Assembly: GCF_021729845.1 (NCBI RefSeq)
Contig: NZ_CP063397.1
Coordinates: 3,999,938 to 4,063,937, forward strand
Source of the DNA: Rhizobium sp. SL42
GTDB taxonomy: Bacteria; Pseudomonadota; Alphaproteobacteria; Rhizobiales; Rhizobiaceae
DNA length: 64,000 bases
Reading direction: 5' to 3'
The notes under the pieces are model-generated. The model saw only the letters and a program-made list of their open reading frames with translations. It did no database searches and had not been told where the DNA came from. Position numbers and translations under genes: made by a program. The stretch's first letter is position 1, and each line of letters starts with the position of its first letter. This document shows positions 1 through 64,000 of the stretch, piece after piece.

Positions 1-65
1 TGGATGAACTCGGCAAACTGCGCCCAATTTTTAGGCTCACATGTATGGGCTGCATCATGGCAGAG

Positions 66-105
66 CCCGTCATGGCGGCTCATTACCAGTCCCGGCCTGT
101 CATGG
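66..105. repeat. Short direct repeat upstream of the C-S lyase gene
   Basis: CCCGTCATGG (66-75) and CCTGTCATGG (96-105) are near-identical 10-mers spaced 30 bp apart, about three helical turns, roughly 90-125 bp before the start of the C-S lyase gene. They could be a regulator-binding pair. No protein or motif family is recognised, so this is only an observation. Confidence 0.25.
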
Positions 106-191
106 GGACAATTTTCCTGCCCGCGCGAAAATGACTTGTGCTAGCGATTGCCCGGCCCTTCTCACAATCGACACCCGGGATTTCCGCGCGC

Positions 192-1340
192 ATGACCAGC
201 TTCGACTTTGACACCGTCCACGACCGCAAGAACACAGGCAGCAAGAAGTGGGCTCTCTACGGCGACGACATCCTGCCGATGTGGATTGCCGACATGGACT
301 TCGCCGCGCCGGCACCGGTGATCGATGCGATGAAAAAGCGGATGGACCATCCGTTCTTTGGCTACTGCTTGCCGCAGGACGAGGTTCGTTCCCGGATCGT
401 CACCGATATGGCCGAAAAATACGGCTGGCAGATTTCGGCCGACGACATCATCTTTCTACCCGGCGTCGAAGCGGGCTTCAACATGGCCCTGAATTCGGAG
501 CTTCACGCCGGCGACGGGCTGCTGATCCAGACGCCGATCTACAATCCGATCCTGACCGCGCACAAGCACTGGGGCCTGACACCCGTCGAGGCTCCTCTGA
601 TGCCGAGCCAGGCGGGTTATGTCATCGATGAAGAAGCGCTTGAAGCGGACTTTGCCCGTTCGAAAGCCTTCCTGTTCTGCAATCCGCACAATCCCACCGG
701 CAAGGTCTTCACCGCAATGGAACTGGACCTGATCGCCGATGCCTGCATTCGCCACGACCTGCTGCTGATTTCAGACGAGATCCACTGCGAGCTTGTCTTC
801 GACGGCCGCAAGCACATTCCGATCGCGTCCTTGTCACCGGAGATTGCCCAGCGGACGGTGACCCTGATGTCGGCCAGCAAGACCTACAACATTGCCGGCC
901 TCAAGACGTCCTTCGCCATCATCCAGAACCCCGCTCTTCGTCAGCGGGTCAACGCTGCCCGCAGCGGCCTAGTCGACAGCGTCAACGTTTTCGGTCTGCA
1001 AGCAACATTGTCAGCTTACGAGAGCGCTGGCGAATGGCGCCGGCAACTGCTCACCTATCTCGAAGGCAACCGCGACTATCTGCAGGTCGAGATCGCTCGC
1101 CGTTTTCCCAAGATCCGCATGATTGCTGCCGAAAGCACCTATCTCGCCTGGCTCGACTGCTCAGCCCTCAATCTGCCGGACGCACCGCAGCGCTTCTTCC
1201 TCGACAGGGGCAAGGTGGCGTTCAGCGCCGGCTCGGATTTCGGAGCGGACTACGCCCACCATCTGCGCATCAATTTCGGCTGCCCGCGTTCGCTGATCAC
1301 CGAGGGACTTGACCGAATGGAAACGGCACTGAAGGGCTGA
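192..1340 (+). CDS. patB: MalY/PatB family PLP-dependent C-S lyase (cystathionine beta-lyase-like)
   Basis: A 382-residue fold-type I PLP enzyme. Family members cleave the C-S bond of cystathionine or cysteine conjugates in the cytoplasm, giving a thiol, pyruvate and ammonia. The N-terminus reads MTSFDFDTVHDRKNTGSKKW, as is usual for PatB proteins. The PLP lysine lies in SASKTYNIAGLKTSF (K230), and FCNPHNPTGKVF and SDEIHCELVF are the conserved cofactor motifs. Open frame exists upstream to 138, but ATG 192 gives the family-typical N-terminus and length. It is convergent with the GntR gene that follows and has no operon partner. Whether it acts on cystathionine or on another thioether cannot be told from sequence. 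Confidence 0.88.
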   Translation: MTSFDFDTVHDRKNTGSKKWALYGDDILPMWIADMDFAAPAPVIDAMKKRMDHPFFGYCLPQDEVRSRIVTDMAEKYGWQISADDIIFLPGVEAGFNMALNSELHAGDGLLIQTPIYNPILTAHKHWGLTPVEAPLMPSQAGYVIDEEALEADFARSKAFLFCNPHNPTGKVFTAMELDLIADACIRHDLLLISDEIHCELVFDGRKHIPIASLSPEIAQRTVTLMSASKTYNIAGLKTSFAIIQNPALRQRVNAARSGLVDSVNVFGLQATLSAYESAGEWRRQLLTYLEGNRDYLQVEIARRFPKIRMIAAESTYLAWLDCSALNLPDAPQRFFLDRGKVAFSAGSDFGADYAHHLRINFGCPRSLITEGLDRMETALKG

Positions 1341-1363
1341 ACCGCAGCCTTTCTGCCGCGTCT

Positions 1364-2098
1364 TTACCGGAGCAGCGCCTTGGCGCAATCATGCGCGATC
1401 GTATCGAGCATGGCCTCACGGGCACCCGCCTCGTCGCCATACTCGATGCGCGTGACCAGTGCGCGGTGCTTGTCGAGAAACGGCAGAAGCGCCTCTTCAT
1501 CCGGCTGCAGCACCAGCCGCTGATAAGCGAAGGCGTGCGACAGTTCGATCACGCCGTAGAGCGCTCGCAAAAAAGGATTATGGGCGGCGTCCGCGATGAT
1601 CCGGTGGAGCTCGAAATCGGCCAGGACAAAATTCTGCGCGGAGGAAAGCGAGGTCTCCATCTGCCGAATCCAGTAGAGCATCAGGCGGATCTGGTCGGCT
1701 GAACGGCGCTTTGCGGCCTGCCCCGCGGCCAGGGGCTCCAGCGCCCGGCGAACCTCCTGCATGCCGGTCAGAAATTCCTCGTCCGCCGGTGCATCGAGAT
1801 GCCAGGCCAGTACCTGGGGATCGTACAGGTTCCACCGGTTCCTCTGGGAAACCTTGGTCCCGACCTTGGGGCGCGCCTCCAGGAGCCCCTTGGCCTCGAG
1901 CGTTTTCAAGGCCTCGCGCAGGACGGTGCGGGAAACCTCGAAATCAGCCATCAGTTCGGCATCATTGGGCAGCACGGAGCCGATCGGATAGCGACCGGAG
2001 ATGACGCCGGCGCCGATTTCATTGATCACATGTGAATGGAAATTTCGTGCCGTCGACCGCCCGGACAGGGAGCGAAGAAGGCTCCCCGGCTCACTCAT
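1364..2098 (-). CDS. GntR-family (FadR/FCD subfamily) transcriptional regulator of the sugar ABC operon
   Basis: A 244-residue regulator. The N-terminal winged helix-turn-helix (FEVSRTVLREALKTLEAKGL, about residues 45-75) is followed by an all-helical FCD ligand domain with the expected Asp/His residues (for example DFELHRIIADAAHNPF). The frame stays open upstream to 2206, but ATG 2098 overlaps the stop of the preceding permease gene as ATGA and gives a normal FadR-type length, so I chose it. It is the last gene of the importer operon and is probably its ligand-responsive repressor. The two palindromes in front of the binding-protein gene are the candidate targets. Confidence 0.87.
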   Translation of the reverse strand: MSEPGSLLRSLSGRSTARNFHSHVINEIGAGVISGRYPIGSVLPNDAELMADFEVSRTVLREALKTLEAKGLLEARPKVGTKVSQRNRWNLYDPQVLAWHLDAPADEEFLTGMQEVRRALEPLAAGQAAKRRSADQIRLMLYWIRQMETSLSSAQNFVLADFELHRIIADAAHNPFLRALYGVIELSHAFAYQRLVLQPDEEALLPFLDKHRALVTRIEYGDEAGAREAMLDTIAHDCAKALLR

Positions 2099-3075
2099 GC
2101 GGGGCCTTTCTTCAATCGCGAACGTCCAGATTGCGCGTTGAAGACAAGCTTTTGAAGCAGGATGAACATGAACAGCAGGAACCCGATGGCAATTTTGGTC
2201 CACCAACTGGAGAGCGTGCCGTCAAAGACGATATAGGTCTGGACAAGGCCCTGCAGCATGACCCCGATCAGGGTTCCGAAAATGAACCCGTAACCGCCCG
2301 TCAACAGGGTTCCGCCTATCACCACGGCCGCGATCGAGTCAAGTTCGATACCGACAGCAGCCAGGGGATAGCCTGCCGAGGTGTAGAGTGAATAGACGAT
2401 GCCCGCAAGGCCACCGAGGAATGACGACAGTGCATAGATACCGATAGTCACGCGCCCGGTCGGAACACCCATCAGCGATGCAGACGTTGCATTGCCCCCG
2501 ATCGCATAGACATAGGAGCCGAAGCGTGTCTTGTGCGCGATCAGGCCGCAGATCACGAATGTCGCCAGCATCAACATGCCGATGAAACTCAGCCGTCCGC
2601 CGCCCGGAAGCTTGAGGTAGAGCGTCGAGATTGTCCGGTAGAACTCATGGTCGATCGGGATCGAGTCCTGGGTCAACACCGAGGCAAGGCCACGCGCCAG
2701 GAACATGCCGGCGAGCGTCACGATAAACGGCGGCACCTGCAGAAAATGGATGACGGCTCCCATACCCGCACCGAACGACGCTGCCAGGCCGAGTACGATC
2801 GCAAAGACCAGCAGCGGATGCAGGCCGAGCCAGGAAATCAGGATGGCCGTAACCACACCGGTCAAGCCAATGATCGCGCCGACCGACAGGTCGATACCAC
2901 CCGAAAGGATGACGAAAGTGGCGCCGACGGCAGCAATGCCGAGAAAGGCATTGTCGGTGAGGAAATTGCCGAATACCCGGGTCGACCACATGCCCGGATA
3001 CTGGAAGATGCACAGCGCATAGGCGATGATGAAGATCAGGGTGGTGGCGGCGAGCGGGCGATAGCGCGGGTTCAT
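2095..3075 (-). CDS. yjfF: Sugar ABC transporter permease, YjfF-like
   Basis: A 326-residue inner-membrane permease of the BPD_transp_2 (ribose/galactofuranose) family with about eight to ten hydrophobic helices. The signature ILSGGIDLSVGAIIGLTGV and the C-terminal VVIGGTLLTGGYGFIFGTLIG are characteristic. It pairs with the second permease encoded just upstream, as YjfF pairs with YtfT in Escherichia coli. It overlaps its neighbours by 4 bp on both sides, which indicates translational coupling. The galactofuranose-type substrate is inferred from homology of the whole set and could be another furanose or pentose. Confidence 0.9.
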   Translation of the reverse strand: MNPRYRPLAATTLIFIIAYALCIFQYPGMWSTRVFGNFLTDNAFLGIAAVGATFVILSGGIDLSVGAIIGLTGVVTAILISWLGLHPLLVFAIVLGLAASFGAGMGAVIHFLQVPPFIVTLAGMFLARGLASVLTQDSIPIDHEFYRTISTLYLKLPGGGRLSFIGMLMLATFVICGLIAHKTRFGSYVYAIGGNATSASLMGVPTGRVTIGIYALSSFLGGLAGIVYSLYTSAGYPLAAVGIELDSIAAVVIGGTLLTGGYGFIFGTLIGVMLQGLVQTYIVFDGTLSSWWTKIAIGFLLFMFILLQKLVFNAQSGRSRLKKGPA

Positions 3076-4079
3076 CGTGTCTGTTCCGAAGTCTGTCTGG
3101 GGCCGAACTTGCGACCGAGGGCCTGGGCGATGCGCGCCGACTGCAGGACGAGAATGATGATGATCATGCCGGCCTTGACGATGAGGTTGAACTCGGGCGG
3201 GAAGCCGGAGACGAGAACCCCGGTATTCATGGCCTGGATGATCACTGCCCCGAGCACCGACATGGGGATCGAGAAGCGTCCGCCGAGCAGCGAGGTGCCG
3301 CCGATGACCACAGCGAGGATCGCGTCGAGCTCAAGCCAGAGCCCGGCATTGTTGGCATCGGCGCCGCGGATGTCGGCAGCCGCGATCACGCCGGCGATCG
3401 CCGCGCAGAAGCCGCCGAAGGCGTAGATAGAAAGAATCAGCATCTGGCTGCGCAGGCCGGTATAGTTGGCGGCAGACAGATTGGTGCCGATCGCCTCGAT
3501 GAAGAGTCCGATCGCCGTGCGGCGCATGACAATATGCGCGGTGATCATAAGGAGGATCGCAATGACCGCCGGCATCGGCAGCCCGAGCACCGATCCCGTG
3601 CCGACAAAGATCAGAGCCGGATCGGAGAAGGTGACGATCGAACCCTCGGTGATCAGCTGGGCGACCCCGCGACCGGCGACCATCAGCACCAGCGTCGCGA
3701 CAAAGGGCTGGATACCGAGATAGGCGACGAGCGCGCCGTTCCACAAGCCGCAGACAATGCCGCAGGCAAGTGCCGCCGCGAGGATGACGATAAGCGGTTG
3801 CCCGGCAACAGCAAAGGTCGCGGCCACCGCACCGGCCACGGCCATGACCGCGCCGACGGAAAGATCGACACCCTTCGTTGCGATGATCGCCGTCATGCCG
3901 ATCGCAAGGATCGCGACCGGAGCCCCGCGATTGATCACGTCGATCATGCTGCCGAACAGGCGGCCATCCTTCCAGGTGATGTCGAAGAAACCCGGAAAGA
4001 CGATCCAGTTGAACAGCAGCACACCGGCAAGCGCCAGCAGCTGTGGCGAAATGATACGGGAAAATTGCAGTCTTTTCAT
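3072..4079 (-). CDS. ytfT: Sugar ABC transporter permease, YtfT-like
   Basis: A 335-residue polytopic permease of the same family as its neighbour, with ATKGVDLSVGAVMAVAGAV and the C-terminal VVIGGTSLLGGRFSIPMSVLG. Together with the YjfF-like protein it should form the heterodimeric channel of the importer. The start at 4079 overlaps the stop of the upstream ATPase gene by 4 bp (ATGA). The second permease has its own gene, which is the YtfT/YjfF arrangement; ribose systems use a single permease. Confidence 0.9.
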   Translation of the reverse strand: MKRLQFSRIISPQLLALAGVLLFNWIVFPGFFDITWKDGRLFGSMIDVINRGAPVAILAIGMTAIIATKGVDLSVGAVMAVAGAVAATFAVAGQPLIVILAAALACGIVCGLWNGALVAYLGIQPFVATLVLMVAGRGVAQLITEGSIVTFSDPALIFVGTGSVLGLPMPAVIAILLMITAHIVMRRTAIGLFIEAIGTNLSAANYTGLRSQMLILSIYAFGGFCAAIAGVIAAADIRGADANNAGLWLELDAILAVVIGGTSLLGGRFSIPMSVLGAVIIQAMNTGVLVSGFPPEFNLIVKAGMIIIILVLQSARIAQALGRKFGPRQTSEQTR

Positions 4080-5596
4080 GCCTCGGCCTCCGCCGGCTGG
4101 GCGGCAATTGTCTGGACGATCACGCCAGGAGTAATGTCGGCGCCATGCAGCTCGGCGACCATCTTGCGGTCGCGCATCACAACCACGCGCGAGGAATAGC
4201 TGACGATTTCGTCGAGCTCGGACGAGATGACGACGAGCGCCAGACCGTCCTCTCGCAGGCGGGTGATCATGCGGACGATTTCGGCATGGGCACCGACATC
4301 GATGCCACGCGTCGGCTCGTCGAGGATCAGGAAACGCGGATCGGTCGCCAGCCAGCGGGCAAGGATCACCTTCTGCTGGTTGCCGCCCGACAGGAGTTTG
4401 ACCGGCAGTTCGGCAGAGGCTGTCCGGATATCGAGCGCTTCGATGAAGTTTCCGGCGATCTCGATCTGCTCGTCATGGTTCAGTGCGCGGAACCAGCCGA
4501 GACGGGCCTGCATGGCGATGACGATGTTTTCGCGCACCGACAGTTCACCGAAGATACCGTCGATCTTGCGATCCTCCGGGCAGAAGCCAAAGCCGAGTTC
4601 GACTGCTTCACGCGGATTTCTCACCTGCCGCGACTTGCCGTCGATATGCAGCACGCCGCTATCGGCATGGTCGATACCGAACATGAGCCGCGCCATTTCG
4701 GTTCGACCGGAACCGAGCAGCCCCGCGACACCGACGACTTCGCCCCGGTGGATCTTGAGATCGAATGGCTGCACCTTGCCGGCGAGACCGAAGTTTTCGA
4801 AGGTCATCAGCGTTTCGCCGGCTGCCGCCTCTTCGCCGAGAAGCTCGGCATGATGGAAGGCGAGATCCTTGCCCAGCATCATCCGCACCAGGCTGGCGCG
4901 GTCGAGCGACTTGATCGATTCCGTGCCAATCAGGCGACCGTTGCGCAAGACAGTCACGCGGTCGGAAAGCTCGAAGACCTGATCGAGAAAGTGAGTGATG
5001 AAAACGATGGCGAGCCCGCGATCGCGCAGTTGCCGGATGATGCTGAAGAGCTTTTCCACCTCGGACCGGTCAAGGCTCGCCGTGGGCTCATCGAGGATCA
5101 GCACCTTGCCGGAAAGTTCAACGGCACGGGCAATCGCGATGATCTGCTGGATGGCGACCGAGAAGGTCGAAAGTTCTGCCCGCACGTCGATATCGAGGCC
5201 ATAGGTCGCCAGAATCTCGCGCGCATCACGCTCCATCCGGCGTCGATCCACCATGCCGAACCGCCGCGGCTGGCGACCGATGAAGAGATTGTCGACCACC
5301 GTCATGTTCGGCAGCAGGTTGACCTCCTGGTAAACCGTGCCGATGCCCAGCACCTGCGCCTGCTGCGGCGTCGAAAAACTCACGGTTTCGTCATCCACGC
5401 TGATGATGCCGGAATCCGGGATATAGGCCCCTGTCAAAATCTTGATCAGCGTGGACTTGCCTGCGCCGTTTTCGCCGAGCAATGCGTGAACTTCGCCTTT
5501 GTGGAATGCTATATCCACGCCGCTCAAGGCTGTGTGATTGCCGAACGTCTTGGTGATGCCCTGGGCTTCGAGCACGACCCCCGATATTGCTGTCAT
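4076..5596 (-). CDS. ytfR: Sugar ABC transporter ATP-binding protein, YtfR-like (two ATPase domains)
   Basis: A 506-residue protein with two fused nucleotide-binding domains. The N-terminal half has Walker A LLGENGAGKSTL, Q-loop VYQEVNLLPNM and Walker B LILDEPTASLD. The C-terminal half has a degenerate Walker A (GLLGSGRTEMARL), signature KLLSGGNQQKVILARWL and Walker B LILDEPTRGIDVG. This matches the RbsA/MglA/YtfR class. It follows the binding-protein gene after a 108-bp gap holding a strong hairpin, and is coupled by a 4-bp overlap to the first permease gene. Confidence 0.93.
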   Translation of the reverse strand: MTAISGVVLEAQGITKTFGNHTALSGVDIAFHKGEVHALLGENGAGKSTLIKILTGAYIPDSGIISVDDETVSFSTPQQAQVLGIGTVYQEVNLLPNMTVVDNLFIGRQPRRFGMVDRRRMERDAREILATYGLDIDVRAELSTFSVAIQQIIAIARAVELSGKVLILDEPTASLDRSEVEKLFSIIRQLRDRGLAIVFITHFLDQVFELSDRVTVLRNGRLIGTESIKSLDRASLVRMMLGKDLAFHHAELLGEEAAAGETLMTFENFGLAGKVQPFDLKIHRGEVVGVAGLLGSGRTEMARLMFGIDHADSGVLHIDGKSRQVRNPREAVELGFGFCPEDRKIDGIFGELSVRENIVIAMQARLGWFRALNHDEQIEIAGNFIEALDIRTASAELPVKLLSGGNQQKVILARWLATDPRFLILDEPTRGIDVGAHAEIVRMITRLREDGLALVVISSELDEIVSYSSRVVVMRDRKMVAELHGADITPGVIVQTIAAQPAEAEA

Positions 5597-5658
5597 GTGA
5601 TTCCGTCACCCCCGAATGCATGCAGGCTAACCCCGATTGCACTCGGGCGAAAGCGGAG

Positions 5659-5692
5659 ACGGCCCTGCTGCCGTTCGGGCAGACAGGGCCGT
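5659..5692 (-). terminator. Strong intercistronic stem-loop after the sugar-binding-protein gene
   Basis: The arms ACGGCCCTG-CTGCC and GGCAG-A-CAGGGCCGT pair as a stem of about 14 bp with one bulged base and a five-base loop. It lies just after the stop codon of the binding-protein gene and before the ATPase gene. No U-run follows in the direction of transcription, so it is more likely an mRNA-stabilising or partial attenuating hairpin that favours binding-protein expression than a true terminator. Confidence 0.6.
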
Positions 5693-5704
5693 TCCAGGAG
5701 GAGC

Positions 5705-6667
5705 TTAGTAGCCCAGACCCTTGCGGCTGTCGTACTCGCCCTGCGGATTGTCTGCAGGCGTGTAGAGCTTCGATTCCGTGATGATGAACTTCTCAGGCTG
5801 CTTGCCATCCTTGAGGAAGGCATCCAGCGCGTCGAAGGCGGGACCGGCCATGTTCGGGGTCAGTTCAACCGTCGCATTGGCTTCGCCGGCAACCATGGCA
5901 GCGAAGATATCCGGAACGGCATCGATCGAGACAACGAGGATATCGGTGCCCGGCTTCAGACCTGCATCCTTGATCGCCTGGATGCCACCGACGGCCATGT
6001 CATCGTTGTGGGCATACATGGCGCAGATGTCCTTGCCGCCATTTTCAGCCTTGATGAAGCCCTCCATGACTTCCTTGCCCTTTGCGCGGGTAAAGTCGCC
6101 GGTCTGGCTGCGAGCGATGGTGATGTTGGCATGACCGGCAAGCGCTTCTTCGAAGCCCTTCTTGCGGTTGATCGCCGGTGTCGAGCCGACGGTGCCCTGA
6201 AGTTCGACAACCTTGCACGGCTTGTCGCCGACGGTCTTGACCAGCCATTCGCCGGCAACGCGGCCTTCCTTGACCTGATCGGACGCGACCGATGTCAGGT
6301 AGAGATCCTGCGGCGCATCGACGCCACGGTCGAGCAGGATGACCGGAATTTCGGCTTCCTTGGCTTCGGTCAGCACGTCTTCCCAGCCGGTGGCAACAAC
6401 CGGAGCAACGAGGATCGCGTCAACACCCTGGGCAATGAAGCCGCGCAGCGCCTTGATCTGGTTTTCCTGCTTCTGCTGTGCGTCAGCGAATTTCAGCGTG
6501 ATGCCGCGCTTTTCGGCTTCCTGCTTGGTTACCGACGTTTCCGCCGCACGCCAGCCGGATTCCGAACCGATCTGGGAAAAACCGACGGTCAGATCGGCAG
6601 CCATGGCTGATGTGCAGCCGAGTGCAATCACGCTTGCGCTGAGCGCAAGCTTACGAAGAATGTTCAT
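5705..6667 (-). CDS. ytfQ: Periplasmic sugar-binding protein, YtfQ-like (galactofuranose type)
   Basis: A 320-residue periplasmic-binding protein (Peripla_BP_4 fold). The N-terminal signal peptide MNILRKLALSASVIALGCTS ends at an AMA-A cleavage site. The mature protein begins DLTVGFSQIGSESGWRAAET, a typical YtfQ start, and has VAPVVATGWEDVL and MYAHNDDMAVGGIQAI. I chose ATG 6667, preceded by GGGAGGAC, although the frame remains open to 6844. It is the first gene of a five-gene minus-strand operon (binding protein, ATPase, two permeases, GntR). The ligand, galactofuranose or a related sugar, is inferred from homology. Confidence 0.92.
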   Translation of the reverse strand: MNILRKLALSASVIALGCTSAMAADLTVGFSQIGSESGWRAAETSVTKQEAEKRGITLKFADAQQKQENQIKALRGFIAQGVDAILVAPVVATGWEDVLTEAKEAEIPVILLDRGVDAPQDLYLTSVASDQVKEGRVAGEWLVKTVGDKPCKVVELQGTVGSTPAINRKKGFEEALAGHANITIARSQTGDFTRAKGKEVMEGFIKAENGGKDICAMYAHNDDMAVGGIQAIKDAGLKPGTDILVVSIDAVPDIFAAMVAGEANATVELTPNMAGPAFDALDAFLKDGKQPEKFIITESKLYTPADNPQGEYDSRKGLGY

Positions 6668-6755
6668 GATGTCCTCCCTGAGAAAGACACCGCCTCCACG
6701 GTGTCTGTCATTATGCTTAGGCAAGACAAAAGCATCTGTAAAGTGAAAAAGTACT

Positions 6756-6761
6756 ATTATA
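6756..6761 (-). promoter_or_regulatory. Candidate -10 box of the ytfQ-like operon
   Basis: On the minus strand this reads TATAAT, about 90 bases upstream of the binding-protein start codon, in an AT-rich stretch unlike the surrounding high-GC DNA. The -35 region would fall within the adjacent palindrome at 6772-6790, which fits repressor control. No good -35 hexamer is visible. Confidence 0.4.
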
Positions 6762-6771
6762 TGATATGCAT

Positions 6772-6790
6772 TGCAGCATAATACGCTGCA
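6772..6790. promoter_or_regulatory. Palindromic candidate operator 1 of the sugar ABC operon
   Basis: Inverted repeat TGCAGC-N7-GCTGCA, immediately upstream of the candidate -10 box. It shares the core GCAGCATAATA with a second palindrome about 48 bp further upstream. The most likely ligand is the GntR protein encoded at the end of the operon, but the motif is not the classical FadR-type TGGTNNNACCA. Confidence 0.5.
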
Positions 6791-6819
6791 GCGCAACATG
6801 ATGAACCAAAGACCGCATC

Positions 6820-6839
6820 GCAGCATAATATTGTGCTGC
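6820..6839. promoter_or_regulatory. Palindromic candidate operator 2 of the sugar ABC operon
   Basis: A 20-bp near-perfect palindrome with arms GCAGCA and TGCTGC around an AT-rich centre containing AATATT. It repeats the GCAGCATAATA core of the palindrome at 6772-6790. It lies between the divergent sugar-importer and phosphoribosyltransferase regions but nearer the importer promoter, so cooperative binding there is plausible. Confidence 0.5.
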
Positions 6840-6902
6840 AACAAGCCGTTAGTCTACACGAGACCATCCGATGCGCAATATTTTCTCGTATAAGACGTAG
6901 CG

Positions 6903-7586
6903 TCAGCCATCAAGCAACCATGTGCCCTGATCGCCCCTCACCAGCCGCGGCGTCTGAAACACGCTGACCACCGCATCCGACCAATCCCGCCCGGCAAGGG
7001 CTAGCTGGTCACGCCAGCGCGAGGTCTGGGCCATCGCGACGCCAAGTGCAACCGGCTGCACTCCGCACGCGGTCAGGAGTTCAATGCCGGCACGCATCGA
7101 GCTGCCGCTTGAGACGACGTCATCAACGAGCACGACACGTTTGCCGTCGATCAGCGGCAGCATGCGAGGGTCCACATAGAGGCGCTTGACCTGATCGGGT
7201 GTGGTGATCGACGTGAGCGAAACCGACAGGTCATCGACATACCAGAACTTGCGCGAGGTACCGAGCGGCACATAGCGGGAATGGCCGAGCGCGCGCGCCA
7301 CCGCGGCCGCAAGCGTCAGACCCAGGGTTGGAAGTCCGACGATCACGTCCGGATTGAGATGCTTCAGCTTCTCCGCCAGTGCCGCAGCCAGGATATCCTG
7401 AACGACAAACCCCGCCTGATTGACGATCAGTGACGCAAGCCCATTCCGTCCATCGGCCAGCGCTCGGATCGGAAGACGAAGCTGCCGGCCGTCGTCGAGC
7501 GATGCCGGGAAGAAATCGGTGAAGGGACCGTGGCTCGGAAAACTACCCGCCGGCAGGATCTCCTGCCAGAAGTCATGAGGCTGCAT
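6903..7586 (-). CDS. Phosphoribosyltransferase (PRTase type I)
   Basis: A 227-residue type I phosphoribosyltransferase. The PRPP-binding loop is VVLVDDVVSSGSSM (about residues 150-163), and the flexible-loop region includes PLGTSRKFWYVDDLSVSL. Family enzymes attach a purine, pyrimidine or related base to PRPP in the cytoplasm. Position beside adenine deaminase, nucleoside hydrolase and an M20 hydrolase suggests purine salvage. The base cannot be assigned; it resembles orotate/adenine-type PRTases more than hypoxanthine ones. It is divergent from the M20 gene. Confidence 0.8.
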   Translation of the reverse strand: MQPHDFWQEILPAGSFPSHGPFTDFFPASLDDGRQLRLPIRALADGRNGLASLIVNQAGFVVQDILAAALAEKLKHLNPDVIVGLPTLGLTLAAAVARALGHSRYVPLGTSRKFWYVDDLSVSLTSITTPDQVKRLYVDPRMLPLIDGKRVVLVDDVVSSGSSMRAGIELLTACGVQPVALGVAMAQTSRWRDQLALAGRDWSDAVVSVFQTPRLVRGDQGTWLLDG

Positions 7587-7744
7587 CTATCGTCTCCGTT
7601 TTTTTTTGGCACCGGTCGAAAAATCAGTCGAAGACGGTGAACCTGGCCTGTCAGCCGAGCGGTTTTCGTTCAACTTTCCGGACATTTCCTTTATGCAGGT
7701 TGGAGCGATGCACAACCATCCGTCCCACGCCATTTCAAAGGGAT

Positions 7745-8929
7745 ATGCCCAGCTTCATGTCGTTCGATCAGAAATTTACCGCCGACCTCGCCCAACTGAC
7801 CGAACTGAGGCGTGATCTGCATGCCCATCCGGAACTGGGCTTTGAAGAAGATCGCACCAGCGACATCGTCGCGCGCACTCTGGAAGGCGCAGGCATCAGC
7901 GTCCATCGCGGCCTCGGCAAAACCGGCGTGGTCGGCTCGCTGCAGATCGGCAACGGCACAAGACGTATCGGCCTGCGCGCCGACATGGATGCGCTCGCCA
8001 TGCCGGAAACGGCGGAGCGGTCCTACAAATCGACAGTGCCCGGCAAGATGCATGCATGCGGCCATGACGGACACACGGCCATGTTGCTCGGAGCGGCGCT
8101 TTACCTGGCCCGCAGCCGCACATTTTCGGGTACCGTCCATTTCATCTTCCAGCCGGCCGAAGAGGGCCGCGGCGGCGCGAAACGCATGGTCGAAGACGGT
8201 CTTTTCGATCTTTTCCCCTGCGATGCCGTCTATGGCCTGCACAACATGCCCGGCCTCGCGGTCGACGAGATGGCCGTGGTTGAAGGTCCGCAGCTTGCAT
8301 CCTCCGACAGCTGGCGCGTCACCTTTCGCGGTACCGGAACCCACGGCGCCAAACCGCATCTGGGGCGTGATCCGATCACGGCCATGGGCACGTTCCTGAG
8401 CGCCCTGCAGACCATTCCCGGCCGCGTGGTGGACCCACTGCAGCCATCGGTTGTCAGCGCCTGCTCGATCCGCGCAGGCGATCCGAAAGCATTGAATGTC
8501 ATCCCTGATATGGTCGATATTGGCGGCACCGCCCGCGCCTACACGCCCGAGGTGCGCGACCAGCTCGAGACAGAAATCGGCCGGCTCGCCCGCGGCACGG
8601 CGGAAATGTACGGAATTGCCGCCGACTACCAGTTCGAGCGCCGCATACCACCGGTCGTCAACAATGCCGGCGCGACCGTCAGGGCGCTCAATGCTGCAAA
8701 ATCCGTCTTCGGCAAGAAGACCTGCACGGCCTTCCCGCCATCGACCGCGGGTGACGATTTTGCCTTCTTCGGTGCGGCAGTTCCGGGTTGCTATGTCTGG
8801 CTCGGCAACGGCCCGGCCGTCGATGGCGCCCTGCACCACAATACGGCTTATGACTTCAACGACGATGCCATTCCCTATGGCATCGCCTATTGGTCGACAC
8901 TGGTCGAGCAGGAGCTGAGCACCGCCTAG
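7745..8929 (+). CDS. M20 family metal-dependent amidohydrolase (hippurate hydrolase-like)
   Basis: A 394-residue M20D peptidase/amidohydrolase. The family hydrolyses N-acyl amino acids or related amides using two metal ions. Visible are LRRDLHAHPELGFEE, the metal-binding GKMHACGHDGHTAML, the catalytic-glutamate segment FQPAEEGRGGAKRM, and the lid-domain region with GTGTHGAKPHLGRDP. ATG 7757 is an alternative start four codons downstream; neither has ideally placed SD spacing. The stop codon shares the CTAG palindrome with the stop of the convergent adenine deaminase gene. The true substrate is unknown, and the neighbourhood hints at nitrogen scavenging. Confidence 0.85.
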   Translation: MPSFMSFDQKFTADLAQLTELRRDLHAHPELGFEEDRTSDIVARTLEGAGISVHRGLGKTGVVGSLQIGNGTRRIGLRADMDALAMPETAERSYKSTVPGKMHACGHDGHTAMLLGAALYLARSRTFSGTVHFIFQPAEEGRGGAKRMVEDGLFDLFPCDAVYGLHNMPGLAVDEMAVVEGPQLASSDSWRVTFRGTGTHGAKPHLGRDPITAMGTFLSALQTIPGRVVDPLQPSVVSACSIRAGDPKALNVIPDMVDIGGTARAYTPEVRDQLETEIGRLARGTAEMYGIAADYQFERRIPPVVNNAGATVRALNAAKSVFGKKTCTAFPPSTAGDDFAFFGAAVPGCYVWLGNGPAVDGALHHNTAYDFNDDAIPYGIAYWSTLVEQELSTA

Positions 8930-10710
8930 AGTTCTTCGACAACCGGGCTTTCCAGCAGCCTTCCAGTCAGCACGTCGGCAATGCCGCGATCTGTCTGGTG
9001 CGGACCGACATTGCAGGCAAGCGTCGCCCCAAAACAGGCCTTGAAGACGAGATAGGGCGGCTGCCATGTGACAATGCGGTCCATGGCGGCCCGCACGGCC
9101 TGGAATTCATGTGCCACGTCCGAGAGCGGCGCATCTGAGACGAGCCCGGCCAAGGGTAACGGCAGCAACGCATCGATCGCGCTTTGCGACACCACGACCA
9201 TGCCGCCGCCAGCCTCGATCAGGGCATTGGCGGCGATTGCCATATCCTCGGGATTGGATCCGAAGACAGTCAGATTGTGGCTGTCATGCGAAACGGTCGT
9301 GGCAAAGGCACCGCGCCACTGCCCCCAGCCGGTGAGAAAACCGACGCGCGGCCGGCTGTCGGCGAGCCCATGCCGATGGGCAACGGCAATCAGCGTCGCA
9401 TCGTCTGGCGGCACGACGAAACCATCGCGCACCTCCGTTTCGCGTTCGCCCCATTGCGTAAACCGGGGTCTGTCGATGGTTGCGACCTTGACCTTCCCGG
9501 CAGTGGACGCAATCCGGAAGTCGTCGGCTGCCAGCGGCGCAATCTTCATGGTGCTGGTCAGCGCCGCAACCGGCAGCGCTGTTGCCTGCTTGATCAAGCG
9601 CCCTTCAAGGGCCACCGGCTCGCCGTTGACGATGACGTGTCGTGCTTGAAACTGCTTCAGGTCTTCGAACATCACGATATCGGCCCGGCGCCCGGCGGCG
9701 ATCAAACCAAGATCGCTGCGTCCGAGCCTTTGCGCCGCATTGAGCGTAGCTGCCCTTAATGCCCATTCCGCCGGCAAACCGTAGCGTACCAACCGGCGCA
9801 CCACATCATCGAGACCACCGCCCGCTGACAGATCGTCAGGAAAGACGTCGTCCGTGCAAAGCGTTACCGTTTGTGGCAAATGGCCAAGCGCATTCAACGC
9901 CTGGACGAATTCCGGCAGCAGATGGTCATGCGACCCCCGCATCTCGATCGCCAGCCCGGCCCGCAGCTTCGCCAGCAGATCCTCGGCCGATGTCAGTTCA
10001 TGGTCCGAGCTGACACCAGCCGTCATGAACGCATTGAGGTCGCGCCCGACCAGACCGCGGGCATGGCCAAAGACCGGCTTCCCTGATGCAAGACCTGCCT
10101 GGACGATGGCATGCATGCGGGCATCGCCTTCGATCACGCCGCGCATGTTCATCATTTCCGCAATGCCACCGACAGCCGGATTTGCAAGGAGATCGGCGAT
10201 GATTTTGTCGTCGAAGTCCGCACCACCCAGTTCCAGTCCAGGCGCCGATGGCACGCAGGACGGCGCCAGCATGACGACCCGAAGTGGCAAATCCACCGCG
10301 GCGTCGAGTGCCCATTCGACGCCTTTCATCCCCAGGACGTTGCCGAACTCATGCGGATCCCAGACGATGGTCGTGACGCCCCGCGGCACCACGGCATCCG
10401 CATAGACAGCAGGCGTCACCATCGAACTTTCGATATGCATGTGCATGTCGATCAGGCCGGGCGAAAGATAGAGCCCGGATGCATCGATAACCTCGGCGGC
10501 ATCGGTGCGCGTGCCCGGCGCGTGCACGCTGGCGATCAGGGGACCGACCAGTCCGACATCGGCCAAGCGCCGTTCGCCGGTGACCATATCAACGACGGTG
10601 CCGCCGGTGATCAGGCGATCGAATGCAGTATCGCCCCGCGCAGCAGCAACACCACGGCTGCGCAACGCGGAACTGGCGAGATCAGCCGGTTCAAGCCGGG
10701 AAGCGGTCAT
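8926..10710 (-). CDS. ade: Adenine deaminase
   Basis: A 594-residue enzyme of the Ade amidohydrolase family, which converts adenine to hypoxanthine plus ammonia in the cytoplasm. Visible are the metal-binding LIDMHMHIESSM after the beta-barrel entry, VPRGVTTIVWDPHEFGNVLG, PVFGHARGL and the C-terminal adenine-deaminase domain (SHDSHNLTVFGSN). It is the last gene of the LacI-led operon; its start overlaps the nucleoside hydrolase stop by 4 bp (ATGA). In this order, adenine freed by the nucleoside hydrolase would be deaminated at once. Length fits the longer bacterial Ade proteins. Confidence 0.93.
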   Translation of the reverse strand: MTASRLEPADLASSALRSRGVAAARGDTAFDRLITGGTVVDMVTGERRLADVGLVGPLIASVHAPGTRTDAAEVIDASGLYLSPGLIDMHMHIESSMVTPAVYADAVVPRGVTTIVWDPHEFGNVLGMKGVEWALDAAVDLPLRVVMLAPSCVPSAPGLELGGADFDDKIIADLLANPAVGGIAEMMNMRGVIEGDARMHAIVQAGLASGKPVFGHARGLVGRDLNAFMTAGVSSDHELTSAEDLLAKLRAGLAIEMRGSHDHLLPEFVQALNALGHLPQTVTLCTDDVFPDDLSAGGGLDDVVRRLVRYGLPAEWALRAATLNAAQRLGRSDLGLIAAGRRADIVMFEDLKQFQARHVIVNGEPVALEGRLIKQATALPVAALTSTMKIAPLAADDFRIASTAGKVKVATIDRPRFTQWGERETEVRDGFVVPPDDATLIAVAHRHGLADSRPRVGFLTGWGQWRGAFATTVSHDSHNLTVFGSNPEDMAIAANALIEAGGGMVVVSQSAIDALLPLPLAGLVSDAPLSDVAHEFQAVRAAMDRIVTWQPPYLVFKACFGATLACNVGPHQTDRGIADVLTGRLLESPVVEEL

Positions 10711-11630
10711 CGGGAAGCCTCGAAGGCAAGGGCGTCGAGAATGACAGACTTCAACCGGTCACGGTCGCTGTCAATCGCCAGCCGTGCATTGAAGGTCGCG
10801 TGGCTGGCCCGGTGTTCGACGACTGTGCGGCCGCGCGTCACCGTCCCGGCAAGCTCCATCTGCAAGCCGACAGGCTGCCATGTCACAAGATCCGGGTGGA
10901 CAAACGCGGCCGCTGCCGCAGGGTCGTAAAGCGCCATGGCCTTTCGGCCTCTGCTTGTTGCGATGGCGACAAAGCCACCGAACAGGTCCGCCAGCAGCGG
11001 CGCATTGCGACCCCCGAACCCACGAAGATGATCAGCCTCTTCGGGCAAGCTCAGGATCTGACGACAAAAATCGAGATCAATCACGTTCAGCGACACACCG
11101 TGTGCAAGAACGATGGCCACCGCCTCGGGATCGGCAAGGGCATTGAATTCAGCGGACGCCGTGTGGTTGCCACGGGTGGCACCGCCGCCCATCCAGGTCA
11201 GGTCGCCAATCTTCTCGACAAGATCGGGCCGGGCAAGAACGAGCGCCGCGATGTTGCTCAGCGGTCCAAGCGCCAGGATCCGGCGCGGTTCGTCTCTCGC
11301 CTCAAGCCAGCGCACCAGAGCATCGAATGCCCGTTCTCCCTGCACCGGCTCCATCACCGGCAGCGCCAGCCCAAGAGTCGGGATGCCGGTATCGCCAAGG
11401 ATCGCCTGCGCGGTCTCGATGGGGCCGATTACCGGGCGGTCGCGACCGATCGAAACCGGATACTGCCAGCCGAACACCGCACGTGCAGCCGCTGCATTTC
11501 GACGAACCTGATCCATCGGCGTGTTGCCGAATACCAGCGAAGTCCCGTCGATTTCCAGCCCCGACCGCGCCACCGTCAAGATGGCGGCGATGTCGTCGAA
11601 GCCCATATCGGTATCGATCCAGATTCCCAT
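10707..11630 (-). CDS. Inosine/uridine-preferring nucleoside hydrolase
   Basis: A 307-residue nucleoside hydrolase that splits ribonucleosides into base and ribose. The Ca2+-binding N-terminus is MGIWIDTDMGFDDIAAIL (DxDxxxDD), followed by the family segments GNTPMDQVRRNAAAA and ALGPLSNIAALVLA. The frame is open upstream, but ATG 11630 gives the canonical N-terminus and lies 1 bp after the stop of the ABC ATPase gene. It is followed by adenine deaminase with a 4-bp overlap. The pairing suggests that adenosine or other purine nucleosides are the imported substrates; this is inference. Confidence 0.9.
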   Translation of the reverse strand: MGIWIDTDMGFDDIAAILTVARSGLEIDGTSLVFGNTPMDQVRRNAAAARAVFGWQYPVSIGRDRPVIGPIETAQAILGDTGIPTLGLALPVMEPVQGERAFDALVRWLEARDEPRRILALGPLSNIAALVLARPDLVEKIGDLTWMGGGATRGNHTASAEFNALADPEAVAIVLAHGVSLNVIDLDFCRQILSLPEEADHLRGFGGRNAPLLADLFGGFVAIATSRGRKAMALYDPAAAAAFVHPDLVTWQPVGLQMELAGTVTRGRTVVEHRASHATFNARLAIDSDRDRLKSVILDALAFEASR

Positions 11631-11631
11631 G

Positions 11632-12657
11632 TCAGGCAAACCGCTCGAGCCGGGCAGCCTTGTCGACCGGCAGATCGAAGGCGATGTCCTGTCCCGGCAG
11701 GATAGCCTGGCGTTCGGCATCGGTCTCCGCCTTGATCCATCCGATCGCCGTTTCGAGCACATATTCCCGGCTGCTGCCGGCAAAGGAGGTTCCCCGGATT
11801 GTCCCCGTGAACGGTCCTCCGCCAAGCGGGACCGCCCCCGGTCGCCAGGCGAGACCGGCAGCATCCGGAACCCCGGCGCCAAGGGAAATTTCCTTGTCGC
11901 CCACCATCAGCTTGCCGTCGCGAAGTTCGAAAATATTCTCGAAGCCGACAAAGTCCGCGACGAACCGCGAAACCGGCGCATTGTAGATCTCCTCCGGCGT
12001 GCCGATCTGCTCGATCGCGCCGTTCTTCATAACCACGATCCGGTCAGCCAGAGCCAGCGCCTCGACCTGGTCATGAGTGACGAAGATCATCGTCACACCG
12101 GTCTCGCGCTGCACGCGCTGCAATTCGGTACGCATTTCGAGCCGAAGCCGCGCATCAAGGTTGGAGAGCGGTTCGTCGAGCAGCAGAACTTTCGGCTCCA
12201 TGACCATCGAACGCGCCAATGCCACGCGCTGTTGCTGGCCACCGGAGAGTTCCGGCGGTTTACGGCCAGCGAATTCGGCCAGCCCCACTGATTTCAGGCC
12301 GCCGCGCACCTTGTCTTCCAACTCGACACCGCGCATGCCTTTCAATTTGAGACCGAAGGCGACATTCTCGAACACGGTCAAATGAGGGAACAGCGCATAG
12401 GATTGGAACACCAGCCCGACGGCACGCTTGTTCGCCGCAACCCGCGTTATGTCGACGCCATCCAGCACGATACGCCCGCCACTCGGGTTGAGCAGCCCGG
12501 CGATGGACCGCATCGTCGTCGTCTTGCCGCACCCGGATGGCCCCAGCAGCGCCAGCAGCTCACCCTTGCGGATAGTGAGGTCGAGATCCTTGACCGCAGG
12601 CGTCTTGCCGTAACGCAGTGTCAGCTTGTCGAGTGTCAGAAAATCTTGGTCAGACAT
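11632..12657 (-). CDS. ABC transporter ATP-binding protein (PotA-like)
   Basis: A 341-residue ATPase with Walker A LLGPSGCGKTTTM, Q-loop VFQSYALFPHLTV, signature LSGGQQQRVALARSM, Walker B VLLLDEPLSNLDARL and a C-terminal TOBE domain (about residues 260-340). It belongs to the spermidine/putrescine/iron/thiamin importer class. I chose ATG 12657, which overlaps the end of the permease gene by 8 bp (ATGTCTGA). A long upstream open frame is only a shadow of that permease. The operon context with nucleoside hydrolase and adenine deaminase points to a purine or nucleoside substrate rather than a polyamine. Confidence 0.9.
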   Translation of the reverse strand: MSDQDFLTLDKLTLRYGKTPAVKDLDLTIRKGELLALLGPSGCGKTTTMRSIAGLLNPSGGRIVLDGVDITRVAANKRAVGLVFQSYALFPHLTVFENVAFGLKLKGMRGVELEDKVRGGLKSVGLAEFAGRKPPELSGGQQQRVALARSMVMEPKVLLLDEPLSNLDARLRLEMRTELQRVQRETGVTMIFVTHDQVEALALADRIVVMKNGAIEQIGTPEEIYNAPVSRFVADFVGFENIFELRDGKLMVGDKEISLGAGVPDAAGLAWRPGAVPLGGGPFTGTIRGTSFAGSSREYVLETAIGWIKAETDAERQAILPGQDIAFDLPVDKAARLERFA

Positions 12658-13429
12658 AGCGGGAGAACCCCAGAAAACGCTCGGCGAGGAAAACGATGCC
12701 GATGGAGAGGAAGGCAAGCAGCGACGAGAGCGCTGCGATGGATGGGTCGAAGACGATTTCCATGTAGCCGAGCATGTCGATCGGCAGGGTGCGCACGCCG
12801 GGTCCAGACAGGAACAGCGAGACCGGCACCTGATTGAAGCTGGTGACGAAACCGAGGATGAAGGCCGAAAGAATGCCGCCACGAATATTGGGCATGACGA
12901 CGCGGAAGAAAGCGCCGAGCCGTGTCGAGCCAAGCAGGACGGCCGCCTCCTCGATATCGGAGCGCAGATTGTTCAGGCTGGCCGAGACCACACGCACGGC
13001 ATAGGGGAGAACCAGCGCCGTGTGCGCGAGAAACAGTGCCAGTGTGATGTTGATCTGGAACGGCACGACGAAGTAGCGCAGCAGTGCAAGCCCGACGATG
13101 ATGCCGGGTACGATGATCGGCGCGGACACCACGGTTTTCACCGTTTCGGAAAACGGCAACTGGTATCGCGACATCGCATAGGCCGCCGGAATGCCGAGGA
13201 TCAGGGCGGCACCGGTGCCGCCGATCGCCAGGAACATCGAGGTGACGAAGCTCTCGCGGAAACTCTCGACCGTGAAGACCTTCGCGATCCACTTGAGCGA
13301 GAAGCCCTGCGGCGGAAAGGCGAGCGTATCGCCGGCGGAAAAGGATGCGGCAACGATGATCAGGAACGGCCCGATCAGGAAGATCATCAGCAGGCCAAGC
13401 GTAACCCAGGTGAAAAGACGCTGGGTCAT
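12650..13429 (-). CDS. ABC transporter permease (PotC-like)
   Basis: A 259-residue inner-membrane permease with about six helices and the EAA-type cytoplasmic loop EEAAVLLGSTRLGAFFRVVMPNI split over two turns. It is the second of two BPD_transp_1 permeases in this importer. It overlaps the preceding permease gene by 4 bp and the ATPase gene by 8 bp. Substrate is as argued for the operon: probably a purine nucleoside or base, unproven. Confidence 0.88.
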   Translation of the reverse strand: MTQRLFTWVTLGLLMIFLIGPFLIIVAASFSAGDTLAFPPQGFSLKWIAKVFTVESFRESFVTSMFLAIGGTGAALILGIPAAYAMSRYQLPFSETVKTVVSAPIIVPGIIVGLALLRYFVVPFQINITLALFLAHTALVLPYAVRVVSASLNNLRSDIEEAAVLLGSTRLGAFFRVVMPNIRGGILSAFILGFVTSFNQVPVSLFLSGPGVRTLPIDMLGYMEIVFDPSIAALSSLLAFLSIGIVFLAERFLGFSRYV

Positions 13430-14253
13430 GCGCGGTTCCTTGCTGTGGCCAAGCGCTTGAGCAACAGGTTCGCAGCAAAGCTCATGACGATGAGGATAAA
13501 GGCGATGACGCTGGCGGCCACGAAGTCGTTGGCGACCGTCACGCGTTGGTAAAGCAGAGTTTCAAGCATGAGAACCTTGGAGCCGCCCAAGATTGCGGGC
13601 GTGATATAGGCGGTCATCGAACCGGTGAAGACGAGGGTTCCACCGATGACAAGACCTTCCTTCGTCAGCGGCAGGATGATCTTCCAGAACACCTGGAACC
13701 AGTTTGCGCCGAGTACGCGCGCTGCAGGCACCGCGTCGCGTGGCATGTTTTCGAGCGCGCTGACCAGCGACAGGATCATCAGCGGCAGGAAAAGCTGCAG
13801 CAGGCCAATGAACACGGCCGTCTCGGTAAACAGCAGCCGGATCGGCGTGTCGGACAGGCCAAGCCCGGTAATGAACTCGTTGACGATGCCGGTACGGCCC
13901 AAGATGACGATCCAGGCATAGGTGCGCGCCACCGGCGAAATCATCAATGGGAGAACCACGAGCCCGACCATCCAGCCTTTGCCTTCAGGCGGTAGACTGA
14001 CGATGGCATAGGCTGCCGCGTAGCCGATCACCGCCGAAACCACGGTCAAGATGGCACCAAGACGCAATGTCCGGAGGAAAACGGTGCGATTGAGCGGCTC
14101 GGAGAAGAAACCGGTAAAGGCCGAAAGGGTCCAGCCATCGGTGTTGCGAAACCCTTCCGCCAAAAGCAGCACGACCGGCATCAGGAAAACCACCGCCGCA
14201 AAGATCGCGGCGGGCAGAGCAAGCGCCAGGGCTTCCATTCGGTTCTGAAACAT
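13426..14253 (-). CDS. ABC transporter permease (PotB-like)
   Basis: A 275-residue permease of the BPD_transp_1 family. Hydrophobic segments include ALALPAAIFAAVVFLMPVVL near the N-terminus, and the EAA loop is around AARVLGANWFQVFWKIILPL. It forms the heterodimeric channel with the PotC-like protein encoded immediately downstream. A gap of about 100 bp with a stem-loop separates it from the binding-protein gene, as often seen where the binding protein must be made in excess. Confidence 0.88.
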   Translation of the reverse strand: MFQNRMEALALALPAAIFAAVVFLMPVVLLLAEGFRNTDGWTLSAFTGFFSEPLNRTVFLRTLRLGAILTVVSAVIGYAAAYAIVSLPPEGKGWMVGLVVLPLMISPVARTYAWIVILGRTGIVNEFITGLGLSDTPIRLLFTETAVFIGLLQLFLPLMILSLVSALENMPRDAVPAARVLGANWFQVFWKIILPLTKEGLVIGGTLVFTGSMTAYITPAILGGSKVLMLETLLYQRVTVANDFVAASVIAFILIVMSFAANLLLKRLATARNRA

Positions 14254-14348
14254 AGACGAGGCTTTCAGCGCTAAGGAGGATCAAGCGGGATGCGATGGCG
14301 AGCCGAAGCTCCTCCACCGCACCCCTTGCCTTGGGAGGCATTCATAGG

Positions 14349-14370
14349 GGTCGGATCTTACTGTCCGACC
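14349..14370 (-). terminator. Stem-loop spanning the stop codon of the binding-protein gene
   Basis: GGTCGGA and TCCGACC pair as a 7-bp stem around an eight-base loop that contains the TAA stop codon of the PotD-like gene. There is no U-tract. It is probably an mRNA-processing or stabilising element between binding-protein and permease genes, comparable to the hairpins at 5659-5692 and 55035-55062. Confidence 0.45.
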
Positions 14371-15383
14371 TTGGCATTCCATTCCGAAAGCCAGGCATCC
14401 CGGTTGTCGAGGGCAGCAGCCGACGGAATGAGCGTCAGGCTCTTGGCCGTTTCCTGCCCATAGGTCAGGTTCTCGGCGATCTCGTCAGAAACCTTGACGT
14501 CAGCATTGGCCGGGCTGTCGACCAGCTGTTCGGCGAGTTTTGTCTGGATTTCGGTCGAGAGCCAGAAATCCATGAATTCAAGCGCCAGGTCCTGGTTTTT
14601 CGAGCCCTTGGCAAGCACCATGACGTTCATGCCGCCGGTCTGGCCTTCCTTTGGTGTCGCCCAGGCGAGCGGCAGATCCAGCTTGTTGAAGGGAGCCCAG
14701 GTGAAGCGGCCGATCGGTGCCGCCCAGATTTCCTCCTGCTGCATCAGCTGCACCAGCTGCGACGACTTAACGTAGAAGGTGACCAGTTCGTCCTTCTTTT
14801 CGCCAACGGCGGCAATCGGTGTCTTGAGATCGGCAGCGTCATTGCCGAGAGCTTTGCCGAGCATGAACAGCGACGGCGGACCCTGATTGGTGGTGACGTT
14901 CGGGAAGGCGACATGGCCGACATTTTCCGGCTTCAGCAGGTCGGCCCAGCTCTCGATCTTCATCTTGTCGGTACGGTAGACGATGGAGGTGGCATAGAAG
15001 GTGTAGCCGACGCTCATGCCGTCACCGTTCGGATCCTTGGCGATGTCGTAGAGCTTGCCGTAGTTGGAAAGCTTCGACGTATCGATCTTTTCGATCAGAT
15101 CCTTGCGCGTGGCAGACAAGGCATCCGCCATCGAGACGACAGCCATGTCGACGACCGGATTGTCCTTGTTGGCTTCCATCTTGGCCAGACGTTCGACGCT
15201 GTTGCCGGTCTCGACCACCAGCTTGCAGCCGCATTTGGCTTCGAACGGATCGTAGACGATCGCCTTGAATTCGTCCTGCGCCAGGGCGTAGACGGAAATC
15301 GTCAGTGTCTTTTCCTGAGCCTGGGCAGCGCCCATGGTCAGCATCAGCGCAGTTGCCGATGCCAGCATTGTCTTATTGATCAC
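14358..15383 (-). CDS. ABC transporter substrate-binding protein (PotD/SBP family 1-like)
   Basis: A 341-residue periplasmic protein with a Sec signal peptide (TMLASATALMLTMGAAQAQ) and a mature start EKTLTISVYALAQDEFKA. The fold is the extracellular solute-binding class used by polyamine, iron and thiamin importers. I chose the GTG at 15383: an AAGGAGA ribosome site lies about 7 bases before it, whereas the in-frame ATG at 15368 is too far away. The start overlaps the end of the LacI gene by 11 bp. A CGC cysteine pair (PFEAKCGCKLVVETGN) in the mature protein could form a disulfide. Confidence 0.88.
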   Translation of the reverse strand: MINKTMLASATALMLTMGAAQAQEKTLTISVYALAQDEFKAIVYDPFEAKCGCKLVVETGNSVERLAKMEANKDNPVVDMAVVSMADALSATRKDLIEKIDTSKLSNYGKLYDIAKDPNGDGMSVGYTFYATSIVYRTDKMKIESWADLLKPENVGHVAFPNVTTNQGPPSLFMLGKALGNDAADLKTPIAAVGEKKDELVTFYVKSSQLVQLMQQEEIWAAPIGRFTWAPFNKLDLPLAWATPKEGQTGGMNVMVLAKGSKNQDLALEFMDFWLSTEIQTKLAEQLVDSPANADVKVSDEIAENLTYGQETAKSLTLIPSAAALDNRDAWLSEWNAKVGQ

Positions 15384-16452
15384 CTGTGTTCTCCTTCTGG
15401 GGGGATGATGATGCAACACGCGCCTCCACCGGAGCGGTCGTCTGTCGCATGACCAATTGCATCGGCACTTTCTTGATATCCGCCGAAACCACGCTGCCGT
15501 TCGTGGTATCGGGGCTGGAAGTGGTTGTCGGCTCGCCCAGAATGGCGCGGGCAAGTGCTCCGACGGCTATGTCTGCGATTGTCGCCATGTCCATGCGAAT
15601 GCTTGTCAGGCTCGGCGTCACAACGGACGACCAGACCAGATCATCGAAGCCCGCAACACTGACATCCTCGGGCACCTTGACGCCGGCCCGCTGCAATTCA
15701 GTAAGTGCGCGCAGGGCATGCAGGTCCGAGACGGCCGCAATGGCGGTCAGGCCGTTGGCGACCTTGTCGGCGAGCCCGAGCGTACAGCCCTTGCCGTTTT
15801 TCTCTTCGAGTGTCTCGATCCAGATCACCTCGGCGCTGCCGCCGACAGGAAGGCGGGATTTCATCCCGCCGATCCGGTCGCTCTGCACAATCGAGGCCGG
15901 GTTGTTGCCGATCAGCAGGAATTTGCGGTGCCCAAGTGCGACCAGATGATCGATCAGGATCTGCCCGCCCTGCCAGTGATCCGCCGACACGGTATTGCCC
16001 GGCGTCGACGGACTGTCGATGACCGCGACAGGGCAGCCGACATCGGCAATGCGCGTTCCGCGCCGCGGCACGATGACGATGCCGTCAACGCCGCGCTCAA
16101 TCAGCCGGTTGATCGCTTCGGTCTGCATCGCGACGTCCCCGCGGGAATCGGCGATGAGCACCCCGTAACCGGCCTCGCTCGCTGCGAAATCGATCGCCTG
16201 GGCGATCTGCGGAAACAGTGGGTTGGCAATATCCGGCAACACGAGACCGAGCACACCCGTGCGGCCGGTTCGAAGCGCCCTGCCCGCCTGGCTCGGCACA
16301 TAGCCAAGCTCCGCCGCCTTGGTGCGCACACGCGTAATCAATTCGGGAGACACCCGGCCCTTGCCCGACAGTGCATTGGATACCGTCGCCACAGACACGC
16401 CGAGGGCTTCGGCGATATGCGCAAGGCTCGATCCGGGACGGGCTATGGCCAA
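15373..16452 (-). CDS. LacI-family transcriptional regulator, first gene of the purine/nucleoside operon
   Basis: A 359-residue LacI/GalR repressor. The HTH (LAHIAEALGVSVATVSNALS) starts at about residue 10 and is followed by the hinge (GYVPSQAGRALRTGRTG) and a periplasmic-binding-like effector domain (VLGLVLPDIANPLFPQIAQA). The predicted start is a TTG; no in-frame ATG or GTG lies close upstream, so the exact start is uncertain. It overlaps the binding-protein gene by 11 bp and so appears to lead the operon lacI-SBP-permeases-ATPase-nucleoside hydrolase-ade. The perfect palindrome just upstream implies autoregulation. The ligand may be a purine or nucleoside (inference). Confidence 0.88.
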   Translation of the reverse strand: MAIARPGSSLAHIAEALGVSVATVSNALSGKGRVSPELITRVRTKAAELGYVPSQAGRALRTGRTGVLGLVLPDIANPLFPQIAQAIDFAASEAGYGVLIADSRGDVAMQTEAINRLIERGVDGIVIVPRRGTRIADVGCPVAVIDSPSTPGNTVSADHWQGGQILIDHLVALGHRKFLLIGNNPASIVQSDRIGGMKSRLPVGGSAEVIWIETLEEKNGKGCTLGLADKVANGLTAIAAVSDLHALRALTELQRAGVKVPEDVSVAGFDDLVWSSVVTPSLTSIRMDMATIADIAVGALARAILGEPTTTSSPDTTNGSVVSADIKKVPMQLVMRQTTAPVEARVASSSPQKENTGDQ

Positions 16453-16469
16453 GAGAGTGTCCAGCAGCG

Positions 16470-16487
16470 TGATTAAACGTTTAATCA
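16470..16487. promoter_or_regulatory. LacI-type operator, 18-bp perfect palindrome
   Basis: TGATTAAACGTTTAATCA is a perfect palindrome with the central CG typical of LacI/GalR operators. It ends about 18 bases upstream of the TTG start of the LacI-family gene. Its position over the likely promoter indicates repression of the whole lacI-led purine/nucleoside operon by its own first product. Confidence 0.85.
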
Positions 16488-17136
16488 GCTTAACCCAGAT
16501 GATCTGCCTTGTCCACGTTTAGATTTGGAGAGCTGGAATGAGTACCATTGCAATTTAGCCCAACAGGAGGCGCAACCTGCGATGGCCACAACGACGCATG
16601 GATTGTATGTGCCGCAGCGGATTTTTTTTGGGCTGTTTTACATGCTTTGATTGCAACAAAAGGAAACATGATCGGCAAAACGCCACCTCATAAATGAGGT
16701 GACTGAGGGTGCCTGAAATTACGCCAGCCGATTGCACTTTTCAGCAGCACGCGACCAAAAAATCACTGGGGAATTTTCTCAACGATGGATAAAGCCAAAT
16801 AATTACATATGGATAAATCAATGCCAACTGAGAAATTCGCGTGAATTATGCATGCGCGTTCGTGGCTTGCTCTTCGCATCGCGTCTAAAAATGAGCAAAT
16901 CGACGGCGATCTTCCCCACCCGGGATTTTGATCCCAGTCGCAACGACTATTCACGTCGGCCCTTAAACCTCTTTTAACTCTGCTAGTCAAAATTGTAGCA
17001 AGGAATCGGATTCAAACGGCGCAACAGTACACGCCCCGGTTCCAGCGGCTGCATGAAGCAACTCGATCCTCGCAATCTGACCAATTAGCCCTTCTCCAGG
17101 CGGCGTGCCCAATGGCATTTCGCATCAGGGGACAGT
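16488..17136. other. Divergent intergenic region, about 650 bp, between the LacI operon and the chemosensory cluster
   Basis: This stretch is AT-richer than its surroundings and should hold the promoter of the chemosensory cluster. The open frames in it (for example 16732-16977) lack recognisable protein features and good ribosome sites. The only clear structure is a hairpin with 7-bp arms CACCTCA/TGAGGTG (16684-16701) and no T-run. No tRNA or small RNA was recognised. Confidence 0.4.
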
Positions 17137-18300
17137 GTGCCCAAATTTTTGCCAGCCCTTCGGCCGGCCGGAGAACCCGTGCGCGTTATTCTGATAGATG
17201 ACAGCAAGTCTGTGCTCGCAGCGATACAAACATCGCTCCTGGGGCTGGTGGATATCCATGTCGAAGCCTTTCTCGACCCGGTGCTGGCACTGGAAGCGTG
17301 CAAGTCCACACCGTTTGACCTGGTTTTGGTCGACTACACGATGCCTCGGATGAACGGCGTCGAAGTCATTCGTCAACTGCGTGCACGCCCGTCCTATCAG
17401 CATGTACCGATTATCATGGTGACGTCGGAAACCGAGCGCAGCATCCGCATCGAAGCGATCGAAGAGGGAGCAACCGAATTTCTCCGCAAGCCTTTCGACG
17501 GCGTTGAATTGCGCGCGCGCGTCGCCAATTTGCTGACGCTGCGCCAGGCCCAGCTTGATCTGGCCGATCAGGCAAAAAGTCTGGAACGGTTGGTCAACAG
17601 CGCCACGGCAAAGCTGGCAATCCGTGAAGAGGAAATCATCTGGCGTCTGGCCCGCGCGATCGAATATCGCGATGGCTCCACCGGAGAACACGTCTCACGT
17701 GTTGCCCATATCTGCCGGCTGATCGCAGAAGCGCTTGGCTTCGACCAGGCCTATTGCCGGATGATCTATCTGGCGGCCCCGCTGCACGATGTCGGCAAGA
17801 TCGGCATCGCTGACAATATCCTGTCCAAACCGGGCCGCCTCACCGAGGCCGAAATCGCCGAAATGCGGCAGCATGTGCAGATAGGCGTCAGGATCCTGGA
17901 GAACGGCTCCTCCGACCTGGTGCGCACCGCTGAAAAGATTGCCGGCGGCCATCATGAAAAGTGGGATGGAAGCGGCTATCCGAACGGCCTTGCCGGCGAA
18001 GCAATCCCGATCGAAGCACGCATTGTCGCTGTCGCAGACGTCTTTGAGGCATTGTGCAGCGAACGTTCATACAAATCTGCCTGGGCGCCGCAACAGGCAC
18101 TTGGCTACCTCCGCACAGAAAGCGGCAAACATTTCGATCCGGCCTGCATCGCGGCATTCGAACGCCAGTGGCCGGCGATCGAGGCGCTGATGACCGGAAG
18201 CGATGACCTTGCCGAAATCCGCAGCGCAAAGACCGCGCGTTTGTCCGCAGCGAGGCCGGACGAAACTCCGGCCAAAGCAACCGCCACTCACCGAGCCTAG
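17137..18300 (+). CDS. Two-component response regulator with HD-GYP c-di-GMP phosphodiesterase domain (RpfG-like)
   Basis: A 387-residue protein. The N-terminal receiver domain has the acidic pair in VILIDDSKSV and the phospho-acceptor in LVLVDYTMPRMNG (D66). The C-terminal HD-GYP domain (about residues 170-350) has the HD dyad in APLHDVGKIGI (H217/D218) and HHEKWDGSGYPNG. HD-GYP proteins hydrolyse c-di-GMP in the cytoplasm. The start used is GTG 17137; GTG 17179, preceded by GGAG, is a good alternative. It opens the chemosensory cluster, so phosphorylation by the CheA encoded downstream is the obvious model, which would tie chemosensing to c-di-GMP level. That link is inferred. Confidence 0.9.
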   Translation: MPKFLPALRPAGEPVRVILIDDSKSVLAAIQTSLLGLVDIHVEAFLDPVLALEACKSTPFDLVLVDYTMPRMNGVEVIRQLRARPSYQHVPIIMVTSETERSIRIEAIEEGATEFLRKPFDGVELRARVANLLTLRQAQLDLADQAKSLERLVNSATAKLAIREEEIIWRLARAIEYRDGSTGEHVSRVAHICRLIAEALGFDQAYCRMIYLAAPLHDVGKIGIADNILSKPGRLTEAEIAEMRQHVQIGVRILENGSSDLVRTAEKIAGGHHEKWDGSGYPNGLAGEAIPIEARIVAVADVFEALCSERSYKSAWAPQQALGYLRTESGKHFDPACIAAFERQWPAIEALMTGSDDLAEIRSAKTARLSAARPDETPAKATATHRA

Positions 18301-18308
18301 GAAGAGAC

Positions 18309-18623
18309 ATGCCGAGCCACCCATTGACACTGCCAAGCACACTCTCGATCCGCCACGCGGCGCCCATCCGCGAACAGCTTCTGGCCGCCCTTGAAAAGCA
18401 TGACGCGGTCGAAGTCGAATTTCCCGACGGCTGCGAGGCCGATCTCAGCCTCATCCAGTTGATCGAGGCAGCGCGGCGTCATGCAGACACCCATGGCAAG
18501 CGCCTGTCACTCAAGACTGCAGCGAATGGTCGTGTGTTCGACGTTCTCGAGCGTGGCGGCTTTCTCTCGGAAATGGACCCCGCCTTTTCTCAATTTTGGT
18601 TACATCGGAAGGAAATACAATGA
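18309..18623 (+). CDS. STAS-domain protein of the chemosensory cluster
   Basis: A 104-residue protein that looks like a single STAS domain (anti-sigma-factor-antagonist fold): TLSIRHAAPIREQLLAAL, VEVEFPDGCEADLSLIQLIEAA, then a C-terminal helix region with GRVFDVLERGGFL. The residue in the usual phosphorylated-Ser loop reads CEADLSLIQ, so a serine (in LSLIQ) is present. Small STAS proteins of this kind accompany CheY and CheA in several alphaproteobacterial chemotaxis operons; their biochemical role is not established. It ends in an ATGA overlap with cheY. Confidence 0.75.
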   Translation: MPSHPLTLPSTLSIRHAAPIREQLLAALEKHDAVEVEFPDGCEADLSLIQLIEAARRHADTHGKRLSLKTAANGRVFDVLERGGFLSEMDPAFSQFWLHRKEIQ

Positions 18624-18988
18624 GTGCGAACATCCTGACCGTCGACGATTCGGCCAGCATCCGGATGACGACAAAAATCGCGCTGACCAATGCCGGCTAC
18701 AAGGTTACGGAAGCCGTGGACGGCCTTGACGGCCTGAACAAGGCCAAGAGCGCCAGCTTCGACCTTATCGTCACCGATCTGAACATGCCCAACATGAATG
18801 GTCTGGCGATGATCGAAGCGTTGCGTCAGTCCCCGGCCCACACCGGCATCCCGATCATCTTCCTCACCACCGAATCCGATGCGGACATGAAAAGCCGCGC
18901 CAAGGCAGCCGGTGCCACCGGTTGGATCACCAAGCCTTTCGACCCTGAACAGCTCGTCAAGATCGCCAGGAAAGTACTGGGCAAATGA
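18620..18988 (+). CDS. cheY: CheY-type single-domain response regulator
   Basis: A 122-residue receiver domain. It has the acidic pair in ILTVDDSASIR (D9/D10), the phospho-acceptor D53 in LIVTDLNMPNMNG, the conserved Thr in IIFLTTES, and the Lys in GWITKPFDPEQL. I chose ATG 18620, with GGAAGGA upstream, rather than the in-frame start at 18596, because the canonical N-terminus begins there and it overlaps the STAS gene stop as ATGA. It overlaps cheA by 4 bp. Its output may be a flagellar motor or another target; no motor genes are present in the window. Confidence 0.95.
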   Translation: MSANILTVDDSASIRMTTKIALTNAGYKVTEAVDGLDGLNKAKSASFDLIVTDLNMPNMNGLAMIEALRQSPAHTGIPIIFLTTESDADMKSRAKAAGATGWITKPFDPEQLVKIARKVLGK

Positions 18989-21000
18989 ACACAATGGACC
19001 CCATCCAGGTCTTCAGGACGGAAGCGGCGGAGCTCTTCGAACAGATCGAAAGCGGTCTGCTTGATCTCCTCCATGATCTGTCCAATCAGGACCAGATCGA
19101 TGCTGTCTTCCGCGGACTGCACACGTTGAAAGGCTCCGGAGCCATGTTTGGCTTCGAGGCGCTCGCCGCCTTTACGCATCACTGCGAATCCGCCTTTGAC
19201 CGCGTCCGAAAAGGTGAGGTCCAGGCAACAAGCGAACTGATTGCCGCCGTTCTCGAAGCTCAGGACCACATGAAGGCCCTGGTCGAAAAGCCGAATGGCG
19301 ATCATGACGACATGAGCCAGAAGCTTCTTGCCAAGCTGCATGCGGCAGTCGGCGGAAAGAACGGCCATGCCGCAACGTCGCAGCCGGTAGCAGCTGCAGC
19401 GGCCCCGGCCCCGCTCGCGCCGGCCAGAGCCGCGTCTACCAATTGGATCATCAAGTTCCGCCTGCCCGACAATGCTATGGCCAACGGCACCAACCCGCTT
19501 GGCCTGCTGGACGAACTGCGCGAACTCGGAGAGTGCACGATCACCGTCGATGCCAGCACGATCCCCGGCCTTGCCGAGATCGATCCGACAACCCTTTATC
19601 TCGGATGGACCATCACGCTGGAAACCGAACAGCCACATTCGGCGATCGAGGATGTGTTCATCTTCGTCATGGACGACATGCAGCTGGAAATCACAGAGAT
19701 CAAGGCGGCAGCGTCAACCGAACCGGCACCGAAGCAGGCTGAACCGCCACCGGTGGCGGAGCCCTCGGCGGAAAAGAAACAGGCTGCGACAAACACTGGC
19801 CCGGCAGACGCCAAATCCAACAAGTCGGCTGAAAACGTCCGCGTTCCGGCTGAACGGCTGGACGAACTCATGGACCGCGTTGGCGAACTGGTCATTGCCC
19901 AGTCGCGCCTGTCGCAGTTGGCCAATATCAGCGCCAACATTCAGCTGCGCTCGGTATCGGAAGATGTCGAGCGTCTGTCCGGCGAATTGCGCGACACGAT
20001 GATGGTCTTGCGCATGGTCCCGGTCGGCAGCCTGTTTGGCCGCTTCCGCCGGCTGGTTCACGACCTTGCCCGCGAAACCGGCAAGACAATCGAGCTGGAG
20101 ACGGAAGGCGAAACGACCGAGGTCGACAAGACCGTCATCGAACGACTGGCCGACCCGCTGGTTCATCTGGTTCGCAATTCCTGCGACCACGGCCTTGAAC
20201 CGCCGGACGAACGCCGCGCCGCCGGCAAGTCGCCGCAAGGCCGCATCCAGCTCTCGGCTCGCCAGCAGGCCGGCGAGGTCATCATCACCATCAAGGACGA
20301 CGGTCGCGGGATCAATCGTGACCGCGTGCGCGCCAAGGCGGAAGCCTCGGGCCTGATCCAGCCGAACGCGGTCCTTTCGGACCAGGAACTGCTCCAGCTG
20401 ATCTTCCAGCCGGGGTTTTCGACAGCGCAGGAAGTCACCAACCTTTCCGGTCGTGGCGTCGGCATGGACGTCGTCAAGCGTACGATCGATACGCTGCGCG
20501 GCACCATCAATGTTGTCAGCCACCCTGGTGAAGGATCGGAAGTCTCACTGTCGATCCCGCTGACGCTTGCCATCATCGATGGTCTGCTGGTTCGCGTCGG
20601 CAATGGCCGTTATGTCATTCCGCTCTCCGCCGTCGAGGAATGCCTCGAACTTTCCGTCGAAGACGACATGCGCTCACGTGGCCGCAGCTTCATATCGCTG
20701 CGTGACAGCCTGGTTCCATACCTTCGCCTGCGCGAATTGTTCCGCACCGGCAGCAAACCCGACCCCTTCCAGAAGGTCGTGGTCATCTCGACGGGTTCCG
20801 AACGCGTCGGTCTCGTCGTCGACCAGATCATAGGCGACCACCAGACCGTCATCAAGGCCATGTCCAAACTGCATCACGACGTTGCGACCTTCTCAGGCGC
20901 CACGATCCTGGGTGACGGCGACGTGGCTCTCATCCTCGACGTGGGACACCTCGTCTTGGAAGGCCAGAAACAGGAGGCGCATTTGCGCGCAGCAGGATGA
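18985..21000 (+). CDS. cheA: Chemotaxis histidine kinase CheA
   Basis: A 671-residue hybrid-free CheA. The Hpt/P1 domain carries the phosphorylated His in FRGLHTLKGSG (H46). An Ala/Pro-rich linker leads to a P2-like domain (NWIIKFRLPDNAMANGTNP, about residues 152-235). P3 dimerisation begins with VPAERLDELMDRVGELV. The P4 ATPase has N-box HLVRNSCDHGLE, G1 DDGRGI and G2 GRGVGMDV. P5 is CheW-like (about 530-671). The P2-like domain resembles that of CheA proteins from non-flagellar systems; this is a by-eye impression. It overlaps cheY and cheW by 4 bp on either side. Confidence 0.96.
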   Translation: MNTMDPIQVFRTEAAELFEQIESGLLDLLHDLSNQDQIDAVFRGLHTLKGSGAMFGFEALAAFTHHCESAFDRVRKGEVQATSELIAAVLEAQDHMKALVEKPNGDHDDMSQKLLAKLHAAVGGKNGHAATSQPVAAAAAPAPLAPARAASTNWIIKFRLPDNAMANGTNPLGLLDELRELGECTITVDASTIPGLAEIDPTTLYLGWTITLETEQPHSAIEDVFIFVMDDMQLEITEIKAAASTEPAPKQAEPPPVAEPSAEKKQAATNTGPADAKSNKSAENVRVPAERLDELMDRVGELVIAQSRLSQLANISANIQLRSVSEDVERLSGELRDTMMVLRMVPVGSLFGRFRRLVHDLARETGKTIELETEGETTEVDKTVIERLADPLVHLVRNSCDHGLEPPDERRAAGKSPQGRIQLSARQQAGEVIITIKDDGRGINRDRVRAKAEASGLIQPNAVLSDQELLQLIFQPGFSTAQEVTNLSGRGVGMDVVKRTIDTLRGTINVVSHPGEGSEVSLSIPLTLAIIDGLLVRVGNGRYVIPLSAVEECLELSVEDDMRSRGRSFISLRDSLVPYLRLRELFRTGSKPDPFQKVVVISTGSERVGLVVDQIIGDHQTVIKAMSKLHHDVATFSGATILGDGDVALILDVGHLVLEGQKQEAHLRAAG

Positions 21001-21512
21001 GCGAAGCAGCACGTAAGATACCCGATCATCTCTGGGGCGTCAGCGAGGAACTCGAAGTTCTGACCTTCGACATCGCCGGTGAAATGTTCGCGCTTGAGGC
21101 GGTCATGGTGCAGGAAATCCTCGACCTCCTGCCCGAAACGACGGTTCCCGGTGCAAAGCCCTTCGTCGGCAGCGTCATCAACTTCCGTGGCAAGGTCATT
21201 CCGCTTGCCGACATCCGCCTTGCCTTCGGCATGGAGGCGACAAAGCCGACGATCGACAGCCGCATCATCGTGATCGAGCTGGATGTCGATGGCGAACCGA
21301 CGCTGACCGGCATCCGCACCGACAAAGTGCATGAAGTCACGTCCCTGATGAAGACTGCCAGCGAACCGCCACCCAGCATCGGCATGCGCTGGCGTTCCGA
21401 CTTCATCGACTGCCTCGTCCGCCGTGGCGGCGAATTCATCATTCTTCCCAACCTTCAAACGATCTTCTCCGTCGGCCATGAGCGCCATGCGGCGGACCCG
21501 TCGAAGAACTAG
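20997..21512 (+). CDS. cheW: CheW coupling protein (first copy)
   Basis: A 171-residue CheW domain protein linking receptors to CheA. Visible are LTFDIAGEMFALEAVMVQEI, VGSVINFRGKVIPLADIR (the conserved NxRGxxxP motif) and the C-terminal SDFIDCLVRRGGEFIILPNL. It is translationally coupled to cheA through an ATGA overlap. Two further CheW genes are in the window (25220-25720 and 48649-49125), so different copies may serve different receptor sets. Confidence 0.94.
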   Translation: MSEAARKIPDHLWGVSEELEVLTFDIAGEMFALEAVMVQEILDLLPETTVPGAKPFVGSVINFRGKVIPLADIRLAFGMEATKPTIDSRIIVIELDVDGEPTLTGIRTDKVHEVTSLMKTASEPPPSIGMRWRSDFIDCLVRRGGEFIILPNLQTIFSVGHERHAADPSKN

Positions 21513-21533
21513 TCGCAGCAAAGGAAAAACCAC

Positions 21534-23234
21534 ATGCGCGCCTCGATTAAACTCAAGCTGACAGTCGCCTTCGGCTTTGTCATCATCATGCTCATGGCCA
21601 CCGCGACCATTGCCATCATGAGCCTCAGCGATCTGAACACCACGCTCGAAAATGTCGTGAAAGGCCCGGCCACCCGGTTGCGGCTTGCCCAGGAACTCAA
21701 CATCACCCAGCTGCAGCAGCTGCGCCAGCAGAAGAACATGCTGCTCGCGACCGAAATTGCCAGCATGCGGGACTATTCTGCCAAGATTAACCAGCAGCGT
21801 CAGGATTTCGACAAGGCCTTCGACAGCGTCATGCTGCTGGCCACGGAGCAGGGAAAGGTCCTCTGGGGCAAGCTGGATGGCATGGCCACCGAATATCGCG
21901 AACAGGATGACCGCATCCAGGCCCTGATGATGGCTGGCGACCGCGATGGCGCCCTGCGCATTTCGACAAACGAAAATCGTGCGACAGTCGGCGAAATCGA
22001 CGAGTTGCTTGATGAAGTCGTCAAGCTGGAAACCAGCCGACTGGCAGAAGCCAACGAGACGGCCGGTGCTGACTATGTCCAGACGCGCAATGTCATGCTC
22101 GCGGTTGCCGGCGCCGCCCTGCTGATCGCCCTGGCGGCCGCAGTCTGGATCGCACTGTCCATCAATCGCGGTCTGCGCAACGCAGTCAGCTCGGTCCAGA
22201 GTGTTGCTGACGGCGATCTGACCAAGCTGGCCGTGGTCAAGTCCAACGACGAAATCGGCGACCTGCTGACTTACGTCAACGCCATGATCGAACGTCTGCG
22301 CGGCGTGGTCGGCGATGCCCTTTCGGCATCATCGAACGTCTCGTCCGGTAGCCAGGAACTGTCGGCAAGCTCGGAACAGCTGTCGCAGGGTGCAACCGAA
22401 CAGGCTGCGGCTGCCGAAGAGGCCTCTGCCTCGATGGAAGAAATGGCCGCCAACATCAAGCAGAACGCCGACAACGCTGCCCAGACCGAAAAGATCGCCC
22501 GCCAGTCGGCCAAGGACGCAGAAGCGTCCGGCGACGCCGTGACCCGCGCCGTCGGTGCCATGCGCACGATTGCCGAGAAGATCTCGATCGTCCAGGAAAT
22601 CGCCCGTCAGACAGACCTTCTCGCACTGAACGCAGCCGTGGAAGCAGCGCGCGCCGGTGAACACGGCAAGGGCTTTGCGGTTGTTGCATCGGAAGTCCGC
22701 AAGCTGGCGGAACGTTCGCAGTCGGCAGCGGCCGAAATCGGCGCTATGTCGAGCGACACCGTAAAGGCAGCCCAGGAAGCCGGCGAAATGCTCGGCCGCC
22801 TGGTTCCGGATATCCGCAAGACCGCCGAGCTGGTCTCGGAAATCTCGGCAGCCTGCCGCGAACAGGACATCGGCGCCTCGCAGATCAATGAAGCAATCCA
22901 GCAGCTTGACCAGGTCACCCAGCAGAACGCTTCGGCCTCCGAACAGATGGCCGCGACCTCCGAAGAGCTGGCAGCCCAGTCCGAGGAACTGCAGACCTCG
23001 ATCGCCTTCTTCCGGGTTGACCGGTCTGGCGAACGGGCTCCTGTCGCCATCCGTAAACCGGCAGCCCGCCCGGCGGCTCCAGTTGCCCGTCCGGCAGCGG
23101 CCGCAGCGGTTCGCAAGCCCGCCCACGGTGACAACAGCATCACCGGCCAGCAGGCCCGCGCCAACGGCTTTGCCCTCGACCTGTCGATGGGCGGCCCGGA
23201 CGCAGACGACGCGCATTTCAAGCAGAGCGCCTGA
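21534..23234 (+). CDS. Methyl-accepting chemotaxis protein with periplasmic four-helix-bundle-like sensor
   Basis: A 566-residue transmembrane chemoreceptor. TM1 is about residues 10-32, a periplasmic region of about 150 residues (probably 4HB_MCP type) follows, and TM2 is about 186-209 ([20 protein letters not shown]). A HAMP domain follows, then the signalling hairpin whose tip reads [20 protein letters not shown] (about 355). The C-terminus is not the NWETF CheR-tethering pentapeptide; it ends in a conserved tail ([17 protein letters not shown]) shared with the next receptor. The cytoplasmic half is nearly identical in DNA to that of the next receptor. The ligand is unknown. Confidence 0.94.
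22347..23017 (+). repeat. Near-identical receptor signalling-domain repeat, copy 1
   Basis: This 671-bp stretch, encoding the cytoplasmic signalling domain of the first receptor, is repeated at 24345-25015 at a constant offset of 1998 bp with few differences. Between about 22562 and 22743 I count one mismatch over about 180 bp. The sensor halves are far more divergent, so a recent tandem duplication with gene conversion of the signalling part is likely. Confidence 0.8.
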
Positions 23235-23405
23235 AGCATCCCCGCGAAGCCATAATGGCTCCGCCAACGGCCGGCATTTCGGTGCCGGCTATAGACAACT
23301 CTGACGGCCACAGCCGGCGACGTGAATCATTCGCAGATGTCGCGCAGACCGATATCGTATTCAATCAAGGGGCATCAGCCCCGAAACGCGCCAGGACTCT
23401 TTCCC

Positions 23406-25223
23406 ATGCGAATGACCATCAAGCTTAAACTCAGTCTCGTCTTCGCGACGATCATCCTCCTCGCCGGCGTCATGTCCGGGCTTGCCATCTACAATCTGTC
23501 CTCGCTGAATTCCGCAATCAGCCAGATGGTTAGCGAGCCAATTGCCGACATGAACAACGTCTCGAAGGTCAGTGATCTGTTCAATGGCATGGTTCGTGCC
23601 GAAAAGAATTCCATTCTCAACACCAATGCCACCGAAATCGCGGACTTCGTGAAATCGCTCAAGTCCCGCCAGCAACAGCTGATCCCAGCAATCGACAAGC
23701 TCGACCTGTCCGCTGATCAGCAGGTCCGCAAGAAGGCAGCAGAGCTACGCGCGATTGTTGAGGAATATATGCCACTGCAGGAAAAGATGGCTGACCTGGC
23801 GACCACGAACACCACCGAATCCAACCTGCAGGCTGCCGCAATCTCGATGGGCACTGGCCGCGACTTGATGAACAAGGCCATCACAGTCATCGACGAGATG
23901 ATCGTTTCGGCGACAGCCAGTGTCGCCCAGACCGACGCCGAGACCAATGACCAGTATGCGCAGTCGCGTTTGATTCTCATTTCCGCAACCACCCTGTTGA
24001 TCGTGATCTCGGTCGCAGCAGCCATCTGGATCTCGCTCTACATCTCCAAGGCGCTGCGCAAGGCAGGCACCTTGGCCGATGCCGTCGCAATCGGTGATCT
24101 CGATCAGGAGATCGACCACAAGGCCAACGACGAAATCAAGGATCTGGTCGATTCCATGCAGCGCATGACCGGCAACCTCCGCGAGACCGCGCGCATCGCC
24201 GACCTGATCGCCAATGGCGACCTGGTCGTCACGCCTAAGCCACTGTCCGACAAGGATACGCTCGGCCTCTCGCTGGAAAGCATGGTTGAACGCCTGCGTG
24301 GCGTGGTCGCCGATGCGCTTTCGGCAGCGGCCAATGTCTCTTCCGGTAGCCAGGAACTGTCGGCAAGCTCGGAACAGCTGTCGCAGGGTGCGACCGAACA
24401 GGCGGCATCCGCCGAAGAGGCCTCCGCCTCGATGGAAGAAATGGCCGCCAACATCAAGCAGAACGCAGACAATGCCGCCCAGACCGAAAAGATCGCACGC
24501 CAGTCGGCCAAGGATGCCGAGGCATCCGGCGACGCCGTCAACCGCGCCGTGGGTGCGATGCGCACGATTGCCGAGAAGATCTCGATCGTCCAGGAAATCG
24601 CCCGTCAGACAGACCTTCTCGCACTGAACGCTGCCGTGGAAGCAGCGCGCGCCGGTGAACACGGCAAGGGCTTTGCGGTTGTTGCATCGGAAGTCCGCAA
24701 GCTGGCGGAACGTTCGCAGTCGGCAGCGGCCGAAATCGGCTCGATGTCCGGTGAAACGGTCAAGGCAGCCCAGGAAGCCGGCGAAATGCTCGGCCGCCTG
24801 GTTCCGGATATCCGCAAGACCGCCGAGCTGGTCTCTGAAATCTCGGCCGCCTGCCGCGAACAAGACGTCGGGGCATCGCAGATCAATGAGGCGATCCAGC
24901 AGCTTGACAAGGTCACCCAGCAGAACGCCTCGGCCTCCGAACAGATGGCCGCGACCTCCGAAGAACTGGCTGCCCAGTCCGAGGAACTGCAGACCTCGAT
25001 CGCATTCTTCCGGGTCGAACGTAACGCCCGCGAAAATGCGGCCGCAAAGATTGTCGCCAGGCCCGCAGCAACGCAGAACCGCCCCGCCGCCGCGCCGCAG
25101 CGAAAGGCGTCAGCAACCGACCACTCAATCGCCAGCCAGCAGGCGCGCGCAAAGGGATTTGCCCTCGATCTGTCGATGGGTGGACCTGACGCACACGACG
25201 CCGATTTCCGGGAAAGCGCATGA
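23406..25223 (+). CDS. Methyl-accepting chemotaxis protein with double HAMP region
   Basis: A 605-residue transmembrane chemoreceptor. TM1 is about residues 9-31, a four-helix-bundle-like periplasmic domain follows, and TM2 is about 188-213 ([20 protein letters not shown]). HAMP follows (about 214-266), and the next segment ([17 protein letters not shown]) looks like a second HAMP repeat absent from the neighbouring receptor. The signalling tip [20 protein letters not shown] lies at about 393. The tail [17 protein letters not shown] matches that of the first receptor. The frame is open from 23322, but ATG 23406 ([13 protein letters not shown]) starts exactly before TM1. It overlaps the next cheW by 4 bp. 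Confidence 0.93.
24345..25015 (+). repeat. Near-identical receptor signalling-domain repeat, copy 2
   Basis: Second copy of the repeat at 22347-23017, in the same orientation inside the second receptor gene. Differences are scattered and mostly at third codon positions, except for a tract of more than 180 bp with one mismatch, which suggests recent gene conversion. It is a possible site of recombination between the two receptors. Confidence 0.8.
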
Positions 25224-25720
25224 TCATGAGCTCAGCCTCGTCTGAATCCCAGTTCGTCACATTCAGCCTCGGCGAGGAGATCTTCGCCGTTCCCGTCACC
25301 GTGGTCCGGGAAATCCTGGACCACGAGGATCCGTTCAAGATCCCGCATGGTCCGGACTACCTGCTCGGGCTGCGCGACGTGCGTGGCCAGGGTGTGCCGG
25401 TCATCGACCTCAGGGTCCGGCTTGGAATGTCGAGGACGATCCGCACCAATGATACCCGCATCCTCGTCCTGGACATTCCGATCGAGGGCAAGACGCTGGC
25501 AATCGGCCTGGTCGCGGACAAGGTCTACGAGGTCACGCCGTTTCGGCGTGACCAGATCGAAGCGGCCCCGGATATCGGTGTACGCTGGGGATCCGACTAC
25601 ATCGCCGGCGTTGTCCGGCGCGAGGCGGATTTCGTCGTGATCATCGACCTGGCGCGGCTGTTTTCACATTCCGACGTGAATGTGCTGGGCAGCAGTGAAA
25701 AACAAGTGGCCTTTGGCTAA
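25220..25720 (+). CDS. cheW: CheW coupling protein (second copy)
   Basis: A 166-residue CheW domain: [20 protein letters not shown], the ligand-proximal loop [20 protein letters not shown], and a C-terminal [20 protein letters not shown]. The usual NxRG motif is varied to DVRG. The ATG at 25220 overlaps the receptor stop codon (ATGA), and a second ATG two codons later is also possible. With the copy at 20997-21512 it gives this cluster two coupling proteins for two receptors. Confidence 0.92.
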
Positions 25721-25731
25721 GGAGTGACTCG

Positions 25732-26583
25732 GTGAATGCAGGCGTAGCCCAGGTACGGGGCGAGGACACGCTGGGTCCTCGCAATTATCAGTTATTGGCG
25801 AAGTTCATCTATGACTATAGCGGCATCAAGATGCCTCCGAACAAGGTCACGATGCTCGAGGGACGGCTGCGCAGGCGGCTGCGCGCCACCGGCCTTGCCA
25901 CTTTCAACGACTATTGCGACTTCCTCTTCAAGCACGGCGGCTTGCAGAACGAGAGCATATATCTGATCGATGCAGTCACCACCAACAAGACTGATTTCTT
26001 TCGCGAACCCAACCACTTCAACTATCTGGAACAAGTGGTTCTGCCGGAGCTAAAAGACCGCGGCATCCGCCGCCTGCGCGCTTGGAGCGCAGCCTGCTCC
26101 ACCGGTGCCGAACCTTATACGATGGCCATGGTGATGGCGGAAGCGGCCCAGGCAAACAGTGGCAGCGACTTCAACATCCTGGCAACGGACCTGTCCACGG
26201 ATGTACTGAAGACGGCCAAGGCCGGGATTTATCCGGTGGAGCAACTGGATCCGGTCCCGCCACACATGATGGCGAAATACGTGATGCAGCCCAAGGACAA
26301 AAAGCGGACAAACGTCAGGATAACACCTGCATTGCGGTCAAAAATAGGCTTTGGCCGGTTGAACTTCATGGACAAGACCTACCCCGTCGGCGATCCGTTC
26401 CACATGATCTTCTGCCGCAACGTGCTGATCTACTTTGACAAGAAGACCCAGGAGCACGTCCTGTCGCAACTCTGCGCCAATCTCGTTCAGGATGGCTATC
26501 TCTTCATTGGCCACTCGGAATCCGTGACCGGCCTGGATCTTCCTGTCCGCCAAGTGGCGAACACGATCTTCAAAAGGATCTGA
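25732..26583 (+). CDS. cheR: Chemotaxis protein methyltransferase CheR
   Basis: A 283-residue SAM-dependent methyltransferase that methylates receptor glutamates. The N-terminal helical domain includes [20 protein letters not shown], and the catalytic domain includes [19 protein letters not shown] (SAM-binding GxxxGxEPY) and [15 protein letters not shown]. The start is a GTG at 25732 with GGAG seven bases before it. No NWETF pentapeptide is present on the two nearby receptors, so CheR probably acts without tethering there. It is followed by cheB after 7 bp. Confidence 0.95.
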
Positions 26584-26590
26584 AGACCTC

Positions 26591-27676
26591 ATGAGCAACA
26601 AGATCCGCGTCCTGATCATTGATGACTCCGCCTCGGTGCGCCAGACACTGACTGCAGTTCTGCAGTCGGACCCCGCCATCGAGGTGATCGGCGCGGCTTC
26701 GGATCCGTTCATAGCGGCCAAGCGCATTCAAGAGGAAATACCGGACGTTATCACCCTGGATGTCGAGATGCCGCGAATGGATGGCATCACCTTCCTGCGC
26801 AAGCTGATGTCGCAGCGGCCGATCCCGGTGGTGATGTGCTCCTCCCTGACGGAATCGGGCTCCGAAACCCTGCTGCAGGCCCTCGAAGCCGGCGCCGTGG
26901 ATGTCATCCTGAAACCGAAGATCGGGGCGGCCGACTATCTCGCCGAGCAGGCGCTTCGGATCTGCGACGTGGTGAAAAGTGCAGCCCAGGCGAGGCTCGG
27001 GTCGACGAGGCGCATGCGCTCGGGAGCAGCCGGCGGCCCGACGGCCAAACTGACTGCAGACGCCGTCCTGCCGCCGCCGACCGGCAAGGCCATGGCCCGC
27101 ACCACCGAAATGGTGGTCTGCGTTGGCGCATCGACCGGCGGCACCGAAGCCCTGCGCGAAATGCTGGAGCGACTGCCCGCCAACGCGCCTGGAATCGTCA
27201 TCGTCCAGCACATGCCGGAACGTTTCACCGCAGCCTTCGCCAAGCGGCTGAACAGCCTCTGCGAGGTCGAGGTAAAGGAGGCAGTCGACGGTGACCCGGT
27301 CCTGCGCGGCCACGTCCTGATTGCACCCGGCGACAAGCATATCCTCCTCGAGCGGCAAGGCGCCCGCTACCACGTGTCTGTGCGCACCGGCCCGCTTGTC
27401 TCGCGCCACCGCCCGTCGGTGGATGTCCTCTTCCGTTCGGCGGCACGGGCTGCGGGCTCCAATGCCATGGGCGTCATCATGACCGGCATGGGTGACGATG
27501 GCGCACGCGGCATGGAGGAGATGCACCAGGCCGGCGCCTTTACCCTCGCTCAGGATGAGGCGAGTTCCGTCGTCTTCGGCATGCCGAAGGAAGCGATCGC
27601 GCGTGGCGGCGTCGACAAGATTGTCTCTCTCGATCTCATCGCAAGAGAAATCCTGAGTGCCGACAAGCACCGGTAG
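26591..27676 (+). CDS. cheB: Protein-glutamate methylesterase/glutaminase CheB
   Basis: A 361-residue two-domain protein. The receiver has D11/D12 and phospho-acceptor D57 ([13 protein letters not shown]). The C-terminal methylesterase contains the catalytic triad regions: Ser in [17 protein letters not shown], His in [16 protein letters not shown], and Asp in [12 protein letters not shown]. It demethylates and deamidates receptors in the cytoplasm. Together with CheR it makes this an adaptation-competent chemosensory system. No cheD or cheZ is seen nearby. Confidence 0.96.
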
Positions 27677-27828
27677 TCAGCGGATTTTCCCGATATTTCA
27701 GACACCTCTGCAAGCTTGCCTACGCAACTTTACCTCTTTGTTAACCATGTTTGGCAAGAGTGAAGACTGCACGATGGTTGTGCCCTGGAGAGCGATTCCG
27801 GCTCACGCGTCTAGACGAGGAGCAGACC

Positions 27829-28554
27829 ATGGCCGTCATCACATTCGCCAATTCCAAGGGTGGCGCCGGCAAGACAACAGCCGTCCTTCTCCTTGCAACG
27901 GAACTTGTGCGGCGCGATTTCAGGGTCTGCATTCTGGATACCGATCCGCAGCGCTGGATCTCCAGATGGTTTGAGACCGCCGAGAAGCGGCCAAACCTGA
28001 CCGTCGAGACATTTGTCTCCATGGCCACGATCCAGAGAACCGTAACCGAATGCCAGCGTGACTGGGACTATGTGATCATTGACCTTCCCGGAATTCAGTC
28101 TCCCCTGCTGGCGACCGCCATAGGCCTGTCCGACCATGTGATGATCCCCGTACAGGGAAGCAGCATGGATGCGCAGGGTGGCGCGCAGGTTCTCGATCTG
28201 CTCCGTTATCTCGACCGGAAAGCCGGCATCCGCATCGCCCACTCCGTGGTCCTTTCGCGGGTGAATTCGTTTGTGACCACGCGTGCGCTGCAGGCCGTCA
28301 AGCAACTTTTGACCGAACAGCGCGTGCATGTGCTCGACACACCGATCATCGAGCGCTCCGCTTATCGCGATATGTTCGATTTTCACGCCTATTTGCATCG
28401 CATGGATCCGGCGAAGGTCAGCAATCTCGGCAAGGCGATCCTCAACGCCGAACGCTATGCGGATGAAGTGTTGAAGCTCGTGCCGTTGGCGCAGACAACC
28501 GAGCAGGTGCTGCTCGCCACCCGAACGCTCGGACGGCTGGAGCACGCGGCCTAG
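27829..28554 (+). CDS. ParA/MinD-family ATPase, candidate chemoreceptor-array positioning protein
   Basis: A 241-residue ParA-type ATPase with a deviant Walker A (FANSKGGAGKTTAVLLLA, residues 6-23), the switch region ILDTDPQRWISRWFE and Walker B-like YVIIDLPGIQSPLLA. ATG 27829 is preceded by GAGGAG; the longer upstream frame has no ParA-like sequence. No ParB, parS site or replication gene is adjacent, so plasmid or chromosome partitioning is unlikely. ParA homologues in chemotaxis operons (PpfA in Rhodobacter, ParC in Vibrio) segregate or polarise receptor clusters, and this location suggests the same. It also resembles VirC1-type ATPases. The role is inferred. Confidence 0.85.
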   Translation: MAVITFANSKGGAGKTTAVLLLATELVRRDFRVCILDTDPQRWISRWFETAEKRPNLTVETFVSMATIQRTVTECQRDWDYVIIDLPGIQSPLLATAIGLSDHVMIPVQGSSMDAQGGAQVLDLLRYLDRKAGIRIAHSVVLSRVNSFVTTRALQAVKQLLTEQRVHVLDTPIIERSAYRDMFDFHAYLHRMDPAKVSNLGKAILNAERYADEVLKLVPLAQTTEQVLLATRTLGRLEHAA

Positions 28555-28563
28555 AATAGCAGG

Positions 28564-30309
28564 TCAGAAAAGGGCGTCGGCGAACAAGTCGTCGTCATCC
28601 ATGATTTCCGCTTTGGCCGTTTCGGCCGGGGCAGCAGAGCCCGCAGAGTTCACATTCAGATACCGCAGATGAATGTCTCTTTCCTGCGCCATCGTATAGA
28701 TCCGGAAGATACCCGATGAAAGCGGCTCGATCCTCGAGGCGAGATCATATGTATCCGGAAGAGTGTCGGCCGCCATGTGCGCGGCCAGGCCGAGGCACTG
28801 ATCGAGAACACCGCCAAGCTCGCTTTCGAAATCAAGCTTGGTTGCGGCTGCGCTGATGCGCGCAAACACCGCCTGCCCCTCGATTGCGAATTCCTGCAGT
28901 CCCTTTTCCATCTCCGCGCCGACGGTCTGGACGGCCGCCAGCGCATGGCGCAGCGGCTCGCCGAGATTGCCGATATCAGCGGTCGCTTCACCAGACAGGA
29001 ACTGTGTCGCCGCTTCCACGGCATGAAGATCGGCCACGATCGCATCGGCCGGCGTCTCAAGCTTGCCGGCGAAAAGCCGAAGTTCGCCGCTGACCACATT
29101 CACCGAACGCCCCGCATCCCCCAGGCGCGAACAGCGCAGGTTTGAGTTGAGAGCCATGTAGTGGATATCGGTCTTAATCGAACGAATGACTTCGATCCCC
29201 TTCAACAGATGCTGGGCCGTCGCAGTCACCGAACCGACGACTGAATCCGATTCGCCACTACGGTCGCGGACGCGTTCCGCAAGCTCGCAACCGATCCTCA
29301 GATCAGCCTCCATCGATTTCAGCGCATTGTGTTCTTCGCCGCCACCTTCGGATGTCACCTTGTCACGCAGGACGAGGATCTGCGAAGCATCAGCGGAAAA
29401 GCTCGCAATATTGCTCGAGATACCACGGCATTGCCGACGGAAATCGACCAGCGTCTCATCGAGCTGAGCATGGCACAGATGGAGAATGACCGTGTTCAGA
29501 TCATCGATCTCCCGCGCGGAAAGCGCGCCACCTTCCGGCGAGGCCAGAAACGCGTCCAGCATTTCGAACGTGCTCTGCACATGTTCGATGCGCTGGCGGG
29601 TGATGTCGCCAATCTGCAGGCCGGAAAGCACGCTGGCTATCTTGCCCTGCACACGCCCTGTCACCTGCTTGACATCGCTGGCAACGGCGGACATCTGCGC
29701 ATATTGCTGTGCGATGCGACTGGAACTCTGATCGAGGTTGCTGACAATGCGGGGAACCGTGGCATCGAAATCGCTGCGGATGCCTTCGGCAAAATCACGC
29801 GCCGTCTGCAGCTGCGCGCGCATTACGCCCAGCTGTGCGACGAACTTGTCCACCTCCTCCGCACCGAACTGCACTCGGTCGCGAATTTCATCGGCAAATT
29901 CAGCGAACTCGGCAAGCCCGGCACCGGTGATCTTCACCGTGATGGCGAAGGTACGCAGATAGCGGATGGTCTCGCGCATGTCATCGAGGTGAAGGCTGCT
30001 CGAATAGCAAATGTCGGAAATCTCGACAAATTTCGTATGCCTTGCTTCCGCTATCTTCGGCAGGAGCGCCAGATCCGAAACGGTACTGCGCAGCCCCTTG
30101 ACCGTTGACGCCGTGGTCTCACCGTCGAGGGTATTCGTCAGGCGATCGAGGATATCGACCAGTCCGTTCAATATTTCCATCACAGAAACAAGAACGGCGC
30201 CCGCGTCGAGAAATGACCTCTCGATCGCCGAATGAGCCAGATTGAGTTTTGAGACCAAGTCCGTCCGCAAGTCTGGACCAACTGTCGTAAGCTTGAAATT
30301 ATGCTTCAC
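28564..30309 (-). CDS. Soluble receptor-like protein with degenerate methyl-accepting signalling hairpin
   Basis: A 581-residue, almost entirely helical protein with no signal peptide or transmembrane segment. Around residues 370-415 the segment IRSIKTDIHYMALNSNLRCS, followed by GDAGRSVNVVSGELRLFAGK, lines up with the chemoreceptor hairpin tip (IxxIAxQTNLLALNAAIEAARAGE, GRGFAVVAxEVRxLA), but the usual A-rich arms are altered. The protein ends in an acidic tail, DDDDLFADALF. The start taken is GTG 30309; the frame continues upstream to a TTG at 30402. It is convergent with the ParA gene. It may be a cytoplasmic cluster component or scaffold; I do not recognise a characterised family. Confidence 0.65.
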   Translation of the reverse strand: MKHNFKLTTVGPDLRTDLVSKLNLAHSAIERSFLDAGAVLVSVMEILNGLVDILDRLTNTLDGETTASTVKGLRSTVSDLALLPKIAEARHTKFVEISDICYSSSLHLDDMRETIRYLRTFAITVKITGAGLAEFAEFADEIRDRVQFGAEEVDKFVAQLGVMRAQLQTARDFAEGIRSDFDATVPRIVSNLDQSSSRIAQQYAQMSAVASDVKQVTGRVQGKIASVLSGLQIGDITRQRIEHVQSTFEMLDAFLASPEGGALSAREIDDLNTVILHLCHAQLDETLVDFRRQCRGISSNIASFSADASQILVLRDKVTSEGGGEEHNALKSMEADLRIGCELAERVRDRSGESDSVVGSVTATAQHLLKGIEVIRSIKTDIHYMALNSNLRCSRLGDAGRSVNVVSGELRLFAGKLETPADAIVADLHAVEAATQFLSGEATADIGNLGEPLRHALAAVQTVGAEMEKGLQEFAIEGQAVFARISAAATKLDFESELGGVLDQCLGLAAHMAADTLPDTYDLASRIEPLSSGIFRIYTMAQERDIHLRYLNVNSAGSAAPAETAKAEIMDDDDLFADALF

Positions 30310-30315
30310 AACACA

Positions 30316-30335
30316 CCCTACACTACTTTGTAGGG
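30316..30335 (-). promoter_or_regulatory. Hairpin immediately before the start of the soluble receptor-like gene
   Basis: CCCTACA and TGTAGGG form a perfect 7-bp stem with a six-base loop. It ends about six bases from the GTG start of the receptor-like gene and includes the only purine-rich (UAGGG) candidate ribosome site. It could limit translation initiation or be an operator. Confidence 0.4.
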
Positions 30336-31108
30336 GCAACTTAGCCGACACTGTAAAAAGAGTAGTAAATTCAGGCCGCGACAAATTGCGAATTTGGACC
30401 AATGCGACCTGTGATGGATTTTACAGTTAATGGTTTTACGTCAGCAATTCGTCATTCGATCAAGCAAAATGTGCAGGCTCCCGGCAAGAGGTGCTGGCCA
30501 TTGGCGGCCGGCGAAGGCCGCGATTGCGCCCGCCACAAGCCAAGCGTCCGATCACATAAAATCACGTTGCTGCAATTTCGCCTGATAGCGACGATATGAC
30601 ACTGCAAATCAGTCGCGAGCAATTCGCGATCCAACCGGAAGTTCGTGCGATGAGGGTTTCGCGCGCGATTTTTTGATGCCGTGAAGGGAATTGACGAGCC
30701 ATGACTTGGCATTCGTCAACAGAACCTTCGGGCACGAAATGCTGGAGAAATGTCACCTGTCATTCCTTATAGGCCATGTGCTTTTTCGAAACAAAAAGCC
30801 CGTTTCACCTCTAAAGAGAGCAACCTGTGGCAGTCCAGCCGAACATAGTGATCCCCGTCACCTTTGGCGATACTTGCCTAATTTATTGATAGAAAAAGGA
30901 ATTTCCCGTATCAGCACAATGACGAGCAACTTAGTTATGTTGCACAACAACATAATGGGCGTAATTCTTGCCGCGTCGCAGCATCTTGACACTCCCTGCG
31001 TTCTCTCCGAACATGTTTTGGCCAAAGCTTGTCATTTGCGAACACGTTCGCCCGAGCGCATCGGTCAGTTTGGAGAATTTGTGGCAAAGTCGATCGATTG
31101 GAGCTGCA
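30336..31108. other. Divergent intergenic region, about 770 bp, upstream of the LuxR regulator
   Basis: No convincing gene is seen. An open frame at 30691-31122 has no recognisable features, poor initiation and would overlap the regulator start. The region is AT-richer than its neighbours and contains an 8-bp inverted repeat (30935-30955). It should hold promoters for both flanking genes. Confidence 0.4.
30935..30955. promoter_or_regulatory. Inverted repeat upstream of the LuxR-type regulator
   Basis: TTATGTTG-CACAA-CAACATAA is a perfect inverted repeat with 8-bp arms and a 5-bp spacer, 21 bp in total. It sits about 150 bp before the regulator start. The size and symmetry fit a dimeric transcription factor site; autoregulation by the LuxR-type protein is one possibility. 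Confidence 0.4.
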
Positions 31109-31762
31109 ATGGAAAACACTAGCAAGATAAGGGTCCTTGTTTTGGACGAGAACCCGGTCCTGGTGGACGGCCTGAGCTTTCTGATAAATTCGACACGACA
31201 GCTGAAAGCACTCGCGCTGACGCAAAGGGACATTAATCTGGCAGAAGCGATCAAGCGCCTGGTGCCGCATGTTATCGTCGCCGATCCTGGCTTCCTCGAT
31301 CAGGCCCTGAACGACGGCGAGATGGACTTGAAAGAACTTCAGGCCATGACACGCATCATTGCCTATTGCCATGCGCGCGACACCTTGCCGGGTGAGACAT
31401 ACATCGCCAAGGGATACTCCGGCGTGGTCACCAAAACGGTTGCAAGCCCGAAGCTATTGCGTGCGATAAAGAGTATACACGCCGGCGACATCGTCATAGA
31501 TGAATCCGTGATCGCTTTGTCCGAAAGCGGAAATCCCAACAATGCAATCTCAGAATCCGAACAAGGCAAGCTCTCCACGCAGGAAGAACTTGTCTTGCGC
31601 TATGTCGCACTTGGAAAAGCGATGAAAGAAATCGCTGCAGACATTCAGTTAAGCACGAAAACTGTTGAAACGTATAAATATCGCGCAACAAAAAAACTAT
31701 CTCTTCGAACGAGATCAGACATCGTCAACTACGCAATAAGCGTCGGCTGGCTTCAGTATTAA
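31109..31762 (+). CDS. LuxR/NarL-type response regulator with divergent receiver domain, upstream of the alginate-like operon
   Basis: A 217-residue protein. The N-terminal domain resembles a receiver (VLVLDENPVLVDGLSFLI with D13/E14, VIVADPGFLD with D59), but the segment after D59 lacks the usual M-P-x-M-x-G and carries a short, atypical loop. The C-terminal HTH is LuxR-type (LSTQEELVLRYVALGKAMKE, then LSTKTVETYKYRATKKL). ATG 31109 is preceded by GGAG. It lies 242 bp before algD in the same orientation, so control of the polysaccharide operon is the simplest reading. No histidine kinase partner is adjacent apart from CheA. Codon use is more AT-rich than that of its neighbours. Confidence 0.82.
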   Translation: MENTSKIRVLVLDENPVLVDGLSFLINSTRQLKALALTQRDINLAEAIKRLVPHVIVADPGFLDQALNDGEMDLKELQAMTRIIAYCHARDTLPGETYIAKGYSGVVTKTVASPKLLRAIKSIHAGDIVIDESVIALSESGNPNNAISESEQGKLSTQEELVLRYVALGKAMKEIAADIQLSTKTVETYKYRATKKLSLRTRSDIVNYAISVGWLQY

Positions 31763-31784
31763 TATTATTCGATGAAAAAATAAC

Positions 31785-31811
31785 AGCGCGATGGAAAATT
31801 TCTGTCGCGCT
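31785..31811 (+). terminator. Stem-loop after the LuxR-type regulator gene
   Basis: AGCGCGA and TCGCGCT form a perfect 7-bp stem with a 13-base loop, 22 bp after the regulator stop codon. There is no T-tract directly after it. It may separate the regulator from the algD transcript as a weak or factor-dependent terminator. Confidence 0.4.
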
Positions 31812-31866
31812 ACTTCGCGTTATTCGAATTACAATTGCTAATATTATGTTTTTATTAAATAATTAT

Positions 31867-31904
31867 CGGGAATTTACCTGACAATTGTCGGGTCTTTCCT
31901 GACT
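31867..31904. promoter_or_regulatory. Palindrome and overlapping direct repeat upstream of algD
   Basis: GACAATTGTC (31880-31889) is a perfect 10-bp palindrome, extended by CC/GG one base outward on each side. It lies between two related direct repeats, CGGGAATTTACCTGAC and CGGGTCTTTCCTGAC. The cluster is about 100-140 bp before the algD start codon in a very AT-rich, promoter-like stretch. It is a candidate site for the LuxR-type regulator encoded just upstream. Confidence 0.45.
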
Positions 31905-31960
31905 TTTACTAAACAACCATAGCTGCCAATCCTAAAGACGGATTTAAACGATTGTTAACT

Positions 31961-31986
31961 ACCGACAGGCCCCGAAGGCCTGCGGT
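31961..31986 (+). promoter_or_regulatory. GC-rich leader hairpin in front of algD
   Basis: ACCG-A-CAGGCC and GGCCTG-CGGT pair as a 10-bp stem with one bulged A and the loop CCGAA. The hairpin ends about 18 bases before the algD start codon, just upstream of the ribosome site (AAGGGCAGCAC). It could be a 5' leader element affecting translation or mRNA stability. Confidence 0.45.
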
Positions 31987-32004
31987 CAACAACAAGGGCA
32001 GCAC

Positions 32005-33324
32005 ATGGCTAGGATCAGCGTATTTGGAATCGGCTACGTCGGCGTGGTGGCAGCGGCCTGCCTGGCCAAAGATGGACATGAGGTTGTTGCCGTGGATATC
32101 GACCCCGCCAAGGTCGACACGATCAACAACGGACGCGCACCGATCGTTGAAAAGGGACTTGATCCCCTGATCGAGCAGACCGTCGCCACTGGCAAGCTGC
32201 GCGCCACGCTCGATATACACGAGGCAATTTCTTCGACCGATGTATCCTTTGTCTGCGTCGGCACGCCGAGCGCAGCGGACGGCTCGGTTGGACTGACCTA
32301 TGTGGTCAAGGCCTGCGAGGCGATCGGCGCAGCAATCGCCGCCAAGGGCCGTTTCCACTCCGTTGTCATTCGCTCGACCATCGTGCCGGGCAGCATGGAG
32401 CAGGTCTGCATCCCGGCGCTCGAGCGCAGCACGAGCCTGATCGCCGGCAAGGATTTCGGCGTCGGATACTACCCGGAATTCCTGCGTGAAAGCACAGCGA
32501 TCGAAGACTACTACGATCCGGGCCTGATCGTTTTTGGTGCTCTCGACGAGCAGACCGACAAGGTCCTGCACGAATTGAATGAGGCGCTTCCGTGCCCGTG
32601 CCACTCGGTTTCTCTCGCCACCGCAGAGATGATCAAATACACCAGCAACTCCTGGCGCGCCGTGAAAGTCACCTTCGCCAACGAAATCGGCAACATCGCC
32701 AAGGCGAGCGGCGTAGACGGCCAGTTGGTGATGAAGATCCTGTGCTCGGATCTCAAGGTCAACATTTCCCCCTATTTCATGCGTCCCGGTTTCGCCTTTG
32801 GCGGCTCCTGCCTGCCGAAGGATGTCCGCGCTCTGCGTCATCTCGCCAAGGAGAAGCATGTCGAGACCGCCCTTCTCGACGCGGTCCTCGAAGCCAACGA
32901 AGCGCAGATCGACCGCGCCGAGACCATGGTTTCGCAGATGGGCGGACAGACAATCGGCATGGTCGGCATCAGCTTCAAGACCGGAACCGACGATCTGCGC
33001 GAAAGCCCGCTCGCAAGCCTTGCCTCTCGCCTGATCGACCGGGGTTACGACCTCAAGATCTACGACCCCTTCGTCAACCAGGCCTATGCGGAAGGCATGA
33101 GCGGCGCCGGTCGCGGCAATGACACAGCCATCGACCTGAAGAACAGGCTCGTCAGCGACCTCGATGACCTCGTGGACAGCTCAGATGTGATCCTTGTCGG
33201 CAATCACTATGCCGAGGCAATGCCGGTGCTTGATGCATCGAGTGACAAGATCCCCATGGTCGACCTGCTTCGCATCCGGCCGGGCATTCGCTCAGCCGGA
33301 ACCTACCAGGGCATTTGCTGGTAA
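32005..33324 (+). CDS. algD: GDP-mannose 6-dehydrogenase AlgD
   Basis: A 439-residue UDP/GDP-sugar dehydrogenase. It oxidises GDP-mannose to GDP-mannuronate with two NAD+, the committed step for mannuronan synthesis. The Rossmann N-terminus is ISVFGIGYVGVVAAACLAKD. The catalytic cysteine is C269 in FAFGGSCLPKDVRAL. The C-terminus ends in GICW, as in Pseudomonas AlgD, and the length matches that family. It is the first gene of a twelve-gene, plus-strand, tightly spaced operon with a palindrome-rich leader. Confidence 0.95.
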   Translation: MARISVFGIGYVGVVAAACLAKDGHEVVAVDIDPAKVDTINNGRAPIVEKGLDPLIEQTVATGKLRATLDIHEAISSTDVSFVCVGTPSAADGSVGLTYVVKACEAIGAAIAAKGRFHSVVIRSTIVPGSMEQVCIPALERSTSLIAGKDFGVGYYPEFLRESTAIEDYYDPGLIVFGALDEQTDKVLHELNEALPCPCHSVSLATAEMIKYTSNSWRAVKVTFANEIGNIAKASGVDGQLVMKILCSDLKVNISPYFMRPGFAFGGSCLPKDVRALRHLAKEKHVETALLDAVLEANEAQIDRAETMVSQMGGQTIGMVGISFKTGTDDLRESPLASLASRLIDRGYDLKIYDPFVNQAYAEGMSGAGRGNDTAIDLKNRLVSDLDDLVDSSDVILVGNHYAEAMPVLDASSDKIPMVDLLRIRPGIRSAGTYQGICW

Positions 33325-33337
33325 GGAGCGCACCGAT

Positions 33338-34816
33338 ATGTTGGCCCACGTCATCTATCTCCTCATCATGACGATCCTGGCGCTCAGCGTGCCGCATCCG
33401 GCGGTCCAGACCGTCTCCGGCACCCTGATCACCGTCGGCCTGATTGGCGCCTGGCGCTATGCCTGGGCAGGGATCAATCTGGCGCGGGCCGCCTATTACC
33501 TGAACTTCGCCTATCCTCGCCGGCGCAAAAACGCCGTCGAGGCCTATCAGGCCCGCGGCTTGAAGGATCACACCTTCTTCCTGGTCACCACCTATAAGAT
33601 CGCTCCGGATATCTCGACCCGGGTCTATCGTTCGATCTTCGAGGCGGCCTATCACGCCAAGGGTGGCGCCACCATCGTCGCCTCGATCGTCGACGAAGCC
33701 GACGCACGGCTGATCCGACAGGTCATGGCCTCTGTTGCTTCCCGCAATCCGGGCTCGGAAGCGATGGTCGCCCTGAAGATCGACAAGATCGCCGGCACCG
33801 GCAAGCGCGATGCACTCGCCACATCACTCCGCTCTATCGCCAAGCTCAATCCGGGTCGCAACGATATCGTCATATTCGTCGATGGTGACAGCTGCGTACC
33901 GGTCGACGTCATCGACCGCAGCCTGCCCTTCTTTACCGACCCTTCCGTCGGCGCCGTCACCACAGATGAGTACAGTGACACCAAAGGCGGGCGCCTGTTC
34001 CGCGACTGGTTCGATCTGCGCTTTTGCCAGCGCCACGTGATGATGTCTTCGATGTCGCTTGGCGAACGCGTGCTGACCCTGACCGGCCGCATGTCGATCT
34101 TCCGTGCCAATCTCGCCACCGACAGCGGTTTCGTCGATCTCGTCCGCAACGACTTCATCGATCACTGGCGCCTCGGCCGGGTTCACTTCCTCACCGGCGA
34201 CGACAAGTCCACCTGGTACTGGCTGCTGCAGCGCGGATACAAGATGCTCTACCTGCCAGATCTCTGCACGGTTTCGATCGAAACCCAGCCCAATTCCGGC
34301 TTCATGGACTCCGCAACGGTCCTGATGACCCGCTGGTTCGGCAACATGCTGCGGACCAACGCCCGCGCACTTGCCCTGCCCGCCTCACAGATCGGTTACT
34401 TTACCTGGTGGTCGATCCTCGACCAGGCGATCTCGATCTGGACAACGCTTGCCGGGCCCGCCAGCATTCTGCTCGCCACATTCTTCGTTAGCCCCTGGAT
34501 CCTGCCGCTGTATTTCGCCTGGGTCATGTTCACCCGCTACTGCATGTGCACGATCATCATGGCGTTCCGCAAACGCAGTTTCCCGGTCACCTTTCCATTC
34601 CTTCTCTACTTCAGCCAGGTTGGCGGCGCGGTGATCAAGAGCTTCATCCTCTTCCGTCTCGACCGCCAGCGCTGGACACGCCAGTCCGCGGCGAAAACGG
34701 GGAGCTACAGCCTGCCTCTCGGCCAGCGGCTGAAGGCCCACAGTTCAACCTACATGCATGGCCTTGCCCTCGGATGGCTCATCCTCGGTGTGGCTTATGT
34801 CGGCAACCTCATCTAA
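33338..34816 (+). CDS. alg8: Mannuronan synthase glycosyltransferase Alg8
   Basis: A 492-residue inner-membrane family-2 glycosyltransferase (Pseudomonas Alg8 has about 494). N-terminal TM helices come first, then the cytoplasmic GT-A domain with VIFVDGDSCV (DxD-type), LTLTGRMSIFR and RWFGNMLRTN (the Q/RxxRW-like acceptor motif). C-terminal TM helices follow. It polymerises GDP-mannuronate and translocates the chain together with Alg44. I chose ATG 33338, with AAGGAG ten bases before, rather than the longer frame that overlaps algD. Confidence 0.94.
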   Translation: MLAHVIYLLIMTILALSVPHPAVQTVSGTLITVGLIGAWRYAWAGINLARAAYYLNFAYPRRRKNAVEAYQARGLKDHTFFLVTTYKIAPDISTRVYRSIFEAAYHAKGGATIVASIVDEADARLIRQVMASVASRNPGSEAMVALKIDKIAGTGKRDALATSLRSIAKLNPGRNDIVIFVDGDSCVPVDVIDRSLPFFTDPSVGAVTTDEYSDTKGGRLFRDWFDLRFCQRHVMMSSMSLGERVLTLTGRMSIFRANLATDSGFVDLVRNDFIDHWRLGRVHFLTGDDKSTWYWLLQRGYKMLYLPDLCTVSIETQPNSGFMDSATVLMTRWFGNMLRTNARALALPASQIGYFTWWSILDQAISIWTTLAGPASILLATFFVSPWILPLYFAWVMFTRYCMCTIIMAFRKRSFPVTFPFLLYFSQVGGAVIKSFILFRLDRQRWTRQSAAKTGSYSLPLGQRLKAHSSTYMHGLALGWLILGVAYVGNLI

Positions 34817-34849
34817 CCGCGCCCACCCCAACAGCGAAGGACCGTGACA

Positions 34850-35971
34850 ATGGACATCGAGAAAAAGCCCGCACGAGACACAGCATCACAGGCTTTGGCC
34901 ACCCAGGCCGCAAACGTCCCGGTCCTCCTGGACAACGGTACAGAGCACCCGAAAACCAACATCCCGTTTTCCGCAATCATCGATGGTCGACAGTTCAGCG
35001 GCCAGAGCCTGTCCCTTGTGTCTGCAACTGTTGCCGGTCTCTCCGGACCGGAACTGGAAGGCAAGCAGCGGATCGCTGTTTTGCGCTTCGATTTCGACGG
35101 TTACACGATCGCCCTGCAGGTCGATGTTCGCATTAGCCGCATCCAGTCCGAAACCGGGGAACTGCGTCTCGACTTCATCGAGCCGACCGGCGAACACCTG
35201 CCGACCCTGCGTTATCTGCTCAACAGCCATATCGCCGGTGATATCACCTCAGTCGACGGCATCATCAGCCGCCGCGAAAAGGCTGGCGTGAGCAACGCCA
35301 AAAACCAGGGTGGATCGACGACCTTCGGCAGTTACGTCGGACGCGGCCTGCGGGTCGCTGCAACCGCAGCGCTCAGCCTGGCGCTGGCCGCCATCGCGGC
35401 AAACCTCGTCTATCAGCGGGTATTCTCCAAGGAAGTTGCCCAACTCGCTACGCTTTCGGCCGGCGGCCAGCCGCTGCGCGCGGTGGCAAGCGGCCAGATA
35501 TCCTATCTCAACCTCAGCGCGGGCAAGGGTGAGGTTCTCTACACCCTGCAGGCCGTCTCGGGCGATACGCTGAGCGTCAACATGCCCTGCGACTGCAAGA
35601 TCCTGCCAGGCGCCGCGATGGAAGGTTCGACTGTCATGGCCGGCGATACCGTCGCCGAAGTCGTCACCGGCGAGACGGCACCGGTCGTCATTGCGACCGT
35701 CAGTGCAGATCAGGCAAAACTTCTGGTGCGCGGCGACATTGCCGAGCTTAAATTTCCCGATGGCGTGGTTGCCTACGGCAAACTCACCACCGGCGCACAA
35801 GCGCTGACACCGGTCGGTTCGCAAGGTGAGATGCGCGCCGTCATCACCCCGGATGCCGCCCTCGGTGGGGAAGCCGTGGGTTCGCCCGTCTCCGTGCGCA
35901 TCATCAGCAACCGTATCTTCGCCATTGCCCAGCAACTCGGCCTGATGTCCTCCAACAGCACGGCCGGCTGA
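34850..35971 (+). CDS. alg44: Alg44-like synthase co-protein; PilZ domain apparently lacks c-di-GMP ligands
   Basis: A 373-residue Alg44 homologue: cytoplasmic PilZ-like domain (about 35-115), one TM segment (about 163-187, AATAALSLALAAIAANLVYQ) and a periplasmic HlyD-like domain with the Alg44-typical CDCKILPGAAMEG. In Pseudomonas Alg44, an RxxxR motif and a DxSxxG motif bind c-di-GMP. The equivalent positions here read TEHPK before NIP and SLSLVSATVAG, so the arginines and the Asp/Ser pair are absent. A KKPAR string sits near the N-terminus but about 25 residues too early. ATG 34850 has AAGG upstream; GTG 34844 is an alternative start. It probably regulates Alg8 by another signal. Confidence 0.88.
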   Translation: MDIEKKPARDTASQALATQAANVPVLLDNGTEHPKTNIPFSAIIDGRQFSGQSLSLVSATVAGLSGPELEGKQRIAVLRFDFDGYTIALQVDVRISRIQSETGELRLDFIEPTGEHLPTLRYLLNSHIAGDITSVDGIISRREKAGVSNAKNQGGSTTFGSYVGRGLRVAATAALSLALAAIAANLVYQRVFSKEVAQLATLSAGGQPLRAVASGQISYLNLSAGKGEVLYTLQAVSGDTLSVNMPCDCKILPGAAMEGSTVMAGDTVAEVVTGETAPVVIATVSADQAKLLVRGDIAELKFPDGVVAYGKLTTGAQALTPVGSQGEMRAVITPDAALGGEAVGSPVSVRIISNRIFAIAQQLGLMSSNSTAG

Positions 35972-36030
35972 GAACCGCAGCGAGGCAGACAATCCCGCGC
36001 AATCGAAAAACAGGATTCACAGGAGCAGTC

Positions 36031-37446
36031 ATGCAAAACGTCCATCCCCTCATCCTGTGCGGCGGCATCGGCACACGCCTTTGGCCCCTTTCCCGCACCG
36101 AGCACCCGAAACAGTTTCAGCGTATCGACGGCAACTCGGAGACCACCTTTTTTCATGCAACGGTTGAACGCCATCGCATGCCGGGTTTTGCAGACCCTAT
36201 CGTCGCCGTCAGCAGTTCGCATGTCGCAACCGTTCTGCGCCAGTTGAACGACCTGAATTGCCCGGCCCGCATTATCGCCGAGCCGATCTCCCGCAATACC
36301 GGTCCCGCGGTTCTTGCCACGGCACTCGATCTCGCCGAAACCGATCCCGCGGCGCTCATCTGCGTCATCCCGTCGGACCACATCGTCAAGGGCGATCTGA
36401 CAGGCAATGTCCTGGCCGCCCGTGCAGCAGCCGAAAGCGGACATATTGTTCTCTTCGGCGTTCCTCCGGAATATCCGGAAACAGGCTATGGCTATATCGT
36501 TGACGGCGGGGCGCTGGACACGCTCGACTGCGCCCGCAAGGTTGCAAGCTTCATTGAAAAACCCCCGGTGGAAATTGCAACTTCCCTGATCAAGGCCGGC
36601 AATGCGTATTGGGCTTCGGGCATCAGCCTGTTTCGCGCCGATGTGCTGATTTCCGAATTCCAGCGGCTGGATCCCACAACGTATGAGGCGGTCAGAAACG
36701 CCACCAAACTCGGCCTGCAGACGGAACATGCGCTTTATCTGAATGCCGAAGCATTGTTCGCCGCTGCCAATCTCCCCACGGAATCCATCGTTTTTGAGCA
36801 TTCGCCCCGCACCGTGATCGCGCCGCTGCACGTGGCGTGGAGCGATGTCGGCGCCTGGAACGCCCTGCATCACATTGCCGAAAAGGACGACGACGGCAAC
36901 GTTTTGAGCGGTGACGTCATCAGCCTCGACACCCGCAACTCATACATCCGCTCGACAAACAAGCTCGTGGCCGTGATCGGCATGCAGGACGTGGTTGTCG
37001 TCGATACCGACGACGCCCTGCTGATCACCACCCGCGACCAGGCGCAACAGGTGAAGCAGATCGTGAAAAAGCTCGAAATCATCAAACGCCGTGAACTGGC
37101 CGAACATGCCCGCAACCAGATGGCCTGGGGCGAAATCCGCCGCGTGCAGAGCGGTCCCGGATATGAACTGCGCATGATGACATTGCGCGCCGGAGGCATG
37201 CTGCCGATGCTGGAGGACCTGAACTGCCACCGGATGCTGACGGTTACGAATGGCTCTGGCCTGCTCAAGAACGGGGTCATAACGCGGCCGCTTCATGTCG
37301 GCGATACGTTCGAAGTTCCGCCGGGCGAAGCCACCGTCATTTATTGCGGACCCGAAGCCGAAATGCAGCTCGTCGAGGTCGTCTGCGAAGTGGTTGCGGC
37401 AAACCTGGAACCCCAGGCCGGCAGCCGCCAGCTCGTGAACAGCTGA
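36031..37446 (+). CDS. algA: AlgA-like mannose-1-phosphate guanylyltransferase with degenerate isomerase half
   Basis: A 471-residue protein of the bifunctional type II PMI-GMP family. The N-terminal guanylyltransferase domain is intact (LILCGGIGTRLWPLSRTEHP, then EKPP and WSDVGAWNAL) and should make GDP-mannose. The C-terminal cupin, normally the phosphomannose isomerase with QMHxHRxEHW and a later His, reads LEDLNCHRMLTV (residues 394-405) and EVPPGEATVIYCG. The metal-binding histidines and glutamate are largely missing. It may be monofunctional, with mannose-6-phosphate supplied elsewhere. It is separated from alg44 by 59 bp. Confidence 0.9.
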   Translation: MQNVHPLILCGGIGTRLWPLSRTEHPKQFQRIDGNSETTFFHATVERHRMPGFADPIVAVSSSHVATVLRQLNDLNCPARIIAEPISRNTGPAVLATALDLAETDPAALICVIPSDHIVKGDLTGNVLAARAAAESGHIVLFGVPPEYPETGYGYIVDGGALDTLDCARKVASFIEKPPVEIATSLIKAGNAYWASGISLFRADVLISEFQRLDPTTYEAVRNATKLGLQTEHALYLNAEALFAAANLPTESIVFEHSPRTVIAPLHVAWSDVGAWNALHHIAEKDDDGNVLSGDVISLDTRNSYIRSTNKLVAVIGMQDVVVVDTDDALLITTRDQAQQVKQIVKKLEIIKRRELAEHARNQMAWGEIRRVQSGPGYELRMMTLRAGGMLPMLEDLNCHRMLTVTNGSGLLKNGVITRPLHVGDTFEVPPGEATVIYCGPEAEMQLVEVVCEVVAANLEPQAGSRQLVNS

Positions 37447-37456
37447 GGACGGCTCC

Positions 37457-38962
37457 ATGCGAAGAAGCGCCTCACTTCTGTTTGCCGGACTGCTCGCCTC
37501 GACGGCATTCGGTGTGAATGCCGAAAATCTCGATCATGCGGCTCTTGCCAGGTTGACCGGGCAGATCAATCAGGTCACCGACCACGCAGCCTCGGGCGAC
37601 ACGTCCGTTGAGAGCCTTTTACCGCTCCTCACCGAACGACTTCACGGTATTGCACCTTCGGTCCTAGTCGACGCACCTGCCTTCGTGACGATCGAGGGAA
37701 AGGGCGGCTTGCATACGATCCCGGTGGACTTCATGCTGGCACAACTGCGTCTGCAGACCGGTGCACGGTTCAGTGCAGACATCGGCAGAGCATTGACCGA
37801 TGCCAACGCGCCAGCCTTGTTCATTCGCGGTGGCACCATCACGCTGAAGGAGCTCGCAGCAACAGCGGCGACCCAATTTCCCGGTGCGATCGAACAGAAC
37901 GGCGAAACATGGACAGCCAATTGGCCAATCGTCATCTGGTCGGACTCTGGCCTGGTCATCGAAGACAGCGACCGACTTGAACTGTCGACGCGTGCTGGCG
38001 CCTTCGTCCTGAACGCTGGCCTACTCCAGGTGAATAACGGTTCAATATCCGGCTCGCCCGAGAGCAATGACGGCCTGCCTGAATTCAAACCATTCATCGT
38101 CACCGCAATGAGTGGTGCCTTGCAGGCCAAAAAGGCAAAGTTCGGCAATCTTGGCTTTCCCGGCTCCGGTTCGACCAGCGGCATCTCGATCATCGGCGCG
38201 GCACTTCTGCCTGCCAAGATGCGTTCATTTTTCGTTGAAAGTGCCTTCGACAGGGTTAGCAGTGTCGACCTGCTTGATACCCACAATGTGCTGATCGCCC
38301 GAAACCAGTTTCGCGATGCAGACGGGCCAGCGATCGCCGTTAAGGGCGTCAACAGTGCACGCATCCTGTCCAACATCGTGACAGGGTCGCGGCAGGCTCA
38401 GGGCATCAATATCCAGAACCGCAGCTCGGATATCGAGATCGCGCACAACCTCGTGCTCGGCAATCGCGGCAGCGGCATTTTCCTGGCCAATGGTGTTCGT
38501 GACATCAAGGTGTCGGCCAATCTGCTCTCGGGCAATGGCCGTGGCGGGATTTCGGTCGTGCGCGGCACCTGCGTCAGGCTGATCGACAATATCGTTGTCG
38601 CCAATCGGCAGGTCGGCATCAAAATCCGCGCCAGCGATCAACTGGCGCTGTCGCAAAACCAGCTGATCAACAATTCTGGACCCGGCATCTCGGTTATCGA
38701 ACAGGGCCCCAAAGCCGCGCTCACCATCGACGGCAACCAGTTTATTGCCAACAGATCCGGCCTGCACGGCGGCTCGGCAAGCCAAGTGGCTTTGAGCGGC
38801 AATGATTTTGCCGGGCAGTCACCCATCCTGCTCGACGGCGAGTTCGCCAGCTACGTGCCGCAACTTCTGCGCATCTCAACCGCAGACGCTACGGCCCAAC
38901 CCTTCATCATCCACGCCAATGAACAGTCGTCCGCGCGGACGGACTGCCAGTCAGGGAGTTAA
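37457..38962 (+). CDS. algG: AlgG-like periplasmic beta-helix protein lacking the DPHD epimerase motif
   Basis: A 501-residue secreted protein: signal peptide MRRSASLLFAGLLASTAFG, then a right-handed parallel beta-helix with PbH1-type repeats (for example ILSNIVTGS, IEIAHNLVLGNRGSGIFL, IRASDQLALSQNQLINNSG). This is the AlgG (mannuronan C5-epimerase) architecture. In Pseudomonas AlgG, catalysis needs DPHD. The best-aligned place here reads DLLDTHN (D271-N277), so the catalytic His position is changed. It may be inactive as an epimerase but still protect or guide the polymer through the periplasm. The homology is remote. Confidence 0.72.
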   Translation: MRRSASLLFAGLLASTAFGVNAENLDHAALARLTGQINQVTDHAASGDTSVESLLPLLTERLHGIAPSVLVDAPAFVTIEGKGGLHTIPVDFMLAQLRLQTGARFSADIGRALTDANAPALFIRGGTITLKELAATAATQFPGAIEQNGETWTANWPIVIWSDSGLVIEDSDRLELSTRAGAFVLNAGLLQVNNGSISGSPESNDGLPEFKPFIVTAMSGALQAKKAKFGNLGFPGSGSTSGISIIGAALLPAKMRSFFVESAFDRVSSVDLLDTHNVLIARNQFRDADGPAIAVKGVNSARILSNIVTGSRQAQGINIQNRSSDIEIAHNLVLGNRGSGIFLANGVRDIKVSANLLSGNGRGGISVVRGTCVRLIDNIVVANRQVGIKIRASDQLALSQNQLINNSGPGISVIEQGPKAALTIDGNQFIANRSGLHGGSASQVALSGNDFAGQSPILLDGEFASYVPQLLRISTADATAQPFIIHANEQSSARTDCQSGS

Positions 38963-38967
38963 AGTCG

Positions 38968-40416
38968 ATGGTCTTTTCATCCGAGACATTCCTGTTCCTG
39001 TTTCTACCGCTCTTCCTGGTGGCCTACTATCTGACACCCGATCGGCTGCGCTCATGGACGATCCTGATCGGCTCCTACATCTTCTATTGCTGGTGGCGCG
39101 CCGACTTCCTGCTGTTGTTTATCGCCGTAACCGCCTGGGCCTATGGCTGCGGATTGCTGATTGCCAGGTGGGAAGGAGAAGCGAGAGCCCGGACAACCAT
39201 GGTTGTCGGCATCATCGGATGCCTGATCGTGCTCGGCATCTTCAAGTATCTCAATTTCTTCATGGACAGCTTTGCTGCCCTCATCGGCACGACGCCGGAA
39301 AACCTCGGATATCACTGGCAGCTGATCCTGCCGATCGGCGTTTCCTTCTACGTCTTCCACGCCATCGGCTACATCGTCGACGTCTTCCGCAAGGACACGC
39401 CGGCAACGCGCAGCTTCGTCGATTTTGCTGCCTTCATGGCCCTGTTTCCGCACATGATAGCCGGCCCGGTCCTGCGTTTCCGCGATCTGACCGACCAGTT
39501 CATCCAGCGCGAACACAGCCTGCCGATCTTCACTTCGGGCCTCTATATCTTCACCATCGGCCTGTCGAAGAAGGTCCTGATCGCCGACACCGTGGCCCCG
39601 ATCGCCGACCAGACATTTGCCATGGCCAATCCGACGATGGTGGAATCCTGGCTCGGCGCCATTGCCTACATGTTGCAGCTCTATTTCGACTTCTCGGGTT
39701 ATTCGGACATGGCGATCGGCCTCGCCCTGATGATGGGCTTCCGCTTCAAGCAGAATTTCAACACGCCATACCTCAGCCTGTCGATCACCGAATTCTGGCA
39801 GCGCTGGCATATCAGCCTGTCCACCTGGCTGCGCGACTACCTCTACATCCCGCTTGGTGGCAATCGCAAAGGCTCGGCCCGCACCTACGTCAACCTGTTC
39901 CTCGTGATGCTGCTCGGCGGCCTGTGGCATGGCGCAGCCTGGACCTATGTGCTCTGGGGTGCATGGCACGGCGCATGGCTTGCCTGCGAACGCTACACCG
40001 GCTGGGCCAAGAACGTACCGAGCCGCGCCATCGCCCTTCCCGTCACCCTGGTTCTCGTGCTGATCGGCTGGGTCATGTTCCGGGCTGCCGATGTTGGAGA
40101 CGCCTTCACCGTCTATGGCGGCATGATCGGCCTCAACGGCATCACCCCGAGCATCGAGTTCCTCGCCAACGTCACCCGCGAAAACCTGCTCTTCCTGGTT
40201 CTCGCCATCTTCGCTGTCTTTGCCGAGCCATATTTCAAGAAGCTGACCGATGCCGAGAACGGGATTCAGGCACATGGCTTCCAGGTTTCTGCGAATGGCA
40301 CGGCCACGGCAATTCCCTCGCTCGCCTACCCGATCGCCATGAGCCTTCTGCTCATCGTGACCGTGGCGCGCCTGTCGGAACAGTCGGTTTCGCCCTTCCT
40401 CTACTTCCAGTTCTGA
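38968..40416 (+). CDS. algI: Alginate O-acetyltransferase membrane component AlgI (MBOAT)
   Basis: A 482-residue polytopic MBOAT protein that moves an acetyl group from the cytoplasm across the inner membrane for polymer acetylation. The conserved active-site histidines lie in EFWQRWHISLSTWLRDY and GGLWHGAAWTYVLWGAWHG, and both segments are intact. The N-terminus VFSSETFLFLFLPLFLVAYY is typical of AlgI/DltB. Length is slightly shorter than Pseudomonas AlgI (about 520). It is flanked by 5-bp and 13-bp gaps within the operon. Confidence 0.95.
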   Translation: MVFSSETFLFLFLPLFLVAYYLTPDRLRSWTILIGSYIFYCWWRADFLLLFIAVTAWAYGCGLLIARWEGEARARTTMVVGIIGCLIVLGIFKYLNFFMDSFAALIGTTPENLGYHWQLILPIGVSFYVFHAIGYIVDVFRKDTPATRSFVDFAAFMALFPHMIAGPVLRFRDLTDQFIQREHSLPIFTSGLYIFTIGLSKKVLIADTVAPIADQTFAMANPTMVESWLGAIAYMLQLYFDFSGYSDMAIGLALMMGFRFKQNFNTPYLSLSITEFWQRWHISLSTWLRDYLYIPLGGNRKGSARTYVNLFLVMLLGGLWHGAAWTYVLWGAWHGAWLACERYTGWAKNVPSRAIALPVTLVLVLIGWVMFRAADVGDAFTVYGGMIGLNGITPSIEFLANVTRENLLFLVLAIFAVFAEPYFKKLTDAENGIQAHGFQVSANGTATAIPSLAYPIAMSLLLIVTVARLSEQSVSPFLYFQF

Positions 40417-40429
40417 CAGGAGATAAGAC

Positions 40430-41578
40430 ATGTCCAGCATTCGCCAGCACACCGCGACATTGCTACTTCCGACCGTCTTCTTCGGTTACGCGATCTACGC
40501 GAACTCAACCATGCTCTTCGCTGCCGCCGGCAGCGAAGCCGAAGCAGCCCAGGTCAACGACCTGTCGCTCTCCTACGTCATCGACGGTGAAGCCACTCGC
40601 GATCTGGACGCGCTGTACAAGAGTGAACTGCCGCACCGCGATGCCGCTGTCGGCGTCATCGGCAACGCCCGCTATGCCCTGCTCGGCTCCGGCCGCAAAG
40701 GTGTGATCGTTGGTGACGACGGCTGGTTTTTCACCGGGGAAGAATTCAAGCGCGTCAAACCGACGGACATCGAGTCTGCGGTCAACCAGATTGGCGAGAT
40801 CCGCAAGAAGCTGGCCGCCGCAGGCATAGAACTTGTCATGGTGCCTCTACCGGCCAAGTCCGACATCTATACCGAGCACCTACCGGACATGATGCGCAAC
40901 GACGCCATGGTGACCGCCTACGGCGACTTCTCGACCGCTCTCAGCCAGGCCGGCATGACGGTTGTCGATACGCGTACCGCCATGCTCGCAGCCAAACCTA
41001 AGGACGAGGTGTTCCTGAAATCCGACACCCACTGGACCCCTGCCGGGGCCAGGGCGACGGCGGAAGCCGTCCAGAATACGTTCCGGCAAAGTGGCATCCT
41101 GCTCGCTTCCGAGCAGGTTACCGCCTCCTGGGAAACCCCGGTCGATGTCTGGGGTGACCTGACCAAATACATCACATCTCCCGACTATGCACCGCGTGTC
41201 GGCCTGACGCCGGAAAGTGTTCCGATCTACAGGGCCTCAGTCACCGAGGCCGAAGGCAGCGAAGACATTTTCGGCAGTGATGCGTCCGTTCCTGTCATGC
41301 TGGTCGGCACCAGCTATAGCGCCAACGAGAACTGGTCCTTCGCCGACTTCCTGCGCCAGACGCTGTCCACCGATGTGGTGAATGTCGCCAAGGAAGGTCT
41401 CGGTCCCGGTGTTCCAATGATGGATCTGCTCGAGGGCCAGGTGCTGACCGATACGCCACCAAGTGTCATCGTCTGGGAATTCCCGGTCCGCTATCTCGGT
41501 ACGGACACCCTGTGGACGCGCAAGACGAATGCCGGCAACGGCGGTCATCACGGCCCGGTTGGAGAAGGCAATGTCTAA
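40430..41578 (+). CDS. algJ: AlgJ-type SGNH-like O-acetyltransferase
   Basis: A 382-residue protein with an N-terminal membrane anchor or uncleaved signal (LLLPTVFFGYAIYANSTMLF) and a periplasmic SGNH-hydrolase-like domain. The catalytic residues expected for AlgJ are present: D199 and H201 in FLKSDTHWTPAGA, and Ser295 in VGTSYSANENWSFAD. It should accept acetyl groups delivered by AlgI. It ends in an 8-bp overlap (ATGTCTAA) with the following gene. AlgJ and AlgX are homologous; the N-terminal anchor and the lack of a C-terminal carbohydrate-binding module favour AlgJ. Confidence 0.9.
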   Translation: MSSIRQHTATLLLPTVFFGYAIYANSTMLFAAAGSEAEAAQVNDLSLSYVIDGEATRDLDALYKSELPHRDAAVGVIGNARYALLGSGRKGVIVGDDGWFFTGEEFKRVKPTDIESAVNQIGEIRKKLAAAGIELVMVPLPAKSDIYTEHLPDMMRNDAMVTAYGDFSTALSQAGMTVVDTRTAMLAAKPKDEVFLKSDTHWTPAGARATAEAVQNTFRQSGILLASEQVTASWETPVDVWGDLTKYITSPDYAPRVGLTPESVPIYRASVTEAEGSEDIFGSDASVPVMLVGTSYSANENWSFADFLRQTLSTDVVNVAKEGLGPGVPMMDLLEGQVLTDTPPSVIVWEFPVRYLGTDTLWTRKTNAGNGGHHGPVGEGNV

Positions 41579-42344
41579 GCGTTTGTATCCGCTGGCCATT
41601 CTCGCTGCCTGTGTCGGCGCGCTTGCCGCCCAGCCGAGTGAGGCCCGCGTCAAGCCGTTCTTCCCCCGTCCGAAGGCGGAAGAGCCCGCGCCACCTCCCA
41701 GGCCTGCACCAACGGGTCCTGCTGCAAAATTGCCCCTGGAATTGCAGGCGGTCCGCAAGGATCTGCTCGCCGGCAAGCGCATCAGCTACCGGCAACTGCA
41801 GGCCCTCGCCGATGCGGGTGACGGCATCGGGGCGTTCCGGCTTGCGGAGAGGATCGTCAAGGACGGTGATCCCAAATTCACGACCGATGCTCTGCACTAT
41901 TTCACCATCGCCGCCTTCGAGGGCCGAGGCTATGCGGTTCGCCACATCCTCGATCTGCTGGAAAAGCCAGATGTGCAATTGCGCCCCGCCCATCTGAAAA
42001 GCGCCGAAGCCGTCCTGCGCGCACAGGCCAAAAAAGGCAACGCCAAGGCTGTGGACGGGCTCGTCCGCTTCTACAGCCAAGGCCATCCCTTCGGCGAAAG
42101 GCGCGACGAACTTCAGGCGCTGCTCTCGTCCGGGGCAGGTGAAAAGAACGGCGAAACCGCGTTCAAGCTCGCCGTCGTTCTGCTTTCCAATAGGGAACGC
42201 ACGCCCGAACAAGTTGAACAGGCAGGCCGCTACCTCGCCATAGCCCAGAACAGCGGCAGCATCGGCATCAAGGCCGCTGCCAGCAACATACTGGCAAAAC
42301 TGAATAATCCACCATCGGAAGAACATGCGGAGGTACAACCATGA
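41571..42344 (+). CDS. Small periplasmic Sel1/TPR-like repeat protein of the alginate-like operon
   Basis: A 257-residue predicted periplasmic protein: signal peptide MSKRLYPLAILAACVGALAA, a Pro-rich linker (PRPKAEEPAPPPRPAPTGP), then helical Sel1-like repeats (YRQLQALADAGDGIGAFRLA, ALHYFTIAAFEGRGYAV, LRAQAKKGNAKAVDGLVRFY). It has no counterpart in the Pseudomonas operon at this place. Its fold recalls the AlgK scaffold but it is shorter and lacks a lipobox. ATG 41571 overlaps the algJ stop, and its own stop overlaps the AlgX start. A scaffold role in an acetylation or export complex is a guess. Confidence 0.75.
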   Translation: MSKRLYPLAILAACVGALAAQPSEARVKPFFPRPKAEEPAPPPRPAPTGPAAKLPLELQAVRKDLLAGKRISYRQLQALADAGDGIGAFRLAERIVKDGDPKFTTDALHYFTIAAFEGRGYAVRHILDLLEKPDVQLRPAHLKSAEAVLRAQAKKGNAKAVDGLVRFYSQGHPFGERRDELQALLSSGAGEKNGETAFKLAVVLLSNRERTPEQVEQAGRYLAIAQNSGSIGIKAAASNILAKLNNPPSEEHAEVQP

Positions 42345-43705
42345 CCACCCGACAACATTGCGGCTATCTCGCCGGCGTGCTCGCCACACTCACTTTGTCC
42401 AGTGCCTCCGTGGCTTGGGCAGAGACCGGCGAAGAGCCATCATCCGCCTACGGTTGCCGCAATCTGGAGGAAATTTCGGATCTGCAGATGATCGAAGGCA
42501 AGGACGGCATGTTCTTCCGTATTCTGGCGGATCTTCGTCTTCAACACGCCTTCACTGACCAGACCGCCGACAACTTGGCTGCCATGGCAAAGGCGCTCGA
42601 GCAGAAGGGCACGACACTGATTTACGTGCCCCTGCCGACGAAATCGCAGGTCCTGCCCGAACTCGTGCCGGCCAAGGCTTCGCTCTACGGCTTCGATGCC
42701 GATATAGCCATGCAGATCTACAGCGATGTCATTCGCCGGCTGGGCGACAGAGCTGTAGCGGCGGTCGATATCGCATCACCCATGCGCAAGGACAATATCA
42801 ACGGCTTCGGCGAACACTCGTTCTTCCAGTCGGACTTCCACTGGACGGCCCATGGCGCAAGCGTAGCGGCGAAAGCGATCGCCGAACGCATGAAGCAATT
42901 GCCTGCCTATGGCGATGTGACACCGGTGCAATTCGCCATGGAAGAGGTCAAGCCGGATCCCGAATATTCGAGCATGCGCGAGCTTCTGCAGAAGCACTGC
43001 ATCTCGAACGTCCCGACGGTGACCGCGCACGCCTACCGCGCGGTACGTAAAGAAGAAGCCGCCACCGATGGCGCCTCCATGGACATTTTCGGCAGCGGGG
43101 ACGAAGCCACGATAGCGCTGATCGGCACCAGTTACTCCGACAAGCCGATCAGCAATTTCTCCGGCTATCTTGAACACTGGACCCAGATCCCGGTGGACAA
43201 TTATTCGATCTCGGGCGGCAACCAGTTCGGCTCGATCCTGTCCTACATCACGTCGCGTGAATTCCAGGAACAGCGGCCGCGCTTCCTGATCTGGGAAAAC
43301 CCGATCTACAACAATCTCGGCCAATTCGGCGCGGCCCCGTGGAATGAGATCATTGCCGCGTCCCTTGGCGAATGCAGCCCGCCCCTGACGATCGCATCGG
43401 TCGACGGCAAGACCGTCGAAGCCGATCTTGCCCAGGTCAAGCTGAGTGAAAACGAGGTTCTGCTGGCCGACATCGGCTCAGACACCAGCCGCAATGTCAC
43501 CTTCAAGTTCACCGGTGCGGACGGCCAGACACGCACCCGCGCCATGGACCGCGGCGATCGCCTGCGCTCAACCGGTCGCTATTACTTCTCGCTGGGCGGA
43601 TTTCCTGCCGGATCGTTCAGCAAGGTCGCCGTCTCGTTCGATGCTCCTGTCGGCGAAGACACCTCCCTCTCTGTCTGCAAGACGAAACTCGGAGAAGAGT
43701 CATGA
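42341..43705 (+). CDS. algX: AlgX-like O-acetyltransferase with C-terminal carbohydrate-binding region
   Basis: A 454-residue secreted protein. After the signal peptide (ending in SSASVAWA), an SGNH-like domain holds D165 and H167 in FFQSDFHWTAHGA and Ser264 in LIGTSYSDKPISNF, all AlgX catalytic residues. The C-terminal 110 residues form a beta-rich domain consistent with the AlgX carbohydrate-binding module. AlgX performs the final acetyl transfer to the polymer and belongs to the periplasmic complex. It has 4-bp overlaps with both neighbours. Length is close to Pseudomonas AlgX (474). Confidence 0.9.
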   Translation: MTTRQHCGYLAGVLATLTLSSASVAWAETGEEPSSAYGCRNLEEISDLQMIEGKDGMFFRILADLRLQHAFTDQTADNLAAMAKALEQKGTTLIYVPLPTKSQVLPELVPAKASLYGFDADIAMQIYSDVIRRLGDRAVAAVDIASPMRKDNINGFGEHSFFQSDFHWTAHGASVAAKAIAERMKQLPAYGDVTPVQFAMEEVKPDPEYSSMRELLQKHCISNVPTVTAHAYRAVRKEEAATDGASMDIFGSGDEATIALIGTSYSDKPISNFSGYLEHWTQIPVDNYSISGGNQFGSILSYITSREFQEQRPRFLIWENPIYNNLGQFGAAPWNEIIAASLGECSPPLTIASVDGKTVEADLAQVKLSENEVLLADIGSDTSRNVTFKFTGADGQTRTRAMDRGDRLRSTGRYYFSLGGFPAGSFSKVAVSFDAPVGEDTSLSVCKTKLGEES

Positions 43706-44337
43706 TGACGAAAACCCGCTTCAATCTCACTTTGGTATCAATGGCAACGACGCTTGCTTTCGCTCTGCCATCCCTGGCCGACGACGGTGGTCTGTATGAA
43801 AAGCCGATCGATCCGAACTCGGCCTTTGTCAGGGTGATCGCACCCGGTTCATCAATTGCCTCGGTCAAGAACAGCTCATTCAGCCAGTTGAACGACGGCG
43901 TCTCGCCTTATGTGGCGGTGGCACCCGGCGACATCGCGGTGTCATCCAGCTTCCGCCAGGCAAGTGTCGAGGCGGCAGCCGGTAAGTTCTACTCAGCCGT
44001 CATTACCCAGGACGGTGTCGTCACGGTCGAAGACGACATGACGAAGAATCCATCCAAGGCAACACTGACCCTCTACAACCTGACGGAAAAGGCAGCGCTC
44101 GATCTCTTCGTTCCCAAGGCCGGATCGGATGCCGTGTCGGATGTCGACAGCGGTGCATCGAAGTCGGTTGCCCTGCGAGCACCGCTGAAAGTCGACCTCG
44201 TGGTCCGTGATGGCGAAAAGGAAATCGCCAAGATCGACGCGGTCGAATTCAAGCGGCTTGCCGGTGTGACAATCGTGGTCACCGGCACCGGCGACGACGT
44301 CACTGCAGTCGCCGTCCCCAGCACCATTGCGCGTTAA
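43702..44337 (+). CDS. algF: Alginate O-acetylation protein AlgF
   Basis: A 211-residue periplasmic protein with a signal peptide (TLVSMATTLAFALPSLA) and the AlgF-typical mature start DDGGLYEKPIDPNSAFVRVI. The rest is beta-rich. AlgF is required for O-acetylation with AlgI, AlgJ and AlgX, probably as an adaptor. The start overlaps the algX stop, and two adjacent ATG codons are available. Its presence completes an apparently functional acetylation module. Confidence 0.9.
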   Translation: MMTKTRFNLTLVSMATTLAFALPSLADDGGLYEKPIDPNSAFVRVIAPGSSIASVKNSSFSQLNDGVSPYVAVAPGDIAVSSSFRQASVEAAAGKFYSAVITQDGVVTVEDDMTKNPSKATLTLYNLTEKAALDLFVPKAGSDAVSDVDSGASKSVALRAPLKVDLVVRDGEKEIAKIDAVEFKRLAGVTIVVTGTGDDVTAVAVPSTIAR

Positions 44338-44364
44338 TTCCTGAAATAGGTCCGGAGGTTTATC

Positions 44365-47112
44365 ATGACGATTGGAAAACTGGTTAAATCGCTGCTCATG
44401 GCAGGTGTGATGACGGTTGCCACCGGAACTCCGGGAAGAAGCGAGCCCATCGATGTCCGGTTCTTGCCGCCGGACATCGACCTCCCCAAATCGGCAGTCT
44501 GCACGCCCCGCATCCGCGATGAAGACATGATCGCCGACTGGACGGCATGGGACCGCAAGGCCCTGCCCAAGCGTGAAACCTATTCCATCACACGCGACAT
44601 GAACCGTTTGCGCGATATCGACGCCCGACGTTTCGAGCCGATCCTCACCCGCATGCAACAACTTTTGCCAACCATCAAGCGAGACTATAGCGACAAGGAC
44701 GCGCTGTTCGACAAGGTCAAGCTGATGCTGGCAATGGGCGAAGGTGAAACGGTTCGGGAACAAGGTCTCGTCGGCAAGCTTCTGGAAAACAAGGACCACC
44801 CCGCCGGATCTCTGAATACGCTTGCCGATTACCTTATCGACGGCAAGGGTATAGAAACCGACCGGACCCGGGGCCTAGAACTCAAGGTCCAGGCTGCCTA
44901 TGGTGGCAACGCGGACGCCATCCTCGACCTCGCCCGCATGACCAAAAACGGCGAACAGATTTCCAAATGGGATATCGAACCGGAACTGGCCGTCAACATG
45001 GCCTTCGGTTCGCTGGTTGGTGTTCTCGATGAAGGTATTTGCGACCGTATCGGCCGCGTCGCGCGTGAATACGACGGTGGCGAGATCGTCAAGAATGACC
45101 CGAATGTCAGCCTTGTCTGGTACAAGTTCGCCGCCGATCTTGGCGATACATCCGCGGCCTGGGAAGTCGCCGAATACAATCTGCTGAGCGAAAAGATCAT
45201 CAAGGATAATGATGTTCTGGTGAAATATCTGACGATGGCGGCAGACGGTGGCAACATGGCCGCGATCCTGGAGCTCGGCCGGCTCTACGCCGATGGTGCA
45301 ATCGTCGAGCGTGATCGGGAAAAAGCGCTTCACTATTACGGCATCGCGGAAAGATCCGGAAATCAGGCCGGACTGGTGAAGCAAGCCCAACTTTACGAGC
45401 AGACCAAGGATACCTCCACGGCAGACGCGGCAGCCTACGAGACCACGCTCCGCCAGCTCATCGAACGAGCAGACCCTCCGCCCTGGGCCTTCACGCGTCT
45501 TGCACGTCTGGTCCAGAACAGGGAGGGCGTCTGGCAATCGGCGGAAAAGACCAAACCTTTGCTGGAAGAAGCGGTTAAGCGCGGTGACATCGAAGGCGGC
45601 ATCGATCTCGCCGAACTTCTCGTGCGCGAAAGTCCGAGTGCAGCCACTCTCGCCCGCTCGACCGATCTTCTCAGCCAGGCAATCCAGAGCAATGGCGAAA
45701 TCAATGCCATTGCCAAGTTGCAGCGCATCTATCTCTGCATCGATCCGAATGGCCCCGACCTGGAGGCTGCGGCCTATTGGTCGGATATTGAAGCAGGCGC
45801 GGGCAACAAGACCCTCAATCTCAAGGCCGATCAGATTGACCAGCTCCCGCAACTCAAGGATCCGCTTGTGATTGCAGCGATCCAGACCCAGGCACTCTAC
45901 GGCCGTGCCAGCGCCTTGGCCCTGTATCAACGCTATCTGAAAAGCGCCGGTTACGCAGAACAGGTGCTGAAATTCTGGGAGCAGCGCGCCGAGGTTCGGC
46001 GCGGCGCGACCGTTGAAGCCGTCCTGCTGGATTTCAAGCAGAACGTCGAGAAAGGTCGGATGACCGAAGCCAAGCAGAGTATCCGGCTGACCAGTGAAGC
46101 GATGAGCGTCGATGCCGGGCTGAGCTTTGCACGCTTCCTTATCGAAAACTACGCCAGCGACCGCGACAGTGTGCAACTTGCCAAGGAAATCCTGAAGCCA
46201 CTGGCTGAAGGCGGCTACGGTCGCGCCATCCGGCTCTTGGAAGAACTGGAGGGCGAAGGCCTCGATCCGCTTTCCTCGCCTGTCAGCTACTATGGCGATG
46301 TGATGAAGCAGAAGGGCGACATGGCCGCCCAGTTGCTGCTTGCCGAGAATGCCGAGGACGATGCAACGCGTGAGCTCTTCTATCAGCGCGCCATCGGCTC
46401 GCAACGCTGCGACTACGATGACTCGATGTCACTCGCCGAGTTCGCCATGCGGCACAACCGAGAAGATGCCAAGCGCTGGTTGGCGATCGCGACCCATATC
46501 GCGACCGATGATGCCTGGCGCAAGGTCAAGATCGCCGACATGTATATGGAACTCAACACGCCGGACACCAACAAGACGGCGCTTGATCTGTACGCCGAGG
46601 CTCGCAGCGGTGGCGAACCGGCGGCCTTCTACCGTCTGGTGAAATACTATGCCAACAATGCCGGTGACGCTTATGATCCGAAGGCGGCGAGCGACATCTT
46701 CGTTGACCTCGTTCAGCGCTCGGATCTCAACAGCATGCCCGAAAAACTCCTCATGCTGGCCAACATGAAGCCTGAAATCAGGCGTCAAGTAAGCCTGAGG
46801 ATCAATGTCAGGGATCTCTATCAACGTTCTGCCGACACCGGCCAGCCAGTGGCCATGCGGGAACTGGGCAAGCTGCTGCGCAACGACCCGAAGCAAAGCC
46901 TGGCCATCGTCGATGCTTTTGCATGGCTGAAGAAGGCGGCTGAAGCTGGTGATGCTGAAGCCATGTATCTGCTTTCGCAGTCTTATGCCTACGGCACGGG
47001 AACAAAGCCCGCGCTTGATGCCGCCCAATACTGGATGGCGAAGTCGGCCGCGGCTGGCTATCCCGAAGCCACCCATGTCTTGATGTTGACCAAAGCTGGA
47101 ACGGAGGGCTGA
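44365..47112 (+). CDS. Oversized AlgK-like periplasmic Sel1/TPR scaffold protein
   Basis: A 915-residue protein with a signal peptide (KSLLMAGVMTVATGTPGRS) and helical Sel1/TPR repeats throughout (for example AAILELGRLYADGAIVERDR and AMYLLSQSYAYGTGTK). Pseudomonas AlgK is an outer-membrane lipoprotein about half this size that holds AlgE and AlgX together. The order before algL and the repeat type suggest an AlgK role, but no lipobox cysteine is present. It follows a GGAGG ribosome site. The extra length may compensate for the absent porin or bridge more partners. The assignment is by architecture and context only. Confidence 0.75.
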   Translation: MTIGKLVKSLLMAGVMTVATGTPGRSEPIDVRFLPPDIDLPKSAVCTPRIRDEDMIADWTAWDRKALPKRETYSITRDMNRLRDIDARRFEPILTRMQQLLPTIKRDYSDKDALFDKVKLMLAMGEGETVREQGLVGKLLENKDHPAGSLNTLADYLIDGKGIETDRTRGLELKVQAAYGGNADAILDLARMTKNGEQISKWDIEPELAVNMAFGSLVGVLDEGICDRIGRVAREYDGGEIVKNDPNVSLVWYKFAADLGDTSAAWEVAEYNLLSEKIIKDNDVLVKYLTMAADGGNMAAILELGRLYADGAIVERDREKALHYYGIAERSGNQAGLVKQAQLYEQTKDTSTADAAAYETTLRQLIERADPPPWAFTRLARLVQNREGVWQSAEKTKPLLEEAVKRGDIEGGIDLAELLVRESPSAATLARSTDLLSQAIQSNGEINAIAKLQRIYLCIDPNGPDLEAAAYWSDIEAGAGNKTLNLKADQIDQLPQLKDPLVIAAIQTQALYGRASALALYQRYLKSAGYAEQVLKFWEQRAEVRRGATVEAVLLDFKQNVEKGRMTEAKQSIRLTSEAMSVDAGLSFARFLIENYASDRDSVQLAKEILKPLAEGGYGRAIRLLEELEGEGLDPLSSPVSYYGDVMKQKGDMAAQLLLAENAEDDATRELFYQRAIGSQRCDYDDSMSLAEFAMRHNREDAKRWLAIATHIATDDAWRKVKIADMYMELNTPDTNKTALDLYAEARSGGEPAAFYRLVKYYANNAGDAYDPKAASDIFVDLVQRSDLNSMPEKLLMLANMKPEIRRQVSLRINVRDLYQRSADTGQPVAMRELGKLLRNDPKQSLAIVDAFAWLKKAAEAGDAEAMYLLSQSYAYGTGTKPALDAAQYWMAKSAAAGYPEATHVLMLTKAGTEG

Positions 47113-47116
47113 GCCT

Positions 47117-48205
47117 TTGACCGATTTGACCACTTCACGGATATGCGGCGCTGCCGCGGTATCACTGCTCGCATTGACGGCGCTGAGTGGCACAGCATCC
47201 ATCGCGGAAGCTGCGGAAGAGACCTGCTTCGCAATCCCCGCCCCGGTGATCAGCCTCGGCTTTGGCAGCCGCTATGAAGCGGCCTCCAAAACTCGATCCG
47301 ATCTGGACGATGATTCCGACGCTGCCGTGACCAAGGCCTTGAAGCCTATCGATCTGTTTATCCAGAACCTGGCCAAGCAGGTGACCAAGGCCGGCAAGGA
47401 AACCGACGCAGCCACCCGTGCGGAGTACCAGCGCTGCGTCATCAATGCCGTATACCAATGGGCCTCGGCCAATGCACTTAGCGACATGAAGACGGACAAT
47501 GCCAAACTCTCCGTTCCTTCGCGTGTCGGCGGCATCGCCATCGCCTATGCAGAAAGCCGTAACCAGGTGAGCGGTGTGGCCGACAGACAGCGCGTCATCG
47601 AGAAATGGCTGCTGGAACGGGCTCGCGCAACGGTCGACTTCTTCGACAATGATGCAACGAAGGGGGCGGCCCGCAACAACCTGCGCGCCTGGGCGAGCCT
47701 CGCGGTTGGAGAGGTCGGCATCCTCAATGAAGACAAACCGCTGACCGACTGGGCCATTCTCAGCAACCGGACGATGATTGCCGATGCCTCTCCTGATGGC
47801 AGCCTGCCTCTTGAGATGAACCGGCAGCAATATGCTCTGCACTACCAGTTGCATGCGATGTCGCCGCTGGTCACATCAATCGCACGGCTTTGCTCTGCGG
47901 GCTATGGAAAGGGCGGGGCAGACCTGACGAAGCTGGCCACAATGGCGCGCTTCTCGATCAACGCCGTCAAGGATCCAACAATTGTTCAGAAAATCACCGG
48001 CGTCAAACAGACGGTCGAGCCTGGTTTGAAGGACAACACGTCGTCGCTCGGGTGGCTCGAACCCTATGTCGCGTTGAGCAATGACAAGAAGATGGAAACC
48101 GAGTTCGCCGACCTCCGGCCGCTGTCGAACTCCAAGCTCGGCGGCAATGTCACGGCGTTGTATGGAAACAAGCGAACGAGCTGCGTCATAACAGCCATTC
48201 GCTGA
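47117..48205 (+). CDS. algL: AlgL-like protein with both catalytic residues of the lyase replaced
   Basis: A 362-residue secreted protein of the PL5 alginate lyase family. The alignment with Pseudomonas AlgL is clear in the C-terminal half: EMNRQQYALHYQLHAMSPL for ELKRQQRALAYHNYALPPL, then LGWLEPY and SKLGGNVTALYGN. The catalytic NNHSYW is NNLRAW here (L189 for His), and the catalytic Tyr of NYAL is His (LHAM, H246). It is therefore probably not a lyase and may be kept as a periplasmic polymer-binding or complex component. The start is a TTG with GGAGGG eight bases upstream. It is the last gene of the operon. Confidence 0.82.
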   Translation: MTDLTTSRICGAAAVSLLALTALSGTASIAEAAEETCFAIPAPVISLGFGSRYEAASKTRSDLDDDSDAAVTKALKPIDLFIQNLAKQVTKAGKETDAATRAEYQRCVINAVYQWASANALSDMKTDNAKLSVPSRVGGIAIAYAESRNQVSGVADRQRVIEKWLLERARATVDFFDNDATKGAARNNLRAWASLAVGEVGILNEDKPLTDWAILSNRTMIADASPDGSLPLEMNRQQYALHYQLHAMSPLVTSIARLCSAGYGKGGADLTKLATMARFSINAVKDPTIVQKITGVKQTVEPGLKDNTSSLGWLEPYVALSNDKKMETEFADLRPLSNSKLGGNVTALYGNKRTSCVITAIR

Positions 48206-48215
48206 AGGAGAACGA

Positions 48216-48425
48216 CTATTCGGAAACGAGACGGATCTTGTGGCTGATCAGCGGGGCAACCTGCTTGATCGGTTGCGGACCACGGTCGCTATTCCACTCT
48301 CCAACTTCCATGGAGACGAGTGAACGCACGGCATCGAGCGAGAAATCACGACCATGCGTTCCCACAAGCGCCTCCTGCAGACGGCCAATCAGATCTTCGG
48401 CATCAGTATGAATAGACTGCGTCAC
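48216..48425 (-). CDS. Small protein of unknown function, convergent with the alginate-like operon
   Basis: A 69-residue protein beginning at a GTG (48425) with a strong GGAGGAACC ribosome site about nine bases upstream; the frame stays open to 48506 without a better start. It reads TQSIHTDAEDLIGRLQEALV at the start and ends PLISHKIRLVSE. No signal peptide, TM segment or known domain is recognised. It is convergent with algL (10 bp between stops) and lies downstream of the orphan cheW on the same strand, so the two could be co-transcribed. Confidence 0.55.
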   Translation of the reverse strand: MTQSIHTDAEDLIGRLQEALVGTHGRDFSLDAVRSLVSMEVGEWNSDRGPQPIKQVAPLISHKIRLVSE

Positions 48426-48648
48426 CTTCCCGGTTCCTCCGAAAATATCATGCGCCAAAGATGTGTGTTTTTCTAGCGTCCAGAAGCCAACAATGGCCCT
48501 GAACACTTAAAAAAGTCGCAATTCCTCGTGGATGGCGCGGGAACGGTGGCAACATGTTTGCCAAGATGGCAAACAAAATCCAAATGGCGGCGCGCAATCT
48601 CTGCGCACCGCGTCAACCTGGAACAGGTGAAAGTTCAAGGGGGTCGGC

Positions 48649-49125
48649 TTATGCCGCCATGCCCCAGCCGGAGGGGTCGTCTTCGCCGAACATGCGCTCA
48701 AGGCTGAGGAAGCAGATCATGCTCTTGTCATGGGCGATGATGCCGTCCGAGAACGCCGAACTCGGGCCCGTGGCGGCCGGAAGCGGCTGCAGGGTGCTAC
48801 CGGCAACGGTGAGGATATCCGATACGCCATCGACCAGCAGCCCGACGGTCATACCGTTGACTTCGGTCACGACAACGGCACTCCGCTCGGTTGCCTGTGC
48901 TGCCGGCATGCCGAGCTTGACCGCCAGGTCGACGATCGGGATCACGGTGCCGCGCAGGTTCATGACACCAAGCACTTCATAGGGTGAATGCGGGATGGGT
49001 GTGACAGGAGCCCAGCCGCGGATTTCGCGGATGGAGGTCGTCTTCACGCAGAACTCCTGATCATGCAGACGAAATGCAATGATCTCGAGCGAGTCGGCGG
49101 CATTCGAGTTTGAAGTCAAATTCAT
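48649..49125 (-). CDS. cheW: Orphan CheW coupling protein (third copy)
   Basis: A 158-residue CheW domain: IIAFRLHDQEFCVKTTSIRE, the conserved GVMNLRGTVIPIVDLAVKLG (NLRG motif) and DGIIAHDKSMICFLSLERMF. Of two nearby ATGs I chose 49125 because GGAGG lies eight bases upstream of it but only two from the earlier one. It is separated from the main chemosensory cluster by the whole alginate-like operon and is on the opposite strand. No receptor or kinase gene is beside it, so it must work with CheA and receptors encoded elsewhere. Confidence 0.92.
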   Translation of the reverse strand: MNLTSNSNAADSLEIIAFRLHDQEFCVKTTSIREIRGWAPVTPIPHSPYEVLGVMNLRGTVIPIVDLAVKLGMPAAQATERSAVVVTEVNGMTVGLLVDGVSDILTVAGSTLQPLPAATGPSSAFSDGIIAHDKSMICFLSLERMFGEDDPSGWGMAA

Positions 49126-49347
49126 TTGCATGTCCTCCCAAGCTGCTGCCGACGTGCAGCCGCGACCAAAATGCCAGCTCAATCGTGCACTCTCGAGACA
49201 ACGCCGTCTCCGCCGTCCGTGACAGAGAGCCCTTGTTCGTTCGAAACCGCAAAACGAATCGGTCTATTAGGATTAGTAAATGATAAATCCATTGATAAGC
49301 CATTAATGCCCGCACCGAATAGCCCCGCCAAGGGCAATCCGGCACCT

Positions 49348-50757
49348 CTAAGCTGGCCGCAACTCCAGATCTAGCGCGGCATTGACAAGGTCACGCCAAT
49401 CGCGATCTGCGGCCAGTCGCGGAGGAAACAAACCGGGGAGAGCAAAGAAGCTGGCGGACGGATCGGCAGGATCCACGGCCGCAGAGGCTTGGCGCAACTC
49501 CAAGGCCCGCGGATCCTCGATCTGCGGGTTCTGCATGACATAGGCAATCCAGAACGCCGTTGCTTCGGCAAAGACGGCCGCATTACGCCCTGCAGCCAGG
49601 TCATCGACTGCCGCTGCAAAAATACGCTGCGGCAGCTTCTGGCTTCCGTCCATTGCAATCTGTTTCGTGCGATGAGCGATTGTCGGGTTGCAAAAGCGCT
49701 CGATCAGTTGCTGCTGATACTGTCCGAGATCGATGCCCGGCACGGGGTCCAGCGTCAGAGCTGCAGCCGACATATGCCGGCGCACGCGATCGGCATATGT
49801 CGGCACTGCCATGACATCCTTGACATACTCAAGACCCTTGAGCTGGCCGAGATAGGCAATCATCGAATGCGGCCCGTTCAGCATCCGGAGCTTCATCTTC
49901 TCGTATGGCTCGACATCGGCAACGAACAGAGCGCCGGCACGGTCCCATTCCGGTCGACCGGAAACGAAGCGATCCTCGATCACCCATTGCATGAAGGGCT
50001 CGGTGTCCAGCGCCAGCTTGTCTTCAACACCGAGGAGATCGGCCGCACGGCGACGCGTCTCATTCGTTGCAGCAGGAACGATGCGGTCCACCATCGTGCA
50101 TGGAAACGCACCTTCCGCCGCAATCCAGCTGGCAAGCGCCGGATCGCGCGCCTGCGCCATTTCCAATACGAGACGCTCGACCACCCGACCATTGGTCGGC
50201 AGGTTGTCGCAACACAACACAGTGAAGGGCGACACGCCCGCCCGCTTGCGCCGCGCAAGCCCTTCGACCAGCATGCCGATCACACCAATCGGCGCAGCGG
50301 GCGTCACAAGATCGGCAGCAACGGCTGGATGGCGACGATCAAGTCCTCCCGATGCGGGATCGAAACCATAAGCCTTTTCCGTGACCGTCAGCGAAACGAT
50401 GCGGATTGCCGGATCGGCCAATAACACCAGCAGGCCGTCGCGGTCGTTCGCGGCCGAAATACCCCCCACGACTGAGCCGACGACACGAGGCTCTGCCCCC
50501 GATGCATCGCATGCAATCACGGAAAACAGATGATCCTGTGCTGTCAAATCACGGATCGGCTCAGACGAGCGCAGGCTCACGCCGACAATGCCCCAGTCGC
50601 CGAAGGACGCCGCAAGCGCGGTGTCCGTGTAGACCGCCTGGTGTGCGCGATGAAAGGCGCCAAAGCCGATATGAACGATGCCGGGCTTGAGCCTGGAGCG
50701 ATCATAGCGCGGCATGAGTACCCCGTCATTCAATTGGGAGGAAGAAGACAGGAGCAT
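49348..50757 (-). CDS. uxuB: Fructuronate reductase/mannitol dehydrogenase family protein (UxuB-like)
   Basis: A 469-residue long-chain polyol dehydrogenase. The NAD-binding N-terminus is GIVHIGFGAFHRAHQAVYTD, and the catalytic segment is KMKLRMLNGPHSMIAYLG (K-x9-H type). Members interconvert D-fructuronate and D-mannonate (UxuB) or mannitol and fructose. Its position directly after uxuA with a 2-bp gap favours D-mannonate oxidoreductase. An ATG at 50715 is an alternative start, but the longer form matches the family better. It is the last gene of the GntR-led uronate operon. Confidence 0.88.
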   Translation of the reverse strand: MLLSSSSQLNDGVLMPRYDRSRLKPGIVHIGFGAFHRAHQAVYTDTALAASFGDWGIVGVSLRSSEPIRDLTAQDHLFSVIACDASGAEPRVVGSVVGGISAANDRDGLLVLLADPAIRIVSLTVTEKAYGFDPASGGLDRRHPAVAADLVTPAAPIGVIGMLVEGLARRKRAGVSPFTVLCCDNLPTNGRVVERLVLEMAQARDPALASWIAAEGAFPCTMVDRIVPAATNETRRRAADLLGVEDKLALDTEPFMQWVIEDRFVSGRPEWDRAGALFVADVEPYEKMKLRMLNGPHSMIAYLGQLKGLEYVKDVMAVPTYADRVRRHMSAAALTLDPVPGIDLGQYQQQLIERFCNPTIAHRTKQIAMDGSQKLPQRIFAAAVDDLAAGRNAAVFAEATAFWIAYVMQNPQIEDPRALELRQASAAVDPADPSASFFALPGLFPPRLAADRDWRDLVNAALDLELRPA

Positions 50758-50759
50758 GA

Positions 50760-51956
50760 TCAGGACAGTCCGTAAGTGAGATGTGACAAAGTCCGCTCGA
50801 TGCCGCGCAGTTCGGCGAGACCTTTGAGGCGCCCGATTGCCGGATAGCCGGGCTGGGCGCCACGCGTCAGGTCATCGAGGATTTCCTGTCCATGGTCGGG
50901 GCGCATCGGGATCTGGTGATCCGGGCGACCCTCGGCCTTCCGTCGCTTTTCTTCCGCAACAAGTTCGGCAATGACCGCGACCATATCGGTGTCGCCTTCG
51001 AGATGTTCATCCTCGTAGAACGAACATGGCGTGCGATCCTCCTCGCGTCGGACATTGCGCAGGTGGACGAAATGGATACGGGGTGCAAACTGGCGCACCA
51101 TGGCTGGCAGGTCATTCGAACCAAGGGCTCCAAGAGACCCGGTGCAGAAAGTCATGCCATTGGCGGGGCGGTCGACCGCATTCAGCATATGGGCATAGTC
51201 GTCGGCATTCGACAAAACACGCGGCAGGCCAAGCAGCGCCCATGGCGGATCGTCCGGATGGGCGCAGATATTGATCCCAACCTCTTCGGCAACGGGCGTG
51301 ACCTCAGAAAGAAAATCGACAAGGTGCCGCTTCAGCCTTTCACGATCAATGCCGGCATAGGTCTCAAGATGCGCACGCAGCTGCGGCAGACTGTAGCCGT
51401 CAGCAGAACCGGGAAGCCCCGCCCCGATATTGCGGGAAAGGCCGAGCTTGCGCTCGTCGGTCATCCCTCGGAAACGTTGCAAGGCCTGTTCCCGGGTTTC
51501 CGGGTCATACTCGGCCGGTGCCGCCGGCCGCTCCAGCAGATGGATATCGAAGGCGACGAAATCAATACGGTCGAAGCGCATAGCTCTGGCGCCGTGCCGA
51601 GCCTTCCATCTCAGGTCCGTGCGGGTCCAGTCCAGCACCGGCATGAAATTGTAGCAGACAGTCTTGATACCCGCGGCTGACACGCGCCGAAGGGTCTCCT
51701 GCCAATGGCCGATATGCTCGCGCCAAGGCCCGGTCTGGGTCTTGATGCTTTCGGACACAGGGATGCTTTCGACGACATCCCATTGAAGCCCGCCTGCCGC
51801 AATTTCACCCTTCCGCTTGGCGATCTCCTCGACCGGCCAGACCTCCCCTGTCGGAATGTGATGCAGAGCGCTGACGATACCAAGCGCACCAGCTTGGGCC
51901 GCATCCTGCACACTCACCCGGTCGACAGGACCGAACCAACGCCATGTATGTCGCAT
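50760..51956 (-). CDS. uxuA: Mannonate dehydratase UxuA
   Basis: A 398-residue enzyme (Escherichia coli UxuA has 394) that dehydrates D-mannonate to 2-keto-3-deoxygluconate. The N-terminus MRHTWRWFGPVDRVSVQDA is typical. Further motifs are GLQWDVVESIPVSESIK, VCYNFMPVLDWTRTDL and the metal-site regions INICAHPDDPPW and IHFVHLRNVRRE. The ATG at 51956 follows AAGGGG. It lies between the idonate-type dehydrogenase gene and uxuB, giving two consecutive steps from fructuronate to KDG. Confidence 0.95.
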   Translation of the reverse strand: MRHTWRWFGPVDRVSVQDAAQAGALGIVSALHHIPTGEVWPVEEIAKRKGEIAAGGLQWDVVESIPVSESIKTQTGPWREHIGHWQETLRRVSAAGIKTVCYNFMPVLDWTRTDLRWKARHGARAMRFDRIDFVAFDIHLLERPAAPAEYDPETREQALQRFRGMTDERKLGLSRNIGAGLPGSADGYSLPQLRAHLETYAGIDRERLKRHLVDFLSEVTPVAEEVGINICAHPDDPPWALLGLPRVLSNADDYAHMLNAVDRPANGMTFCTGSLGALGSNDLPAMVRQFAPRIHFVHLRNVRREEDRTPCSFYEDEHLEGDTDMVAVIAELVAEEKRRKAEGRPDHQIPMRPDHGQEILDDLTRGAQPGYPAIGRLKGLAELRGIERTLSHLTYGLS

Positions 51957-51967
51957 GAATAACCCCT

Positions 51968-53014
51968 TCAGCGAAGAAAACTGAGTTGCACCTTGCAGGC
52001 CGCCGATCGGTCGCCCGCCTGCTCGAAGGCCGCGACCGCTTGATCGATCGGAAAGCTGTGCGAAATGATCGGCCGAACGTCGATGCTCCGGTCGGCAATC
52101 AGGTGGACGGCCTTGCCGAATTCCGCATCGAAACGCTGCGAACCGACGAGACGCAATTCCTTGCCGACCAACGCATTGAGCGGAAGCGTGATATCGCCCG
52201 TCACGCCGACCTGCACGATCAGGCCGCGCGGCCGCACCGTCGCGATTGCTGTTCTGAGCGCCGCCTCCGAAGCAGAGCATTCGAAGACCACATCGAATTG
52301 CCCCTTATCCGCCTCGAACGGAGCAAGCGCGCCTGAATCGTGACGAACATTGATCGTTCTGGTGGCCCCCATTGCCCTTGCCCTTTCGAGCGCGGCATCG
52401 GCAAGATCGGTAACCACAACGTCGGCCGCGCCGGCATGACGCGCAGCGGCCACGACCAGCGCGCCGATCGGGCCGGCCCCGGTAACGAGGACCGTGCGAC
52501 CCGAGAGATTGCCAGCCTGCGCCACCGCATGCAGACAAACTGCAAGCGGCTCGGCGCAGGCGGCTTCTCCGGCTGTGACCAGGGAGCCTGCCGGGAAGCA
52601 CTGGAGCGACGGAACAATCATCCAGTCGCGAAACATGCCCTGCGCATGCGGCAGGCGCATCGCGCTGCCCATGAACTGCATGTTGAGGCAATGGATCGGT
52701 ATCGCCTCGCGGCAAAACCGGCAGTGGCCGCAAGGCTGGCTGGGATTGACCGCGACCAGATCGCCGATTGCCAATCCTGAGACGCCGCGGCCCAGGGCGG
52801 CAACATGGCCCGACGCTTCATGGCCGGGAATGATCGGCTCACGGACACGCACCGGACCAAAGCCTCCATCTTGATAGTAATGGAGATCCGAGCCACAGAT
52901 GCCGCCGGCCGACATCTTGATCAGGACGTCTCCCTCGCCCGGCTCGCCAACATCAGCCGTTTCAACCTTGAGATCACGTTGGCCATAAAGCCGGGCAAGG
53001 CGCGTTTGCATCAT
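51968..53014 (-). CDS. Zinc-dependent alcohol dehydrogenase, L-idonate 5-dehydrogenase-like
   Basis: A 348-residue medium-chain dehydrogenase. Catalytic-zinc residues are in AGGICGSDLHYYQDGG and IIPGHEASGHV; the structural zinc lobe is CGHCRFCREAIPIHC; the NAD(P) fold is VLVTGAGPIGALVVAAA. It resembles L-idonate 5-dehydrogenase (IdnD), which oxidises L-idonate to 5-ketogluconate. In an operon with UxuA and UxuB the real substrate may be another hexonate or uronate-derived aldonate. Start is ATG ATG at 53014/53011; ten bases separate it from dctM. Confidence 0.87.
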   Translation of the reverse strand: MMQTRLARLYGQRDLKVETADVGEPGEGDVLIKMSAGGICGSDLHYYQDGGFGPVRVREPIIPGHEASGHVAALGRGVSGLAIGDLVAVNPSQPCGHCRFCREAIPIHCLNMQFMGSAMRLPHAQGMFRDWMIVPSLQCFPAGSLVTAGEAACAEPLAVCLHAVAQAGNLSGRTVLVTGAGPIGALVVAAARHAGAADVVVTDLADAALERARAMGATRTINVRHDSGALAPFEADKGQFDVVFECSASEAALRTAIATVRPRGLIVQVGVTGDITLPLNALVGKELRLVGSQRFDAEFGKAVHLIADRSIDVRPIISHSFPIDQAVAAFEQAGDRSAACKVQLSFLR

Positions 53015-53024
53015 TCCATCTCCC

Positions 53025-54431
53025 TCAGCGGATCAAACCGAGCTCTGTCGGCAGCCAGAGCGTGACGGCCGGAACAAAGGTGATCAGGATGAGAGCAATG
53101 AACAGCGGCACGAGCCAGGGCAGGATTGCCATTGTGGTCCGCTCGACGGAAAGCTTGGCAACGCGCGACAACACGAAGAGCACCATGCCGAGCGGTGGAT
53201 GCAACAGCCCGATCATCAGGTTGAGCGTCATGATCAGACCGAAATGCACCGGATCGATGTCGAACTGCAATACGATTGGCAGCAGTATCGGCACCAGGAT
53301 TGTGATCGCCGCGATCGTATCCAGGAAGCAGCCGACGAACAGCATGAGCAGGTTGACCAGGATAAGAAACACCCACTTGTTGTCGGTGATCGACAACATT
53401 GCACCGGACAACATCTGTGCGGCCTGACTGACCGTCAAAAGCCAGGCGAAGATCGATGCGGCCGTGACGATGAACAGGACCGATGCGGTTGTCTCGATCG
53501 TGTCGAAGGTCGCACGCGACAGTGACTTAAGCGTCATTGTCCGGTAGCGCACCAGGCCAAGGAACAGCGACCACAGAACCGCCGCGACCGCCGCCTCCGT
53601 CGGCGTGAACCACCCCATGGTCATGCCACCGATCAGGATGACCGGCGTCATCAGCGCCATGACGGCCGAAAAATCGAAATACCAGTCTGCTGCCAGCAAC
53701 AACACGAGTGCAACAGCCACCGCCATGTTGATCGACAGGCCAGCCAGCATAAGTGCGTAGATCGACAATGGCACCGCCAGCACTACCATCACCTCGATCG
53801 ACGCCGACAACAGCCGCTTGATCTCGAAAGGCGTGTCAGCACCCCATCCGCGCCGATAGGCAAAGATTGCCACCGTGATCATCATCAGAAGCGTCATGAC
53901 GACACCCGGAATGATGCCGGCCATGAACAAGGCGCCGATGGAGACATTCGCCATCATGCCGTAGATCACAAACGGCAGCGAGGGCGGAAAGATCGGCCCC
54001 AGGGTGGCGGACGCTGCCGTCACGCCGACGGCGACTTCGACCGGATAGCCATGGTCCTTCATCGCCTTGATCTCGATCGTGCCAATGCCCGCCGCATCGG
54101 CGAGAGCCGTACCCGACATGCCGGAAAAGATGACTGAACCGATGATGTTGACCTGCGCCAGCCCGCCCTTCATCCAGCCGACCAGCGCGACCGCGAAGGA
54201 ATAGATACGGCCGGTGACGCCGGCGGAATTCATCAGGTTCCCGGCGAGAATGAAGAACGGAACAGCAAGCAGCGGAAAGCTCTCGACACCGGCAATCATC
54301 CGCTGCGCGGCGATGATATCGGGCGCGACATTGTAAAAGACGAGATAGAGGACGGATGCGACAGCCATGGAGATGGAAACGGGCACCCCGACGACCATCA
54401 GGACAAGAAAGGAACCGACGAGCAGAAGCAT
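53025..54431 (-). CDS. dctM: TRAP transporter large permease (DctM)
   Basis: A 468-residue polytopic membrane protein of the DctM family with roughly 12-13 hydrophobic helices, beginning MLLLVGSFLVLMVVGVPVSI. Family segments include GTALADAAGIGTIEIKAM, LGPIFPPSLPFVIYG and LLHPPLGMVLFVLSRVA. It is the ion-coupled transport subunit. With the DctQ- and DctP-like proteins it should import a hexuronate or aldonate for the UxuA/UxuB/dehydrogenase enzymes encoded downstream. It lies 3 bp after dctQ. Confidence 0.93.
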   Translation of the reverse strand: MLLLVGSFLVLMVVGVPVSISMAVASVLYLVFYNVAPDIIAAQRMIAGVESFPLLAVPFFILAGNLMNSAGVTGRIYSFAVALVGWMKGGLAQVNIIGSVIFSGMSGTALADAAGIGTIEIKAMKDHGYPVEVAVGVTAASATLGPIFPPSLPFVIYGMMANVSIGALFMAGIIPGVVMTLLMMITVAIFAYRRGWGADTPFEIKRLLSASIEVMVVLAVPLSIYALMLAGLSINMAVAVALVLLLAADWYFDFSAVMALMTPVILIGGMTMGWFTPTEAAVAAVLWSLFLGLVRYRTMTLKSLSRATFDTIETTASVLFIVTAASIFAWLLTVSQAAQMLSGAMLSITDNKWVFLILVNLLMLFVGCFLDTIAAITILVPILLPIVLQFDIDPVHFGLIMTLNLMIGLLHPPLGMVLFVLSRVAKLSVERTTMAILPWLVPLFIALILITFVPAVTLWLPTELGLIR

Positions 54432-54434
54432 GGA

Positions 54435-55007
54435 TCAATCCTCGATCTTCTGAAATTCTTCCGGCCGCTCGAGCACGGAATAGCCGCGCCGCTGATTGGC
54501 GATGAATACCTGAATGGAGCGGAACAGCATCAGCACAAAGCCGGCCATCACGCTGTAGAAGACGATGCTGCGTGGCAGATCGACGGTGACCATGCGCTCG
54601 TCGGCGACAATCGACACGTAGCGCCACATCAGCCAGCAGGCATAGGCAAGGAAGCCGACCCGCACGAGATCGACAAAGATCGCAAGGACACGCGCCACCT
54701 TTGCCGGAACATAGTGATAGAGCACATCCACCTGGATATGGCGCGACACGCGCACACACATCACCGCGCCGAGAAAGACCACGGCGATCAGGCAATTGAT
54801 GGCGATCTCTTCTGTCCAGGCGTAGGAATTGTTGAGTATGTAGCGGGTGAAGAATTGCAGGAAGACACAACCCGCCATGAGCCAGAAAATTGCAAGCGTG
54901 ACCCAGTCTTCGATCGCATAGTGCGAGATATCGATATCGGGTGCAGCTTCATCGAAGGAATGAGCAAGTTCCTCCGCTGTGATCGGCGTATGGATTTCTT
55001 TTGACAT
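54435..55007 (-). CDS. dctQ: TRAP transporter small permease (DctQ)
   Basis: A 190-residue protein with four TM helices typical of DctQ: LAIFWLMAGCVFLQFF, then NNSYAWTEEIAINCLIAVVF (the W-x-E-E motif), DLVRVGFLAYACWLMW and VFYSVMAGFVLMLF. ATG 55007 or the ATG three codons upstream (55016) can serve as start; neither has a strong ribosome site, perhaps because translation depends on the dctP transcript through the hairpin upstream. It joins DctM and DctP in the transporter. Confidence 0.88.
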   Translation of the reverse strand: MSKEIHTPITAEELAHSFDEAAPDIDISHYAIEDWVTLAIFWLMAGCVFLQFFTRYILNNSYAWTEEIAINCLIAVVFLGAVMCVRVSRHIQVDVLYHYVPAKVARVLAIFVDLVRVGFLAYACWLMWRYVSIVADERMVTVDLPRSIVFYSVMAGFVLMLFRSIQVFIANQRRGYSVLERPEEFQKIED

Positions 55008-55034
55008 GGCAGACATCCGCGAAAGGGGAAGGGA

Positions 55035-55062
55035 TGCCGGCTCTCCCGTCGGAGAGCCGGCA
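55035..55062 (-). terminator. Strong stem-loop between dctP and dctQ
   Basis: TGCCGGCTCTCC and GGAGAGCCGGCA form a perfect 12-bp stem with a CGTC tetraloop, placed between the dctP stop codon and dctQ. It lacks a U-tract in the direction of transcription. It is probably a 3'-stabilising or partial terminator element that raises binding-protein over permease expression. Confidence 0.65.
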
Positions 55063-55068
55063 CACGGA

Positions 55069-56043
55069 TCACTTGACGGCGCGGATCGCCTCCCAGTCGG
55101 CCTTGACATAGCCGAAGTCTTCCATGGCCGCTTTTTCCATCACGGTCTTTTCGAAGTCGGTCTTGTCGACTTCGGCAACATCGATTCCGCGCTCCTTGAA
55201 CGTCGCCACCAAAGCCTTTTCACGTTCGGCAATGATATTGGTGCTCCGCTCGGCCGCCTGCTGCATCACCTCTGTGAAGATCTGCTTGTCGGCATCCGAC
55301 AGCTGCGCCCAGAGGCTCTTCGAAATCAGCGTATTGAGATGATCCACGATGTGGCCGGTGAGCACGATGTGCTTCTGAACTTCGTAGAACTTCTTCGCTT
55401 CGATCGTGGTCAGCGGGTTTTCCTGCGCTTCGACCGTGCCGTTCTGCAGGGCAAGATAGACCTCGGCAAACGCGATCGGCGTGGTGTTTGCTCCGCAGGA
55501 GCGCGGCATGGCGAGATAGGCCGGGACGTCCGGCACGCGGATCTTCAGTCCGGCCATATCTGCGCATTTGGCAATCGGCTTGTTCGAAGTGGTGTGCCGT
55601 GTTCCGTAATAGGTAACGGCGACAATGTGATTGCCGGATGCCTCCTCATAACCCTGGGCAAGACGCTTGAAAACGTCACTCTTGGTATAGGCGATCAGGT
55701 GAGCCGGATCGCGGAACGTGTAGGGGTAGTAGGTCACGCCGATCGGCGCATATTCGCGCGCCGCAAAGCTCGAACCGGAAATGATGATGTCGACCGTGCC
55801 GAGCTTGAGGCCCTGGTTCAGATCGGCTTCCTTGCCAAGCTGCGACGCGGGGAAGACATCGATTTTGTAGCGCCCTTCGGTGCGCTTGCCGATTTCCTCG
55901 GCCGCCCAGACGGATTCGCTGTGGAACGGTTCCGATGTCTCGTAGACATGCGCCCACTTCAGCACGGTTTCGGCATGCGCGGTGAATGCCGTGGCCAGAA
56001 CGGCGGCGGTCGCGCCCAAAAGCATTTTCAGTCTGAACTTCAT
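55069..56043 (-). CDS. dctP: TRAP transporter substrate-binding protein (DctP)
   Basis: A 324-residue periplasmic protein with a signal peptide (KMLLGATAAVLATAFTAHA) and mature start ETVLKWAHVYETSEPFH. DctP features include DVFPASQLGKEADLNQGLKL, GLKIRVPDVPAYL (with the conserved Arg that binds the ligand carboxylate) and LQNGTVEAQENPLTT. The ligand is therefore an acidic sugar or other carboxylate, most likely a hexuronate given UxuA and UxuB. GGAGGA precedes the ATG. It is 36 bp downstream of the GntR gene. Confidence 0.94.
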   Translation of the reverse strand: MKFRLKMLLGATAAVLATAFTAHAETVLKWAHVYETSEPFHSESVWAAEEIGKRTEGRYKIDVFPASQLGKEADLNQGLKLGTVDIIISGSSFAAREYAPIGVTYYPYTFRDPAHLIAYTKSDVFKRLAQGYEEASGNHIVAVTYYGTRHTTSNKPIAKCADMAGLKIRVPDVPAYLAMPRSCGANTTPIAFAEVYLALQNGTVEAQENPLTTIEAKKFYEVQKHIVLTGHIVDHLNTLISKSLWAQLSDADKQIFTEVMQQAAERSTNIIAEREKALVATFKERGIDVAEVDKTDFEKTVMEKAAMEDFGYVKADWEAIRAVK

Positions 56044-56079
56044 TTCATTCTCCTCCCAGGTTGAAAGTCAGTGGATCGG

Positions 56080-56826
56080 CTAGACGCCGCCGGCACGCCT
56101 CCATGCGGCCGGTATCGAACCGTCGGTCGTTTCCTCCTCGAAACTTTCCGACAGGCGAAGCTGTGATTGATCAAGATGGGCCCGCATTGCGGCCCGGGCT
56201 GCGGCCGGATCACCCGCTGCAATCGCGTCCCGGATCGCGCGATGCTCCTCCATCGCCGCCCTCCAGGTATCCTTGTTTTCGAAATAGCTGGCGAGCTTCT
56301 CGAAATACGGCGTCATGCGCATGTCGTGGATACTGCCGACGAAGCGGTTCAGCGTCTGGTTGGCGATGATGCCGGATACGATGACATGGAAGTCGCGATC
56401 GAGCGCCAGCGCCTGGCGACGATCATCAAGAGCCGCCGCCATCCGGGCAAGATTGTCGTCTAGAATCAGGATGTGCTCGGGCTTTGCGAGCCTTGCAGCT
56501 TCCTCAGCAACCGCACATTCGACGACCGCCCGCGCACGCAGCAATTCGAACGGGCCTTCGAAATCCTCAGGCGGCATGTCGCTGGCGGGCACCTTGCGTG
56601 CTGTCACGTAGATGCCCGAACCCATGCGGATATCGATGAAACCCTCGACCTCCAGGACGATCAGGGCTTCGCGCACCGTCGGACGCGAAACGCCCAGCAT
56701 CTGTGCCAACTCTCGCTCCGCAGGCAGTCTCGAACCCGCCGCCAGCTCACCGCTCTCGATCAGGCCCCGCATCTGGTCCGCCACCTGCCGATACAGGCGG
56801 CGCGATTCCACGGCAGAAAAAATCAT
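56080..56826 (-). CDS. GntR-family (FCD) regulator leading the uronate TRAP/uxu operon
   Basis: A 248-residue FadR-subfamily regulator (UxuR/ExuR-like). The winged HTH is RLPAERELAQMLGVSRPTVR with EGFIDIRMGSGIYV, followed by an FCD ligand domain (DRDFHVIVSGIIANQTLNRF, then EHRAIRDAIAAGDPAAARAA). I chose ATG 56826; the earlier ATG at 56865 lies inside a TGGTCATACCA operator. It is the first gene of an apparent seven-gene operon (gntR-dctPQM-dehydrogenase-uxuA-uxuB) and is probably autoregulated, with a uronate or aldonate as inducer. Confidence 0.9.
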   Translation of the reverse strand: MIFSAVESRRLYRQVADQMRGLIESGELAAGSRLPAERELAQMLGVSRPTVREALIVLEVEGFIDIRMGSGIYVTARKVPASDMPPEDFEGPFELLRARAVVECAVAEEAARLAKPEHILILDDNLARMAAALDDRRQALALDRDFHVIVSGIIANQTLNRFVGSIHDMRMTPYFEKLASYFENKDTWRAAMEEHRAIRDAIAAGDPAAARAAMRAHLDQSQLRLSESFEEETTDGSIPAAWRRAGGV

Positions 56827-56858
56827 CGTTTGATGCGCCTTCTGGACAGGTGGCCAAG

Positions 56859-56869
56859 TGGTCATACCA
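56859..56869. promoter_or_regulatory. FadR-type operator in front of the uronate operon regulator
   Basis: TGGTCATACCA is a perfect match to the FadR-subfamily consensus TNGTNNNACNA (TGGT-N3-ACCA). It lies about 33 bases upstream of the GntR start codon, where it would block transcription of the whole gntR-dct-uxu operon. This site also helps decide the start codon of that regulator. Confidence 0.75.
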
Positions 56870-56947
56870 ATTCAGACAGTCGTATACCTTTGATCCGAGT
56901 TCTGTCAATCGCGTTCCAATTTATTCTCAGCGCAAATCAGCCAAGGC

Positions 56948-58096
56948 TTATTTGTCGGCCAGCATGGCGACCAGAACATCTGTCTGCGAGATTATGCCGA
57001 CCAGCCGGTTCCCACCGTTGATCACCGGGAGATAGTGCAGTCCTTCCTCGGCGAACGTGACAATCGCCGCCGAAACCGGAGACTGGGGCAGTACCGTACG
57101 GACCGGTGTCGTCATGATATCGCGCACGGTGCCGTTCGGAGCAGAAGCACCGGAAAGCGCGAGCTGCAATCGCCGGCGAAAGCCGATGACCGGCCGACCT
57201 TTGTTCCACTCGGCCTTGTCCAGCAGATCCGTCTGCGTGACGATACCGATGACCCGGGCATTGTCGTCTGTCACCGGCAACGCCTTGATGTGATGACGTC
57301 GCAACAGCGTCAAGGCCTCCTGCAATGAAGCGTCTGGCGCAACGGCAACAACGTCGCGCGACATGATCTGGGCACAGACGGTATCGCCGCTGCGCCGCTG
57401 GTAGGAACGAAGTTCCGTGCGCCGCAGGATATTTTCGAGATCGTCCCGGTCGATATCGAGAAATTCGTCGTATTCCAGCAGCACCTCGTCGAGATCCGCG
57501 CGGGTAAAGCCGATGCGCTCGACCGGCGATGGATCGGACGTACCGTGTTCGGAAGCTGCCGGTTTCGGCATATGCGGATAGCGGCGGCCGGTCAGATTGT
57601 TGAAAGCGAGCGCCAATAGCAGCAGGAGCAACGAGTTTCCGGCGACCGGCCAGACGACGAAATCATAGCCCAAGCTTTGCACGAGCGGGCCACCGAGGAC
57701 CGCCGTCAGGGCTATGGCACCGCTCGGCGGATGCAGGCAGCGCAGTGCCATCATCGCGGCAATCGCCACGCCGACAGCCAAGGCCGAGGCAAGAAAGGGA
57801 TCCGCCACCAGCTTGGCGACCGTAACCCCGATGAGCGCGGACACGATATTGCCGCCCATGATCGACCAGGGCTGGGCCAAGGGACTGGAGGGTACAGCGA
57901 ACAATAGCACCGCAGAGGCCCCCATCGGCGCGATCAAAGCGGGCAGACCTGGACTTTCCTTGGCGAAGAAATGGCCAACAAGACCAGTCGCCAGGATCCC
58001 GATCAAGGCACCCGCAACTGCCCGCCCCCGCTCCCGGTAGCTGACTGTCGCTGCTTCGGGAATCAATCGGAAAAACCAGGGATGCTGTTGCGTCAT
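56948..58096 (-). CDS. HPP-family membrane protein fused to a CBS-domain pair
   Basis: A 382-residue protein. The N-terminal 180 residues are an HPP transmembrane domain with about four to five helices and the name-giving motif in LRCLHPPSGAIALTAVLGG. A linker and two CBS domains follow (about 245-380: CAQIMSRDVVAVAPDASLQE and VRDIMTTPVRTVLPQSPVSA). HPP proteins have been linked to nitrite transport in plants and cyanobacteria, but bacterial HPP-CBS proteins are mostly uncharacterised. The CBS pair could sense adenine nucleotides. It is divergent from the thiamin operon and has no functional partner nearby. Confidence 0.88.
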   Translation of the reverse strand: MTQQHPWFFRLIPEAATVSYRERGRAVAGALIGILATGLVGHFFAKESPGLPALIAPMGASAVLLFAVPSSPLAQPWSIMGGNIVSALIGVTVAKLVADPFLASALAVGVAIAAMMALRCLHPPSGAIALTAVLGGPLVQSLGYDFVVWPVAGNSLLLLLLALAFNNLTGRRYPHMPKPAASEHGTSDPSPVERIGFTRADLDEVLLEYDEFLDIDRDDLENILRRTELRSYQRRSGDTVCAQIMSRDVVAVAPDASLQEALTLLRRHHIKALPVTDDNARVIGIVTQTDLLDKAEWNKGRPVIGFRRRLQLALSGASAPNGTVRDIMTTPVRTVLPQSPVSAAIVTFAEEGLHYLPVINGGNRLVGIISQTDVLVAMLADK

Positions 58097-58245
58097 GACC
58101 TGTCCGGCACAAACGAGAGGAACCGCAGCGCGCTTAGCACATGCAAGGCTCCGCCGTCACCGCCAAAGGCATGACGATGTCAACAGCGCGCTTCAGATCG
58201 CCACTTGACGCGGCAAGCCTTATCTTCGTAACCTTGCCGCATTCA

Positions 58246-58346
58246 CCAGGGGGGTCCCGCCAAGGGGCTGAGAGTCTGCTGGGCTTTTTCGAAAGCAGCG
58301 CAGTGACCCGTTGAACCTGATCCAGTTCATACTGGCGTAGGGACGG
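58246..58346 (+). ncRNA. TPP riboswitch (THI element)
   Basis: The conserved THI-box segments are present in order: GGGGGTCCCGCC, GGGGCTGAGAG, TGACCCGTTGAACCTGATCC (the highly conserved core) and ACTGGCGTAGGGA. A variable P3 arm with a T-run lies at about 58280-58290. It sits about 110 bases before the thiC start codon and should lower thiamin-biosynthesis expression when thiamin pyrophosphate is bound. Confidence 0.95.
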
Positions 58347-58422
58347 TGCGAGCGCTGCAATGCCACGAGTCCATCTAGGTGGGCCTATGGCAGGCGTCTA
58401 TCCATCTTTCCGGCTGACATGA

Positions 58423-60288
<1,866 letters not shown>

Positions 60289-60289
60289 A

Positions 60290-61312
60290 ATGACGGTTGT
60301 CATAAGAGGGGCCGGCATTGCCGGTCTCGTCACCGCCCATGAACTGGTGAACCGTGGCTTTTCGGTCGAAGTTCACGAACGCGCCACCAGTGTCGGCCAT
60401 GGCGCATCCCGCTATGCAGGCGGCATGCTTGCGCCCTATTGCGAGCGCGAAGCAGCACCGGAACAGGTGTTGCAGTTGGGGCTTCAGGGGCTGGATTGGT
60501 GGCAAAAGACCATGCCCGCAGACGTGATCGGCAAGGGTACACTCGTCCTTGCCCAGTCAAGGGACAGCGCAGAACTCGGCCGCTTTGCAGCACGCACGCA
60601 GGGTTATGAATGGGTGGATGCGGAAGCCATCGCCGCTCTGGAGCCCGACCTGGCCGGACGATTTCACAAGGGATTGTTCTTTGCCGAAGAGGCTCATCTG
60701 GACCCGCGCCAGGTGATGCAGCGCCTGTATGAGAGCCTGGAAAAACGTGGCACCGTGTTCCGCCTCGCCTGTAATGAAGCGATGCCCCCGCCCGCCCGCG
60801 ATCACAGCCGCGATGGCACCACCGGCCAAGCCGTCAACTGCATTGTCGACTGCACCGGCGCAGCGGCAATCGGAACCGTCCACGGCCTTCGCGGTGTGCG
60901 CGGCGAGATGCTCTATCTGCAAACGGGTGATATCACCTTGGCGAGGCCGGTGCGCCTGCTTCATCCGCGCCATCCTCTCTACGTCGTGCCACGCGGCGAC
61001 GGCCTGTTCATGCTTGGCGCAACGATGATCGAGGCCGAAGACAACGGCCCGATAGCCGTCCGATCGCTGATGGAACTGCTCAACATGGCTTACGCCGTGC
61101 ACCCCGCATTCGGTGAGGCGCGCGTCACCGAAACAGGCACCGGCATCCGTCCCGCCTTTGCCGACAACATCCCCCGTGTTGTCGAAACACCGGAGGGACT
61201 GGCCGTTGCCGGCATGTATCGTCACGGCTTTCTGCTGGCACCCGCCATGGCACAAGAGGTCGCGGATCGGCTTGAACGCCGCCACACCAGCGTGGAAAGG
61301 AAAATCGCATGA
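60290..61312 (+). CDS. thiO: Glycine oxidase ThiO
   Basis: A 340-residue FAD-dependent oxidase that supplies dehydroglycine for the thiazole moiety of thiamin. The N-terminal dinucleotide-binding motif is VVIRGAGIAGLVTAHELVNRG, and the C-terminal GLAVAGMYRHGFLLAPAMAQ is typical of ThiO. The frame is open upstream inside thiC, but ATG 60290 gives the normal N-terminus. Its end overlaps thiS by 4 bp. ThiO indicates the aerobic thiazole route instead of ThiH. Confidence 0.93.
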   Translation: MTVVIRGAGIAGLVTAHELVNRGFSVEVHERATSVGHGASRYAGGMLAPYCEREAAPEQVLQLGLQGLDWWQKTMPADVIGKGTLVLAQSRDSAELGRFAARTQGYEWVDAEAIAALEPDLAGRFHKGLFFAEEAHLDPRQVMQRLYESLEKRGTVFRLACNEAMPPPARDHSRDGTTGQAVNCIVDCTGAAAIGTVHGLRGVRGEMLYLQTGDITLARPVRLLHPRHPLYVVPRGDGLFMLGATMIEAEDNGPIAVRSLMELLNMAYAVHPAFGEARVTETGTGIRPAFADNIPRVVETPEGLAVAGMYRHGFLLAPAMAQEVADRLERRHTSVERKIA

Positions 61313-61506
61313 AGCTGACCATCAATGGCGAGCCGCAGGACTGCGCGGCGGCGACACTTGCCGAACTATTGACCGCACTTGAATACGAGGGTGACTGGCT
61401 GGCAACCGCAGTCAATGGTGACCTGGTCCATCGCGAGGATCGGCCACGATACCAGTTGAACCAGGGCGACCGGATCGAGATCCTCTCGCCGATGCAGGGA
61501 GGATGA
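61309..61506 (+). CDS. thiS: Sulfur carrier protein ThiS
   Basis: A 65-residue ubiquitin-like protein starting [20 protein letters not shown] and ending in the required Gly-Gly (ILSPMQGG), which is adenylated and thiocarboxylated to carry sulfur for thiazole formation. It overlaps thiO by 4 bp and is 1 bp from thiG. The activating enzyme (ThiF) is not in the window. Confidence 0.94.
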
Positions 61507-61507
61507 C

Positions 61508-62284
61508 ATGGGCTTGTTGCTCTACGAGATCGAGGTTTCCTCGCGTCTGCTGCTCGGCACGGCGCGCTATCCGTCACCAGCCATTCTTGCCGAGGCAATC
61601 CGCCGCTCCAGCACAGAGATCGTCACGGTATCACTTCGTCGCGAAACCGCCGGCGGCAAGGCGGGCGGCGCATTTTTCCAACTCGTCAAGGATCTCGGAG
61701 TGCATGTCCTGCCGAACACCGCAGGCTGCCACAGTGTATCCGAAGCCGTGCTCACGGCCAGGATGGCGCGGGAAGTCTTTGCCACCAATTGGATAAAGCT
61801 CGAGGTCATCGGTCGTCAGGACACGCTGCAACCCGATGTCTTTGGCTTGGTTGAGGCCGCACGCATCCTGAACGAGGAAGGCTTCCATGTCTTTCCCTAC
61901 ACGACCGACGATCTGGTTGTCGGGGAAAAGCTGCTAGCGGCAGGCTGCAGGGTCCTGATGCCATGGTGCGCCCCGATCGGCAGCGCCATGGGGCCGCAGA
62001 ACCTGGGCGGACTGCGGGCGATGCGGGAAGCGTTTCCCGAGATCCCGCTGATTGTCGACGCCGGAATCGGCAGGCCCTCGCATGCGACAGCCGTGATGGA
62101 ACTGGGTTATGACGCCGTTCTTCTGAACACAGCGGTCGCCGGCGCCCTTGATCCGCCGATGATGGCACAGGCTTTTACTGACGCCATTCTTGCCGGACAA
62201 CGGGCATATCAGGCAGGCATGCTGGAACCGCGCACCATGGCCGTTCCCTCCACGCCCACAATCGGGAAAGGCGTTTTCGCATGA
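61508..62284 (+). CDS. thiG: Thiazole synthase ThiG
   Basis: A 258-residue TIM-barrel enzyme that condenses deoxyxylulose phosphate, dehydroglycine and ThiS thiocarboxylate into thiazole phosphate. The imine-forming lysine is in [17 protein letters not shown]. Phosphate-site segments [18 protein letters not shown] and [17 protein letters not shown] are conserved. Length is standard. It overlaps thiE by 4 bp. Confidence 0.95.
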
Positions 62285-62910
62285 CACTTGACCCGTTCTA
62301 CCTGATTGTCGACACCGCCGACTGGATCGAAAGGCTTGTGCCCTGCGGCGTGAAACTCGTGCAGTTGCGCATGAAAAATGTCGAGCCGTCGACAGTGCGC
62401 GCCCATGTCCGCCGCGCCAGGCAAATCTGCGCCCGGCACGACTGCCAACTGATCATCAATGATTTCTGGCAGACCGCCATAGAGGAAGGGGGCGACTTCA
62501 TCCATCTCGGCCAGGAGGATCTGGCCGCGGCCGACATCCACGCGATCCGCACGGCCAATCTGAGAATCGGCATCTCTACCCACAACGAAGCGGAACTAGA
62601 AACAGCGCTTGCCGTTTCCCCGGACTATGTCGCTCTCGGGCCGATTTACCCGACAACACTGAAACAGATGAACTGGCAACCGCAAGGCCCAGAAAAACTC
62701 GGCCGGTGGAAAGCGAGGATCGGCAATCTACCGCTTGTCGCCATTGGTGGCTTGCGTGTCGATCGGCTTGAAGGCGTGTTTGCGAGCGGGGCAGACAGCG
62801 CGGCCGTCGTTTCCGACATCACGCGCCATCGGGATCCGGAAGGTCAAACGAGACGATGGATCGAGCAAACCTCCGCCATTCGCCACCGACCGGGACAGGT
62901 TCCTGACTGA
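62281..62910 (+). CDS. thiE: Thiamin phosphate synthase ThiE
   Basis: A 209-residue TIM-barrel enzyme that joins HMP-pyrophosphate and thiazole phosphate into thiamin phosphate. Visible segments are [31 protein letters not shown] with [18 protein letters not shown] and [20 protein letters not shown]. The conserved Lys of QLRxK is present. It is the last gene of the thi operon; thiD is not adjacent. Confidence 0.93.
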
Positions 62911-63029
62911 AGCTGATCAGTCACATCCGATCGAGACAGACTGAAGTGTCAATGGTACCCGGACGCTAAACATTGCCTAAGCCGACGCTGTGGCATACGC
63001 TGGCGCCAAGCGCGGTCAGCGGGCCGCCG

Positions 63030-63653
63030 TCAATTTCCGGAGGCCGCCAGCCGTGAACGCAAGCGCGCATTCTCCGCCTCCAATTGGGTCAACCTTTCCC
63101 GGAGTGGCTCTACGGCCTGCTCGACCTCCTCCTGCGTATAGCGGGGCGTGATATGCTGCGGGCAGTTCCAGTCATAGGCCTCGAGACGAATTTTGAAGAT
63201 CCGCTCGACTTTCGCCTTGTAGCCGGTGTCCAGGACGCGATCAGTCAGCGCCTGGTCTGCATCGACCGCAAGTCTTTCGACATGCCCATACATCTTGAGA
63301 CGCGCCCGATGCGGATAGTCCATCAGGAACAGGCAGGCGCGATCATTGTCCTGAAAGTTGCCGGTGCTGATATATTGGCGGTTGCCGCGATAATCCGCAA
63401 AGGCCAGGGTCTGATCATCAATCACCTTGAGGAAGCCCCGCGCCCCGCCACGGTGTTGCACATAGGGCCAGCCCGTTTCGGAAACGGAAGCGATGTAGAA
63501 GCTGTCACGCTGCTCGATAAAAGCGACCTCGTTTTCCGTGAAGCGATCGGAAGGCCGATCGTGATTTCCCAGCCAGATGTGGTCAGCGCCCATTTCGGCC
63601 TGTGCTGCCCGAACGCTCGATGTTACGGCCAAGTCCAGAAAATGGTATGGCAT
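63030..63653 (-). CDS. Pyridoxamine 5'-phosphate oxidase-like FMN-binding protein
   Basis: A 207-residue protein with a split-barrel flavin domain (FIEQRDSFYIASVSETGWPY, GGARGFLKVIDDQTLAFADY, RGNRQYISTGNFQDNDRACL), then a C-terminal helix with heptad-like spacing (EPLRERLTQLEAENARLRSR), probably a coiled coil. Members bind FMN or F420 and many have unknown substrates. It is convergent with the thi operon, with about 120 bp between stops. A vitamin B6 role is not implied by context. Confidence 0.85.
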   Translation of the reverse strand: MPYHFLDLAVTSSVRAAQAEMGADHIWLGNHDRPSDRFTENEVAFIEQRDSFYIASVSETGWPYVQHRGGARGFLKVIDDQTLAFADYRGNRQYISTGNFQDNDRACLFLMDYPHRARLKMYGHVERLAVDADQALTDRVLDTGYKAKVERIFKIRLEAYDWNCPQHITPRYTQEEVEQAVEPLRERLTQLEAENARLRSRLAASGN

Positions 63654-63950
63654 GGATTATCTCCTTACACCGGTGAGGCAACTGTTCTGCCGACTGCAGG
63701 TTCATATCATGCTGCAAACTCCCGCGGCCATGCCGTAGTTACATCCGGCGGGAAACGGGTCAAGCTAGCCCTCTACGCCAGCAGTTAATTTTCACCCACA
63801 ACCGCATAGGCGCGCCAATCAATGCTTGGAAGCAAGGGTGCGCCTCTAGACATTTCTGGGCGATTGGCGCTGCAGCGCAACCATGTGCGAAGAAGCGCCA
63901 TGGCTATCTTGAGCGGCTTGGAGGTTAGGTTTTCCCCGGCTCGGGAACGC
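63654..63950. other. Right-edge intergenic stretch without a recognised gene
   Basis: About 300 bp upstream of the PNPOx-like gene. It contains the perfect 12-bp palindrome GCGCTGCAGCGC (63867-63878) but no convincing reading frame, tRNA or promoter. It may include the 3' flank of a gene outside the window. Confidence 0.3.
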
Positions 63951-63954
63951 AAAA

Positions 63955-63981
63955 AACCGCCCCGGTTTTACGGAGGCGGTT
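63955..63981. terminator. Rho-independent terminator-like hairpin at the right edge
   Basis: AACCGCC and GGCGGTT pair as a 7-bp stem with a 13-base loop. It is preceded by six A residues and followed by a T-rich tract, so it could work in both directions. The gene it terminates is not visible and probably lies to the right, or left across a gene-free stretch. Confidence 0.6.
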
Positions 63982-64000
63982 ATTGATTTGTTTGATTTTT

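Follow-up and report, generated by a model that had tools for sequence, protein, structure and literature searches.

What polymer does an alginate-type operon make when its epimerase site, its cyclic di-GMP (c-di-GMP) site, and its porin are all missing? The question is raised by a gene cluster in Rhizobium sp. SL42, within a stretch of 64,000 nucleotides (the window). An original prediction, made from the DNA letters, described an operon that keeps synthesis and O-acetylation and has lost the epimerase, lyase, isomerase, and c-di-GMP sites along with the porin AlgE.

A twelve-gene operon

The alginate-related operon is real and intact: twelve open, uninterrupted frames, all on the + strand, run from the AlgD start codon (ATG) at 32005 to the AlgL stop codon at 48205. 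The Pseudomonas alginate operon has the order algD-alg8-44-K-E-G-X-L-I-J-F-A, which is seen also in locus L108. Homologues of 11 of these 12 genes are present here, with the catalytic residues of the synthase, dehydrogenase, and acetylation proteins. The differences are several: the order is changed; algE is absent; an extra gene, OrfH, is present; AlgK is longer; AlgG lacks its DPHD motif, Alg44 its RxxxR motif, and AlgA its isomerase; and the AlgL active site is altered. (The original prediction was silent on OrfH, on the size of the AlgK-like protein, and on a LuxR-type gene that ends at 31762.)

Precursor supply begins with the AlgD-like GDP-mannose 6-dehydrogenase (32005..33324), whose best solved match is 1mfz (438 bits, versus 252 bits for the next-best, a UDP-glucose dehydrogenase), and which retains the catalytic Cys in FGGSCLPKD. 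The Alg8-like family 2 polymannuronate synthase (33338..34816) is identified by Pfam Glyco_tranf_2_3, by conserved residues, and by its place in the Alg8 tree; its Asp and Arg-Trp positions are at least 95% conserved across 41 rows. The dehydrogenase and synthase of the canonical operon are both present, then, and catalytically conserved as a pair, as foreseen.

The AlgA-like protein (36031..37446) keeps its guanylyltransferase (NTP_transferase, 2.8e-38), and its isomerase cupin is degenerate: the Pfam search gave no match to PF01050, the type II isomerase cupin, and both RPWG and HxHxxE are missing from the window protein and from 42/42 full-length relatives. The predicted isomerase loss is borne out, but it has little metabolic meaning because a complete type II GMP-PMI paralogue is encoded on the same contig, about 317 kb from the operon. 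No type I isomerase (PF20511) was found in the same genome at a threshold of 0.001.

The Alg44-like protein (34844..35971) comprises a PilZ fold, one long helix, and an HlyD-like part. It has no Pfam PilZ match, and a PDB sequence search gave no match either, so a structure model was used. The model matches the Alg44 PilZ structures 4xrn and 4rt0 with probability 1.0 and TMt up to 0.83. Among the relatives, the first Arg of RxxxR occurs in 0/42 and the second in 2/42, compared with 7/7 for the first Arg in canonical sequences. Five Rhodobacteral sequences do contain an R...R pair, which lies off the aligned site and was rejected as a c-di-GMP site. The fold is retained and the site is lost, in agreement with the prediction.

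Immediately upstream lies the LuxR/NarL-type gene (30968..31762, + strand; conserved part from about 31109; Pfam GerE, 2.3e-13, with a weak Response_reg match). By coordinates, a LuxR-type homologue adjoins the operon upstream in 36/40 testable named loci. Regulation has probably shifted to the transcriptional level, acting through this adjacent protein.

The acetylation set is present in the window, as predicted: AlgI-like MBOAT O-acetyltransferase (38968..40416; MBOAT, 5.2e-32), AlgJ-like SGNH acetyltransferase (40430..41578; 4o8v, 5e-46), AlgX-like acetyltransferase (42341..43705; 4knc, 1.9e-34), and AlgF-like acetylation protein (43702..44337; Pfam AlgF, 8.7e-14). AlgI-like H321 is at least 95% conserved in 45 rows, and the Asp-x-His...Ser motifs of AlgJ (D199, H201, S295) and AlgX (D165, H167, S264) are retained. 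Acetylation is not kept throughout the group of related operons, since one member (L100) has no AlgI, AlgJ, or AlgF match within its operon.

The lyase and epimerase homologues

The AlgL-like PL5 protein (47117..48205; Alginate_lyase, 1.8e-21) meets the family profile PF05426 with 77.3 bits against a cut-off of 22.2. In P. aeruginosa numbering, the window protein retains N201, W205, R249, and Y256, and carries three substitutions: H202L, K66R, and Y259H. The original prediction counted the lyase as lost. Such a protein, kept as a dead scaffold, is a possible but rather unlikely reading. In its favor, position 202 is Leu in 41/45 loci, the window included, and the available text of PMC8829089 reports that P. 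aeruginosa AlgL H202A has no detectable activity in vitro. The same text states, however, that H202A cells resemble the wild type, unlike R249A/E and Y256F cells, and its authors suggest that a residual low activity persists in H202A. Moreover, the catalytic R249 and Y256 are invariant in 45/45 loci sequences and in 118/118 database homologues (overlapping sets), and His occupies position 259 in 117/118 of the latter. This pattern fits an active site under constraint, and on these residues an altered lyase is more likely than a dead one.

The AlgG-like protein (37457..38962) retains the AlgG-type β-helix. Its AlphaFold model (pLDDT 88) finds the AlgG structures 4nk6 and 4ozy as top PDB matches, the former by Foldseek with E 1.9e-16 over 426 columns and TMt 0.76; against the curated AlgG model NF038177 it scores 63.2 bits, below the cut-off of 700. 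The known catalytic residues are another matter: DPHD occurs in 0/44 loci, and the window protein has Asn at the R345 column. Across 48 AlgG-like sequences, no column is D, E, H, K, R, Y, or W at 90% or more, and two acid, base, or aromatic columns reach 80% (W161 and D450). The canonical set has 27 such columns at 90% or more across 120 relatives, with DPHD in 117/120; conservation in the AlgG-like set is generally lowered because its sequences are more divergent (mean identity 0.33 versus 0.40).

Might the catalytic residues merely have shifted? Profile-profile alignment (probability 100) sets AVKG against DPHD, and with no column at 90% this idea was rejected. Three isolated residues were judged chance: a His at the H319 column in L048 (within SIHD; its near relatives carry Lys there), and an Arg at the R345 column in L064 and in L067. 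The epimerase site is gone, as the prediction held.

The product could still be ordinary alginate, with guluronate introduced by an epimerase outside the operon or by unrecognized residues of the AlgG-like protein, whose fold after all is retained. Six of the 48 carriers searched do encode a separate DPHD epimerase module, within a frame of 1.2–1.3 kaa, and some carriers could therefore epimerize in trans. For Rhizobium sp. SL42 itself, no second AlgG-type epimerase was found at 1e-6, and within the AlgG-like family every acid, base, or aromatic column stays below 90%. Another carrier, Rhizobium rosettiformans (L028), likewise gave no second DPHD module at 1e-6. Ordinary alginate is accordingly an unlikely product.

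The outer-membrane exit

No AlgE-family porin (PF13372) was matched in the operon or elsewhere in the genome, in line with the prediction, nor in 43/45 named carriers; G175 and G276 served as positive controls for the search. A hidden barrel gene was sought and rejected: only L043 and L058, with a single such gap apiece, have neighboring operon genes more than 250 bases apart.

The AlgK-like protein (44365..47112; 915 residues) contains Sel1 repeats (Sel1, 5.3e-18), and its match to the NCBIfam AlgK model is weak (25.9 bits against a cut-off of 700). No barrel family was detected in it. A motif search found no lipobox in the window protein and a lipobox-like motif in 1/44 relatives. OrfH (41571..42344), encoded between AlgJ and AlgX and probably periplasmic, occurs in 45/45 named loci. 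A search with its longer frame returned no real Pfam match. By eye alone, it looks Sel1-like. It was considered as a lipoprotein and rejected: the window N-terminus is lipobox-like, but only 2/45 relatives have such a motif.

Does the polymer then stay in the periplasm? The missing AlgE-family match and the tight gene spacing would both suit retention. Yet AlgK-like and AlgX-like proteins are kept, and the accessible portion of PMC9734138 describes their Pseudomonas counterparts as export-side partners; moreover, the search is blind to an unrelated porin. Periplasmic retention is thus improbable, and an exit of some other family is the preferred reading.

A clade and its predicted polymer

Of 45 named loci with all twelve genes, which belong to Rhizobiaceae, Rhodobacterales, and Devosia, 41 show this same order, and contig ends interrupt the remaining four. 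In the Alg8 tree, 20 operons of this type form one clade with support 100/100. Its neighbors are AlgE-positive operons and L101, from another Rhizobiaceae genome, which differs from the clade in retaining the PilZ motif and a DPHD module. Two further alphaproteobacterial loci also stand apart: L073 has DPHD, the PilZ motif, the isomerase, and an AlgK-AlgE fusion, and L074 has the PilZ motif and AlgE, with no AlgG shown. All three share AlgD, Alg8, and Alg44 with the clade and, in part, AlgG, AlgL, AlgI, AlgJ, and AlgX.

The original prediction spoke of independent loss in four proteins. This is not shown: as far as tested, the whole clade shares the loss of the epimerase site, the c-di-GMP site, the isomerase, and the porin, so that neither their order nor their independence can be told. 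Among the altered sites, only the lyase His varies within the clade. The companion claim, that the changes reflect a coherent shift in function, fares better. That the operon is simply decaying is barely credible: Alg8 is split in L058, L100 lacks its three acetylation genes, and dN/dS is higher in the AlgG-like gene (0.170) than in the other eleven, but every frame in the window is open, the same genes recur in order across genera, and all twelve are under purifying selection (dN/dS 0.008–0.170 in comparison with L023).

Together, these results suggest, with a probability of roughly 60%, that the operons of this clade make O-acetylated poly-β-D-mannuronate that is poor in guluronate or free of it. 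GDP-mannuronate would come from the AlgA-like and AlgD-like proteins, and Alg8, with Alg44, would polymerize it without direct c-di-GMP control. In the periplasm, AlgI, AlgJ, AlgX, and AlgF would acetylate the chain; the AlgG-like β-helix would hold or guide it, leaving it non-epimerized; and the long AlgK-like protein and OrfH would conduct it to an outer-membrane exit outside the AlgE family. A still active, retuned AlgL-like lyase would clear or trim the chain. The acetylated, non-epimerized mannuronan first proposed thus stands as the best prediction from sequence, with L100 an exception as regards acetylation. More tentatively, the clade may represent a dedicated natural alphaproteobacterial system for acetylated pure mannuronan, with AlgG turned into a non-catalytic guide, Alg44 into a c-di-GMP-blind PilZ subunit, the lyase His relocated from 202 to 259, and export through a non-AlgE exit.

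Among the matches listed from the open-access literature (titles and abstract openings), none describes this operon. A comparable published case is the "atypical" class of alginate operons in PMC7112194 (Bundalovic-Torma et al. 2020), for which the portion available likewise reports loss of the outer-membrane loci algKE, losses of modification genes, and rearrangement; the differences are that algK, too, may be missing there and that deep-sea bacteria appear in a legend, and catalytic sites are left aside in that portion. According to the available part of a 2015 review (PMC4444821), every alginate-producing bacterium encodes AlgG and makes a polymer with some guluronate, and no natural mannuronan-producing organism had been identified. 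Members of this clade, some of them named strains rather than metagenome bins, are candidates for that missing producer.

The clade also offers natural variation in which scaffolding by AlgG can be told apart from its catalysis, and a comparison case for Alg44 lacking the c-di-GMP arginines. How the polymer is exported becomes a pointed question for alginate-type machinery that lacks its porin. Finally, some of these proteins carry database labels like "poly(beta-D-mannuronate) C5 epimerase," which are probably functionally wrong.

Operon layout and distribution

The twelve frames (window 32005 to 48205, all on the plus strand, several touching or overlapping) run AlgD, Alg8, Alg44, AlgA, AlgG, AlgI, AlgJ, OrfH, AlgX, AlgF, AlgK, and AlgL; OrfH (41571-42344, +) is an extra gene between AlgJ and AlgX. 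Upstream, a LuxR-type gene stops 242 bases short of the operon, at 31762. The host genome totals 5.17 Mb in three contigs (completeness 99.74%). Beside the operon on the minus strand (48649-53014) are a CheW-like gene and then genes for a mannitol dehydrogenase family protein, mannonate dehydratase, and zinc alcohol dehydrogenase.

An AlgX alignment, used to scan named bacterial genomes, identified 45 loci, from Rhizobium, Allorhizobium, Agrobacterium, Ciceribacter, Devosia, and Rhodobacterales including Tabrizicola, Yoonia, Marivita, Litoreibacter, and Cognatishimia; the closest found is in Rhizobium sp. 18065 (AlgX-like, 97%). The operon order recurs: 41 of the 45 contain all twelve genes in identical order, and in the other four (L025, L027, L034, and L043) the contig ends inside the operon and the remaining part agrees. 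The variant is wider than the window. The suggested test for purifying selection gave a dN/dS relative to locus L023 of 0.008-0.127 in eleven genes and 0.170 in the AlgG-like gene; all twelve are constrained, AlgG-like least. In 36 of the 40 named loci that could be tested, coordinates place the regulator homologue directly upstream; it is downstream in L067, elsewhere in L046, and absent at 1e-15 in L040 and L056. In L043, a 1334-base gap between OrfH and AlgX holds an extra AlgK-like (Sel1-type) frame.

Occurrence is patchy. The AlgG-like query has a close full-length match in 8 of 23 congeners; one further congener (G013) has a distant match and the whole operon. With AlgX as query, 1 of 150 other genomes matched in a family-wide sample (1e-60), and 3 of 384 in a class-wide sample (1e-20), the latter three belonging to other types of locus.

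Epimerase site, c-di-GMP arginines, and porin

A strong case can be made that this new alginate-type operon variant, within and beyond the window, has undergone three losses anticipated by the original prediction: those of the epimerase site, the c-di-GMP arginines, and the porin. The predicted AlgG-like structure (pLDDT 88) best matches solved AlgG (4nk6, E 1.9e-16; 4ozy, TMt 0.79). The DPHD motif, whose role in AlgG is taken from PMC4444821, occurs in none of 44 loci and none of 40 database relatives; canonical alphaproteobacterial AlgG from L073 has 120 listed relatives, and 117 of them contain it. Among 48 AlgG-like sequences, no column of D, E, H, K, R, Y, or W is conserved at 90%, and two are at 80%; the canonical set (120) has 27 such columns at 90%, including the Asp, His, and Asp of DPHD. 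Polar AlgG-like positions conserved at 95% are Asn, Gln, and Cys only, as expected for a beta-helix ladder.

In the window's own genome, canonical AlgG as query matches solely the operon copy at 1e-6. Among 48 carriers (50 genomes less two controls), six have a DPHD module outside the operon, in a frame of 1.2-1.3 kaa resembling that of L101, perhaps marking a second alginate-type locus; the polymer prediction is limited for these six because of this module. AlgG modules bearing DPHD inside 1.2-1.3 kaa frames occur in some Rhizobiaceae genomes (L116-L122), and the L101 module adjoins AlgD, Alg8, and a PilZ-positive Alg44, perhaps forming a second alginate-type locus. Locus L111 (same phylum, other class) is otherwise a canonical, AlgE-containing operon, but DAAD replaces DPHD in its AlgG-like frame, possibly a second, independent natural loss of the epimerase.

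In the Alg44 model the PilZ fold is retained (match to 4xrn with probability 1.0 and TMt 0.83). Of 42 sequences, none has the first RxxxR arginine and two have the second, whereas all 7 canonical sequences have both; the c-di-GMP case rests on these arginines, since the second PilZ motif aligns poorly.

The AlgE family PF13372 goes unmatched in all 11 carriers of one set, which includes G484, counted as a carrier on AlgX alone, and in 43 of the 45 named carriers; the two matches are frames of 613 and 616 residues outside the operon, covering half of the model. Alphaproteobacterial AlgE as query matched none of 16 carriers and found both controls. The AlgK-like protein has 915 residues, versus 461-510 in frames from three Pseudomonas-order operons, and a lipobox occurs in 1 of 44 relatives.

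Isomerase, acetylation, and lyase

The guanylyltransferase half of the AlgA-like protein aligns with solved enzymes. Its predicted loss of isomerase motifs holds: RPWG and HxHxxE are absent from the window protein and 42 of 42 full-length relatives. The isomerase step is nonetheless covered, because a full GMP-PMI (RPWG plus HHHRAE) is encoded in the window's own genome at C1:3719062, about 317 kb from the AlgA-like gene.

The acetylation set is kept, as expected, in the window and all 41 complete loci: AlgI, AlgJ, AlgX, and AlgF, with catalytic positions conserved. This is no universal rule, since the L100 operon (genome G901, reduced clade) has AlgG followed by OrfH and AlgX, without AlgI, AlgJ, and AlgF; its product is perhaps unacetylated or differently acetylated.

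The claimed loss of the lyase was not supported. In the window and 44 loci (L034 ends before the gene), N201, W205, R249, and Y256 (P. aeruginosa AlgL numbering) are retained in 45 of 45. Alterations are K66 to Arg and Y259 to His in all 45, and H202 to Leu in 41, His being kept in L060, L061, L063, and L064. Among 118 database homologues (the best 120 of 197 by likeness to the window, less two short ones), K66R, N201, Leu202, W205, R249, and Y256 are invariant and His259 occurs in 117. PMC8829089 reports that P. aeruginosa AlgL H202A lacks activity in vitro but behaves normally in cells, in contrast to R249A/E and Y256F. Given the retained residues, including R249 and Y256, and the H202A phenotype, the AlgL-like protein reads as a putative retuned lyase, and "lost" is the wrong word for it. 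Its active-site His may have relocated.

Ancestry of the variant

Of the 36 rows in the Alg8 tree, 20 are operons of this type, namely the window, L100, and 18 of the 45 loci, and all 20 unite in one clade (support 100/100). The neighbour of this clade is L101, from another Rhizobiaceae genome, with the PilZ motif kept and a DPHD module present; next out are AlgE-positive operons. Branches to L101, L100, L074, and some others are long, and their exact places unsure. Two alphaproteobacterial outgroups are canonical, unlike the window operon: DPHD, RQFVR with DLSSGG, and the isomerase domain are all present in L073, where AlgK and AlgE are fused; L074 carries the RQHVR and NISVGG motifs together with an AlgE barrel. 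The losses are read as derived within one clade.

The fusion in L073 (12965-14935) is a single 657-residue frame. The Rhizobium clade that contains the window joins Rhodobacterales (87/85, unstarred), not the Agrobacterium rosae and R. tibeticum operons, hinting at transfer between orders.
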